DNA of 64,000 nt from Kingdonia uniflora. Taxonomy: Eukaryota > Streptophyta > Magnoliopsida > Ranunculales > Circaeasteraceae. This document shows, piece by piece, positions 1-64,000 of the stretch; position 1 is the stretch's first letter, and each line of letters begins with the position of its first letter. The notes below the pieces were generated by a model. That model worked only from the letters and a program-made list of their open reading frames with translations, did no database searches and had not been told where the DNA came from. The stretch lies in contig JACGCM010001948.1 of assembly GCA_014058105.1 (NCBI GenBank), positions 1,612,001-1,676,000 of the forward strand. The letters are read 5' to 3'. The position numbers and the translations under genes were made by a program.

Positions 1-2600
1 GCTTTAGGATCCTCCAGGAGAGTAGAACTATTGAAATATGCGAAGAAAGGTGTGCTCCAGTCATCGGGATCGAGACTCTCGCCCCCAATATTGATGGTAT
101 TGACTTCCATCTGGTTATTACTTAGGCATTCGAGTACTTTGATATAGAGTGTTTGAGATTTGGACTGGCCTAACATGGCTGCTATGTAGGCGAGGGCATT
201 GGCATGTCTGTTTTCGCCTAGAGGGTAATATGTAATTGAAGATTTTTCTAGAAAACGATCCATGCGCTGGCGGACGAGTGCGACATACTCAGCCATGCAA
301 CCGTTGGCCTAGTTTTTACCGGTATTATTATCGCAGAACAAGCTGGGAGCCAGTGAAGACTGTGAGTTTGGGAACACCAATTAAGTTCAAGAGCAAGATC
401 GAGACCATGTATCAAAGCTTCGTATTCGGCCATATTGTTGGAACATTAGAAATTTAACTTGACAACCTTTTTGATTCAGTCATTGGAAGGAGTAACTAGG
501 ACAATACCTATCCCAAAACTGTTAGGTCTAGCAAAACTATCGGTAAAGAGATGCCTGCCTGTGTTAGGGTTTCAAGGGTCTTTCTGTTTAGGTTGATCTT
601 CGGGTAAGTCATCTTCATGTTCTTCTCAGTCAATGTCTTCAAACGGGAAGTTGGTAAGGAAATTAACGACTGTCAGGCCCTTTTGAGATATCTATTTTTC
701 GAATGTGATGTCGTGTTCACCGAGATAGACAGATAATTGTTGTACCCGTCTTGATATATCTTTCTTGTTGATGATTTCTCGAAGAGGGTAGCTGGTGATA
801 ATACGTATGGGGTGAGCTTAGAAGTAGAGTTTGAGCTTTCGACCAGTGTAGACGAGTTAAGGAGCAATCATTCCAGTTTGGTATGTTGTGCTTCGGCAGA
901 TGTCAGAGTTTTGCTTATAAAGAATACGGGTTTCTCGATACTGGTTTCGAGTTGAATAAGGACCGAGCTAATAGAAGTATCAGTGACTACAAGATATAAG
1001 AAGAGCATTTTGCCTCCGATGGGGGTGTTTATGATAGGTGGTCGACCAAGGTAAGTTTTGAGTTCGTGGAAGACCTGTTCGCATTCGGGTATCCAATTAA
1101 CTTTAGTGTTTTTCTTTTTGGCCTTATAGACGCCTTGGTCGTGTAAGAGGAAGAAGCGCCAAACACAACGGTCAGAGGATTTTAAGATAAAATGGTTCAG
1201 GGCGGCTATTTTGCTAGTAACCTTTTGGGCATCCTTCTTAGTTCGAGGGGAAGGCATATCGATGAGGGTGTAAAATATGAGTTGGGTCGATCTCGATACC
1301 TTGTTTATTGATGAGGTGATCCAAGAATTTTCCTGAGGACACGTCGAATTGGCACTTGTCATTGTTAAGTTTCATATTGTATGTTCAAAGTATCGAAAAG
1401 ACGCCAGTCAAATCTTGTATATGGGTATGTTTTTGGAGGCTCTTACATAGTATGTCGTCAATATAAACTTCGACTGACTTGCCAAGCAGAGGTTTGAACA
1501 TGGTGGTAACAAGGCATTGGTAAGTGGCGCCTATATTTTTTAGGCCGAAGGGCATCACGTTAAAACAGTAAAGTCCTTGTTGTATCCCGAAGCCACATCT
1601 ATCTTAGATAGGCGTTCATGACCTATAGTGGTATCCAGGAGCACTGAAATGATCAGGAGAGGGAAATTGTCCTTCGGTATGTGTTTATTAAGATCTGTGA
1701 AGTCGACACAGATTTAGATCTTGCCATTCTTCTTGGGGACAACAGCAATGTTTGAGATCTAGTCGGCGTATTTGACTTCTCTGATGAAACCAGCGGCCTG
1801 AAGTTTTTCGACCTCGAGGTTAACTGCTTCTCTAATCCTCGGTGCCAAAGTGCACTTCTTCTGCTTCATGACTGTGGATTAAGAGATGAGTTCAAGTCAT
1901 TGACAGGCCAAGTTAGGGTCAACGTCGGGCATCTCATGGAAGGTCCAGGCGAAGATGTCTTTATTAGCTCGAAAGAACATTTTGAGTTCATGGCGTTCGG
2001 CCTCGTCCAAGAAATTTCTATTGAATGTGCCTCGACTAGGTCAGTTGAGTTCTATGTAAACAGTAGGTTTGACAGGTGTAGTAGAAGGGGTCGAGTTACA
2101 GATGGGGAGAGAGAGATGCATTGATTGCTATGGTTTAACAAGCTTCCTGGTAAGGTCGATCTCGGGGTGCTCGCATGAGCAGGCGAGGCATTGGGAGCCT
2201 TTCATGATCTACGTGCCACAAGGGGTAGCGAAACACAGTATTTGGTTGTAGGTAGAAGGTATAACTTTCATGGCATGAAGCCAATCACGCCCTAGAATAC
2301 CCAGATATTCAGATTTCTTGTCGATGACAAGAAAACTGGTTTGGAGGGTAACTGGACCGGTGGTGACAGGGACGCTAAGATGACCGACGGTAACTTCAGT
2401 AGCACCGTTAAAGCCTTTAAGTTTTGAAGTTGGCTGGTGTGATGAGGTCAGTTTTTTGTATGACACAGACAGTTTGGAGGAAGAGCACATCTGCAGCACT
2501 GCTCGTATCAATGATCATTGTGTGTAAGACGTGATGTTTGACCTTGATCATGATGACCAATGGGTTAGAATGGGGGAAACGGACATGAGAGGTGTCATAC
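1..2600 (-). pseudogene. G1 pol (protease-RT-RNase H-aRNase H), degenerate and cut by window start
   Basis: Aspartic protease lies at about 2560-2209; the active-site triplet reads D-T-S where G3 has D-T-G, and is followed by KLKGFNGATEVTVG and YLGILGRDWLHAMK. RT runs about 2060-1380 in broken frames, with an intact YIDD catalytic motif at 1465-1454. RNase H runs about 1362-640 with segments such as LNHFILKSSDRC and KPVFFISKTLTSAE. A second, archaeal-type RNase H lies below about 560 with AEYEALIHGLDLAL. The last readable part near 110-1 is the linker before integrase (GGESLDPDDW). Order and domain content are those of Tat-lineage elements. Frames are interrupted many times, so no functional product is expected. 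Confidence 0.75.
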
Positions 2601-2758
2601 TCGATAAAGGATATACCTTCAGGTTGGGGGCGTTGGCTAGATTTAGGTAGAAGGATGGGTAATTTCTCCTGTTAAGTAAGCTTACATCAATTTTTGACTC
2701 GTTTGCGCCTATTTCGAGTATGACCACTGTCGATGTTATTAACTTCGATGAGGTAGAG

Positions 2759-4396
2759 TTAGAAAATATGTACCTCAACTGGGTTGGTATTTAGAGCGGG
2801 TAGGGGAGTGAGATACAACCCATCGAGATAGCGGGGGAAATCGGCGACATATCGATGCAGACAACCTACTTTTAGAATTATCTCCAACGATCGTTGCAGA
2901 GCATAGCATTTATTTGTGGGGTGGCAATTGCATTTATGATTTTGGCAGTAAGGCTCATCTTTTCTAATCTCGATGGGGAAGGGAGTGCGCCAGATAAGAT
3001 CGGCCTGGATGTGTGTGATAAGGGTGCTGATAGGAACAGTGAGTATTGGTAGGATAGGCATAGGCCATTTTTTACGAGGTTTGGAAGACTGAGCATCAAA
3101 TTGAGGGAATTTGCGGTTGTCATTCTCTTGCGAGATGGGAGTGACCATGGGTATAGTCGATGGTCGAGGTTTACTGTGCTTGGTGCTCGAGGCTTGCCCC
3201 TGGCAATTAAATTTGCGAAGGCTTTCAAGGTCGATGTACCCATTGACCTTTGATAGCATCTCCTTGAGTGTTCATAGTTTTTGGAGCACAATGTACTCCT
3301 TAACGTGACTATGGTATGGCATAGCGTTAGAGTACGTGAGAACGACATTTGCACAATCGAGGTTTTTGACTTTGTGCGACTCGTCGAGAAAATGCTTAGT
3401 AAAAGTTTCTAGCATTTCGTTGGGTGATTTATGGAAGTTGAAGATAGCATCAACTCGGACCTCACGGTCATTATTAAAGGCGAACTTGGAGATGAAAAGG
3501 TTCGATAATTGTTTGAAACTTTGGATGGATCAATTAGGGAGGTTGTGGTACCATTTGAGAGGGCTGTCAGTGAGACTGGTAGAAAACATGTGATACAAGA
3601 TGTGGTCGGCTGTAGAATACAGGCTTAAAACATTTTGGAATTCAAGGACATGCGATTGAGGGTCAGTATTGCAGTGTTTACAGATTTTTGGGGTATGGTA
3701 ATTTGGAGGTACCTCGACAGCGAGGAGCATCGGGCAAATCAGGTTGTTTAAACGGCTCCAGGAGTTCAGGGTGGGGATCGCACTAATGCGAATGACGGCG
3801 TGAATTTTTTGTTCAATTTACTACTGTGTAAGGTAAGCAGGACATGGGGGAGAACACTGGAGTCAAGGGTGATGAGGTCGCGGGTTTGGGGTGTGGTCAG
3901 CATTGTATTCTTCGAGGCACTCTCGAGCAGGGCGCCGTGTGGAGGGTCGAGAAGTTGGAAAGGTTGAATCGGAAGAATCTTCCATATGGGGAATACTAAG
4001 ATGAACCGAGCCAGCGGGTATGGCAGTGAGGGCACCCTCGGCGCCAAGATGAACCGGGGGGGACCTCGATTTGGGGATGGGGACCAAGCCGGAAGCAGGC
4101 TAAAATACGCGAGGGGGCGGGTACCCGAGATCATAGAGGAGCGTCTTGGGCTTGAACCTGTTGAAGCTCACAAACAGTATGGCGCTGTCAGTCGTTCTCG
4201 TCTAAAAGGCACTGTCGTTTAACCTCAAGTTCCTATTGTTTGTCTTTGGGTTCAATACACAACTGGTTGTTATGGCACTCCTCGGCTTGGGCAAATTGTT
4301 GGCTGATGAGGGCAAGTTGAACCGCTATACTGTCGGTGGAGTTTTTAACGATGGCAGACGTTGAGCGTAGGGTAGGGGCCTCGGGGTGTGGCTATA
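2759..4396 (-). pseudogene. G1 gag (degenerate)
   Basis: Capsid/nucleocapsid polyprotein of the G1 element. The middle section (3730-3530) contains PPNYHTPKICKH and SLTDSPLKWYHNLP, which match G3 gag (PPNFRAPKISKY, SLTDSPIRWYHNLP). The C-terminal section (3259-2759) ends in a Cys/His cluster CQNHKCNCHPTNKC with C-x2-H-x4-H-x4-C spacing. That differs from the usual retroviral CCHC knuckle, but the same spacing occurs in G3 and G4. Frames change several times and the likely first codon near 4396 is ATA rather than ATG, so the copy is dead. It is followed by protease without a clear gap. Confidence 0.7.
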
Positions 4397-4436
4397 AGGG
4401 GAAAGAAAGAGAAAAGAGGGATTGGGCAGGGTAGGT

Positions 4437-4454
4437 GTAGCACAGACTGTGCCA
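4437..4454 (-). other. G1 primer-binding site
   Basis: The minus strand reads TGGCACAGTCTGTGCTAC two bases inside the LTR end, the place and TGG start expected for a tRNA primer site. It is diverged from the TGGCGCCGTCTGTGGG of G4. The tRNA species cannot be assigned by eye. Confidence 0.6.
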
Positions 4455-4456
4455 AA

Positions 4457-5156
4457 TGAAGGGGCCAAGTTTCGTGGGAGGGAAAACTAGCTCTTACACC
4501 ATGGGGTTTATCTTTGACTAGGGGCTTAAGCAAGTATATAAGGCAATAATACACTATATTACTGTACTAACACACTTGCATGGAGTCCTATAATTGGTTT
4601 CTCCACGACCTCTAGTAAGGATTTGAATGATTTATGATATATATTGAGTTAGATGACAGATCGAGTAAGAAGTAGGTTACAGGGTATTCGAAGGTAATCT
4701 TGTTAGGGGTTTTAGAGAGAGTTTTTCTAACCCCTTCATAGTGTCCCTTCCTTCTTATTTATAGGAGATGGAAAAGGGGTGAGTCACCATGGGAGGTCAG
4801 ATTACATGTATATCCTTTGGGACAGCTGTTTTGTACGTTAAGTCGGTTCTAATACTGTAGTTATCTGGCGGCTCGCTTTACTGTTATGTCTGGTGAGCTG
4901 GCTATCAGGTGTGTGTGCCTTCAACCATGTATAACTTTGGTCGAGGTTTTCTCTTAGGCTGAGTTTTGGTACTGATTGTTTGTCTCTGTCTTTTACCACG
5001 TAGTTAGCTTCGATTATGTCTTCGAGTGTTTGGTTAATCTTGTGAGGCTTTGTAGAATCTCTTGCTAGTCTTGTTGGGCTTTGAGTCTCTAGGTAGGCTT
5101 CGATGTAACCTTCGAGTATTTGACTGATGCTGGAAGGCTACGAGTAGGCTACTATA
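4457..5156 (-). repeat. G1 5' LTR
   Basis: On the minus strand it begins TATAGTAGCC, matching TGTAGTAGCC of the G3 LTRs with one change, and ends at the GGCCCCTTCA equivalent of G3's GGCCCCTACA. Internal parts match the G3 LTR, including the block around the leader. A TATA-like CTATAAATAAG lies at 4754-4764 on the minus strand. Length is about 700 bp, against 717 and 705 bp for the two G3 LTRs. Confidence 0.8.
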
Positions 5157-5527
5157 GTCTATACTATCACCATTTATGTTGGATCCTAATGGGATTTCAA
5201 TCCATCTGCTTGGAGACTTAAGTACATAGTTGCTAAAGAGTTAAGATTGTAAACTTTGTTCTTGGGAATTATTAACTACTTGCTAGAAACATGAAGGTTA
5301 TCCCATGTGTACTAGCCTGCGCTGACTACTTTTATACTCAAGCAATTGATGGTAATCAAGTCTGCGTTAGCAAATCATAGAAACTCCTTAAGTTGATATC
5401 TTCAATAGTGAGGTCGGATACATAAGCTAACTCTAAATTGGTTAACCCCCGATAGGTTACTAGTATTCTTAGTTCGGGTTAAAATAGTAGGTGAGTTTGG
5501 GCAGGTTACTATCATACCTATAGTTCT
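5157..5527. other. Unassigned spacer between G1 and G2
   Basis: The 371 bp between the G1 5' LTR and the G2 3' LTR contain no open frame or repeat that I recognise. It may be host DNA flanking both insertions. No TSD can be tested, because one end of each element is missing or outside the window. Confidence 0.4.
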
Positions 5528-6258
5528 TGTAATAGCCTAATTCTGAGAATCGGTCTTAGCCTTTACACCAAATGTGCTTAGAATGCTCACAAGCAGTAAA
5601 TAATAGATAACATGATGATTTAGTGTGGAAAACCTTTGAATAGGTTAAAAACTACGACCTCTCTTGAGGATTTTAGAAAGAGAGAGATAGATCTTATTGA
5701 GAGTGCTAATTTATTACAATGAGCGTTCTGAGTATTTGAGTATAGAGTGTTAGAGTGAGAATTCTTCTGTCCATCATCTAGAATTTTCTGGTCCTATAAT
5801 ATGACTGTTTGACGACCATTAAGATTCTTAATGATGGACTTTACAAAATATATGTTTGATTATTCTCTGACCAAATTGTGTAGCGTTCTGATCCTTGTTA
5901 CTACATAACAGTTTTATAGATGACTGTACATTTACTTATCTCGACCTATTGGTGTAGAGGTCAAAGGTGATGACTCAAACTTAGGGATACTGAATATGTC
6001 TTTAGTAGTTCTTCATGTATGTTGATGAGTTCGAGGATAAAGTATGAGTCCAAGATGCGAAATAAGGTTATTACAAGACGACTCTCAACCAAAAGCATGA
6101 GAGGTATCACGGATGAGTGGTGTTGGTTGAGAAACTTGTGTTATTCCTTATGTTGCTGTCATGCTGCAAATGTGCCATGTGCTCTGTTGATGAGGTTAAA
6201 AGTTCATATGTAGTTCGAAGATGAAGCATGAGTCCGAGATACGGAATAAGCCACTATA
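5528..6258 (-). repeat. G2 3' LTR
   Basis: The minus-strand 3' end (GGCTATTACA at 5528) and 5' end (TATAGTGGCTTATTCC at 6258) match the ends of the solo LTR at 49788-50479 (TGTAGTGGCTTAG ... GGCTATTACA). Internal stretches around 5900-5990 match the reverse complement of about 50000-50060. No primer-binding site adjoins 5528, so this is the 3' copy. The LTR 5' region carries a tandem duplication, given separately. Confidence 0.75.
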
Positions 6259-6400
6259 ACCACCCCCTCTCAGCCAACAGTACGAGAAACCTTGTGGGTG
6301 AGTGGTATTGGTTGAGAAGTGTCATTAATGTTGTAGTTAATATCTGGGAATCATTTCCAATGTATATTCATGAGTATCAATTTGTGGCTTTTGGGTTTCC
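6030..6400. repeat. 184-bp diverged tandem duplication spanning the G2 LTR/internal junction
   Basis: The block starting TTCGAGGATAAAGTATGAG at 6030 recurs as TTCGAAGATGAAGCATGAG at 6214. Both copies continue through the LTR start (TTATTAC.. / CACTATA..), the CTCTCA(A/G)CCAA purine-tract side and the GGTGTTGGTTGAGAA / GGTATTGGTTGAGAA segment. The duplicated unit therefore includes part of the LTR and part of the internal region. Confidence 0.7.
6259..6275 (-). other. G2 polypurine tract
   Basis: On the minus strand, GGCTGAGAGGGGGTGG immediately precedes the LTR start. It closely resembles the GCTGAGAGGGGGCGA tract in front of the G3 3' LTR, as expected for the plus-strand priming site. Confidence 0.65.
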
Positions 6401-6591
6401 GAGAACCAATGATTTTAATCAATGCTGTTTGTATGGGAAATCCTTCTTACGTTGGGAATTTGAAGAGTCAGCTTTAAATGTTGATCACATTGTAAAAAGT
6501 ATTATGAGGTGAGTGTAACGAACCAAGTCTTTGTTACTGAACTATTTTCTTCTCTGTGTTTGTTTTTGTACTTAAAATCTTCTATTGTTAG

Positions 6592-7032
6592 GAGGATGGT
6601 TACTACAGGAATCGGGCTCGAGAGTCTAGGATTTATAGGAAGATGAAAGAACTGTGCATCAGGTATTTCGGATACCAGCCATTACATCTGCCAATGCCAA
6701 TTCCTGTGCCTCCCACTTATCATCATATGTCATATGAAGTGATGGAGGTAGGGGATAACTATTATCTGATGGTACGTTTCCACTATCTATTAACATCGGA
6801 GGCGGAGCGCTGAAATGGGTTTTGGTTGCTGGCGGGGGAGGCTGTGACAACTGAAGTTGAAGCGGCAAGCGTTCGTCCGAGGGAGTTTCGTTGGTACCCT
6901 AGTAATGAGTGGGTCTTGTTAATGAAATAAGACCTTCTGTCTATCTCTAGCATGCGGGGAGGTGAGGGTTATGGTGGAAGAGGTGGTAATGTCAGAGGTT
7001 TTTCTTCCTGGGACCATAGATATTGGCCCTGA
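6592..7032 (+). pseudogene. Small antisense ORF, copy nearest the LTR, of G2
   Basis: One reading frame of about 147 codons, interrupted by two stops (6811, 6928), runs opposite to G2 pol. It starts after a good 3' splice-site sequence (TTCTATTGTTAG) and contains KELCIRYFG, PMPIPVPPTY and HMSYEVME, then a Gly/Arg-rich tail ending DHRYWP. The motif EL..RYFG matches the small ORFs of G3 (YELIEKFFG and VELQIRFFG) and the second G2 copy (AELCERYFR). It sits 0.33 kb inside the 3' LTR, like copy B in G3 (0.24 kb). This copy lacks the Cys cluster seen at the C terminus of the other three. The function is unknown and the relationship is inferred from short motifs and position. Confidence 0.5.
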
Positions 7033-7754
7033 AGAAGATCTTTCATCTGTAATTTACAATTCTACTATTTCCTGTTCCTTACAGCATGGGATCAAAGTTT
7101 GAAGTTACTTTAATTTGGCATCTTCTTTTTCGTTGACTCCTGAAAGGCATTTAGAACTGTAACTGTGTAAAGTAATCTGGTGGATTTGTTTGGAACATTT
7201 TATTATCTGTAAAGTATTTTATACAAGAAATTTTTAAGCTAATAAAATGTCCTCATTCGGGTATCTTGATTCTTTGTATTGAACTTGTTTGTGCAGTTTT
7301 TTGTTGTAAAATAGGAGTCTGCAAATAGGTGTTAGTTTACCATGGGGTATGATGAGGAAAATTGAGATGTAATGATTGTAATTGGTAAATGGTAGTGATA
7401 GGTGAGGTTTGAAAAATTAGAGAAGTTTGAAAATGTGGTGATATGAAGTAAATAATTTATGTAAGATGACTGGGTTGCTAAAAAGGTACATGGATTTTTT
7501 ACGATCTATGTCTTCGAACTGGATGAAAGAATGTCTCGAACTGTGGATAATTTTGATAAGAGCTAGAGGTGCCACCGCTGGATTTGCTCGTTGATATTCT
7601 GCTCTTCTAAAATTTTTCATTGAAAATATACCCTTCAGCAAAATCTGTGGGGTGATCTGGATTTATAAAGATCTTCCTGGTGACTATATAAAGTGTGATT
7701 TTTGGCTGCTATGTCTTGTATCTTCTGTAGGATTAATTTGTTGTGTGAGTAATC
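7033..7754. other. Non-coding spacer between the two small antisense ORFs of G2
   Basis: AT-rich sequence with no frame that stays open or resembles the neighbouring ORFs. Positions 7195-7330 look like a 3' untranslated or intergenic stretch (AATAAAATG near 7240). Confidence 0.4.
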
Positions 7755-8114
7755 ATGGTGAGGACGCGTTCCCAACGAGCTCATCATATAGTAGACAGCA
7801 GGTTTCAGATCAAGGTTGCTGAACTTTGTGAGCGATATTTTCGTCAACTGCTTTATAATGCTGTGTTACCGGAATGGCCATTAAATTTGATCAGGCTGGA
7901 TACCGAAGGCAGGCGTGCAGAGTATGGCCGTTTTTTTTAGTGTGATGTGTTTCGTAGGTTACTGCTGGATGCCACTGTGCGAGAGATGGCTATTTGACAA
8001 CTCACATGTGACAAAATTATTGAAGAGGATGCAAGGGCAGTAAGAGGAGAGATAATTCTTTATGGGGAGGCAAACCATCCAGGCTGCTTTAGATGTAACT
8101 ACAGAATTCTGTAA
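7755..8114 (+). pseudogene. Small antisense ORF, second copy, of G2
   Basis: A 119-codon frame with two in-frame stops (7938 TAG, and a TGA near codon 80). It begins MVRTRSQR, where G3 copy A begins MDNTPNTR; M1, T4 and R8 coincide. It carries AELCERYFR at residues 22-30, corresponding to YELIEKFFG at 25-33 of the G3 copy. The C-terminal part is acidic (KIIEEDARAV) and ends HPGCFRCNYRIL, a C-x2-C close to the C terminus like GLCMNCPAYK in G3. It lies 1.5 kb inside the 3' LTR and upstream of the large antisense ORF. I do not recognise a known family. It may be a small metal-binding or adaptor protein, but that is a guess. Confidence 0.5.
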
Positions 8115-9165
8115 AATCAAACTGTGAAAGTTCGCAATATATAAGTAGTTTGTTAGCAGTAATTTGTTTGTGTGATCATTTTTTATGGAGAACGAGGTAT
8201 AGTTTGTTGCATCGAACTGAGATGAATAAGAATGAAGTATTCTGTTTTACTGTCTTGTGTGTAGATATTGTGGATTACCGTTGTATTATTTTTAACAATT
8301 GCATAGATATCTTTGAATTTTGAATGTTGAACTATTTTTGGAATGCTGTATGATCCTGGTAGATTATAAAAGTAAAATGATTGGCCGTTTGTACTATATT
8401 GGGGAAGAGGTGCAAAATTTGTTATGGCAGATAATAGAGGCAGATGTGATGATAATAGACGTTATCGCAGAAGTCATGATAACTCTGTTACTTAAAAAGA
8501 CGTGCATGTAGATAGAGTAGGGATGGCTGATACGCGTCTGAAAGAGCTATTGTTACGAAAGCCGAGGTAGAGTATAAAAACTCGTATCTCTCTCCTTCAT
8601 AAATTATCAACAGTTGCGGAGAGAGAAAAAAGTTGTGCAAATCCCATTTTTACAGAGAGGAAATGTTTGAGTTTTGTGTGTGATTTGAGAGAGAAAGAGG
8701 TTCATTGGGTGATAAAAACCAATCTGAAAAGCGTCGGGAGCCGTCATCCTAAGGAAAACGTTCAAATAAAATAGATGATTATTGTTCTTCAAGTACAGGT
8801 TGGTAATCTGTGTCTCTGTTTGTTTGATTTGTGTTTGCTACTACTCTATATGATGTTCTCTATTTTTGTTTTCAGATTGAGGGATACAGTAGGTTGATAA
8901 TGTAGGGGTTTTATGATCTGTGAATAACTGATGAGAAAGTTAGTAGTTTTAAAGTTTTGTCATATGAAGAAGTTGTAGAGAGAGAAAATATTTATTTGGA
9001 GAAGAAGATGGAAAACTTGAAATGATTGCCTTTTATTTTTGGGAAATTATAGAGTAGGCGTGTAGACTTTGTAGAAATTTGTGTGGGCCTATTTTTATTG
9101 TATATAGGGTGTAATATGGAAAGTAAAGATAATGGTAAAATAATTTGTGTATATGTAGGTTCAAT
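8115..9165 (+). promoter_or_regulatory. Leader region upstream of the G2 antisense ORF
   Basis: No coding frame is evident. A TATATAG sequence at 9101-9107 lies about 60 bp before the antisense start codon. A plausible 5'-leader intron is seen (AAGTACAG|GTTGGTAATC near 8798 and TTTTGTTTTCAG near 8876), and another 3' splice site, TATATGTAG, lies 7 bases before the ATG at 9166. G3 has a comparable acceptor (CTTCTTCTGTAG) 6 bases before its antisense ATG. This is inference from sequence context only. Confidence 0.35.
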
Positions 9166-10007
9166 ATGCGTTCCAAACCTATAATTCCCTCAAGTAGATT
9201 TGTAGTATCTTCGAGTTCAGAAGAGACCTCATCATCAAGGAGGGAAGGCGAGAGTGATGCCATGGAAGGGACTGCAAATTGTTTTGATGTGACTGTAGAA
9301 GTTGGTGAAACCAGTAATATAGGGAAAGAGATAGATGATAAAAAAGAGAAAGATAATGCATTTGTTATATACCCAGAGAGAGTAGATGTAGGAAAAGAGT
9401 TATTAAAATATAAGAAAAAATTGCAAAGATAATAGGGAAGCTACCTGGGGAACCAAGGTCGCTGGTTTAGGACCTATGTCCCATGAAAAGGAGAGGAGGG
9501 CGGTATACTACTAAGTCCCTTACTTAGAGAAGTAGAAAAAAAAGAGAGAGATTGGTGATGATGTTACTCTTTCATACTATAACGACCTCGGCCTATCAGG
9601 CCCGAATGATGGATTTCTTTGCTACCTGAGTAAGGTCGTGTATGGGATTAGAATCCCTCAAACTTATTTTCAGAAATGGGTGATGAACAAACTGCAGTGT
9701 TGTCCTCCCCAACTAAATGGGAATGTTTATGAGATGATAAGGGTATGCGAAGCACTAAATGAGAAATAGAGAAAGGAAGGGACTGCTAAGCAGTTTAAAG
9801 CCAATGACGTATTGAAGTTTTATGAATTGAAATATGTCCAAGGTCAAAGTAGTGGTTACCTTTATAGTGACTCATCCAGGCTGAAATTTTTTGATTTTAA
9901 ATCTGCGGGTAGATCAAGGAACGATCACCTTGTATTGGTAGGGGGTAACTGTATGCAGGTTCCAGATGAACCAGCGCTCATTCTGAACCATAAATATTAT
10001 AACCCGA

Positions 10008-10087
10008 GTAAGTAACATTGATCAATCTTTGACTATCCAATATCCTATCTTCGAACTGTTAATTAATGTTATGCTTTTTTTTGTCAG
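10008..10087 (+). other. Intron 1 of the G2 antisense ORF
   Basis: Donor GTAAGT follows ...TATTATAACCCGA, and a T-rich tract ends in TTTTTTTTGTCAG. Splicing leaves phase 1 and continues in frame into NPSSAPDMTSLFDC. The same donor codon context (YNP) and phase occur in G3, and the same phase-1 acceptor in G4. Confidence 0.65.
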
Positions 10088-10626
10088 AACCCAATCCTTC
10101 CTCGGCGCCTGATATGACTAGCCTATTCGACTGCGTTGCTTGAGATCAGGACGAGTTAAAGAAAGTACTTGGTGAGCTCGGTATCTGTAGGGATAAAAGG
10201 GTAGATTCCATAGTACCCAAAGTTCAGCGAGCTCACGTGAATCGGGCTATGGTTGAAGAGAAAACTTTTTTGACTGTGGATGATGTCCTTAGTCTACCAC
10301 CTCCTGTTCCTGAAAGTTTGAAGCAGACTACTCGTAGGTCGAGAAAGTTTACTCCACAGGGTACGCCAACCACTAGGGTTACGACCACAGAATAAGAGAT
10401 CGTAAAAACTCTTCCTGTTGTGGAGGAAAGACAGGAAGTGAGTGCGATTATTCTTGCAGAAGTGGAGACGAACTTGCTAAAGCGAAAATGTCATGAGGAT
10501 GAGGGTAGCTCTCATACTATCCCTCATGCTGCGGCCAGGATAAAAGAGCAAGAGCATAAGTACTGCCTGATGGTAAGGACAGATCAGAAGCAGCTCGATA
10601 AAGAGTATCAGGAGCACGCTCTCGCA

Positions 10627-10712
10627 GTATGTGTTTGAACTCGTTATTGTCTTGTATTCAAACTAAGGGCTGGTGTTATAAACTTGTGTTTGTGTATATT
10701 TTGTACTGGAAG
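10627..10712 (+). other. Intron 2 of the G2 antisense ORF
   Basis: GTATGT...GGAAG joins EYQEHALA to LLMLLKGVKKCLDKR in phase 0, linking two open segments that lie in different genomic frames. G4 has a phase-0 intron at the homologous site, before VSRMLKGVTLGVEK. Confidence 0.6.
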
Positions 10713-13700
10713 CTCTTGATGTTGCTGAAGGGGGTGAAGAAATGTCTTGATAAGAGGGGCCAAGAGTTTGGGGATCTTACTCTGAAGTTTGATGCCCAAT
10801 CGGCTTACCTGAAGGAGCTAGAAGCTGAGCTCGAGGTAGAGAAAGACAATAGAGCTGAAGATGCTAAAGTGGCTACAGAGTTCGCAGAAAAATATAGACA
10901 TCTGGCGGGGTATGATGACGTTATGTCAAAATAAATCAAGGCACTGAAGGATGAAATAGATCACTTTGTCCAATCTTACTATAATTTTAGATTGACAAAG
11001 CTGACGTGGAGATAGGCCGAACTGGCAGATATGATGAAATAGTCCTTCCTTCATTGGTGGTGGACTAAGTGATGGATGATATTGTTGTTTATCCTGAGAA
11101 AATGTTAGAGCTTCTACCAGAAAGTACCAAGCCAGTATGATCGGCTTGAAAAACATTAGATCCTCTATCGGACCATGATGATCCAGTCCAGCCTGTTGGA
11201 AAAATGTTGGAGCCTCCATCTGAGGTAGAAATCGGCAAGAATCTATAAACGTTCTGTGGTATTCTATTTTTGACTTTATACAGTTCGCTTGATTTGGATG
11301 TGATTGTACTCTGTAAGGTCGTAAATTGTTAAGCTTGATAAAAGCTTTTAGTATGCTCTTCTTGAATGCTTGTATGATAATAAGATATTTGTAATCTGTG
11401 TAGGAGATAGAGCGATTAAGAAAAATAAATTCTGAACTAGAGAGATCGTTGAGTAGAGTGAGGGATTTCATGGCTCGTATTCAACAGGTACTTAATAAAA
11501 TTGAATATGAGATAAGGCAATTTAAATTTAATTATGAGAAAATATTTAAGGAGTTATATGACCTCCAGTGTAGATATGCTAAGATAAAAATAGAAAGGGA
11601 TAAGGTGTTGAGAAAAAAAGAGGAAAAGGGGGCATTAGTTCGATAACCAAAAGAGTTGACCTGTTTTAATAACCCGAGTGATGGAGCTAGGTGTCAAAGT
11701 ATGCTGATAGATCTAACATTGAATTTTGAGGTCGAAGTAGATAGTGAACGAGGTTTAAAAGAAGCTTATGTAGAACTTTTGAAGGAAAGGGTGTAGTACC
11801 TGACCCAGCTCGAGTTATGTTTTTAGCTCAAAAAGCACGTAATCATCATAGTGTAGAGGCGAGAAAATATTCAGCTCGAGCTGATGTGTTTGTTATATGA
11901 GTTGATGTAGAGCCTTTATATGATGTGTTTGGCTTTATGCAGGATCGGAGGGCCATTAGAATTATATTTTTCAGGATAAGAAAAATGTAAATAAAGCTTC
12001 AACAGCAATTAGAAGGTGAGGTATAGGGGTTGCAGGATGAAATATCATAACATATGGGGCATAAAAGGTCTTTAGCGACACGATTGTCGATAGAAGTGAC
12101 TGTTCAAATAAAAGTAGAAGCCGATGTGAGGGTTTTAGGTGTATTGCAAAAAGAAATGTGCAGGCGACTGCGTAAGGTGCATATGTAATTGAATGAGTAT
12201 CTGTATCCGTCGCAAGCAAAAGTCGCAGCTCGAATAGAGCATGAGTGTCATATATCAAGTGTTATTGATTTTTATGGGGGAGAACTAGTGAGGGTAGATA
12301 ACGAATTTAGGAAGTTCGTAACGGAATGTGGGAAGGATTTTAATCTTGAGAATGCCAAGGCTAAAAATATGTGGTTTACCAAAGAGGAAGGGGAATTTGC
12401 TGGTGAAGAACCCATTCCTAGGTCGAAGGAACTGCTATCAGAAGAGGATGAGGAGGAGGTCGAGAATCTGATACCCCGATCGCGGTGTAAACAGTGTCAG
12501 CAAGAGGGGGTGAACTTTACAACTCTTATAGATATTCAAGTAACGAATAGAAAGAGTCCGAGAGGTAAAGGGCAGTCCTCACATATCACGAAGAAGTGAA
12601 AATAGGTTGTTCTAGTTTTTACCTGTTCTTCATATATATTAGATCTTTGTATACTATTTTTGTTTGATAATAAATAGAATCTATTCTCTGTGATGATGAA
12701 TAGAATGATGTATCGATATTACTCAGATATCATGTTCCTGTTTAAACTTGTGAACTGTAATATGTAACCTATTTGTAAAAAATAAATTATTATAAATGCG
12801 AACTGTTATGACAGGTAGAACTGGTAGTTGTTCAGAGTAAATGTGACGCATTACGCATTTGAAATAAGCAATTAAACACTGAACTATGTTCGCGTCAGGG
12901 GGCACTAAAGAGTGCTATCGAATTAGAAGGAAAAAAAGAAGGCGAAGATATCACAAGAACAGAATACAGTCATTCGTTTCTCTGAGAAACTGCAAGACAA
13001 AGAGACTGAGCTCAGGTAAATCTGTTGGAAGCGGAAATAACAGATACACGAGTCACCTTTCAGAGATAAAAACTCGTGCTCAAAAATATGAAGTTTTGTG
13101 GTTAGTTTCTTATGTGATGATAAAGAAGATGGAAGAGGCCCGTAATAAATAGAAAAAAAACATAAATGAAGCTTGGAACAAGGTATCTGTTCTAGAGTAT
13201 ACCATACAGCTGTTAGGGTTGAACATCTTAGAGTATCAATCAGAAAATGTGCAATTGTGTGATACAAATGCCAAGTTAAATGCTAATTTTTTGAAGGCGA
13301 AAATAAGTCTTGATGACATTAAAATAAATATTGATCATCGTGAGGCTGAAATGGAGGGGTCATTATCTTTGATTTACCACATTGACAAATTTATGATAGT
13401 GTTTGAGACAAGGCATGATGCGATGTTGGCTGAAAAATGAGTTGTGGATTACCGTTGCGACAGTTTGGAGGCTTCATTGAAGGAAGCGAATAGAAAACTT
13501 GGTAAATTTATTCTTCGTGATAGAGTCAAGAGTGAGGTAGGTAATGCATATGAGAGAGAGATGACAATAGTGCTTTCCTTTTTTGTATATGAGTTTAATA
13601 GATTAGAGGCAGAGAGTAAAACGGTGTATGATGGTTTAGTTGCAAAAGGTGTACAGTACGAAATGAGGTTGATTCGATTAGAGTACCTAGATCCCATGGT

Positions 13701-13991
13701 GGCAAGAATTGGTGCTCTTAAAAAGAGGATGATTAGGGAAGGAAAATAAATTGTTATTGGGAGGATGCCAGAGTTTATGCGCAAGCATTTGTATCGGCAT
13801 GGGGAGAGTTCAAGGGGTGATGGTGCGATTGAAAGTTTGAGCGATAGTGATTGATGATGTGAAAGATAGTAAGAGTACAATATATATATATAACTGCTTG
13901 AATGATCGGTATGTATGTATACTGACCTTTGTATGAACCAATTGTATTGCTGTCGTCTTGCTTGGCGTTTAGTCACATAATAAGAGGGTGA

Positions 13992-14450
13992 TTTGGCCAA
14001 AGCAACAAATCATCTATAATGTATGGAGGATTGGTTTGGCTGAAGTAACAAACGATCTGTAATATATAGAAGATCAGTTTGGCTGAAGCAACAAGCGATC
14101 TATAATATATGGAGGATCGTTTTGGCTAAAGCAATAAACGATCTGTAATGTATAGATGATCAGTTTCCCTGAAGCAATAAATGATCTGTAATATATAGAG
14201 GATCAATTTTGTTGAAGCAACAGGCTATATGTAATGTATAGGGGATCAGTTTGGCTGAAGCAACAAATGATCTGTACTGTATAGAAGATCAGTTTGGCTG
14301 AAGCAGCGAGTAATTTGTAATGTATAGATGATCAATTTGGCAAAAACAACAAACGATATAGAGGATCAATTTGGCTTAAGCAATAAACGATCTGTAATGT
14401 ATAGAGGATTAATTTGGCTGAAGCAGCAAATGATATGTAATCTGTATATA
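13992..14450 (+). repeat. 43-bp tandem repeat array (about 10 copies) in G2
   Basis: A unit like GATCAGTTTGGCTGAAGCAA...CGATCTGTAATGTATAGAG repeats with a 43-bp period (TGAAG at 14041, 14084; TAAAG at 14127). Copies are diverged and one near 14350 is shortened. The array lies exactly between the end of pol and the end of the antisense ORF. Confidence 0.85.
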
Positions 14451-14639
14451 TAAGTACTTGTTTGATATATTATAAAAGTACTATAATATAGGGCAATTAG
14501 ACACAAGTATTTCATTATTGTAAGATTGACGTACAAAGGATATTAGATAGAGTACTGTATGAAATAGTATAAAGTACTATTAAATATAAGTATTTTATTA
14601 ATGTAAGATCGACATACAAGATGATAGATTTATTTAGAA

Positions 14640-17600
14640 AAGTGCACTGTGATAGAGTATTATCTTCCATATAACTTCAATCGCCTCGTGTTCCAAGGAT
14701 TAGGAACTCGTTCCCCATTTTCTGTGGCGAGATCGTAAGAACCAATGCCACTTTTTCCAATAATGATAAAAGGACCTTCTCAATCTTCGGCCAATTTTTT
14801 AGCATTGACTTCTTTTCTAGGTTTGGGAACTTCTCAGAGGATGAGATCTTTGATTTTAAACTCTCTATGATAAAATCGTTTGTTATAAGATCGGGTTAAA
14901 GCTTGGTGGTATATGCCAAAGTTCATGATTGCTCTGTCTATAGTTTTCTCGATCCAGTTCATGTTACATGCCAACTGGAATTCATTTTCTTTATCTGTCA
15001 TGGTATGGTCGCGCAACTGGTGATGATATTGAGTGGGGATAATTGCTTCTGTACCATATGCCAGGAGGAACGGTGTGTATCCAGTTGATACTCGAGGAGT
15101 TGTGCTATATGCCCATAAAGCAGGTGGTAATTCTTAGACCTAATTACCCTTCTTCTCTGTCAAACACTTTTTGATTCCATCCACAATAGTGCGATTATTG
15201 ATTTCTGCCTGACTATTTCCTTGTGGGTAATATGGATTAGAAGGAGAGTGGATGGTGTTATACTGATTAAGGAACTCAATGACTCTGGAGCCAATAAATT
15301 GAGGCCCATTGTCGATTCTGATGAGATAGGGGCATACAAACTGAATGATGATAGTTTCCCATATAAATTTGATGACTTCGTATTCTTGTGTGTGGCACAG
15401 AGGGACTACTTTCACCTATTTAGTGAAGTAATCTGTTGCTACTAGGAGATGCTTCCTTTTGCCTGGTACAGTGGGGAATTCTCTTACTAGGTCGAGGGCC
15501 CATCTTCTGAATGGCCAAACAATATTGCTGGAATGGTGTTCCAAGGCTGGGGCTCGAATTTTGGGGCCATGTTGTTGGCAGGCATCGCACTTTCTCTCAA
15601 GTGCAATGGCTTAAGCTTTCATTTAGGCCAAAAGACTCCTTGGATAAGAGCACGATTGGCTAGAGATCGTCCTGTTGCGTGGGAACCACAAGTAATTTTC
15701 TATAGTTCGTGTAGGAAGTTTTGAGCTTCTTTGTTTGATAAGCACTCGGATACGGTCCTGTGACCAAAATTTGGTAAAGGAGACCATTGTCCACGACGTA
15801 TCGTTTAGCATAATCAAATATGCATCGTCTTTCAGTAGGATCTTTAGGGAGCTAGTTGTCAAACTTATTATGAGGTCTGATATATGTGAGAAAAGGTCGT
15901 CTCCAATCATCTTTTCCCTCTTCAACGCCCCCAGTATTTAAAAAATTTGAGCTTATAATGTTAAATCAGGTGGTAGATATTGCTTTGATTTTGAGATATC
16001 GGGCCTCTATGCCTAGTACTCCTACTAGATAGGCAAGGGAATCAGCATGCCTATTTTCTCCACGCGGAAAATATTCAATGGTAATCCTCTTGAATATGTG
16101 CATTCTATCAATTACTACTGCGGCGTAATCAATCATTTATCCATTCTTTTGAAACTTCTCTATATAATGGTTCACAATAAGTAAAGAGTCTGTATACACA
16201 GATAACTTAAAAATCTAATCTTGAGAGCAATATTTATACCATGAATTATTACTTCATATTCAGCCTCATTGCTAGTAGCTTTGAAATTTAGTCTAATTGT
16301 TTTCTTGATCATATTATTGGAAGGTGTGATAAGTACGATTCTGATGCCTAATCCCGCAGGTCTGGCAGACCCATCAGTTAAAAGACGTCCTCCCTTTTGA
16401 GTTATCCAATCTGACTTTTCTTCAAACTATTCTTCATTAATATACGTACTATCTTCTTCCAATTTAGGATCTTCTACTGGGAAGTCCGTGAGAAAATCTG
16501 CTACTGCTTGACCGTTTTCAGAATGACATGATTCGAAACGGATGCCATGTTTGCCAAGAATTACCGACCATTGTTGTACTCGTCTGGATTTCTTTTGCTT
16601 GGATAAGATTTCTTGCAAAGGATAATTTATCATTACCCAAACTGAGTGGGCTTGAAAATACTATTTCAACTTCTGCAATGTATATACGAGAGCTAAAAGC
16701 AGTTTCTCGATCTTGGTATACCAGGATTCTGCTGGAATGAAAGTTTTACTAATGAAGTAGACATGCTTTTCCATCTTTTCACCAAGCTGAATGAGAACAT
16801 AACTTAATGATTCGTCGATAACTGCTAGATAAATGGTGAGTTCTTCTCCTTTTGTAGGTGTACTCATAATTAGTGGTTTACCCAAATAACATTTGAGTTG
16901 CCGCTTTACATTTTCTGTCCACTCGATCTCAGAATCCTTCTTAGATTTCTTTTTTGCTATTCCTTCACACAATAGGTCGAATAACCATCGACATCGATCT
17001 AAAGACTTTGAGACAAAATGATTAATTACAGCAATCTTGCCTGCTAACTTCTGCATGTTTTTCTTTATTTTTGGAGAAGGCATAGGCAACAGTGTGCGAA
17101 TACGATTTGGATAAGCTTTTATGCTTCGCTTGTTAACCAAATGTCCCAAGAATTTGTCAAACTAAACCCCAAATTGGCACTTCTCAGGATTGAGTCGCAT
17201 ATTGTAGAAACGGAGAATTTTGAAAGTTGTGTGTAAATCGACGATATGGTTCTCCTTTTTAAAACTTTTACACAACATATTATCAATGTAGACTTCCATC
17301 ATTTTTCTGAGGTGATCTTTGAACATCTGTGTCATCAATCTTTGATAAGTAGCTCTAGCATTCTTGAGACCAAAAGACATGACCTTATAGCAGTATAAGC
17401 CATGCTCTGTAATGAAAACAATTTTCTTTTGATCATCGGGTAGCAGAGGTATCTGATTGTACCCTGATGTTGCATCCATCATGGATAAGTATTCGTGTCC
17501 CGCAATAGAATTGAACAGATGGTTTATGATAAGAAGTGGAAATCTATCCTTTGGAGTATGCTTATTGAGGTCTATAAAATCCATGCACACTCTGATCTTG

Positions 17601-17855
17601 CCGTTCTTCTTTGGTACTACTACAATGTTCGAGATCCATTCTGGATAATTAGTTTTTTGGATAAAACCCACTTCAATAAGTTTATAAATCTCTTTGTTGA
17701 CTTCTTCTCGGAGACTTGGTGCGAAAGTTCTCTGCCTTTATTTGACGGCTTCAGCTTTTTCTTTCAAATTCAGCTTATGGCAAGCCAAATTGGGATCAAT
17801 TCCTGATATTTTGTGAAAAGTCCAAGTGTCTCTTACTCTATTTGAACAAAGCATG
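14640..17855 (-). pseudogene. G2 pol: RT, RNase H, archaeal-type RNase H and integrase (degenerate)
   Basis: RT (about 17806-17162) contains FIDLNKHTPKDRFPL, SMMDATSGYNQIPLL and a catalytic box changed to YIDN (the family usually has YIDD or YVDD). RNase H (17149-16427) contains KIAVINHFVSKSLDRC, KHVYFISKTFIPAE and AVADFLTDFP. The archaeal-type RNase H follows (about 16400-15960) with TDGSARPAGLGIRI and NEAEYEVIIHGINIAL. Integrase (about 15930-14650) has RIDNGPQFIG and NSQAEINNRTIVDG, giving the second Asp and the Glu of the DDE triad, and ends NPWNTRRLKLY. Protease and gag are missing because the element is cut at ~17860. Several stops and frameshifts are present. Confidence 0.8.
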
Positions 17856-17860
17856 GGATA

Positions 17861-18462
17861 TTCAAAAAAATTATCAAAGACATTTTATCTATTTTGTTCT
17901 TTACCTCTTCCAAAATCAATTTTTTTAGGGGTTGAGATTTTATAGAAAAGATAGAATTCAACGAGCGATTCAATGCGAAGTAAAACTCAAATTAAATCTA
18001 TCGAGGAATTTGTCAAGCTAATCTTGATTTGAAAAACTTGTGAGTTTCAAGCTTGGATGTTTTGACGAGAGATTTAAGCAAGGCGTTACGAGAATGAGGA
18101 ATTGATTGCAAGAAGCTCGATTAGAAGAGAGGTAACCACGGGATGTGTTTATTGAGTCCGTAAGTAATTGAATTCTTGTAAAAAAAATTAATAGTAGATT
18201 TTAAGAAGTTGAGCGATTCGACAGCGACCTAAGAAAGGTTAAAAAATTTAGATTTTTAGATTTTTTTTCTCCTAAGAAAGGTTTCCTACATGGTTAAAAT
18301 TATTTGTTCTTGTACTTGATTTACTCTTGTTTGTTGGCACTAGATAATTGAATCAACTTGAATTAGGCTAGGGTTAGACCATTGATTCAAGGATTATCGA
18401 ACCTATTAAATTTGATCTAAATTAATTGAAATTGATAAATCTAAAGTAATCAAAAAATTAAA
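17861..18462 (+). repeat. C1 5' LTR, left end deleted
   Basis: It matches 48590-49109 over its length, with a longer middle section around 18010-18100 than the 3' copy. The first ~350 bp of the LTR are absent: at ~17861 the sequence switches to G2 RT. The end lies two bases before the TGGTATCAGAGC primer site. Confidence 0.75.
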
Positions 18463-18463
18463 T

Positions 18464-18475
18464 TGGTATCAGAGC
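18464..18475 (+). other. C1 primer-binding site (initiator tRNA-Met type)
   Basis: TGGTATCAGAGC directly after the LTR is the classic plant copia primer site, complementary to the 3' end of the initiator tRNA-Met. Confidence 0.9.
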
Positions 18476-18525
18476 GGTCACGCTCCATGGTTTAAGAACT
18501 TGAGCGTAGATCCTAACTCGATTAC

Positions 18526-20280
18526 TTGAGAATAATAGATTCTGAGAAATTTTGTGGTCCTGTTAATCATCCTCCACTCTTTAATGGCAAAGATTATCCA
18601 TACTAGAAAGTTTCAATGATTGCATTCTTATAATCAATCAAGGAAGATGTATGGATAGCCATTAAGGATGGATGGACGCATCCTACCATGATGTAAGGTC
18701 TGACAAGAAGTGTTATAAAGGTTCTTAAACCTAAAAATAAATAAACAAAGGAATAAAAGGACGCTGCCAATTATAAATTTAAGGGTCGTAATACAATCTT
18801 TATGAATGTGAGTCAAAATGAGTTTTTACACATTTTTGCATGTACCACTTCGAAAGAAGCGTGAGACATTTTACTTTGAACTCATGAAGGCGATGATATA
18901 GTCAAAGAAAGCAAACTACAAATACTTAGTTCCTAATTTAAGAATATTTGAATGAGTGAAGATAAATCCTTTGATGAGTTATATACGAGACTAAGTGGCA
19001 TTGCCAATACTAGTGTCGTATTAAGAACAACCTATTCTGATGTTCAAATTGTTTGTAAGGTCTTTAGATCTCTTCCTAAGAGCTTTATATCCAAACGTGA
19101 TGCTATTGAAGAAGCTTAAGATCTTAAGAAAATGAAACCAGACACATTAGTAGGAAAACTGTGTACATTTGAAATCGAAATGAAAATTGAAAACCCTATG
19201 AAGAATAAGGGTGTAGATTTTAAGTCTTCATCTTCCAAGGGTACTAAAGAGGTTAATTGCTCATATCTTTTTGATGATGATGAGGGGTCGAATATAGATT
19301 CATCAATTGCTCTTATTAGTCAACAATTTCAAAAGATTTTGAAAAGAATGTCAATTTCAAAAACCAAGGCAATCGGTAAATTATAAGTCACGACCTCATG
19401 ATCGGGTCAAATCTAATAATCGGTAGACCAACAATGATATTGACCTAAGTTAAGTTGAATGTTATAAATGTCACAAGTTTGGTCATTATGCACACAACTA
19501 TCCGAATAAGAAATATGGAAATAATCACAAGGCTATAAATATTTGTGTTACTTGGGATGATAGTGATGATAACAATAATAATAATAATGATCGCCCCCAA
19601 GTAGGTGAGAATGGATAATATTAAGCATATCATGCTTTTCTATATTGTAGTAATGATAACTCTGACGGTTTCAAACTTGAGAATCTTATTGAAAATCAAA
19701 GTGATCATGAAAATAATGAGCTTGAGGACATGAATCTTAAAGATTTGTATAATCAGGCATTTATAAAGTGTGCTAAACTTGGTAAACTTAACAAAGTTTT
19801 GAGAGATCAAGTTAATACACTGACGCTTGAACTTTAAGAAAAGCTGAGAATACAAGTCATGAGATAGAGATGCTTGAAGATGAGAGACAAGATCTCCATG
19901 ACAAGATTATGATTTTAGAAAAAGAAGTTCATGATGTTAAGGAGAAAATGAAATCAACTTTAGATGAACTATATAAGGCCAAGCTTGAATTAGTTTCATC
20001 TCAACAGAAACTTGAAATTTTTTGCCATAGAGAAAAAAATATTTATAAAATGTTATGTATGGGGAAACGAATACTAACAAAAGGGGTCTAGGATATAAGG
20101 AACATCATTCTAATGCCAAGACTCCTCAAGTCGCAAAATTAGTTAAAGTAATTGCTACTTCATCTTTGCCCAACACATAATGAAATATCTTCCACTCATA
20201 ATCAAGCTAAAAGGTTCCCTTACTCTTAAATTTATTATTGTAGAACATGTGATAGAAAGAGTCATATTGTGTCTTATTGC
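18526..20280 (+). pseudogene. C1 gag (degenerate)
   Basis: The N-terminal part has HPPLFNGKDYPY followed by KVSMIAFL, the usual start of SIRE/copia gag. Next come FDELYTRLSGIANTSV and RSLPKSF. A zinc knuckle at about 19460-19500 reads CYKCHKFGHYAHNY: C-x2-C-x4-H is kept, but the last Cys is Tyr. An Asn-rich stretch and a coiled-coil region (19870-20090, LEDERQDLHDKIMILEKEV) follow, as in SIRE gag proteins. Many TAA/TAG stops interrupt the frame. It would form the particle core. It lies directly after the primer site and before protease. Confidence 0.65.
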
Positions 20281-20489
20281 AGATTTGTTGGACCCTATCA
20301 ACCATATGCTCGACCATCCAACGATCAAAGATATAACTCAAAAATGATTTCTACTAATGTGAAAAGTGAGAATTTTTCTAGATGGTTTGCACAGAAAACC
20401 TTAGCTCGAATGATTATTCAAACTATTTGGGTGCGGAAGAATTATTTGGCACCTCTGATAAGTTGTAATATTACGCTAACTGCTTTGAA

Positions 20490-23400
20490 TGCCTTTAAGT
20501 TTGTTCAGTGGTATATGGATAGTGAATGTTCTCATCATATGACTGGCGATGAGTCTAAACTGAATCACCTAAATAATATTTAGGGTGGCGATGTTTTTTT
20601 TTGTGATGGGAGCATTTCTCCTGTGGTAGGAAAGGGTAAGGCTGAATGACTTGTTACTCTGACGATAGATAATATTCTTCTAGTTAAGGGGTTGAAAGCA
20701 AATCTTCTCAGTATCAGTCAGTTATGTGATACAAATCATACTATTACATTTTTCTAAAGGAGGTTACGATGTATTAAATTCCTAAGGACAACGTGTAATG
20801 TATGCTGCTAGAACTGCTGATAATTGTTATATTGTTTGATGGGCAGCTCTACTGTGTAACAAAACTAAATTGAGTGATGTAGATATATAGCATCAAAGGT
20901 CGGGACATATTAACTTTAATGATTTGTCCAAGATTACGAGAAAAGAACTTATCAGGGGAGTTCCAAAGCTGGGAAGATTAACTAATGTTGTATGTGGTAC
21001 GTGTCAAATTGGCAAACAAATCAAGAGTTCTCACAAGAAGGCTAATAACATTGTTGGTTTAGTGAAAACTGCATCTTTGAGTGGTAAACGAGACATTTTG
21101 ATAATGGTGGATGATTTCTCTCGTTATACTTGGATAACCCTTTTGGGAGAGAAGTCTAATACATTTAAAGAATTTTGTACTATATCGCTCCAAATTCAAA
21201 ATGAGAAAGATTGTTCTATCAATAAAATTCGAAGTGATTGTGGAGGTGAGCTTAATGATACTAGAGTGATTGAGTAATGCACCACAAACGGGATTAAACA
21301 TGAATTCTCTGCTCCAATTAAGCCACAGTAAAATGGGGTTGCAGAACGAAATAATAGAGTTCTTCAAGAAATGGGATGGGTCTTACTTCACATTAAGGGT
21401 CTTTCTACCCACTTTTAGGGGGAGGCCATTCATACCACATGTTATATTATCAATAGGGTGTATCTTCGTCTACTCACATTAATTAAACACTCCCTATAAG
21501 TTTTGGTTTAGAAAGAAGCCAAATGTAAATTACTTTCGGGTTTTTGGGAATAAATAATTTATCTTTCGAGATCCAAAAATATTGGAAAATTTGACTCTCA
21601 TAGTGATGAAGGTATTTTATTGGGCTATTCAACAAATCGTAGAGCTTTTCGAGTCTATAATTCCAGAACCAAAGTGATGACGGAGTCATGTAATGTGGTT
21701 ATGGATGATACTTGCACTATTGGCTCTGCAGATGTTTGAAAAGATGATGTTACAGTAAAAAATCAAGAGACTTCGATTAGTGAGATTCTTGACACGACCC
21801 ATACATCCAATGTTGCCTCTCCTATATTTACTCCCCCGCCCTCTCCTCCCCCACCTCCCCCAGTTCCTAGTGTACCACAACCAGGATGGCATCAAGTTTA
21901 TAATGATCACTCACAGACTCATATCATCGGGGATGCTAGTTCTCATGTTCAAATTAGAAGCCAAACTTGTGAGATGATAAATTGTATTTGCTATGTTTTT
22001 ATGATCAAACCCACAAATGTGAAGGAAGATCTCTCATATGAGTATTGGCTTCATGCAATACAGGATGAGCTTCGATAGTTTCGGGGTTAGGATGTGTAGG
22101 ATTTGGTTCCACGTCCTTCTAGCACGAGCGTAATTGAGACTAAATGGATTTACAAGAATAAGTTTGATGAACTTGGGAATGTCATTCAAAATAAAGCTAA
22201 GTTGGTTACCCAAGGGTATAATCTGGTCAAAAGGGTTGATGTTGCTGAAACTTTTGCTCCTACTACAAGGCTTGAGTCTATTTGTATACTTTTAGCCCTT
22301 GCTTGTAATCAAAAGTTCAAGCTATATCAAATTGATGTGAAGAATACTTTTCTAAATGGGCTCCTTGAGGAAGAAGTGTATGTGGCGTAACCAAAAGGCT
22401 TTAAGGATCCTCATCATCCTAGTCACGTTTTCTACTTGACAAGGGATCTTTATGGATTAAAGCAAGCTCCTCGAGCATGGTATGAACGGCTTTCAAATTT
22501 TCTCTTGAGAAATATTTTTTTCCGAGGGGGACTTGATAAAATGTTGTTTATTCAACCTAAGGGATACGCGGTGCTCATTTCTTAAGCATATATAGAAGAT
22601 ATTGTGTTTGGCTCTATTTCAGATTTTACTAACCACTTCTTTTACATATTTAATGAAAAATGAATTTGAGATGAGTATGGTTGGGGAGCTAACTTACTTC
22701 TTAGGTCTCCAAATACGTCAATTGGAGAAAGGAATGTTTATCTTTTATTCCATGTATGCAAGAGATCTTGTGAAAAGGTTTAGTATTTCCTCTACAAAGC
22801 ATACTCAGACAACCGTGAGTTCCATGACAAAGCTAAGTAAGGACACGACAGATAAGGATGTTGATCAGAAAATGTATAGGAGTATGATAAGTAGTTTACT
22901 CTATATTACCACTAGTCTTCTTGATATTATGTTCAGTGTATGTATTTGTGCCCGTTATCAAGGTAGTCCTAAAGAGCCCCATTTACAGGCTATTAAGCGT
23001 ATTATTCATTATGTATGTGGGACTTCCAATTTTGGTTTATGATACTCACATGACACAACATCTGAGGTTATTGGTTATTCAGATACAGATTGGGCGGGTA
23101 ATGTTGATGATAAGAAGAGTACTTCAGAAGGATGTTACTATATTGAGAATAATTTTGTTGCTTGGCAAAGCAAGAAACAAAACTGCATTTTTCAATCCAC
23201 AGCGGAGGCGGAGTATATTTATGTAGGGAGTTGTTGCACTCAACTTATTTTTAATGAAGCATATATTATACTATTATGGAATAATCCAGGGGACGATGCC
23301 AGTCTTTTATGATAATACGAGTGCGATAAACATTTCAAAGAACCCTGAGCAACATTCTAGAACTAAGTACATCGACATGTACTTCCATTTTATCCATGAT

Positions 23401-23535
23401 CTCGTTGAGTGAAAGGTCATTATTATTGAGTATGTCCTCACAGAGAGTCAGTTGGTCGATTTTTTCACAAAGTTGTTAGATGCTCTTAGGCTTGAACTCC
23501 TAAGACGGTCGATCGGTGTTTGCTCCATTGATTAA
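20490..23535 (+). pseudogene. C1 pol: protease, integrase, RT, RNase H (degenerate)
   Basis: Protease remnant near 20500-20583 has WYMDSECSHHMTGD, with the active-site D-S-G changed to D-S-E. Integrase (about 20880-21500) shows CGTCQIGKQIKSSHKK, VDDFSRYTWI, IRSDCGGEL and NGVAERNNRVLQEM. RT (about 22020-22900) shows VIETKWIYKNKFDE, VDVAETFAPTTRLE, QIDVKNTFLNG and DLYGLKQAPRAWYERL; the YVDD box is altered to YIED. RNase H (about 23040-23530) shows GYSDTDWAGN and STAEAEYIYVGSCC. Domain order PR-INT-RT-RH defines Ty1/copia. Stops and frameshifts are spread throughout. Confidence 0.8.
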
Positions 23536-25339
23536 ATATGTTTCTTACTTTCTCTTTGTACTATATTTTTTTAGATAATCACCTTGATATATGTTTATCA
23601 TATTTGATTTGTGCTTAAGTGTTAGGAAAATTCAGTATTGTCTAACTTAGTACACTTCTTTTTTTCACGATAGTCAACTAGTTTCATGTTTAGATGGATA
23701 GGCAATCTTTGACAAAAATACTTGAGGATAACAGTAAAGACTTCGTACCTAATGCTATGTGAGGATTTGGCCTGTTTATAAGCTTCAAGTGTTATGACAT
23801 TAATTATTTCAAATAAATCTCATCTTCTTTTATGATCTCATTTTATTTACCATACTCAATTGTCAATGGTGACATCAAATTCAAGATATACTAGTAAAAC
23901 ATTCCCTATATTTGATTTGAGGTAAAAAAGAGACTATAGAAGACCGAAGACATGATAATAGGAATTTGTATTATTACCCCTTTTTGGCCTTTGTTATCCA
24001 TGCCCAAAGTTTTATCCATTTGCAGCCTCTTGTGCCTTAAGATATGTCATTCGTTTTTCTACACAATTTTTTATTTTATTTTATTTTACCCATTTATTCC
24101 GAGACTTTTCAGTAAGAAAAAATAAAATATAGGCAGGAGTGTAACCATGTTTGGGTGAAGATGAATATAAAAGTAGAGTATTTCTAATATTTTTTCTAGT
24201 ACATCAATCAGAGTCTTGCAAGAATATTTTAGGAAAAAAAATAACATAAGAAATATTTTATTTGATATATACTCAATAACGAGAAAGAATGATAGGATGT
24301 GAACTCAATATGAGGAAAGAGGGGGAGAAAGTGTACATGATAGTCTCAGAATGCCAGTAAAACACCTACTTCATCATGTGCCTAACCTTGCCTACATTAT
24401 AACATGTTCAAGATCTGCTTGATCTTGAGTTATGTACAGTCTGTTTAGTTGAGATGGGAAATAAGAATTTTGCATTAGTTAACTTGACACCATTTATTAT
24501 AATTGATTTCCTGTCCATGAGATCTTTCAGTTCACATTGCGCCTCATATTTGATGAAGTATAAATTTTTCCTTGTATATTATTCATATCCATATTTTATG
24601 CAGAGTGTTTGCTAGTCAATTCTCAGTGATTTCTAGTGACCACCATGAGAGGCCTAAGTTGACACAACTTTTCAACATAGTTATTTGCTTATGATTACTC
24701 ATTATGTTGAATGCATTTTTTTCTTGTTTGACTGTGTGCACATACACACACATTGAGTAGGATCTTATACTACCTTGTTATAACACCAAAGAGATTTCTT
24801 ATCTAACATTCTTATAGTACTGTAATTTCTCTTATGTGTGGTGTATATAGGGGAGTTGTTAATATTTGTTTTTTTTTCTTTCACTCATTTGTTCTCTTTC
24901 TCTTGAAAAAAAGGGGGGTCTTAGTTTTTTATTTATTTAAACAGACCTTTGGTGTGTGCGAATACAGGACTCAGACGCTTATTTATTCAAACAGACCCAA
25001 CGGTTCTGTTCGAATATGTTTCAATCTTTTAGTTTTTTTTACATAACCCAACTATTTTCTTACTCTCTCTTTCTCTCTCTCTCTCTCTCTTAGATCTCTA
25101 CAACTGACTCACTCCAACTTTTACTGTGATTCTCTCTCACATCTTTAAATTTTTGAATTCGTATCTCTCCCATTGATCATTTTCAAATGTTAGAGAGTTT
25201 GATGATTATTTTCATCCTCCACAAGGGTTTAGTGATATAATTTTGAGGACTATCTCGGTGAGGGTTTGCTCCAGGGTTTGTAAATTTCTCAATTGCTCTT
25301 ATTCTTTCCTATTCTGCTATGGTAAGCAAGTTTATGTTC
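23536..25339 (+). other. C1 region between RNase H and the C2 insertion
   Basis: No sustained frame. A CT microsatellite lies at about 25064-25092, and motifs like TTCAAACAGACC / TTCGAATATG (24950-25020) recall the repeats in the C1 3' LTR. It probably represents the untranslated start of the C1 3' ORF region, but I cannot prove it. Confidence 0.4.
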
Positions 25340-26176
25340 TGTTGGAATTTTAATACACTTGGTTAAAAATTGTTTTAGAAAATAATTCTTGATCATTCAA
25401 ACTACTTATATTCTCCTTTTACTTTTATCCCATATTGGTAAGATAAATGTATATGGAAAGAGATAAAACCCAAGGTACACTTGTAACTGATATACAAGTA
25501 GTATAAGAGGGAGTGTATAGTGGTGAGAGAGTGTATAGTGGTGAGTGTGTAGGAGGAGGTTTTAGACCATCTCATACATGGACATCCCTTGGGCAATTGG
25601 CTCTTTTAGCTCTGGAGGCCCAGGAGGCTTGACCTAGGCCTTGTAATTTTTTTACTAAAAAGTCCAAGGACATTTTTGTAAATACAAAACTATAATGGCT
25701 ATATTTTAATTAACTTTATAACTTCTGTAACGGAATGAGCTCATATTTATTACTAGCCGTTGTAAAATTTTCATATAAAGGGAATGAGCACCCCACTATT
25801 TTAAAAATATTAAAAAATATAGCTATCTCTCTCGCTAGTATTTTTCAACTTTCCCCTCTTGCTCTTGCTTTTGTCTAAGATATTGGTAGTATGACCATAG
25901 TATATCGTGATCAGTACTGACGTGCTTGAAGAGTTTTATGCTAGTTGTATCCTAGGGAACAACTGATTACAATGCTAGTACCTCTGGGCAGATTGGGAAA
26001 TTATTCTTAAAGAGTTTGCGACCCACACCTCGAGCTTCACACTTTTTCTATTACAGTTGCAGTTCTAGTTCATTTCAATACCTACTTCTATCTAGATTCA
26101 GTTCCAAACTCAGTTCAGATCTAGGGATTCACTATTCGTTCATTATTAAGTTATACTAAGCCATTATTTTCCAATA
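25340..26176 (+). repeat. C2 5' LTR
   Basis: 837 bp, TGTTGGAATT ... TTTTCCAATA. It matches the 3' LTR from GGTTAAAAATTGTTTTA through CAAGGTACACTTGTAACTG to the TTCAGATC(T/C)AGGGATT end section. A TATA-like TCATATAAAGG is at 25771-25781. Confidence 0.75.
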
Positions 26177-26202
26177 ATTTCAAGAACTATATATTTTACT
26201 AT

Positions 26203-27110
26203 ATGGCTTTAGTTACTTCTGATTCGAACAAGTATAACTCCAACAAACCTGTGAAGTTTGAAGGAATCACCTTCAAACGATGAAAAAACATGTATTTTTA
26301 TCTAACCTTTAAGGAAGTTATTTACGTCTTAGAGACCGACTGCTTAAATAAACTTGTTGCCTCTGAAACTAATAATACTGATTTGATTCAGTTCGACTAT
26401 GATAAGGCTTTAGAGGAGTTTAACGATTGGAAATTGGCAGATTTTAAGTGTTGTAATTTCATCCTGAACGAGCTAGTAGATGATTTGTATGACTTTTATT
26501 TATAGTCTGAGTCTGCGAAGGCCGTTTGGGACGCATTACAAAAAGAATACGATACCGAGGAAGCTGGCTCTAAGAAATACATTGGTAGTAGGTACCTTAA
26601 GTATGTGATGGTCGACATGAAGTCTGTAATCTCTCAATCCCACAAACTATAGAAAATCGTTCACGAGATAGTATCTGAGGGGATCAAACTCGATGAACAA
26701 TTTCAAGTAGCGGTTGTGATTGATAAATTACCTCCTTCCTGGAAAGACTTCAAGAACATACTTAGGCACAAATCTAAGGAGTTTTTAATGGAGAGCTTAA
26801 TTACTAGACTACGAGTTAAGGAGGAAGCAAGAAAATATGATCAAAAAGATGAAGTACTTGTAGTTCAACCCAAGAGTAAAGTGTATCTGAAACCTAAGGG
26901 TAAGGCAATAAAAGCCAAGGGTAATGGATACAAGAAACTTTTTCAGAACAATAACAATAATAGAGGTAACTAGAATCCTAACCAGGGTAGGCGGAACTAG
27001 CAAAACCATCAGTCCAATAGAATAGCTCCTATAGCGTGTTTTGTTTATGCAAAGGAAGACATATTGCAAGAAACTGTCGGAACCGTAAACATGTTGGTCA
27101 GGTGAACACG
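26203..27110 (+). pseudogene. C2 gag (degenerate)
   Basis: Starts MALVTSDSNKYNSNKPVKF, then FEGITFKR and the [33 protein letters not shown] and DKLPPSWKDFKNIL blocks typical of copia gag (UBN2-like). A basic segment (KPKGKAIKAKGNGYKK) precedes a broken zinc knuckle near 27036-27080 (CKGRHIARNC). Stops interrupt it at about 26281, 26503 and 26650. It would bind and package the RNA; this copy is not functional. Confidence 0.7.
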
Positions 27111-27129
27111 ACTGAAGAGCCTCTAGTGG

Positions 27130-29870
27130 CTATGATCACAAAAGTGAACATGATCGGTGGGACCGATGGATGGTGGCTAGACACCGGGGCTACTCACCAC
27201 GTGTGCTATGATAGGGATTGGTTCATGACCTATAAGGATATTGAAGACCAGAACGTTCTTTTGGGTAATTCTCACACTACTAAGGTGCTGGGAACTGGAG
27301 ATGTTGAACTAAAATTCACATATGGCTGAATTGTTATCCTCAAGGATGTGTGGCACACTCCTTGTATGAGGAAGAACTTTTTTTTTGGCTTTTTTCTTAA
27401 CAAAATAGGTTTTCATCAATCGATTGGATCGGATCAGTACATTTAGACAAAGGGGGAAACTTTTGTGGGTAAGGGTTTTGCTTGTAACGGTATGTTTAAA
27501 TTGAGTATTGATAATAATAATAATAATATTTCTTCTGCTTACATCGTGTGTTTTTTTCCAATATTTGGCATTCTAGACTTTGTCATGTTAATAAGAAGCT
27601 AGTTAACAACATGAATAAACTTGGATTAATTCCTAAAGTAGACTTAAATGGTTTTGATAAATGTAAGCATTGTAGTCAAGCTAAGCTTCCTATGACATCT
27701 CATAAAAGTATAGTTAGAGAATCCTATTTATTAGAACTTGTACACTCTAATATTTGTGAAATGGATAATACCCTGACCAGAAATGGAAAAAATATACTTT
27801 ATTACTTTTATTGATGATCACTCAAACTACACTCAGGTATATCTTTTGAGACATAAGAGTGAAGCTATTGATATGTTTAGAACTTATGTTACTGAGGTCA
27901 AAAACCAATTTGATAGAAACATTAATATATTTTGTAGTGATAGAGGCACTGAATATGATTCACATGAATTTTAAAACTTATATGAATCTTTAGGGATTAT
28001 ACATGTAACTACAACTCCTTATTCTCCAGAATCTAATGGAAAAGCTGAACGTAAAAATAAAACTTTTACTAAACTTAAAGTTGTTATTTTACTTAGCTCT
28101 GGGGAACCTAAATATTTATGTGGTGAAGTTTTATTATCAGTATGTTATGTCTTAAATCGTATACCACATATTACTTATGATATTTCACCTTATGAAATTT
28201 AGAGAAACAGAAAACCAAATATTGGTTATTTCAAAGTATAGGGTTGTTTGGCATATGTACGCAAACCTAATCCTGAGAGGACAAAACTCGAAAGCATAGC
28301 TTATGAATGCATTTTTATCGGATATGTTATTAACAACAAAGCTTATAGATTTCTTAATATATATGAAAATATTATTATGAAATCTTTGGGTGCAGATTTT
28401 TTTGAGGACAAGTTTCCTTACAAGTTGAGAGACAGTGGGGGTAGTGGAAGTAATAGTGAGGGTTCTGACCCCTCCACATCTTTGACCCCTAGTTTGCCAC
28501 GACTTGAGGATCCTATTGACACTCAAGATATTGACCCTGAACTTGGAAGAGATAAACGAATAAAAAGGGCTAAACATTTTGGTGATAATTTTGTTGTGAA
28601 CAACTTAGAGTCTGACCCTGACTCATTCCAGGAAGCGTTAACTTCTAGTGGAACTGATTTATGGCGTGAGGCCATTGACAATGAGATGGATTCCCTTATC
28701 TCTAATTGAACTTGGGAATTAGTTGAGTTACCTCGCGGTAGTCACTCTATAGGTTGTAAATGAATCTTAAAGAGAATAAAATCAGATGGTACTATTGAGA
28801 AATATAAGGCAAGATTAGTAGAAAAGGGATATGTGCACAAGGAAAATGTTAATTTTTTTGACATATATTCTCCAGTTAATCGCGTTACTACCATAATAGT
28901 ATTATTGGCCGTTACTGCCGTACATAATTTAATTATCCTTCAAATGGATGTGAAAATTGTATTTTTAAACGGTGAGCTTGAGGAGGAGCTATATATGGAT
29001 CAGCCTGAAGGCTTTGTGTTACCTTATCAGGAACACAAGGTCTGCAATCTAAAGAAAACGTTATACGATCTAAAGCAAACTCCTAAATAGTGGCATGACA
29101 GGATCAATCAACCACTACTTTTAAATGGTTTTAAGATTAATGTTGTTGATAAATGCTTATATTATAAAGTATCTAATGATTTATGCACTATGATTTATTT
29201 GTATGTTGATGATCTATTTATATTTGGTTCTACTCTTGAGCTCGTATTAGAAACCAAGAACATGATTAATGAAAACTTTGATATGAAGAACCTAGGCGAG
29301 GCTAGCGTAATTTTGGGCATGAAGATCACACGTACAAATTCTGGTATTTTTCTCGATAGAGAAGATCTTGAAGAAGTACAACTATTATGATCATAAACCT
29401 GCATGTACTCCTTGTGATCCTCAAGTGAAATTACTCAAGAACATAGGAGATGTTGTTAGACAACACGAATATGCAAGTATTATTGTATAGCCTGAAATAT
29501 GCTACTGATTGTACAAGACCTGATATAGCTTATGTTGTAGGGTTCTTTATAGATTTATGAGTAAACCAAGTTTAAAGAATTTGAGTGTTATTAAAAGAGT
29601 TATGCGGTACCTGAAAAGGACCATGAACTTGGGTTTACATTATCAGAGGTTTCCCGCGGTCCTTGAGGGATTTAGCGATTCGTCACAAACACAGCACGGT
29701 GAGAGGGCTCCTCACGTCAGGTGCTATGATAGTGGATTTTGTAAGATCAGAGAACAACCTTGCAGATCTTTTGACGAAAGGATTGTCTCGAGACAAAGTG
29801 TGGAACACATCGATAAGGATGGGACTTAAGCCCATTTTAGAATCAGGTATGGTGGGAACCCAACCTAAAT
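27130..29870 (+). pseudogene. C2 pol: protease, integrase, RT, partly deleted RNase H
   Basis: Protease has WWLDTGATHHVCYDRDWF, with the D-T-G triad intact. Integrase has IWHSRLCHVNKKLV and CKHCSQAK (zinc-binding part), LVHSNICEMDN (first catalytic Asp apparently changed to Asn), SDRGTEY and NGKAERKN. RT (about 28560-29390) has QMDVKIVFLNGELEEELY and an intact YVDD in MIYLYVDDLFIFGS. After VLEGFSD at about 29680 the sequence jumps straight to the RNase H tail (TVRGLLTSGAMIVDFV, NLADLLTKGLSRDKV) in another frame, so the RNase H core is deleted. Several stops are present. Confidence 0.8.
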
Positions 29871-30420
29871 GACCTGAGATCCCAAGAAATAGGTTCAATG
29901 GGGAAAACAAGCCATATCATGATATTTGAATCATGTAACTTAAGAGTTTTATAACTCAAAATTTCATCCTGATGTGTATATGTTATTGCATAACATCCTG
30001 TAGCGAGAATCAGGTTGAGCTTTCTTGAAAACTCTTAATGATTACTATATCTCATATTTTGAGTGGGTTGCCCAGCTACAAAAGCACTCTTGATAGACTC
30101 GTCAGGGTGATTATAGAAATAGAGTCGCTTTCTATGAGAATTAGGGCTAAATTCTTTAAAGCTTCTACCTATACTAGGATAAAGCACAAGACCGCAATGT
30201 GCTGGCTATTTTTGGAGGTTACAACAAATAGGATTGTATGTGGTTTTCCTTCACTACATAAAATCGGATGATGAGTTCAAGATACAAATCACTTATTATT
30301 CCTATGTTTTGGAGATTGTCCACTACGTATAGATTCAAGTCTTCGAACACCTTTACTTATGCGTAGTTCTATATATCTTACTTTGAAATCGTTTTCTTTC
30401 ACCAAATTTTATAAGTGGGG
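29871..30420 (+). other. C2 3' untranslated region and polypurine tract
   Basis: Non-coding stretch after the RNase H remnant. It ends in TTTTATAAGTGGGGA at about 30406-30421, which serves as the purine tract in front of the 3' LTR. Confidence 0.5.
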
Positions 30421-31321
30421 AATTATACTCTTGGTTAAAAATTATTTTATAAAATTATTCTTGATTATCCAAACTACTCATATTCTCTTTTTACTTTAGT
30501 CCCGCATTGGTGAGATAAATGTATATGTAAAGAGATAAAGCCCAAGGTACACTTGTAACTGATATAAAAGTAGTATAAGAAGATGTGTATAGTGGTGAGT
30601 GTGTGGGAGAAGGTTTTAGACCATCTCATACATGGACATCCTTCGGGAGGCCCGGTAGGCCGGGCCGACTCAGGCTTGGGTTCGGGTTTAGGTTTGGGCA
30701 ATTGCTTCTTCTAGTTTTGGAGGCCCATGGGGATTGACCTTGTAATCTTTTTTTACTAAAAAGTCCAAGGACATTTTTGTAAATACAAAACTATATAGGC
30801 TATATTTTAATTAACTTTATAACTCCTGTAATGGAGAAATTGTTTTTGTAACTCCTGCCCATATTAATTTTGTAACAGTTATATTTATTTCAAAACTTAC
30901 AAAACCGTTTTGCTTATATTTATTACTAGACGTTGTAGAATTTACCTATAAAAGGGAATGAACTCTTTACTGTTTTAAAAAGATTGAAAAATACAGTTAT
31001 CTTTCTCTCTGGATTTTTTAACTCTCCCCTCTTGCTCTTGCTTTCGTCTGAGATATTGATGGTGCGACCAAAGTACAGCGTGATCAGTACCGTCATGCTT
31101 GTAGAGTTTTCTACTCATTGTATTCTAGGGAACAACTAATTGTTGCATTACCGGTACTTCTAAGTGGATTGAAAAATTGTTCTTAAAGAGTGTGCGACCC
31201 ACACCTCAAGCTTTACACTCTTTCTATTATAGTTTCAGTTTATTTTAGTACCTACTTCTATCCAGATTCAGTTCCAGACTCAGTTCAGATCCAGGGATTT
31301 ACTATTTGCTAATTATCAGGT
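30421..31321 (+). repeat. C2 3' LTR
   Basis: Homologous to 25340-26176 from GGTTAAAAATTATTTTA onward, with a TATA box (CTATAAAAGG) near 30946-30955. It lacks the first few LTR bases, and its extreme 3' end is replaced at about 31320 by TTTTATAAGTGGGGG. A GC-rich insertion relative to the 5' copy (CGGGCCGACTCAGGCTTGGG) lies near 30660. Confidence 0.7.
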
Positions 31322-31339
31322 AAAATTTTATAAGTGGGG

Positions 31340-31953
31340 GAAAATAATGGCCTAGTATCACCTAATAATGAGTGAATAGTAAATCCCCGAATTTGAACTA
31401 AGTCTGGAACTGAATCTGGATAGAAGTAGGTACTAAAATGAACTAGAACTGTAACTATAATAGAAAGCGTATGAAGCTCGAGGTGTGGGTCGCACACTTT
31501 TTAAGAACAATTTCCTGATCTGCCCAGAGGTACCGACAATATAACTATCAGTTGTACCCTAAGATACAATGAGCATGAAACTTTACAAGCGCGATAGTAC
31601 TGGTCACGTTGTACTTTGATCGTACTACCAATATCTCAGACAAAGGCCAGGGTAAGAGGGAGGAGTTGAAAAAATCAGAGAGAGAGAGATAGCTATGTTT
31701 TTTCAATCTTCTAAAAACAGTGGGGAGCTAATTCCTTTTTATAGGCAAAATCTACAATGGCTAGTAATAAATATGAGAAAAACGGTTTTGTAAGTTATGA
31801 AATAAATATAATTGTTACAAAATTAGTATAGGCAGGAGTTACAAAAATGTTTTGTCCGTTACAGGAGTTATATAGTTAATTAAAATATAGTCGTTATAGT
31901 TTTGTATTTATAAGGGAATAAGCTCCTTAGTGTTTGAAATATCAAAAAACAGA
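31340..31953 (-). repeat. Inverted C2-type LTR fragment forming a large palindrome with the C2 3' LTR
   Basis: From 31340 the sequence is the reverse complement of the C2 LTR 3' half: AATAATGGCCTAGTATCACC, then GTAGGTACTAAAATGAAC, AGGTGTGGGTCGCACAC and onward to ATAGTTTTGTATTTATAA at ~31912. The next ~45 bp (GGGAATAAGCTCCTTAGTG) switch back to the forward LTR orientation. The inverted and forward arms (about 500 bp) are separated by only ~20 bp. Confidence 0.75.
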
Positions 31954-32557
31954 ATTCAAGGGTTTTGATGTTCTTCCCTCGTATAATCTTGAAAATAACA
32001 ATGTTGGACTATGGTGTTGTGATTGGAGTTTGCAAGTGGTCATAGGGTTATTGATTAATGTTTGATGTCATGGGTTGCTTTGTTATGATTGGGGTTTTGT
32101 GGTAGTGGGTGATTCATTGTAGATGATTGGGTTGGTGTTTTCTTGGTGATTGTTCATCTGCGGTGTTGCGATGGGGTTTTGTTCTGTTGGTTACTGGATT
32201 TGCTAGACGTATTTGGGGTTTGCTGGTGGTGTTTGTCATTCTCCTAGTGATTTATGATACTTGTTTGTTATTGGGATTGTGTTGTGATTGCATTAGTTTT
32301 GGAGGTTGGTTTGTGTGCTTGTTTGGGATTTTCTTTGCAGGTTAGGTGTTTTCAGCTTGATAATGGTAGGAGGAAAATGTACGGGAATAACGTTACCCAC
32401 TCCGAGAGCCGAGTCCAAAAAGGGCCATGCGGTGGCTAGAGCTAGAGCAAGTATGGGTAGTATTGCCCCTTCGCCTTCGGGTGTAGGAGGTACTATTGGT
32501 CATGGGGGGTTTCATGGTCTTCAGGCGCCACGAGACAATAATGGCGGGAACTATTAA

Positions 32558-33612
32558 ATGCTTTTGAATCCAGCTAATTGGTTGACGAAGCATGGATTCA
32601 AGTTTTGCAGCTACCAGACAAAGGTATATGTAGACGAGAAGAGCTTGTTTAGGATTTTTGCCGACATCTCTGATATGTTTCATGATTTCTTAGCTTCTGG
32701 AACCGGATATGGATTGGGAAGCTCAAGCTGCCCTTGCCTAGTTTGGTTGTTTTATGCTAGTATATGCAATATATGTGGAACTACGAATACTAAGAGCTTT
32801 GATGTGTCGATTAACGGTTAGAATTTTCATGTTATTCGGGTTGGTATCATGAAGACTTTTGATTTGGAAGATAAACCCTGTACAGTCACACTTACAAAGC
32901 GGCCTTCAGTTCTCGCTCAATTTTATCCAAAGAAAGAACTTGAGGATTTGCTTATTTATTCTGGGAAGAAGAAACAATCATATGTACGGCGAAAAAAGTT
33001 GACTAAGGTTATGTGCTTGTTTCACATGATTACCCACCATAATATTCTTCCCTTACTCAAGAATAAGAATGTTCAGATTGGGAATATGATATACATGGTG
33101 TATTTCTATAATCAGGGCCGCATTCTTGATCTGCCCAGTATTATCATGCACGATATGCTTCTTATGGCTAACCCAGATCATCACAAGTGGGCTTTACCGT
33201 TTAGCCATTTTGTCTCTCAGTTCTTGTTTGATTTGGTTATCATATTCTTGAGGGGGGGGGGGGAATCTGATCATAAAGGAGAAGTGATCAATTTCTAGTA
33301 TTAAATGAAGAGTCTGAAGCATATGCTCGCTGATAGTGATACCGAGATTGAGGAGGACTTTGAGTCATATATTATTGTGCCAGCAGGTATAGTGTCAATT
33401 GCTTCTTCCCGAGCGATATCCCATAATATCGCATCTCTTTATGTTTATATGGACTCCTAGTTTAGTTTTTTCATCAGGATATCCATCAGCTCCAGCTTGG
33501 TATCCAAACATTGCAGTCCTTTGTTGAGATGGTACAGTCCTCTATTGAGACTCTACATAGTGACTTTCGGGGATCTAGTTCAGGTGGTCCTACTCCTGGC
33601 CATGACATGTAG
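32558..33612 (+). pseudogene. C1 3' ORF (env-like position; plant transposon-protein-like)
   Basis: One frame runs from 32558 to 33298 with a single TAG at 32819. It contains SLFRIFADISDMFHDFL, FDVSING, LTKRPSVLAQFYPKKELED and MCLFHMITHHNILPLLKN, then GNMIYMVYFYNQGR, LDLPSIIMHDML and WALPFSHFVSQFL. The latter half resembles the uncharacterised 'putative plant transposon protein' region found in plant LTR elements. A run of 12 G (33252-33263) near the frame end is followed by other frames that finish IQTLQSFVEMVQSS ... GHDM at the TAG at 33610. It lies after pol where SIRE elements keep an envelope-like gene, but I see no clear signal peptide or fusion segment, so an envelope role is not supported. 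Confidence 0.5.
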
Positions 33613-33756
33613 CCTTAGTTGTTTTTTTGCCTCTACTTAGAATTCTAGCCCTTTGGTGGCTATTTTTTTGTCATTTTCTGCTTTAGCCTTTGATATCCTA
33701 GTTGCATGTCAGTTTTTTTAGTTTGACTTTTTGTTTATTCCTTGTATTAATAGTCC

Positions 33757-34473
33757 TGTAGTAGCCTACTTGCAGCGTTCTAGCTCCAGTCAAACACTCG
33801 AAGGCTACATCGAAGCTTATCTGATGACCCGAAGCCTAATAAACCCATAATCAAGGCCTCTAAGACTATACGAACACTCAACTGTGAAAAAGCTTTGACC
33901 ATGATCATACGTGGTCGAAGGAAAACGTGTCAGGCAGCCAGCTCACCAGACAGAACGGCGGAGCACGCCGCTCGACAACTACAGTGTCAAATTCAACAAC
34001 CACAGTGTCAGAACCAGCAAGCTATAGCATCAGGAACAATGGCTACAGTGTCAGACCCGACAGTTACGGAGTTAAAACAACCACAGTTACGGACTCCGGG
34101 TACAAGTCAGGTGTCTGAAGGATACTCTTGTAATTTGACCTCTCATGGTAACTCAGCCATTCCTATGTTCTATAAATAGGAGGGAGGGGGAATTATGGAG
34201 GGGTTAGAAGAACTCTCCCCACAGACCTTGAATTTTACCTTTGAATACCCTATAATCACCCTGTAATCAAAACTTTGACTTCTCAAACTTTATATCACTA
34301 CTCTTAAAAATCCTCATCAGAGGTTGTGGAGTGACCAATTCTAGGCCTCCACGCAAGTATATTGCCAGTAGATTAGTCACGTTAATACTAATTATATGCT
34401 TGAATCCTTTGGTTGAGGATAATATTCGTAGTGTAAGAGTCAACTTCCTTCCCCACGAAGTTAGGCCCCTACA
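33757..34473 (+). repeat. G3 5' LTR
   Basis: TGTAGTAGCC ... GGCCCCTACA, with a TGTAG/CTACA terminal inverted repeat. It matches 47159-47863 throughout, with visible point differences. In its left half a CTACAGTGTCAG-like motif recurs at 33979, 34000, 34022 and 34043, 21-22 bp apart. Confidence 0.9.
34170..34179 (+). promoter_or_regulatory. TATA box in the G3 5' LTR
   Basis: CTATAAATAG lies about 300 bp before the LTR end and is a good plant TATA box for the genomic transcript. The 3' LTR copy reads CAATAAATAG. Confidence 0.6.
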
Positions 34474-34475
34474 TT

Positions 34476-34493
34476 TGGTGTCGTCCGTGCTTT
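34476..34493 (+). other. G3 primer-binding site
   Basis: TGGTGTCGTCCGTGCTTT, two bases after the LTR. It is a diverged relative of TGGCGCCGTCTGTGGG in G4, whose TGGCGCCGT start resembles a tRNA-Asp primer site. Confidence 0.6.
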
Positions 34494-34555
34494 CCTACCC
34501 TATCAGTTTCCCCTGCCTTGTACTTTCTTTTTCTCAATCCTAATAACCACCTACA

Positions 34556-36229
34556 ATGGCCCCCACCCTCCATTCTACATCCACCCATGCCGGCAACTCT
34601 ACTGACGGAGTGGCCGCCCAGCTCGCCCTGCTTACCCAGCAATTCACTCAGGCCGAGGGGAGATACCGAACACAATTACATCAGGAGCGCGAATAATACC
34701 GTAAGGAGTTTGAAGCCGAACGACAACGCCATTTGAATGACGCAGATAGACAGTATCGTTCCCCCGACGACCTGCTGAATACAGTTCACGAGCTATAGCG
34801 ATCTCAACCTCATGACGCCCTTTTACCATCTCAAGCACCCGCCCCGTTGCGCATCTCTGCCTGCTCCATATTGGGGGCCCAACCACATCCTGAAATACCC
34901 TAGGTCCATCTTGGGGCTGAGGGTGCTCCCCTCACCATCCTCCCTACTGGTTTAATCCACCTTAGTATACACCCTACCGAGGATTCGTCCGATTCCACCC
35001 TTCGAACTACCAGACAACCTAGGCGCCGCACTGCTCGAGAACGATTCGGGGAGGGTAATGCTAAGCATACGTCGAATATTCGACATCTTCCCCTTCGACC
35101 TCAAAGATCCCCTCCTCATCCTGATTATCTTACACAGTAGGACTTTGACCAGAAAACCTATCCTGCCATCTGAATCAGTGCGAGCCCTACATCGAACTCG
35201 TGGAGTCAGTTAAACAACACCCTCTGCCCCAAACTCTTCACTATCAAGGTGCCACCAAATTTTCGCGCCCCTAAAATTAGCAAATATCGCAATACCAACC
35301 CTCAATCCCACATCCTCGAATTCCAAAATGATTTAAGGCTTTACTCGGCGGCCAAGCACCTGATGTGTCAACTTTTTCCCGCCAGCCTCACAGACAGTCC
35401 CATCAGATGGTATCATAACCTTCCCAGTGGCTCGATCCAAAGCTTCAAGTAATTATCTAGTCATTTCATCACCTAATTTGCCTTCAACAAAGATCGAGAG
35501 GTCCGGGTTAATGCTCTCTTTAACTTCCACAAATCCCCCAATGAAACCCTTGAAGCCTTCACAAAGAGGTTCATCGAGGAGTCGCGCAAGGTCAAAAACT
35601 TCAACTGTGCGAACGCGGTCCTCGCTTATTCTAATGTTTTGCCAGATAATAGCCGCGTCAAAGAGTTCCTAGTACTCCACAAACCCTAAACTCTCGTAGA
35701 GATATTATCCAGAATTAACAGATACATTGACCTCGAGTGCCTCCGCGAGTCAAATCGCCAGAGGCAAGGTTCTAACCCCACTCCGAACAAACCTAGACAA
35801 GGCTAACCTTCTGCTCTTACACCCATGATCGCTCCTGTCTTACAGGAGACTGAGAGCCGCAAATGCCCCCACAATAATGACACTACCGAAGCCCGTAAAA
35901 AAATGGCCGAAGCTGGTCTTGCCCAAGCTTACTGCTCCTATCAGTACCTTTCTACCACAGATTCAGGCAGACCCCATATGGCGTACCCCTTTCCTCATCG
36001 AGGTCAAACAAGGCATACCTTACTTCCAGAACCATAAGTGTAACTGCCACCATACCAACAAATGCTTCGCCCTGCAGCTTCTCTCGAAATAATCCTCAAG
36101 GCGGGTCGTTTACATCAGTATGTTGCTGACCTCCATAGTTACCTCGACGGGTCGTACCTCAAACCTCAACCCGCCCCTGCTGCCGACCTAACCGAGGTAC
36201 ACATCTACCAGTTCATTTCATCTAGGTAA
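34556..36229 (+). pseudogene. G3 gag
   Basis: ATG at 34556 (ACAATGGC context) opens MAPTLHSTSTHAGN. The N-terminal coiled-coil part is rich in Gln, Glu and Arg, and the capsid part has PPNFRAPKISKY, LEFQNDLRLYS and SLTDSPIRWYHNLP, then EAFTKRFIEESRKV. The frame is the same from 34556 to ~35940 apart from stops; a local shift occurs at ~35940 and returns at ~36080. The nucleocapsid end has FQNHKCNCHHTNKC, the H-x4-H-x4-C part of the knuckle seen in G1 and G4, with its first Cys lost to Phe. It ends at TAA 36227. The stops are TAA, TAG or TGA in places where a C-to-T change in CAA, CAG or CGA would make them. Confidence 0.75.
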
Positions 36230-36231
36230 AT

Positions 36232-39200
36232 AATATCGACAACTATCGTTCTAAAAGTAAGCGCAAGCATGTCTAAGAATATTGTAAACTCACTTACCAG
36301 GAGAAGCTACCCGCCCTCCTGCCATAATCAAGTCAATATCCCAGACCCGAGGGTATCTCATTTATTGACTGTGATACATCGTACGTTCATTTTCCCCATT
36401 CTAACCCTTTAGCCATTATGATTAAGGTCGAACACCTCGTCCTCCATACCATGCTTATCGATACGGGAAGTGCAGCTAATATACTTTTCCTTCAAACTGT
36501 TCTAGCCATGAACAAAACATACCTCATCACTGCCGCCAATGTCAAACTAAAAGGTTTTAACGGGGCTACCGAAGTTGTCGTTGGTCGAATTAGCCTTCCA
36601 GTTACTACCGGCCTAGTTACACTTCAAACCAGTATTCTTGTCATCGATAAGAAATCTGAATATCTCGGTATCCATGGGCACGACTGGTTCCATACCATAC
36701 GCGCCACACCTTTGACCTACCATAAGACCCTTTGTTTCACTACCCCGTGGGGTACGCGGAACTTAAAAGGCTCCCAACACCTCACCCGTTCATGTGAGTA
36801 TCCAGAGATCGATCTAACCCAGAAACTCGTCAAACTACCATAGCAATCATTGTCTCCCTCTATACCTTCAACACCCGCCATCTCACCCATAGAACCCATT
36901 GCTTATATTGAACTCGACGGTCCTGGTTGAGGTACGTTCATCGGTACCTTTCTAGATGAGGCCGAGCACCTCAAACTCACCAACTTCCTTCAAGCCAATA
37001 AAAACATCTTCGCATGGATATTTCAGGAGATGCCCAGTGTCGACCTTTGTTTAGCATGTCATCGCATCGACCTTATCCCTTACGTTATAGCAGTAAAGCA
37101 GAAGAAGCGTACATTGGCCCCACGATTTTGAGAAGCTATAAACCTTGAGGTTGACAAGCTCATAGCCACGGGTTTCATTAGAGAAGTCAAGTACGATGAC
37201 TAGATATCCAACATTGTTACAGTTCCTAAAAAGAATGGTAAGATATGAATTTGCGCCGACTTCACAGACATCAACTAACATACACCTAAGGACAGCTTCC
37301 TCCTCCCGATCATTTCAATCCTCCTGGATGTCACTGCTGGACATGAGCGACTATCAATGATGAACTAGGGCTGGCAATGGGCCAAGTTTAGGGTTGGTGG
37401 AGTAATACCATCCCCATACCCGCCAAATTATCCAACCCCTAAACCCGCCCCAATACCATTTAACTTAAATTGGGAATACCCAAACCCGCCCTGTTTAAAT
37501 TTGTCTATACCAACCAAACCCGCCCAACACCCGTTTAACACCCGTTTAAAAATCCATATGTTTGATACAGTATTATTTAATGTTGTCAGCAGAATCTAAG
37601 TTTTACAAGACTCTAAAGAAATATAGGTATTATTAATACACCAAAGATGGGATACGATTCAGACGAGAAAAAGGAAAACATTAGACATCATAAGATTAGT
37701 GTGAGGTTTAATAAAAGCCATTTTTCAAGAAAATTGTTAAAAATAAAAGTTAGTTTGGTAAAGAATGTTATTTTGGGTTTAAAATTGAATTGAGTATCAT
37801 ACCGATTGTAATGATGGAGTACATAGATGGAGATGAATATTGCTACATAGATGATCAAAATTGGTAAAAAAAATAAAATGAGTCACCAGTTGAGTAAAAA
37901 GGGGAAATAGGGTTTGAACAATTCAAACTAAAAACTAAAAATTTACAATCTTTTTAATGAAAGCAAGTAGTAGTAGTAATAAAAAGGGATGAGAAAACCA
38001 ATTGATTCAGAAAGAGAAAATGGATACCTTTCAAACAAAGATATCTTTTTTTACTTCTTGTCTTCCTTGTTTTGATCTCTGAGAAAAGAAAGAAAGAAAG
38101 AGAAATCCAAAATCTTCTTATTAGAAGAAGAATGTGAGTTTCATCATAGATCCATTAAAATCAGAGCACTCACTTAACTTGGGCTACAAATAAAAATTAG
38201 TTTGGTGAAGAATATTATTTCGAGGTTGAAATGAAGAGAAGCTGATGACAGAATACAGGAGGATAGAGGTTGAAATGAAGATAAGAGAGGAGACATGATG
38301 CTGGACTTAACTAATATGTCTTTAGAATTAGGTTTAACTTAAGGGTATTCAAGTCATATCTTTTATAACTGGGTTGGGTGATGGGGCCCCATTTATTAGA
38401 GCCTAAAACCAGACCCGCCCCATTAAATAAATAGGGTTTTTTTTAAAATAAAACCCGCCCCATACCCGGTATAGTCATACCAAACCCGCCTCATTAAGGA
38501 CGGGGCGGGGAGGGTTAAATTGCCAGCCCTATGATAGATACGGTTTTTGGTTATAATCAAGTACCCCTCCTCCCCGAGGATCAATTTAAAACATATTTTA
38601 TCACTGAACAAGGCCTTTATTGTTTTAACGTCATGCCCTTCGGCCTTAAAAATGCGGGAGCCACTTACCAATACCTCGTTACAACCATGTTTAAAACCTT
38701 GCTTGGCAAGTCGGTCAAAATTTATACCGACGACATATTATTCAAGAGCCTCCAAAAACAGACCCAGATCCAGGACCTAACCGAAGTCTTCTCGATACTT
38801 TGAACATACAACATGAAACTTAACCCAGACAAATTCCAGTTTTGTGGTTTGTCTGGCAAATTATTAGGTCACCTCATCACCAAACGAGGTATCGAGATCG
38901 AACCTACTCATATCCGAGCCCTCATCGACATGCCTTCCCCCTGAACCAAAAAAGATGTCCAAAAGGTGGATGGCAAGATAGCAGCCCTTAACCGCTTTAT
39001 TTCAAAATCTTTAGACCGCTGTGCTTGGATCTTCTCACTCTGAAACGATCAAGGCATCCACAAGGCCAAAAAGAAAAATAACCCTGAGATCAATTGGACA
39101 CCCAACTGTGAACAGGCATTTCTCAAACTTAAAACATGCCTCAGTCGGCCACCCATCATCAGTATATCTATCGAAGGTAATTCACTTTCTTTATACCTCG

Positions 39201-41398
39201 CGGTCACCGACACTTCTATTAGTTCAGTCCTCATTCGACTCGAATCCAACATTGAGAAACATGTATACTTTATCAGGAAAACCCTGACACCTGTAGAAAC
39301 TCGATACACAGAACTTGAGCGTTTGCTCCTCACCCACGTCTACACTTCTCAAAAACTCAAACCATATTTTCAAGCTCATACTATCCGTATTATCATACGT
39401 TATCCCCTTCGAGAAGTACTCAACAAGAAAGACAAATCTAGACGGGTACAGCAGTAGTCCGTTTATCTTGCTAAACACGATATCACATTTGAGAAGCAGG
39501 TATCCCAAAAGGGCCAAGCAGTCGTTGATTTCCTTGCTGACTTCCCGATCAAAGATGTCGGTTGGGAGAAACACGAGGACGACCTACCAGAAGACCAACC
39601 CGAACAAACAAACCAATGAAACCCTAACACAGGCTAGCGCTTCTTTACAAATGGATCCGCTAGACCTAATGGTTCAGGGATTGGTATCGTCATGGTTACA
39701 CCCACCAATGATTAAATTGAAAAAACAGTCAATTTAAACTTTGAATGCTCCAACAATGAGGCTGAGTACGAAGCCTTGATCCATGGCCTCAACCTCGCAC
39801 TCAATCTTGGTGTCCCTAAACTGGTAGTTTTCACAGATTCCCAACTTGTTTAGAGACAATACACCGGTGAAAATCAGTTCAACGGTCGCATGGCTGAGTA
39901 TGTTGGTCTCATCCGCCAGCGCATGGACCGTTTTCCTGAAAAATATTCCATTACTTACAACCCCCGAGGTGAAAACAGATACGCAGATGCCCTCGCCTAT
40001 ATAGCAACTATGTTAGGCTAGTCCAAATCTCAAACACTCCATATTGAAGTACTCGAACGCCCAAGTATCAACAAGATGAAAGTCAATGCCATCAATACTG
40101 GGGGTGAGAGTCTCGATCCAGACGACTAGAGAATTCCATTTCTTACCTACTTTAACAGTTCTACCCTACTAGACGACCCCAAAGTAAAACGATTGTTATT
40201 AGAGAACTGTCGCAGATACACCATTCTCAAAGGAAAATTATGTCACAAATCCCCAAATGGCGTCCTCCTCTGATGCATATCTCAAAACGAAGCCTCTAAA
40301 ATTCTTGTCAAACTCTACTAAGGTACCTGCGGTACTCACACTACTGGTCGGTCTATATCCCTTCGAACTGTCTCCCAAGGTCTATTCTGGCCCAATATGA
40401 AGAAGCAAACCAAAGAGTACACCAAACACTATGACAAATGCCAACGTAATTCCCACGACATCTATAGCCCTTCGCAAGACCTCCATTTTAGCCAAGTCTC
40501 TTGGCCATACAAGCGCCGGGCCACCGATCTTGTGGGTCCTTCTCCTAAAGCATCGGGTAGCCGTAAAAATGTTCTTGTGCCAATAGATTACATTACCAAA
40601 TGGGTTGAAGTCGTACCTTTATGTCGAACCAGAGAAGAAGAAGTCATCAAATTTCTATGGGAGAACATTATTATACACTTCGGCTGCCCTCATATGATTT
40701 GATGTGATAATGGTCCACAATTTATGGGGAACAAAGTTCTAAATTTCCTCAAAAAGTACAACATCATCCTCTTCCCGTCAACACCTTACTACCCCCAAGG
40801 GAATGGTCAGGTCGAAGCAATCAATATAATAATAGTCGATGGTCTCAAGAAGCGTGTCGATGCGAAGAAAGGATGATGGGTTCAAGAACTACAACATGTC
40901 CTCTGGGCCTATCAAACAACACCACGAAAGGCGACGAGCTACACACCTTTCCTTCTAGCATATGGTACCAAAGCAGTGCTACCCACTCAATTTGAAGTAC
41001 CTATACGCAATCCCAACCTCCTAGACGAAGATAATGAGTTTAAACTCGGATGTAATATATTGTGGATCAACAAAACCAGATACTGAACCATCGCTAACCT
41101 CGGCCGGTATCATATCTTCCTCCAAAAGTCATACAACAAGAGAGTTCAACCATGCAATTTTAACATTGGAGATCTTGTACTTCGATGTGTCACACAGTCT
41201 TCAATGCCTCGAAATGCCAGCAAACTGGCCAAATTCTAGGAAGGACCTTATGTCGTGTACGATAAGAGCGACAAAGGTTCATACTACCTGATGACAAAAA
41301 ACGAAGAGCCTCTCCCTAATCCATGGAATACAATGCAACTAGTCTCATACAACAGGCTGCGGCCTCCACCTTGTTCCCCTGATGTAAATGCAGAATAA
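36232..41398 (+). pseudogene. G3 pol: protease, RT, RNase H, archaeal-type RNase H, integrase
   Basis: Protease (36418-36840) has MLIDTGSAANILFLQ and YLGIHGHDWFH. RT starts near 36900 (NIFAWIFQEMPSVD), is interrupted by a hAT-like insertion at 37366-38531, and resumes with GYNQVPLLPEDQF, PFGLKNAGATYQ and YTDD in place of YIDD. RNase H (about 38940-39600) has AALNRFISKSLDRC and AVVDFLADFP. The second RNase H (39640-40020) has NGSARPNGSGIGIV (expected DGS) and NNEAEYEALIHGLNLAL. Integrase (40300-41398) has TDLVGPSPKASG, CDNGPQFMG and NGQVEAINIIIVDG, covering the DDE residues, and ends NPWNTMQLVSYNR. The frame differs from gag by one base. Only stops, not frameshifts, break the domains. Confidence 0.85.
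37366..38531. mobile_element. hAT-like non-autonomous DNA transposon inside G3 RT
   Basis: Perfect 13-bp terminal inverted repeats TAGGGCTGGCAAT / ATTGCCAGCCCTA. Flanking octamers TGATGAAC (37358-37365) and TGATAGAT (38532-38539) each differ slightly from the TGATGGAT expected from related RT sequences, which fits an 8-bp hAT target duplication. Subterminal AAACCCGCCC motifs recur near both ends. The 1166 bp contain no transposase frame. Confidence 0.8.
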
Positions 41399-41424
41399 TT
41401 AATGAACATATTTTTCCCTGAACT

Positions 41425-41990
41425 TTGTATCATGTCTTCCAGTTGATTTTTCAAGACTCCAAATTTGAGCAAACTCGAGGGGCATGAATGGTCAAACTGA
41501 CCGAACCCTCTGGAATGCATTGGAGGTGACCACGTTATGTTTTGACTAGGCTCGGGCCTTCAAAGTCCAACAAATTTCTTGGTATAACCTAAGTATCATG
41601 TCAACCCTTCGACCAGACTGATACTTGGGGGCGACCTCGAAAATTTTCAAGTATCCAAATTTGAGCAAACTTGAGGAGCATGAATGGTCGAACTGACCAG
41701 CCCCTCGGGAATGCATTGGGGGAGACCATGTTATGCTTCGACTAGACTCAGGCCTTCGAAGTCTAGTGAATTTCATGGTATAACCAAAGTATCATGTCAA
41801 CCCCTCGACTAGGCTGATACTTAGGGGCAACCTCAAAAAAAATTAAGTCTCCAAATTTGAGCAAACTCAAGGAGCAAGAATGGTTGATAGACCAGACCCT
41901 CGAAAATGTATTGGGGGCGACCACGTTAAAGTATCATGACCACATCTCGACTGATACTCGGGGAACCACCTCAAAGCTCTCCAAGGTTCG
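41425..41990 (+). repeat. 196-bp tandem repeat (about 2.8 copies) in G3
   Basis: TGAGCAAACT(C/T)(G/A)AGG starts units at 41466, 41662 and 41858, a 196-bp period. Each unit runs through GAATGGTC, GACCACGTTA and GTATCATG to TGATACT(T/C)GGGG. The third unit is shortened by about 50 bp. The array lies directly after the integrase end. Confidence 0.85.
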
Positions 41991-42290
41991 ATAATTCTAT
42001 AAGCATTTTATACTTCCAACATACACAGACACAAGTATGCAAAAATAATAGCAACTACACTACATGCAAGAAGTATCAGTACAACATATATTAGAGAATC
42101 GAGTTCAACACAAATCAACAAACCAATTCAGATCAAGTTCAGCACACATCAGCAATTCAAAATAATCATAAGTTGAGAGCTCAAGTTCAAATCAGTTACA
42201 CATTATCCAAACCAGTACTCAAAGTATTTCAAACCTTAACAAGTTCAGAGAAAAGAGTCTTAGTTACAGCAAGACAACAATAATAATACC
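41991..42290. other. Spacer between the tandem repeat and the end of the antisense ORF in G3
   Basis: AT-rich, CA-rich sequence with no frame. It would be the 3' untranslated part of an antisense transcript. Confidence 0.4.
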
Positions 42291-42869
42291 TCATACAGGA
42301 GTGGCCACACCATCTCCTCCTACAGGCTCTTCAACGCCAACACCTCTAATATCTTTAGTAAAAGGATTTGACCCAGCAGCGTTCGCGACTTCATTAGTCA
42401 CAGTCCCAGCAGCAGCTTCATCCATGCCACCTCCCATAGTTACACCAACAATATCTACATCTATCCCCTTTGTCTGAACAGCATCTTCGATGATTGGATC
42501 ATTGGTTATGGGAAAGCATTTTAAAGTTTCGGGATCATACCCCAACTCTTCTAAGAACATCTTCGGCCTGACGTTAGTTTCTCATTCATCATCGAACTGC
42601 CCTTGGAAGGTCTCCCACTGTTCTTTCATTGCCTTATCCTTCTCAGCAAGCTTCGACTCTAGCACCTGCGTATGATTGTAGCGTTGAGCTTCGAGTCTCT
42701 ACTCATATTCAGATCTGAGGGTCAACTGTTCTTGCTTTAAAACTTTAATTTCAGACACCAGCGACGCCTCGGTCCCTCGAGCGAGTTCCAGATTGTCAAC
42801 TACCCGTTTCAGCTGCTTCATTGCTACTTTTTGAGCCTTGACAAAAGTTTGCGACCAAGCATGCGTCTG

Positions 42870-42950
42870 CTAGAATATTTGAACCATCAGTACTTCTTGA
42901 AGGAGGATGAATTTAAGAAAAAAAATTGAATTTCAAAAAAAAATAGTTAC
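42870..42950 (-). other. Intron 2 of the G3 antisense ORF
   Basis: Donor GTAACT after TTACATTAG and acceptor AAATATTCTAG, phase 0, 81 bp. The TAG just before the donor is an in-frame stop at an exon end that usually reads CAG, a likely C-to-T change. Downstream QTHAWSQTFVKAQKV continues the coiled coil. Confidence 0.5.
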
Positions 42951-43524
42951 CTAATGTAAAGTTTTATTCATCCGCCTCTCAGCCTCCTTTGGGTCAGTGC
43001 CACAGAGCGCTGCCTTCAAAGCAGCCATGGCTCGAGCATGCTCTTCTAGTTCGGCTTCTGTTAGCTCCTCGTCCACATCCTCTGTATCCTCCTCCCCCAA
43101 CACCCTCACATCTTACGCTGAGCTAACATCAGCTGCTGGACCTTTGGAAATTTAAGAAAGACCTTGCCCTTCCCTTTGTCAGCCTACGTCGACGCTGGCT
43201 TCGATGCCTACTTTGACGCATCACGAACTACTTCGGGTATAGGCACTGCCTGCTTCGGTGCCTGTTGTCCTTTTGGAACATAATTCACCTTCCTCGACAA
43301 TCTCACTTTCTCCATTCCTACGACCCATCTCGAAGTACCTTCGCCTCCCTTCTTCTTTGATAGCTTCGGAGTAACAGGAACGTTATGAAGCAGATAATCT
43401 GTCTTCTTCTGCCTCTTCCTTTTTATACCTAACTTCCTGAATACAGAATCTACCCACTCTTCGTCCGAGTTAATCATCCCGCCAATATAATTCCTCGGAT
43501 TTACCAAAGGTCGGTTACTAAGTG

Positions 43525-43598
43525 CTGCAGACAAAACAAAAACATGTTTGTCAGTCTATTCAATCAATATTTCAAAAAATCTTCGACTATCAACTTAC
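43525..43598 (-). other. Intron 1 of the G3 antisense ORF
   Basis: Minus-strand donor GTAAGT after ...ATCTATAATCCAA and acceptor TTTTGTTTTGTCTGCAG. Phase 1, 74 bp. The exon junction falls in the same YNP codon context as in G2, and splicing continues in frame into LSNRPLVNPRNYIGGM. Confidence 0.65.
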
Positions 43599-44450
43599 TT
43601 GGATTATAGATCCTATGTTGTAGCTTATAAACGTCCTCCCCTTCGGCATTCTCATAATTTCCCCGTACCATAACCAAGTTCTTATCCCACCCTCGACCCA
43701 TTGAGCACAAATCAAGCAACCAGGCTTATCTGCGTAACATTGGATGTGGTATGTATCCATCTTATGGTTTGCTTTCCTCGAGTAGAATGACACAATATCA
43801 TACCACTCGATCATGCCCCTCCCCTCACTTCTCAGTTTTACATTCATATCCTCGACCACCTTCATCATTTCATAGAAGTTTCCATTCATCTGGCATGGGG
43901 TAACTTCCCAGAAGTTCAAAACCTCCTTCACCAGCCTTCGAAGGGGTAGTTGCATCCCTAGCCAAATCTGGCCTCTAAATGCCATAAAACCCTATTTGGA
44001 TTTAGACCTGAAGATATACCCAGACCTTACTGCATATTATATCACCCCTACCTTCGACAACTCCAGCTTAGCCACAAATCGATCCAGTCTCAGTTTCTCT
44101 TTACATAAGACATACTTCGCAGCTTTCCTCAATTCAGCCAAACTTTTACTATTACCACTCTGTTCCCCCTCTTCACTTTCATCCCCTAAAGGCACGACAC
44201 TACCTTCGTATTCCCTTCTCTCTCCTCCCCCCACCTTCTCATCCCTCTCCTCGGTCACTCGAGCCTTTCGACGGCTCCTACTCGAAACCCCAATTTTAGG
44301 ATCCACCACGGCTAATGGGGAATTTGTTACAATGTCTAACTCTTCTATGTCGCTGCTCTCACCCGCTAAAGCACGACCAGACATACTCAGTTCATTTTGT
44401 TCGATCTCCTCGTCTATCAGCCTTAGTCTCGAAGATCGACGTGTACGCAT

Positions 44451-45594
44451 TTTACCCTACAGAAGAAGAGACACACAATTAGATCGATATATTCGACTAT
44501 TCCATGTCAATAACTTATTTTGATATACCCTCCCCAACTCAAACAACCATAGTTGAACATTCGATTACAGCTTTGGTCACCACCCCAATATTCCTACTTT
44601 CTTACAGGGCTGAACCTCCAACTACTTGGATCACCCTCTCCCGCGGCCAGGCCTTCGCCAACAAAGCCTTAACAACACCTACCTCTTATAACATTTATAA
44701 CAGATGAAACTACAAAGGAGAACTACACTTAACCTTACAAAGAAGGTCAGATGAATACATGCATGGTTGATTCAAACAGCAACAAAGAACGATCCTTTCA
44801 CTCCTCTTCAACAAGAACTTCCTCAGTAATGGAGTATGTTCTTTTTCTCTCTATTTTTTCTTTTCCTTGCAAATTGGGAACATTAATTTCTTTCTGCCTC
44901 TATAAATACCTCCGCAAAATATTAATAAACCGCCTTAATTTCCAAAACCGCTATTATTACCACTACCCATACTTTTCAGCTGAGTTACGTTTTGATGCCT
45001 TTACCCTCAACAACTCACACGTGTACCTCCCACGCCAATATTTAACAATTTTATATTAACCTAGTCAAACCTTCGGGTATCCTGTCTGAAGCCGTCCTGT
45101 TAAAACTATACAACATGTCAACCTTTTCCCGTAATCCAAGGAAGCATCATGATGACCTGCAAGGCACTCTGCCCTATGAACAGTACTTCTTCTGACATAC
45201 CACCTATTTTGGCTATCAAGTTTTACAGCCGAATCCCATCTATGTTCGAAGCCCAATGACCTTCAAACTCCCTTCCTCCCATCTACGAATCATCGTCTAT
45301 ACTGTATCTTCTACATTCGTTCACACATTCTCGATATTCAATTTCAAAATTTGTCCGTCATTCGATTTCCTACATATTCAACATTCGAGAAGCTATTTTT
45401 GCGCCTAAATTACCATCGTGTATTATGGTTGTCCTACTTATACACAAACAGTTAAATATCATACCTCGATAATTGTTTCAATATTCCATTTCATTCGATC
45501 AACGTTGCATATACCAATTCAAAAAAATAATAACAACAACAGCAAACAGCAAAACAGAATGCTACAAGCTTCCTTTACCACAACCAAGATGCCT
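44451..45594. other. Leader/promoter-side spacer of the G3 antisense ORF
   Basis: No conserved frame. On the minus strand a 3' splice site CTTCTTCTGTAG ends 6 bases before the ATG at 44450, and a TATA-like GTTATAAATG lies near 44691-44700. These are candidates for a spliced leader and promoter of an antisense transcript. Confidence 0.35.
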
Positions 45595-45921
45595 CTATTT
45601 GTAGGCAGGGCAATTCATGCAGAGCCCGACCTCTTCTTCAACACTGAGGTCTTCTTTAGTTATCAGATCTTCAACCAAAGTTTATTAAAAGAAGAACCAA
45701 TTACTGACCAGTGGATTCATCCATCGCGATACCCTCCACCAGTGAGCATACGACATCCCATAGATTGGCTCTTCTGGCTCTAGTTCTACCAACTCAGGCA
45801 TCTCCCAGTCTAACTCATGGTCCCCGAAGAACTTTTCAATAAGCTCATACGTCTTCTCCTCTATCCGACATTATCGGGCTTCCATCCTCTTCTAGTATCT
45901 GGTATTAGGAGTGTTATCCAT
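45595..45921 (-). pseudogene. Small antisense ORF, copy A, of G3
   Basis: A 108-codon frame starting MDNTPNTRY, with stops at codons 10, 17 and a TAATAA pair near 77. Readable parts are YELIEKFFGDHELDWEMP, ELVELEPEEPIYGMSY, AHWWRVSRWMNPLVSNW and DLSVEEEVGLCMNCPAYK. It is strongly acidic and rich in Trp, with a terminal C-x2-C. Copy B (46915-46608) aligns without gaps over the first 40 codons (MENTPNTRH, VELQIRFFGDRGLDWVMP) and ends GLCKRNCPICK. The two G2 small ORFs share EL..[KR][FY]F. It lies 1.24 kb inside the 3' LTR and transcribes away from it. I recognise no known family. Confidence 0.55.
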
Positions 45922-46607
45922 AATTCGACTACTTAGACAAGATGACGCAGATAGTTTATTCAGAGAAGACAGTGCAGATGTTTGAAGCTCTCTTAACAAC
46001 CCCTACTTATACTTGAAGGTAGGTACATTTAAAGCATCCTTAATCACAACCCACATTTATTACAGTCTTTAATTATTTTCCTCGGAATCTCAACAGCTAA
46101 ACCTTTTCAACTTCCCAGACTCAACCGTTTTATCAGCATGCGCACTCTATACCAATTTCTGAGATCTTGCATTCAACCCATCCCTATTCTCGAATCATCG
46201 AAACTTATCTATACTCTGTCATACCATTTTCTACATGATACTCCAAAGAATTTAGGCCTGTTAGTCATTCAAGGTCGAATATTAACCAATGTTTTCGATC
46301 ACCACATGACAGTTTAATGTAAAGTTCTCCTAGTAGGTGACTGTCTCTACTATTTAAACTTCGTTCCAAGTTGGATGCTCGATCCCGTGCCTACAGTCTA
46401 TTCATCTATAATACTTATCAGATATAAAACATATAATTCTATTAAATTACCTTTTCATTCCATTACTTCGATGATACAAAACAAAGAAGAGAGAAGGGAA
46501 AAAGAGAAAAATATACAAGCATCAACAAAAATCATAAACCTTCAAAAATAGTCATGCAAAAAAATACCAATCACCACCACCCTGCCACCACATTGCGAAG
46601 AACCCCA
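45922..46607. other. Spacer between small antisense ORFs A and B of G3
   Basis: No coding frame. Parts of 45900-46110 and 46900-47090 are similar beyond the ORFs themselves (e.g. CTCGGAATCTCAACA / CTCGGAACTCCAACA), so the two ORFs come from a tandem duplication of about 1 kb. Confidence 0.5.
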
Positions 46608-46915
46608 CTATTTGCAAATGGGGCAGTTCCTCTTACATAATCCTGGTTCCTCTTTGACCACCTGGCCCTGCTCCTCCTGTTTTACTATTCGCTCGGCCAA
46701 GCTCTGCAGGAAGAGGTAACATTCCTCAGCCGTTGGAAACCTCCACTGCAGCATCCCCCATAAGTATGCATACACCTATTTTGCAGGTCTGGCATGACCC
46801 AGTCCAACCCTCTATCGCCAAAGAACCTTATTTGCAGTTCGACCGTCTTGAATCCTATCTGACGATCCCTTTTTGCCTTCCTCCTTTAATGTCGGGTATT
46901 AGGCGTATTCTCCAT
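46608..46915 (-). pseudogene. Small antisense ORF, copy B, of G3
   Basis: Begins MENTPNTRH, with a stop at codon 10 in the same place as copy A. It continues QIGFKTVELQIRFFGDRG and LDWVMPDLQNRC, then needs a one-base shift to reach WGMLQWRFPTAEECYLFLQ, RIVKQEEQGQVVKEEPG and the Cys-rich end LCKRNCPICK. Compared with copy A, the first 40 codons and the last 12 are best conserved. It begins only 244 bp from the 3' LTR. It is probably a degenerate paralog of copy A; the function is unknown. Confidence 0.5.
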
Positions 46916-47144
46916 GATGAATTTTTCAGAAGATGAAGAAGAAAGTATGCAGAGTTATCCCCTCATTACCCATATTAATACCTCCATTAACCTCATTTAT
47001 TACATCAAAATCACCACTACATCTTAATTACCTTCCTTTATTACCTCCCTCGGAACTCCAACATGCAACAGTCAACCCTTCAACTTCCAACACCCAACTA
47101 TTTTTCTTAGCAAATGCCACTACACCTATTTTCAAGGCCCCTGC

Positions 47145-47158
47145 TGAGAGGGGGCGAA
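47145..47158 (+). other. G3 polypurine tract
   Basis: GAGAGGGGGCGAA directly precedes the 3' LTR start TGTAGTAGCC. The G2 tract (GAGAGGGGGTGG) is nearly the same. Confidence 0.75.
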
Positions 47159-47863
47159 TGTAGTAGCCTAATCGCAGCCTTCATGTTCTAGTCGAATACT
47201 CGAAGGCTACATCGAAGCCTACTTGATGACCAAAAGCCTAATAAACCAATAATCAAGCCCTCTGAGACTATACCAACACTCGACTGTGAACAGACTTCGA
47301 CCATGATCATACGTGGTTGAAAGAAAATGTGTCAGAAAGCCAGCTCACCAGACAGAGCGACGGAGCACGTCGCTCGAAAACTACAGTATCAAATCTAATA
47401 ACTACAGTATCAGAACCAACAAGCTACAGCGTCAGGAACAATGGCTACAGTGTCAGACCCGATAGTTACGGTGTCATAACTGACTCTGGGTACAAGTCGG
47501 TTGTCTGAAGGATACTCTTGCAATTTGACCTCCCATGGTGACTCAGCCCTTCCTATGTTCAATAAATAGAACAGAGGGGGAATTATGGAGAGGTTAGAAG
47601 AACTTTCCCCACATACCTTGAATTTTACCTTCGAATACCTTGTAATCACCATGTACTCGAAACTTCGACTACTCAAACTTTATATCAGTACTCTTAAAAA
47701 TCCTCATCAGAGGTCGTGGAGTGAACCATTCTAGGCCTCCATGCAAGTATATTGCTAGTAGATTAGTCAAGTTAATACTGATTATATGCTTGAATCATTT
47801 GGCTAAGGATAATATTCGTAGTGTAAGAGTTAACTTTCTTCCCCGCGAAGTTAGGCCCCTACA
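47159..47863 (+). repeat. G3 3' LTR
   Basis: TGTAGTAGCC ... GGCCCCTACA, 705 bp, collinear with the 5' LTR but with many transitions. The TATA box is mutated to CAATAAATAG (47560-47569). Confidence 0.9.
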
Positions 47864-48239
47864 TTTCCTTTCAGAATATTTGTTCATGCATTTACTGTTA
47901 TATATTTCTCATCTATTATGTATTTTAGGAGTTTGCTTCTTTTTTTATCCACTATTATATGTTATTTACCCTTTATTCGTCTATGACAAAAAAGGGAGAG
48001 ATGATCATGACATGTAAGCCAGGTAAGTTATGATTTTTTTAGAATTTTTTTGAACGGTTAGGTGATGTATCTTATTTAGTGTGCAAGGATTCTAGAGTAG
48101 ATGTTATAGGATGAAAGAGTGGCTTTGAGTATGGATGTTCAGTTATTGAGTCAATCTATAGAGTTGTAATTTTTTTCTTTCTTATAATTGTAGTTTTACC
48201 ACAAAATGAACCAAAGGGAGAAATTAAAATATCCATATT
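47864..48239 (+). other. C1 3' untranslated region resuming after G3
   Basis: T-rich non-coding sequence with two purine tracts, GACAAAAAAGGGAGAGATG (~47986-48004) and CCAAAGGGAGAAATT (~48211-48225). Doubled tracts before the LTR are usual in SIRE-type elements. Confidence 0.55.
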
Positions 48240-49109
48240 TGGTATTGGTTTTATTTCGTGTTTAGAATAGGTGTCAGTACTATCTGTTGGTTATTCATTG
48301 TCATAGAGTGCACGTGGAGCGACTATAGTTGTATTGACACTGAACAGGTATGTTAGTTTTGTACATTTTCCCTAAAATACTTTAACCCATTGGCATTGTC
48401 AAAAAGTATAAAAGAATTGTTCTTTTTAAGAAACTTTGTATTCTGTTCGAATAGACATTTTATCTATTCGAATAGACAATGCAGAACTTGTTCTGTCCGA
48501 ATAGACTTTTTGTCCGTTCGAATAGACATGGCAGAATCTGCTTTGCTCGAATAAACTCTTGCTCTGTTCGAATAAAGTACAAGAAATTCAAATTTCTTAT
48601 AAAAGACAAATTTTCTATTTTGTTTTTAACCTCTTCCAAAACCAACTTTTTTAGGGCTTGAGATTTTAGAGAAAAAAGATAATTCAACGAGCGATTCAAT
48701 GCGAAGTAAAACTAAAATTGAATCAATCAAAGAATTTGTAAACCTAATCTTGATTAGAAAAGCTTGCGAGAATGAGGAATCGATTGCAAGAAGCTCGATT
48801 AGAAGAGAGGTAACCACGGGATGTGCTTATCAAGTATGTAAAAAATTGAATTCATGTAAAAAAATTAATAGTAGATTTTTAGCTGTCGGGGGATTCGACA
48901 TCGACCTGTGGGTTTTCTCCTAAGAAAGATTTCCCACAGGGTTAAAATTATTGTTTCTCTTACTTTATTTATTATTGTTTATTGTTACTAGATAATTGAA
49001 TCAACTTGAATTAGGCTAGGGTTAGACCATTAATTAAGGGATAATCGAACCTATTAAATTTGACCTAAATTAATCGAAATTGATTAATCTCAAATAGTCA
49101 AAAATTTCA
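48240..49109 (+). repeat. C1 3' LTR
   Basis: The right 520 bp match the C1 5' LTR remnant (17861-18462), ending AAAAATTTCA. The left boundary at TGGTATTGG (48240) is estimated from the purine tract. The left part holds a 50-bp repeat array. The right end abuts a host gene coding segment at 49110. Confidence 0.7.
48443..48590 (+). repeat. 50-bp triple repeat with paired TTCGAATAGAC motifs in the C1 LTR
   Basis: CTGTTCGAATAGAC-like motifs occur at 48443, 48464, 48493, 48514, 48543 and 48564: pairs 21 bp apart, repeated every 50 bp. TATTCGAATA is palindromic. In the U3 part of an LTR such arrays often act as enhancers. Confidence 0.7.
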
Positions 49110-49279
49110 GAGACATACATGCCTAAGCCCTGTACAGGAAGTTGAGCAGCTTGTATTGCCAACTTGGTACAGATAAAAGATAATAGTGAAAAGATAAGGT
49201 TATATAACCCATTGAGTACACCCATAACTAAATTCCGATTATTGCCATACTGAGGAAGAGGAAAAGCTCTGCCCGCCAT
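49110..49279 (-). pseudogene. 5' coding segment of an unrecognised host gene, cut by the C1 3' LTR
   Basis: ATG at 49279 in an AACAATGGCG context (excellent plant start context) opens a 56-codon frame with no stop: MAGRAFPLPQYGNNRNLV, then a hydrophobic stretch NGLYNLIFSLLSFICT and AIQAAQLPVQGLGMYVS. At 49109 the frame runs straight into the end of the C1 LTR. Upstream are a CT-rich leader and a TATA box. Unlike everything else here, the segment carries no stop or frameshift. The hydrophobic segment could be a membrane anchor or part of an organelle signal. I do not recognise the protein. The rest of the gene would have lain on the far side of C1/G2, which now carries a deletion. Confidence 0.5.
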
Positions 49280-49500
49280 TGTTACAGATGGATAGTGTTA
49301 AGAGAAAGAGAGATGGAAACATTAAGACAATAAGGTCTTTATAAATTAAAATTGGGGGACCCCATACCACCCCGTCATTTGCTTGGATGAGGTGGCATGA
49401 ATTTCGACTTAAATAGACGGTTAACATGAATTTTAGATTTAAGCAGTTCAAATTTAAACTCAATTTGAAAAGGAAAAAAAAAGCTACGTGTCCTCCCGTC
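49280..49500 (-). promoter_or_regulatory. Promoter of the interrupted host gene
   Basis: On the minus strand AATTTATAAAG (about 49347-49337) lies ~60 bp before the ATG, followed by a CT-rich leader. ACGTGTC at 49486-49492 (plus strand) matches the ABRE core. This is inferred from motifs only. Confidence 0.45.
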
Positions 49501-49787
49501 ATTAGCCAACACGGGATGATGCATTTATCCATAATATATAACTGACTATTAATTAAGTCACATTAAAGGAAATACTGGTATGTAACTTCTAGTTTTTTAT
49601 TATCTTTTAAAACTATATTGGTTAATAACCTTCTTTAAACGTATCGACAACAATTGTATATTTTAAATTTTATAGCATTCTTTCATTTTTATCATTTAGA
49701 AGAAAAAAGAAATGAAAATGTAAATCGTAGTAAAAAAAATTGAGATTTATATCCAATGTAAATGTTAGTGAAAAAACATGAGATTTA

Positions 49788-50479
49788 TGTAGTGGCTTAG
49801 TCCGTATCTAGAGCTCACGCTCCTGTAATAGTTTATTTCGTATCTCAGACTTAAGCTTCGTCCTCGATCTCATCAGTGTACAGGAAGTATCTCGAACTCA
49901 AGCTTCGTCCTCGATCTCATCAGCAGACAAGAAGTATCTCGAACTCAAGCTTCATCCTCGATCACATCAGCAGATAGGAAGTACTGAAGACATAATCAAA
50001 TTTCCTCAATTCACAACATCTCTTTCGACCTCCATAGTAGTAGGTCAATTTACGCAAATGTACAGTCATCAATAGAGCCATTATAGATCAACAAAAGTCT
50101 GAACCTTACACTATCAGGTCAAAGAGTATCCTACATAAGCTTTGTAACGTCCATCATTAAGAATATTAAAGGTCATCAAGCTGTCATATTATAAGACCTA
50201 TAAGTAGAACCAAAGAACAGCAGATTACGGACAAGCAATTCTAGACAGAAGAATCCCTACTCTTAAATTCCATATACTCAGGGTACTTTTGTAATAAGTT
50301 AGCAACTTCAATAAGATCTTCTTCTCTTTCTCAAAACCCTCAGGGGAGGTCGTGGGTTTTAACATATTCATAGGTTTTATATGCTAAATTGTATTGCTGA
50401 CTGTTGTTCACTGTTCTTAAGCTTTCTAAACATTTTTGGTGTAAAGGCTAAGTTCGAATCTTGGAATTAGGCTATTACA
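49788..50479 (+). repeat. Solo gypsy LTR (G2-like family) with perfect 5-bp TSD
   Basis: TGTAGTGGCTTAG ... GGCTATTACA, 692 bp, flanked on both sides by ATTTA (49783-49787 and 50480-50484). It resembles the G2 3' LTR in inverse orientation. A short repeat (AAGCTTC(G/A)TCCTCGATC) occurs three times near its start. No internal retrotransposon sequence adjoins it, so it arose by LTR-LTR recombination. Confidence 0.85.
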
Positions 50480-50552
50480 ATTTATATCTAAACTTATTCT
50501 AGAATTAATTAAAAAAATACAATATTTAAATCACGTGAAAGTGTAGGAGGTG

Positions 50553-50612
50553 GGAATCGAACCTGTGTCAATGGAGTCCTTACACACAAAATGAAAAGTT
50601 TAGCCAATTAAT
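50553..50612 (-). repeat. tRNA-like pol III promoter remnant (possible SINE head)
   Basis: The minus strand has GGTTCGATTCC, a perfect B-box consensus, at 50563-50553. TTAATTGGCTAAA about 40 bp upstream is an A-box-like sequence. The arrangement resembles a degenerate tRNA or tRNA-derived SINE head, but no full cloverleaf is visible. Confidence 0.3.
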
Positions 50613-50654
50613 TGCCTGTGTTTATATTTAAGTAGGGTCAAAATTATACTAATG

Positions 50655-50954
50655 CTAAAAATTAACCAATTTTTTATCTTCCGAAATGACCCCACCGGTC
50701 TCCCTACCTTCTTCCCTGCCTTTAGCAGTGGATTCCTCATTTTGAAAACCTTCTCCTTTTGTGCAAGCTTCTTCAACCTCTCTTGCTCGATTTTTATATA
50801 ACTCATCTTTCTTCTCAGTAATCCAATTTATACCAATGGATTCCTCCTTACTTATTATAACTAGGAACTGGTTCTCCTCTATATCGGACGGGGGCAGGTT
50901 TAAATTTTCTTTTGATATTTGAGCCTTGGGTAGTTGGGCTTGGTCTTGGGCCAC
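50655..50954 (-). CDS. Hypothetical ORF, 99 aa, unrecognised
   Basis: MAQDQAQLPKAQISKENLN followed by a Glu/Lys-rich hydrophilic protein ending EDKKLVNF. No domain is recognised. It could be a LINE ORF fragment or chance. It sits between the solo LTR and copia C4 with no obvious promoter, so confidence that it is a real gene is low. Confidence 0.2.
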   Translation of the reverse strand: MAQDQAQLPKAQISKENLNLPPSDIEENQFLVIISKEESIGINWITEKKDELYKNRAREVEEACTKGEGFQNEESTAKGREEGRETGGVISEDKKLVNF

Positions 50955-51563
50955 TTCGTGTTGGATTTAGACCTTTTAATTTTAAATGATTGTAAAACAG
51001 TTTTGTAATTCAAGATAAAATTGTTATGCTTGACCATAACAATTCCTTTGCGTGTTATGACTTTTCATATCTGCAATTAGTCATTTGTAAGGGGTTCATG
51101 ATGATATTAACCCCTAAATTTATTTTACTTCAACGAACATATTTTGGGCTATAAAGCAAAAAAAAATCATAAAAAATACACAAAAACTGAGTTATCACTT
51201 CCCTCTTTAAATCTTTGTGCAATACTTTAATCGAGTTTCTGAGCAAGACTCTCTAAAGTGTAAAGCACTAAAATTCAATATCTCTATTTACATAAATGAT
51301 CAAACAAAATGTTATTTTATTTTGGGAGGCACACAACAAGGGCATATCCGCGAAAGACTTAAAGAGAGCGATGTTGTTCACGACTCAACCATTCATAAAA
51401 AATTTCCCTTTCTTCGCATATTATTAATTATATTTTTTTGTTGGAGACACGGTAATTTTAGTAATTATTCCAACAATAGGTCAAATATCCAAGTTGACTA
51501 CTTTGCATAACGTTAATATATGTGGTCTAGCAATCTTTTAAAAAAAATTGATGATAGCGTCGT
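50955..51563. other. Low-content spacer before C4
   Basis: AT-rich DNA. A 97-codon plus-strand frame (51217-51510) shows no recognisable motif. Probably host intergenic DNA. Confidence 0.35.
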
Positions 51564-51771
51564 TGTTGAGAAACATGTAAAGAAATAAGAGAATTCATAT
51601 TAATGATTAGTAGCTCTAATAGGGTTCTCCTATTTATAGGTTACAACAAAAAGTTCTAGAGAAGAAGATTCTAGAGACTATTTATATATTTACATTATGT
51701 ACAAATATTTCTAGAAGTATTGTGTAGAAAGAAATCTAGAGTATTCTAGAATGATCTCTTATTCTCCAACA
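51564..51771 (-). repeat. C4 3' LTR
   Basis: A 208-bp LTR whose minus strand starts TGTTGGAGAA and ends TTTCTCAACA, an inverted pair. It is preceded by the purine tract AACTTGAGGGGGAG at 51772-51785, a common copia arrangement. Confidence 0.8.
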
Positions 51772-51785
51772 CTCCCCCTCAAGTT

Positions 51786-54219
51786 GGGGCGAAGATGTCA
51801 ACTAAGCCCAACTTTGACAAGATCTCATAAAACTTCTTTGAGGATAGTCCCTTTATGAAGATATCTGCCAATTGATTCTCGCTTCGAAAATAAGGAGACT
51901 TGATAATGTCGCCTTGTACCTTTTCTCGAACGAAATGACAATCTATGTCAATGTGTTTAGTTCTTTCATGAAAGACCGATTGGAAGCAATATGCATTGCA
52001 GCTTGATTATCGCAAAACTTGTTCATTGGTGAAGAAGTCTTGATCCCCAAATTGTATAACAAATCCTTAAGCCACATTAACTCACGTGTCGTGGATGCCA
52101 GGGCTCTATATTCAACCTCACACTTGAACATGCAGCAACACTCTTTTTTTACTCCTCCATGTGACTAAATTTCCACCAACAAAGGTACAATAGCTAGTAG
52201 TAGATCACTTGCCAACTAAACTACCCGCATAGTCTGCATCCTTGTAACCTGTAATGTTAGTATGACCATTTCTTCGCATCCAAATTCCTCGACTGGGTAT
52301 CGCTTTCAAGTACTGGAAAATTATATTAACCGCATTCATATGATTTTTGCTTGGAGCATGCATGAATTGACTTACTTTACTTACTACATAAGTGATGTCA
52401 GGACGAGTAATAGTCAAGTAAGTTAGCTTACCGACTAATCTTTGATATTGCCCAACATTCTCTAAGAGTTCCCCTTCAAGATCAAACTTTACACAACTAT
52501 TCATTGGCATTTCAATGGGCTTTGTACCCAATTTTCCTATTTCCTTCAAAAGATTCAATACATACTTTATTTGATTTATGAAAATCCATTTTTTTGAATA
52601 AGCGATTTCTATTCCCATAAAGTATTTCAAGATACCTAAATCTTTAATATCAAATCCCTTGTGAAGAAGAGATTTTAACCTTGTTATTTCTTAAGTGTCG
52701 TTACCTGTAATGACTATATCATCAATATTAACCAAGACTATCACTCTGCCACACGTATCCTTCTTGACGAACAAGGACGAATCGACCGAGCTTTTCTTAA
52801 ACTCGTTGTTAAGAAGAACAGAACTTAATACCCCATTCCAGGCTCATGTAGATACTTAAGACAATATATCACTTTTTTTAGTTTACACACCCTATCTTTT
52901 TTAGCTTGAAGATGATTCCTTGGTTGTAAACTCGTGTGAACTTCTTTTTCCAAATCCCTATAAAAAAGTGCATTTTTCACGTCCATTTGGAATAATTTCC
53001 AACCATGATTGGCTACAACTGATAATAAAACTCTGGCAGTATTAAATTTTGTAACTGGGGTAAATGTTTAATTGTAGTCAACTCCATATGTTTGTGCATA
53101 TCCCTTGGCTATTAATCTAGCTTTGTGTCTCTCAATAGTCCCATCACTCTTGTACTTAATTTTATATACCCATCCACATCCCACAACTTTCTTTCCATCT
53201 GGCAATCTAACAATATCCCAAGTTCAATTTTTTTTAAGGGATTCAAGGTCTTCTTTCATAGCTTGTCTCCAAATTGGTTGGGTATTGGCCTCTAGAAAAT
53301 TATTGGGTTCATTAGTAAGATAACTTAGAAAGGTACAATGTGAAGAGGAAACATTTGAGTAAGTCAAATGATTTGTATGGGAAACTTTTTACGGTGATAG
53401 GTATAAAATTCATTGAACTTAAGAGGTGATCATACAAAGACTTTAGTTAAACGACGTATTATTCCTATAAACCGAAGGAATACGCGCATAACAAAGACAT
53501 CCAAACACACGAATATGAGATAAGTCAATTTTTCTATTTTGTAAAACCTCGAGTGGAGACTTGAAATTAAGGACGCGACTAGGAAGTCTATTAATTAAGT
53601 ACGCAACAATCAAAACACCATGAGACAAATATTGTTTTGGAACATTCATCTGAAACATGAGAGCTCTAGTTCTTTTAGCTAGCAGATGCCTATTTTTAAT
53701 TTATGCTACTCCATTTTGCCGTGGAGTATGAACACAACTAGTTTGGTGAATGATTCCATGACTACTCGGATAATTAGAAAAGATATTTTTGGTAAATTCA
53801 GTACCATTACCAGATCGAAGAATTTTTACATGTACATTATATTGATTAAAAATCATCATGTGGAATTCTTTGAAAATCAACACAACCTCACTTTTAAACT
53901 TTAGCAAGTGCAACGATGTCGCATGAAACCTATCATCAATAAATGTAACATATAACCATCATAAGAATCAAGATGTGCAAGTCCTAAACATCATAATGGA
54001 TTAACTCAAAGGTTTGGCAGAGCTAGAGAAAGAAGAACTAAATGGCAAATAGGACTATTTTGAGAATTGACATATTTAACAAGTTTGAGAACTATGCAGT
54101 GGGAAATAGAATAAATAATATTTTATTAGATGGATGACCTAGAGAAATGTACCAAATGTTTTGAGAGCTAATAGAACTAACATTTAATGCTTATTTTGTT
54201 TGATTAAGAAAATACAACC
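51786..54219 (-). pseudogene. C4 pol remnant: integrase, RT, RNase H
   Basis: GAG-pre-integrase part near 54150 has WYISLGHPSNKIL. Integrase core 53913-53701 has VHVKILRSGNGTEFTKNIF and TSCVHTPRQNGVA, followed by VLIVAYLINRLPSRVLNF (53658-53443). RT fragments follow: TFTPVTKFNTARVLLSV and QMDVKNALFYRDLE (~53060-52960), then MKYFMGIEIAYSKK and YVLNLLKEIGK (52630-52205). RNase H has EVEYRALASTTRELMWL and CDNQAAMHIASN before a frameshift. Several frameshifts and stops make it non-functional. The second integrase Asp appears as S-G-N where S-D-N is expected. Confidence 0.75.
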
Positions 54220-54745
54220 TGTAAGGACTTATCCCTCGAGCTGGGATATCATCAAGCTAATACTATGCCAGACTAACACAACATGCACGTGGCACACACT
54301 GTCAACAATGACACCTGGACTACGAACTATAGAAAAATGTTGCTCGAGCACTCCAAGTAAAATAAAATAAGTCAAGGACACCTATCTCCCATGAACTAGC
54401 AGTTATAGAGGTAAACCTTCACTTTTCCCCCAATTTAGGAGAACGTGTTGATACAAATAAACAAACTGAGGCAAAGGTCTATTAAAGGAATATAACATAG
54501 AAGATGAAGGGGACTAGCAAAAGTACATCTAGCTCAAGAGATCATAACTTGTAAATCAAAATAATAGTCTCAGACAATAAAGATAAAGTTACTAAAACCT
54601 CCAACTGAGGTCATAGTTTTTTACCTATTTAAAGGTTTCTACACTAACTACATGTGTCATCTTATATTATTGGTTATACTAATTGTGTCAAAGGTATATT
54701 TGGTGTAAGAGCTTATTCGACCAATTACGAAATTAGGCCCTTACA
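54220..54745 (+). repeat. G4 5' LTR
   Basis: TGTAAGG ... CCTTACA, a 7-bp terminal inverted repeat, 526 bp. The last bases (AATTAGGCCCTTACA) resemble the ends of the G2 and solo LTRs (AATTAGGCTATTACA). A TATA-like TATTTAAAG lies near 54626-54634. Confidence 0.85.
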
Positions 54746-54747
54746 TT

Positions 54748-54765
54748 TGGCGCCGTCTGTGGGAA
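54748..54765 (+). other. G4 primer-binding site
   Basis: TGGCGCCGTCTGTGGGAA two bases after the LTR. It is the best preserved of the three Tat-like primer sites here; TGGCGCCGT recalls a tRNA-Asp primer. Confidence 0.75.
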
Positions 54766-54823
54766 AGAAGACATTTCCACAAAATTCTAAGGCATACAAT
54801 TACTCAATGATCAATTTTTAATC

Positions 54824-56510
54824 ATGGTAACTTCAAACCAACTAGCCATAGTCAGCTTAACATTTTAATCAAACCTAATTAGCTTACGGAATTATGGGTG
54901 AACCTCCACGCCGAAATAGAGAAGAGGAATAAGCTCGAACGTCAGTTGTTACACGGTCGAGAGCTTATTGAACAAGAACTTGAAGATGAACTTCAAGCTC
55001 GACAAACAGAGTTTAAACGACATGAAGAACAGATGACAACTATACAAATTGCCTTACACGCACTGTAAGACAATCAATAGGTTAAACCTCCTAGGGGACG
55101 TGATCAGATACTGATGAACTTTAGAGTTTCGACACAAGATAGGTAAGAACCTCGAGGAGCCACTAGAAAAGGAGTTTCCAGGCATCAACATAACGATCAA
55201 CACGTACCAAAAACTTCAATACATTGGGACAGGAAGATCAGTCAGAGATTAGTAGAGGACGCAGGCCCTCCAAGCGTCAAGAAGATGAGCCACGACCTCC
55301 ATCCCGAGTGCCAGCTCGTGAATATTTGAGTGAGAGAAGTGCTACTCATAACCTCAAACCTGCACACCAAACTGTTCTAGCACAACGTCAGTATATCACA
55401 CATAAACACGTGGATCAACGAAATAAGGAATTAATAGAAGCTTAAGTTCTAGGCAGTAAGGACAATATAACCAAATTACAAGGTAGTCCAATCGCCAATG
55501 AGTTGTTTAATATGGAAGTACCGACAGGTTTTCATACTCCGAAGATACGTAAGTACAAAGACACCGATACTAAAGAACATATCTAATAATTCTAAGACAT
55601 TAGGGTTGTATTCAAATTTAAACCACATTCTGTGTCGATTGCTCGTTATAAGCCTACAGGGAGAACCGCTCTGATGGTTATATTCTCTATATGAAGATTC
55701 AATCTTCACATTCAACCACATACAAAAGATCTTTGTCAAAATGTACGCTCACAATAAGGACAAGGAAAAGAATTTATGCAATGTTATTAGTCTCAAATAG
55801 TCTCAGGGGGAGAAGCTCGAGGTCTTTGCAAAGAAATTTCAGGAACTTGCTCAAAAGGTTGATAATCCCAATCAGAAGACAATCGTATTAACGTTTACCA
55901 ATGAACTACAATTTGATTGTAAAGCGAAAGAACATCTATTTTTGAACAAACCTTCAACTTTAGAAGTCATGATTACCAAGGTAAATGGGCATGTCGACCT
56001 AGAAAGGATGATGATCGAAAGACATAAATATACTAAAAACGTCTTAACCACAAAAGATCAAAATATAGATAAAGACAGTAAACAAAAGGATGGCCAAGGT
56101 GATAAAAAGTGAGCTAAAGTTAACACAGGTAAATCACGTAAAGGCAACTTATTACCCAAACCAAAACTTCCAAAGATGAATGTCAAGATCTCAGCGATCT
56201 ATCCCATACTGGAAAAGACAAGTTCTACCGTATATCTCAGTCTCTGGAGCCAATCGAAGGAAAATCATATTGTTTGCACCATAAGGTAACACATCATGAA
56301 ACTGACAACTGTTACGCTTTACAGAGATTGCTGGAGTTCATTATCAAAGACAAGAGAATGCTTGAGTACATTATCAATCTGGAGGGATATAAGAATGGAA
56401 GTTATAAGATGCAAGTCGAAGTAGTTCAGGTTAAAAATCAATCTGAGGAAAAGTACTTATACCACTTCTACTTATTCATATGATCGAGATCTGCCAGATC
56501 AATAATTCAT
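54824..56510 (+). pseudogene. G4 gag (degenerate)
   Basis: Coiled-coil N-terminal part (ELIEQELEDELQARQTEF), an Arg-rich linker, then EKLEVFAKKFQELAQKVDNP and a Lys-rich region. The nucleocapsid end has CLHHKVTHHETDNC, the same C-x2-H-x4-H-x4-C spacing as G1, followed by YALQRLLEFIIKD. Frames shift several times and stops are frequent. It is the particle protein of the element. Confidence 0.65.
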
Positions 56511-56519
56511 TAGATTCAA

Positions 56520-59500
56520 GATGAGTGGGTTAACAGAATGTTGTGACCTCACAGTTCGGGATAAAGAAGTTAAACTCCTTCTCGAATCTAGCAATCGGTG
56601 AACTAGAATTTTATTTGAAGATTACGATATCGGTTATGTCAAGTTCCCACATCATGATGCACTGGTTATTATGCTTAAGATGAAATTTTTTGTCATGTAT
56701 ACCATGCTGATAGATACATGCAGTGGTATTGAAATCTTTTTTTAGAGTACAATCGGCCAAATGGGATTAACAGACAAAGTTGATCCAAGCGACATCGATA
56801 TCAGTGGTTTTAACGAATCTAAAGAAGAGCGAGTAGGGAAGATCATCCTACCAATTACTGCTAGACCCACCACTATCGACGTTGTTTTCTACATTATCAA
56901 TGTAAAATCTCAAAACCTGGAAATAATGGATCATTGCTGGTTACACAACATGAAAGTGATCCCATCCATGTACCATTAAGCACTTCATTTCAAATACAAC
57001 GACGATATCTATGAGATTAAATGAAGTTAAAAGGTCTCTCGAGCTTGCAAAAATATAATATCTGCCATACTTGACACATCTGACAGATTTTATTATGTAG
57101 CAATTGCAGAAAGCTGATCACACTGATGTTCAGCCTTCCAGAGTAGAACCCATAGAGTGTATTAAGATCGATGGACATAGCAGGGGTACTTATATTGGTA
57201 CCAAGCTGGTTCAATAGGAGAAATAAGCTTTCATTCATTTTTTTATAGATAAACCAAGACATCTTCGCTTGTTCTTTTCAAGAAATGCCAAGAGTTGACC
57301 TAGCTAAGGCGTATTACATATTTAACATCAAAGATAAAGTTACGGCAGTCAAAAAGAAATAAAGGAGGCTCTCACCGTGTCTCAGAGACGAGGTCATCAG
57401 AGATATTAATAAATTAATCTAGGTTAGATTCATTTGAGAAGCCAAATACCTGTATTAGATCTCAAATATTGTAGCAGTTACAAAGAAAAATAAGAAAGTC
57501 CGAGTTTGTGTGGAATTTACAGATCTAAACAAGCACACATCGAAAGACAGATTTCCTCTTCCTATTATTCATTAAATTCTTGATTCTACAGCAGGTCACG
57601 AGCTGCTATCTATGATGGACGCTGCTTCAGGATACAACCAGATACCCCTCTTAGACGAAGATCAAGAAAAGATAACCTTCATCACTGAAGAGGATTTTAA
57701 TGTTACAAAGTCATGCCTTCCGGACTAAAAAGCCCTGGAGCAACCTATTAAAGGCTAGTGACAAGTATGTTCAAAGAACACTTGGGAAAGACCGTCAAAG
57801 TATATATTGACGATCTACTTTGCAAAAGCTTATAGAAGGAGGATCATATTACACATCTCAATACAGTCTTCAACATATTGCGACTATACCGAATAAAACT
57901 CAATCCAGATAAATGTCAATTCGGAGTGCACTCTGGAAAGTTCATGGGACATCTTATCAACAAGAAAAAAATTGAAGCTGATCCAGATTTGACTTGAGCT
58001 CTAATCTCCATGCCATCACTACAAAGAAAGAAAGATGTACAGAAGCTCGCTGGCAAGAATATAAAAGCTCGAGATAATATTGATGGTTATTCATGCTACT
58101 TTGTGGATCCACCAGATGAGGCAACGGATGACAAAATGAAGAGATCAATTGGACAGAAGAATATGAATCCACTTTTCAAGAACTAAAAATCTATCTTGGA
58201 AAATCTCCCATAATGAGCACCCCGATAGACAATAAGGAATTGATCATCTACCTCGCTGTTACAGATAACTCTTTCAACTCGGTTCTCATTCGGCTCAAAG
58301 GAAAGATTGAGAAGCCAGTATATTTTATAAGCAAAACCCTCACACCGGCAAAAACAAGATATTCTAAGATCAAACGACTACTCCTCACACTCGTCTACAC
58401 TTCATAGAAGCTCAATCATTATTTTCAAGCTCATTCAGTCAAGGTCATGATTAATTATACCCTTCGAGAAGTGCTATCTAAAAAGGAAAAATCACGCAGA
58501 GTACAATAATGGTATGTCGCTTTGGGAGAACACGACATTAAGTTTGAACAAAGAACCTCAAAAAAAGTCAAGCAGTGGCTGATTTTTAGTAGACTTCCCA
58601 GTAGAAGATCTAGATTGGGAAGAGCACAATCCAGATCTAATATAAGAAGTCGAAGATGATCCACCTTTGAAGCCTTACAAAGAGTGAGATAAGTGGGTCT
58701 CACAGAAGGGATGAAGACTTCTTACAGATGGATCAGTAGGACCCGCAGGGTCAGGAATTGGAATCATACTGATTACACCCTCAAATGACAAAATCAAGAA
58801 GTTTATCTGCTTAAACTTTGAAGCATCGAACAACATCATAAAGTACAAAGCATTAATTTATGGTTTAGACATGGCATTGGAAATTGGAGTTCCTAAACTT
58901 TCGGTTTATACATACTCCTTACTGATAGTCCATCAGTACTCCAAGCGATAGAAGAAGAATGGAAAAATGGTTGACTATGCAGCACTAGTTGTTGACAGGA
59001 TAAGTAGATTTTAAAATGTTGCTTTTAATTATTTACCTCGTGGAGAAAACCGACACGCCGATTCCTTGGCTTACCTAGCCGGGGTCTTAGGCACTAAAAC
59101 AATGTACCCCCAAATTGAAGTGATCTTCACCCCTAACATTTATCTTCTAATAGTATGCGTGATCAACACTGGGGGCAATAAAGAGGAGGACGACAATTGG
59201 AGGAAGCCTTTCCTCGCTTATATCGGCCTAGAGAATAAGTGTGATGGGCTACTTCCAGAAGATCTAAAAGGGCGTCGACAGTTAATTAAAAACTTGAAGC
59301 GTTACACAGTTTAGAAAGATGACTTATATAAAAGGTCAGTCACTGAACCATATCTCAAGTGCCTCTTGAAGACAAAAGCTGACGAAATTGTAAAAAATCT
59401 ACATGAAGGAACTTGTCGCTTTCATACCGCATGACGCTTACTTGCAAACAAAACAATTACACAAGGACTTTTCTAGCCCTGAATGAGAAAGATGGCTTAT

Positions 59501-60451
59501 AAATATTCACAAAAATACGACGCATGCCAACGATGTGGTAACATGATACGAGTACCTGCATTCGAGCTCCATGCTAGTAAAGTATTTTGACCTTTCAAAA
59601 GGTGGACACTCGACCTAGTGAGAGAATTCTCAAACACACCGGGTAACCGAAGGTTCTTACTCGTAGCAACAGATTATTTTACGAAGTGGGTTGAAGCAGT
59701 TCCCCTCTGTCGAACTCGAGAAGAAGAAGAAGTCATCTCATTTATCTACGAACATATCATTACACGATTTGGTTCCCCCCACTGGATTTAAATCAATAAT
59801 AGGCCACAATTCGTTGGAGAGACGGTAGTAGCATTTCTCAATAAACACATCATAATTTATTCACCGTCCAATCCCTACTACCCTCTAGGAAATGAGCAGG
59901 CCAAAATCACGAACAAAACTATAGTGGATAGGATCAAGAAAATACTCAAGTTAGAAGAGAAGGGCAATTTGATAAGCGAACTGCCATACGTCTTGTAGGC
60001 CTACCGCATAACACCGCGATAATCAACAGGATGTTCTTCGTTCCTACTTTCTTATGGAACGGAAGTCGTCATCCCAACAGAATATCATCATCCCATCAAA
60101 GATCACAAGCTCACTAATGAAAAAACTGAGTTTGAGTCAGACTGCAAAATGAATTGGATTGATGAAATACGAACTCGAGTTGTTGCCAACATGGGTTGAT
60201 AACATCATATGCTAGCCAGTTCATACAATCAAAGAGTTTAGAGTTGCGAATTCAAAATCGACGACCTAGTCCTCCGAAAAATCCCTAAAAATAAAATATT
60301 GTTAAATGCGGGACACCTTGAAGAGAATTGGGAAGGTTCATTTCTAGTAGTGGGACGAACTGGCCTTGGATCCTAATACCTTATGATAAAAGATGGAAGC
60401 AGGATACCAAGTCCTTGGAATACTAGGAGGTTGAAGCGATACTATCCCTAA
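56520..60451 (+). pseudogene. G4 pol: protease, RT, RNase H, archaeal-type RNase H, integrase (degenerate)
   Basis: Protease (56520-57000) has MLIDTC where D-T-G is expected, then NLEIMDHCWLHNMKV. RT (about 57250-57990) has FTDLNKHTSKDRFPLPII, SMMDAASGYNQIPLL and an intact YIDD at 57803-57814. RNase H (about 58000-58620) has IIYLAVTDNSFNSVLIRL and KPVYFISKTLTPAK. The archaeal-type RNase H (58700-59090) has LTDGSVGPAGSGIGI. Integrase (59310-60451) has CQRCGNMIRVP, FTKWVEAVPLCRTREEE, RPQFVGETV and NEQAKITNKTIVD, and ends PSPWNTRRLKRYYP. Frameshifts are common in the RT. Confidence 0.75.
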
Positions 60452-60727
60452 ATCCCTTGTTTTCCCACACACAAGATACAATACTATTGTTATTCACATT
60501 CTATAAGAGATATTAATATCCCCAATAGTATGTACATTCTTTTCTACTCAATGAAAGCTTTTATGTTTTTTCCCACATTACTCTCTACTATCATACATAT
60601 ATATTTGTCTAGTAAATCTCAAATATATTTATCTATTAAATCTCAAAGTTAAAAGGAAACGGTAAAACTAGCTTTACTCTATCCAAATATCTACTATAAC
60701 AAAAACCAAAACAGTTCACGAGTATTT
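60452..60727. other. Spacer between pol and the antisense ORF in G4
   Basis: AT-rich. Only a two-copy ~26-bp repeat (TATTTATCTATTAAATCTCAA-like, around 60603-60650) marks the place where G2 and G3 have longer tandem arrays. Confidence 0.45.
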
Positions 60728-63700
60728 CTACACAGATTGATTTCTTGCAGCATCAGATGAGCTTCCACCAACTTTAGAAGTTCTAAATTCTAGTATTCTC
60801 GCAGTAACAATGTCTCTACCTTGATCCACTAGTCCTCAGGTAAGAGCTCCAAGCTTAGCTATGAAGCACTCCAAGTATTTAGAACGTACTAACCCCATTT
60901 CACATTTTACACCCTTTGTAATCATCTTATCATGCATAGTATCTCTTTCTTCTTCAATTCTCGCAATCTCCTTTACAAAGAATGTGAGCACTGCTGCCAT
61001 CTCTTTCTAATGCACCATACTAGCTGCTCTTTCTATTATGTACATCGAGCTCAACAAACCTTGTCTGACATCCTTTAATAGTTTTTCTAAGCTCTTACAA
61101 TGATCTCTTTCTTTTGTATTTTTGGAAGATAAATCAGCGTTACGTTCCTCCATCACTTTCATAAACCCGTTTATCTAAACTAGCATAGCGATCGAATCCT
61201 CCATTCTCTCCTGATTATGCATTATCTCAATAACCTCTCAATTAAGTTCCCGCTTAGATGTCGCGAGGTCTGCCTCCAGTTTTTGGGTCTTTGTAATCAA
61301 GTCTACCTTCCTAGTCCGTACATCCGCCAGCTCAACCTCCATATTTCTTATTTTCTCGCTTAAATTCATTACTACAGCTTGAACATATTTCAGATCGGCC
61401 TTTAGCATCATTTTTTGTTCCATATGAATTTTTACTTCGTGATTTTTCTTCTCCAGTTGTTTCCTCAAATCGTTCACATCCCTATGTTTCTTCTTTAATC
61501 TCTCAATCACCTCCGTCTTACTGCCACAAGTACTTGATATTTTAGCCTTCAATTTATTTACTCGTTCAACGAGCTTATCACAATAACTCTGCGTACTCTC
61601 AACACTATCCTCCTTTATCTTTACAGTATCACTTAACTTCTTCACCTCATTTTTAGTACTCGCCAACTTTGCTTGTACGCTAGCCAATTCGACCTCCTTC
61701 TGCCTCAATTGTTCCCTAACATTATTAAGATTCCCTTCTAATTCCATTGCCTCCACCTCTAAACCTCTGATATAGTATTGAGCATGATTCGTATCTCTGT
61801 TCTTCCCCTTCAGCTTCTCTACCACTTCTGACTAACTCTCGCGAGCTGTCAATACAAATCTTTTCAATCTCTCTACCGTGTTCTTCAACTTCTCCACCTC
61901 ACTTTGAGCCCTCACCAACTCACCCTGAACGCTACCCAATTCAACTTCCTTATTCTCAATCTGCTTATTTAGCTCGCTAATTGTCGCTTCTGACTTAGTC
62001 AATTTAAGCTCCAACTTTACATACAGATTTGCACTCTCTTCAAGTTCCTGGTGGGTCCTATCTAATTTACGCTTAAACTCATGATTATATTTTATCACAT
62101 CTTCTTTACATGATCGTACATCTTCTAGCTCGGCTTACACAATAGTTTGATTTCACATTCAACACATTGAAAATTGTTCAATATATATCTCATATAAACA
62201 GTTCGTACATACAATAGTTTACATACATCACTCACATTTCTTACAGTCAGTTATATATATCATGGACACACCACAACGAGCTGATACTTCCTTCGCCATC
62301 AAGCTATGAAGATTTCTCGCTCGGTGGCCTTACGCTCTACAATCTCAGGATCAGGTTGAATACTACTATCTTATAATATTTTAAGGTATGCCTCTTTTAA
62401 CCCTATTTCACTATCTATCTCAGCTTCTAAGAAGAGAGTCAATTGCATTAAGTATTTGGTTACTTTGGGTGTGTTTTCTCTAATACCACCAGGCAGAAAA
62501 TGTCAAATTTTTAAGTACATACTCCTATTTTTTCTAACTACCTCATCTTTTTCTATTATCTCTTTGGCCCAACCAAAACGAGTTGCGCATAAATCACTCC
62601 AATGTTTTTTGCTAAGTTCTCTATATTTTATAACCTGAACTTCCGTACGTGCTGTCAGTAGAGTTGTTGCGTATAAAGAGTTTTTCTCCCTAGCGAGCTC
62701 TTTCCTTAGTCCCTTAATTGTGCAACCCAAGTCTTTAAATTCCTACAAATAACATTTTTTCTATATCAATACATCATAAACCAATTCATAACTTCACTTC
62801 AGATTGTCACTACAAGGAGTACTCTCTTTCCAAAATAACAAATACTCTGTCAAACTGTTTTACTCTACCTTATCGTTATCCTCTCCTCCTTAGTTCTCTA
62901 ACTCCGTACTAGCAGAGACCGCATTCAACCCTTTAACAGTCTCCTGGGGAGGAGTATTGCCAGTTTCAGGATCATCTTCTAGATCGGGCTCCCTAACGTT
63001 CAAATATCGGCCTTAGAGTATCCATCCTCATGAAGCCTCTGATCGAGATTGTCGTGAGTAGCAATTACATCATCTAGATTCTTTTTTGCCTCTTATTCGA
63101 GTTGATCCATAGCTACCCGGAAGTCTTTAGGTTCACAACTTCTAAGCTCGAACGCGCCTTCTCTTCCACAAGTTTTGCTCGTTCCTCCACCAATTCTTTC
63201 TCCAACTTTACGGTCCGCTTCAGTGTTGACCTCCCCTTCTCAACACCAAGGGTGACCCCTTTCAACATACGGGATACCTGTACAAAGCACAAATTAACAC
63301 AGTATACAACGTATTAAAAGAATCACAATGAGTACAATTACTTTTTAACTTACCCTAGAAAGCTTCACATGACTTAAGGACCCGAATTCCTTGGAGTCCT
63401 CCAACACAACAGCCTTAAACTTCTCCTCAAGAGCCACTTGTTCCACCTCTAAGCTCATTTCCACCCCTACCTCCTTCGCCTCGTTCACTACCGCCGGCGG
63501 GGGACTGCCAACTTTTCACTTTTTTAAGGCCATCTCGACCTCCCCACTCTTTCCAGTCACATACTTTAAACCATCAGCCTTCGCAAGTCTCCTATTCGAT
63601 GTCCTTTGACTTGCTTTACCAGAGGTCAAAGTTGCAATCTTTGACTTCAAAACTATTGGTGCAGCTTTCACCAACACGGGAAGCACACCAATGTCTGCAG

Positions 63701-63901
63701 ATGATTCTACTCCAACCCCAGCAGCTCGGCCAACTCTAGTCATTTTTCTCTTAACCTATAACTTTTAGACTTTCACAGACTTACTATTCACCCTCTTGTG
63801 CCTACTTATCTCAAGTTTGCCCAATACAGCTTCCAACACGACTCCCTCTTGGGATACTATATCGATTAATGACTCTTCTCTCCTTACTTTACAATGAGGG
63901 T
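60728..63901 (-). pseudogene. Large antisense ORF of G4 (exon 2 onward; exon 1 outside window)
   Basis: Exon 2 (63901-63354) starts in phase 1 with PHCKVRREESLIDIVSQE and EAVLGKLEISRHKRVN, parallel to G2 DELKKVLGELGICRDKRVD and G3 DSVFRKLGIKRKRQ. It continues with a basic, Ala-rich part. After intron 2 (63353-63278) comes VSRMLKGVTLGVEKGRS and a long coiled coil (e.g. 62098-61238: LELKLTKSEATISELNK, RQKEVELASVQAKLAS). The end reads VKEIARIEEERDTMHD and KGVKCEMGLVR, matching the last exon of G2, and stops at 60728. Another acceptor (TTATTTGTAG) is at 62743. Several stops are present. The product would be a largely coiled-coil protein of unknown role. Confidence 0.65.
63278..63353 (-). other. 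Intron 2 of the G4 antisense ORF
   Basis: Minus-strand donor AGG|GTAAGT and acceptor TTTGTGCTTTGTACAG, 76 bp, phase 0. It sits exactly 3 codons before MLKGV, as intron 2 of G2 sits 3 codons before LLKGV. Confidence 0.65.
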
Positions 63902-64000
63902 CTGCATACAAAACAAAATATTGTCATAAACAAAGCTTTTTTTTTTTACAAAAAGTTTAGTAATATGTGACAAAAGGATAGAGTACAAGAGGAGGGAGGA
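63902..64000 (-). other. Intron 1 of the G4 antisense ORF, 3' part
   Basis: Acceptor TATTTTGTTTTGTATGCAG ends at 63902 with a T-rich tract. The donor lies beyond the window or is lost. The resumed frame is phase 1, as in G2 and G3. Confidence 0.55.

Follow-up and report, generated by a model that had tools for sequence, protein, structure and literature searches.

Introduction

Antisense accessory genes have been described in Grande (gene23), RIRE2, Silene Retand and PvRetro13, and the gene reported here from Kingdonia uniflora is of the same kind. Grande gene23 is expressed from a promoter of its own and its product is nuclear, and the review passages cited here report no introns for the antisense ORFs of these four elements and call for a search for antisense and spliced transcripts (PMC7264820). 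Retand-type antisense additional ORFs (TRP28, PF04195) were identified with a single-frame ORF finder in a 2025 survey, in whose main text the word 'intron' occurs 0 times (PMC11963269). A sequence-only reading of the present DNA had held that antisense ORFs are known in Retand/Grande-type elements while a conserved intron structure seems little described, which agrees with the survey and with those passages of the review. The Kingdonia gene has introns, which that survey does not mention for the TRP28 ORF, and its protein falls below the Pfam PF04195 cutoff.

The intron of EVADE is found in the sense RNA. That of Ogre also belongs to the sense RNA, where it separates the gag-protease frame from the RT-RH-INT frame, according to passages of two papers that treat Ogre and EVADE as intron-containing plant LTR retrotransposons (PMC6317226, PMC12786077). 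The Kingdonia elements likewise contain introns, but these are on the opposite strand. Intron-marked reporters exploit the loss of introns in the genomic-RNA sense on retrotransposition, as described in part of PMC12786077. The Kingdonia introns, in contrast, are natural and oppositely oriented, so no loss on retrotransposition is expected, and they provide a natural case of a retroelement retaining introns that are oriented against its genomic RNA. The mRNA of HTLV-1 HBZ is spliced. HBZ, named in PMC11963269, is a retroviral antisense accessory gene like that of Kingdonia, although protein and host are unrelated, and the HTLV antisense promoter is within the 3' LTR, as stated in the review passages (PMC7264820). 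For rotifer elements with extra ORFs, the text portions cited do not mention an intron (PMC5408684).

Element context of the antisense gene

We analysed a window of 64,000 nucleotides of K. uniflora DNA that holds elements of three families, denoted as G2, G3 and G4. Their pol regions, LTRs and a tandem array are as follows.

13957..14446, no strand: tandem array of 43-bp units separating G2 pol from the antisense gene (repeat search)
14670..17826, minus strand: G2 pol, with RT, RNase H, integrase core and a weak match to a second RNase H (self-blast; Pfam)
33757..34476, plus strand: G3 5' LTR, pairing with 47159-47866 (K2P 0.127)
38529..41331, plus strand: G3 pol (homology to G2 and G4 pol; Integrase_H2C2 at 40322-40699, 1.5e-6)
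47159..47866, plus strand: G3 3' LTR, pairing with 33757-34476 (K2P 0.127)
57239..60441, plus strand: G4 pol region (homology to G2 pol)

In both G2 and G3, the pol domains are opposite in strand to the antisense gene, which bears out the orientation proposed in the sequence-only reading. Pfam matches in G2 and G3 revealed Ty3/gypsy-type RT, RNase H and integrase. Those in G2 were RVT_1 (6e-22), RT_RNaseH_2 (1.3e-10) and the integrase core rve (1.2e-5, below the Pfam cutoff), together with two collinear RVT_3 pieces of a candidate second, archaeal-type RNase H, a domain that Tat/Retand elements have between RNase H and integrase (E 0.024 and E 0.081, neither reaching the curated cutoff). The G4 pol piece 59015-59311, the only one given to Pfam, had no match. 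The G3 interval from pol to the 3' LTR, 41331 to 47159, spans ~5.8 kb and holds the antisense gene at 44450-42291 (minus strand); a long region with an antisense ORF at this place is characteristic of Tat/Retand elements, and in Retand elements it measures 2,933-6,566 bp (PMC11963269). The three elements are likely Tat-like, as labelled earlier; the Ty3/gypsy pol and the length of this G3 region agree with the label, and the match to a second RNase H is below the cutoff.

If the gene belonged to an intron-bearing host family that retrotransposons adjoin by chance, the automatic annotation would fit, since it labels the loci as host genes, some of them fused to kinase or RRM domains. However, the gene is part of G3, where pol and the 3' LTR flank it, and adjoins pol in G2 and G4, the similarity of G3 to L051, a second G3-type copy, continues through the 3' LTR, and the first genome scan yielded 3356 candidate matches, 40 of which were scored. 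We regard a host gene family as extremely improbable. The copy L051 was encountered during the search for the far part of G1, an element at the window start that is interrupted by an insertion.

Exon-intron structure

The antisense gene was mapped by tblastn with gene models and by reading splice sites. The features of G2, all on the plus strand, are:

9157..9158: T-rich AG acceptor before the start codon, possible 5' UTR intron (AG in 34/37 copies; like layout before the ATG in G3 and L051)
9166..10007: exon 1, with a frame change and stops inside (tblastn with gene models; codon-position and dN/dS tests, run on 9461-10007)
10008..10087: intron 1, phase 1, 80 nt (GT..AG in 34/40 copies; gene models splice there)
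10088..10626: exon 2, 539 bp (tblastn with gene models; codon-position and dN/dS tests)
10627..10712: intron 2, phase 0, 86 nt (GT..AG in 29/40 copies)
10713..11224: exon 3, frameshift near 11000 (tblastn with P0025; dN/dS 0.36 on 10713-11000; end deduced using model P0016 together with the 11225 donor)
11225..11403: intron 3 (GT 33/37, AG 30/36 copies; exon 4 homology from 11404)
11404..11888: exon 4, frameshift near 11787 (tblastn with P0016, P0025, P0033, P0042)
11889..11942: intron 4, donor position approximate, acceptor end 11942 (AG in 32/35 copies)
11943..13854: later exons, given as one block with any internal introns, stop codon 13852-13854 (tblastn with P0012, P0033, P0025; shifting stop-poor frame)

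Those of G3 and G4, all on the minus strand, are:

43599..44450: G3 exon 1 from ATG (tblastn with gene models)
43525..43598: G3 intron 1, phase 1, 74 nt (site reading; L051 counterpart)
42951..43524: G3 exon 2, 574 bp, frameshifted (tblastn with gene models)
42867..42950: G3 intron 2, phase 0, donor GTAACT (same site in L051, donor GTAAAT)
42291..42866: G3 exon 3 to stop (tblastn; models P0002, P0011)
63902..63903: AG acceptor of G4 intron 1 (its mutated donor is at the matching codon, window-equivalent 65626, L048, beyond an insertion)
63354..63901: G4 exon 2, 548 bp
63278..63353: G4 intron 2, phase 0, 76 nt (site reading)
60746..61159: G4 last-exon homology (tblastn with P0025, E 2.8e-14)

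The intron 1 sites given for the three elements in the sequence-only reading were all recovered. Exon 1 of G2 ends in HKYYNP and one further A before the donor GTAAGT, whose G is at 10008; the acceptor TTTTGTCAG has its last base at 10087, and exon 2 resumes in phase 1 at 10088. In G3, HRIYNP and A precede GTAAGT at 43598, the acceptor TCTGCAG ends at 43525, and the phase-1 exon 2 runs from 43524. The acceptor of G4, TATGCAG, ends at 63902 with a phase-1 exon 2 from 63901, and its donor was found outside the window, past the insertion, as ATAAGT with the first base mutated, at a codon and phase matching G2 and G3. Intron 1 is thus 80 nt in G2 and 74 nt in G3, in phase 1 at a homologous codon, and L051 has a 74-nt intron at the same site as G3 with an in-frame stop inside. 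Up to this codon, exon 1 of G2 and the G3-type model P0002 are 28% identical (E 1e-16, one comparison). The exon 2 lengths reported earlier (539, 574 and 548 bp) are correct, but exon 2 of G3 is frameshifted and therefore its 574 bp are not one intact frame.

Intron 2, absent from that reading, is in phase 0 and common to the three families, with donors at 10627 (G2), 42950 (G3) and 63353 (G4); a NAGNAG acceptor gives exon 3 of G3 an alternative start at 42869. Two more introns, likewise absent from it, were located in G2, at 11225-11403 and with an acceptor end at 11942, and P0025 homology (tblastn) breaks off at 11888 and restarts at 11939. T-rich AG acceptors, another addition to that reading, immediately precede the start codon in G2, G3 and L051, and no donor was found for the possible 5' UTR intron of G2.

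We considered whether the gaps are mere spacers between separate short antisense ORFs, with coincidental GT and AG. Gene prediction readily joins ORFs, and 33/125 models have the exon 2 side only. On the other hand, the 4,689-bp antisense gene of G2 and the 2,157-bp gene of G3 each contain a single GTAAGT (offsets 842 and 852, respectively), against base-composition expectations of 2.53 and 1.05, and both sole occurrences are at the homologous codon. Moreover, the phases recur in three families, and 80/90 models begin to match the exon 2 profile within its positions 1-3, which correspond to the acceptor. Separate ORFs are therefore a very unlikely explanation. Among the 57 gene models, which are predictions, with both flanks of intron 1, 43 join within a few residues of that codon (11 of these had served as seeds for the test profile) and 13 have an earlier end of exon 1. 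In the remaining one, P0034, the flanks are separated by 21 residues, as would be expected if the intron were read through. The P0012-type subfamily is represented by gene models alone.

Conservation and selection across copies

The sequence-only reading had proposed looking for GT-AG at its intron sites in family members. We found it at intron 1 in 34/40 G2-type copies and, at the further intron 2, in 29/40; the lengths of the two introns in these copies are 74-92 nt and 76-88 nt, respectively. That reading had also named relatives open through the introns as contrary evidence; none of the 40 copies has an open frame with a length multiple of three through either intron, but one gene model, P0034, appears to read through intron 1. 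No copy lacked intron 1 or intron 2 in this set of 40, which was chosen with an intron-containing query.

Exons 1b, 2 and 3 of G2 occupy three different frames. Mean pairwise dN/dS among G2-type copies was 0.37, 0.42 and 0.36 for these exons, compared with 0.55-0.82 when exons 1b and 2 were read in the wrong frames, and the predicted frames carry 3.0, 3.7 and 0.8 stops per copy versus 7.7-20.6 in other frames. The third-position diversity excess of exons 1b and 2 was reached by 0 and 1 of 5000 permutations, and introns 1 and 2 showed none in the same test; the excess was weak in exon 3 (240/5000), exon 4 (357/5000) and the last exon (908/5000). When restricted to variants common to at least four copies, exons 1b, 2 and 4 showed it and exon 3 barely did, and it was not detected in the end of exon 4, exon 5 or the last exon. 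A chance reading-frame artefact was ruled out by the stop counts, the codon-position and dN/dS tests and the single GTAAGT.

The introns are no more variable than the exons. Mean modal frequencies in G2-type copies were 0.912 and 0.873 for introns 1 and 2, exons 1b, 2 and 3 had values of 0.902, 0.875 and 0.889, and G3 compared with L051 gave 0.824 in intron 1 and 0.788 in exon 1. Splice-site protection relative to other dinucleotides is modest: GT was retained at 0.92 versus 0.73 (reached by 2.7% of random sets) and AG at 0.87 versus 0.75 (13%), the intron 4 donor, whose exact position was not located, being excluded.

This equal conservation is compatible with fossil introns of a captured gene that is now unspliced and unused, as their persistence would be automatic in an antisense orientation from which retrotransposition cannot remove them, and G2, G3 and L051, the copies followed at residue level, are all broken. 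However, the dN/dS of 0.36-0.42 over exons in three frames, together with the stop-poor predicted frames, indicates that the protein was selected while the lineages multiplied and hence that joined exons were needed. We consider fossil introns unlikely.

Proposed expression of the antisense gene

The same codon and phase, selection in three frames, the 0/40 open copies and the 43/57 joining models support the central proposal of the sequence-only reading, an intron-bearing antisense coding gene common to diverged families. At the level of sequence, it is confirmed that several diverged LTR retrotransposon families carry an antisense gene interrupted by short introns at shared positions, and the element seems to depend on an antisense mRNA that is transcribed separately and spliced. 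Most probably, the gene encodes an accessory protein that is expressed solely by antisense transcription of integrated copies followed by splicing, with introns that persist because genomic RNA represents the opposite strand. According to this model, a multi-exon antisense gene between pol and the 3' LTR of diverged Tat/Retand-like elements would be transcribed from its own antisense promoter, the host spliceosome would remove the introns, and the product would be an accessory protein that may function in the element cycle. Retrotransposition would leave the introns intact because the genomic RNA, being the opposite strand, does not carry those splice sites, and therefore the protein could be made only from integrated DNA.

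More tentatively, the introns might act as a filter of strand and location, such that an integrated copy, through its antisense transcript in the nucleus, is the sole source of the protein and genomic RNA never is, splicing signals integration to the expression programme, and the intron-bearing gene was retained through retrotransposition long enough for its protein to diverge to 28% identity between families; we view this extension as possible but doubtful. Since a single-frame ORF finder would fragment an intron-bearing gene, Retand ORFs, domains and lengths would need re-annotation if such introns are general. The expression of antisense accessory genes also becomes directly testable, and dUTP-stranded RNA-seq of 18 K. 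uniflora samples is public under PRJNA971146, according to the part of PMC10298588 cited here.

The encoded protein

All 125 protein relatives found come from one species, K. uniflora. Protein searches with single sequences and with an alignment, which required shared 5-residue words and of which two scored only the best ~8,000 candidates, found none outside Kingdonia, and scans of viral contigs found none there. The PF04195 (Transposase_28, TRP28) gathering score of 26.2 bits was missed, the G3 pieces scoring 12.3 and 14.0 bits; the family was not hit by any of 10 gene models searched at E 0.5 and was not among the 25 of 41 Pfam families listed for 33 models. AlphaFold2 on 33 aligned models gave a mean pLDDT of 56, confident chiefly in C-terminal helices, and the C-terminal part is predicted to be long-helix and coiled-coil-like.

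Antisense genes and a shared first intron in three elements

The window contains a nested set of decayed LTR retrotransposons; comparing it with itself revealed three related pol regions and, at its start, a further incomplete one. From their anatomy, the elements G2, G3 and G4 are likely of the Tat/Retand type. In G2 pol, RT and RNase H were matched, a second RNase H gave two collinear but weak matches, and the match to the integrase core was below the cutoff. All three elements carry an ORF antisense to pol, and that of G3 is placed between pol and the 3' LTR. G2, G3 and L051, a second G3-type copy elsewhere in the genome, are broken copies.

Pol regions and LTRs of the elements
14670-17826, minus strand: G2 pol
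38529-41331, plus strand: G3 pol
57239-60441, plus strand: G4 pol
33757-34476 and 47159-47866: G3 LTRs, 88% identical (K2P 0.127)

The sequence-only reading had claimed that intron 1 occupies the same codon and phase in the antisense ORFs of three Tat-like elements. This was confirmed for G2 and G3, and also for G4, where DNA beyond the window carries ATAAGT after the homologous codon, at the same place and phase, with the first donor base mutated.

Intron 1 sites
10008, plus strand: G2 donor, HKYYNP A/GTAAGT; acceptor end 10087
43598, minus strand: G3 donor, HRIYNP A/GTAAGT; acceptor end 43525
63902, minus strand: G4 acceptor end; donor codon past the window at window-equivalent 65626

GTAAGT occurs once in the G2 antisense gene and once in that of G3, both times at the intron-1 codon. 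In L051, intron 1 (A/GTAAGT..TATGCAG) is 74 nt long and contains an in-frame stop. As far as the intron-1 junction, G2 exon 1 is 28% identical to the G3-type gene model P0002, so the intron-1 site is common to clearly diverged proteins. Intron 1 of G4 also contains an insertion beyond the window (about 1000-2600 of the fetched locus L048, window-equivalent 64000-65600), which includes a short degenerate repeat and, judged by eye, seems to encode on the minus strand a possibly LINE-like RNase H/reverse-transcriptase fragment.

Splice sites and coding constraint in genomic copies

Searching the 1.003-Gb assembly with the G2 gene yielded 3356 candidates, of which 40 were scored, namely the window copy and 39 others. 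GT..AG was present in 34 of the 40 at intron 1 (GT 39, AG 35) and in 29 at intron 2 (GT 36, AG 33), and none had an open frame through either intron with a length that is a multiple of three.

The predicted frames differ between exons 1b (9461-10007 of G2), 2 and 3, and mean pairwise dN/dS in these frames was 0.37 (780 pairs), 0.42 (780) and 0.36 (736), respectively, compared with 0.80, 0.82, 0.55 and 0.81 in wrong frames, calculated for exons 1b and 2 only. Stops per copy numbered 3.0, 3.7 and 0.8 in the predicted frames of the three exons and 7.7 to 20.6 in other frames. The excess of third-position diversity was reached by 0/5000 permutations in exon 1b and 1/5000 in exon 2, was weak in exon 3 (240/5000), exon 4 (357/5000) and the last exon (908/5000), and was absent from introns 1 and 2 of the 40 copies. 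When the count was restricted to variants present in at least 4 copies, variation was highest at third positions in exons 1b, 2 and 4 and only just so in exon 3, a pattern missing from the final part of exon 4, from exon 5 and from the last exon; singleton variants exhibited little periodicity. What these data show of the antisense gene is its anatomy, its homology and the selection on it.

Intron variability weighs against this picture. Mean modal frequencies over G2-type copies were 0.912 and 0.873 for introns and 0.902, 0.875 and 0.889 for exons, so that introns were no more variable than exons, and between G3 and L051 the value was 0.824 for intron 1 against 0.788 for exon 1, in a comparison whose intron 2 and exon 3 boundaries lie five bases off the feature coordinates. 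A lower content of methylation-prone cytosines in the AT-rich introns may contribute to these values. Splice GT was kept at 0.92 versus 0.73 for other GT, and splice AG at 0.87 versus 0.75 for other AG, with only modest significance and with the unplaced donor of intron 4 left out.

The second intron and additional introns

A phase-0 intron 2 follows exon 2 in G2, G3, G4 and L051.

Intron 2 donors
10627, plus strand: G2, GTATGT
42950, minus strand: G3, GTAACT
63353, minus strand: G4, GTAAGT
L051: GTAAAT

The acceptor in G3 (42867-42872) and L051 (near 1276) is a tandem TAGCAG, and the models P0002 and P0011 fit use of one AG and the other. G2-type copies have two extra introns, 11225-11403 and one with acceptor end 11942 whose donor is not exactly placed, as well as a conserved T-rich AG directly before ATG. 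In G3-type genes, exon 3 is apparently the last.

Annotated protein relatives

All 125 protein relatives found were Kingdonia uniflora gene models. When two flank profiles of intron 1, built from 11 models, were run on them, the exon 1 end was found in 68, the exon 2 start in 90 and both in 57. Of these 57, 43 (the 11 profile seeds among them) have their junction at the intron-1 codon, give or take a few residues; 13 depart from exon 1 before that point, and P0034 has 21 residues between the flanks, as though intron 1 were read through. Being predictions, such models are weak evidence for splicing. In P0004, P0007, P0019 and P0067, pieces of this antisense retrotransposon gene are fused to host domains (kinase, arabinosyltransferase-like, RRM, BED/annexin), and part of the annotated Kingdonia proteome therefore looks chimeric.

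Relation to known antisense genes

In maize Grande, too, an antisense gene is known that has a promoter of its own and a nuclear product (PMC7264820); in the same paper, Vicient and Casacuberta (2020) also urge a search for antisense and spliced transcripts. In Vicient (2025, PMC11963269), every recent Retand cluster is reported to have antisense coding regions (97% with TRP28), and the word "intron" is absent from the main text. Transposase_28 is given for 23% of Retand elements in PMC6317226. Plant LTR elements are described in PMC12786077 as generally without introns, Ogre and EVADE being the exceptions. In the literature searched, including the papers named here, no description of introns in antisense ORFs of this kind was found; one may exist in the first accounts of Grande gene23 and Silene Retand. 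The Pfam TRP28 scores of 12.3 and 14.0 bits missed the cutoff of 26.2, so the protein is not filed as TRP28; the weak match sits in the right place. TRP28 had no match in 10 gene models and was absent from the 25 families listed, of 41 matched, for 33 models.

We infer a promoter, splicing and a function for the antisense gene. Genomic RNA would be made from the sense promoter and then reverse transcribed, and since the splice sites do not exist on that strand, the introns would be carried into every new copy; the protein would require an antisense transcript and the spliceosome.

Other repeats in the window

A 76% direct repeat pairs 17830-18459, whose start borders G2 pol on the upstream side, with 48556-49107, upstream of G4. 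The inverted 71% match between 5527-6056 and 49936-50480 may represent LTR fragments, 3' for G2 and 5' for G4, and would then point to a sister relationship between these two families. The stretch of about 1.2 kb at 30738-31961, related to 25344-26172, is an inverted repeat of itself (about 80%) and resembles a palindromic DNA transposon or a MITE-like unit.
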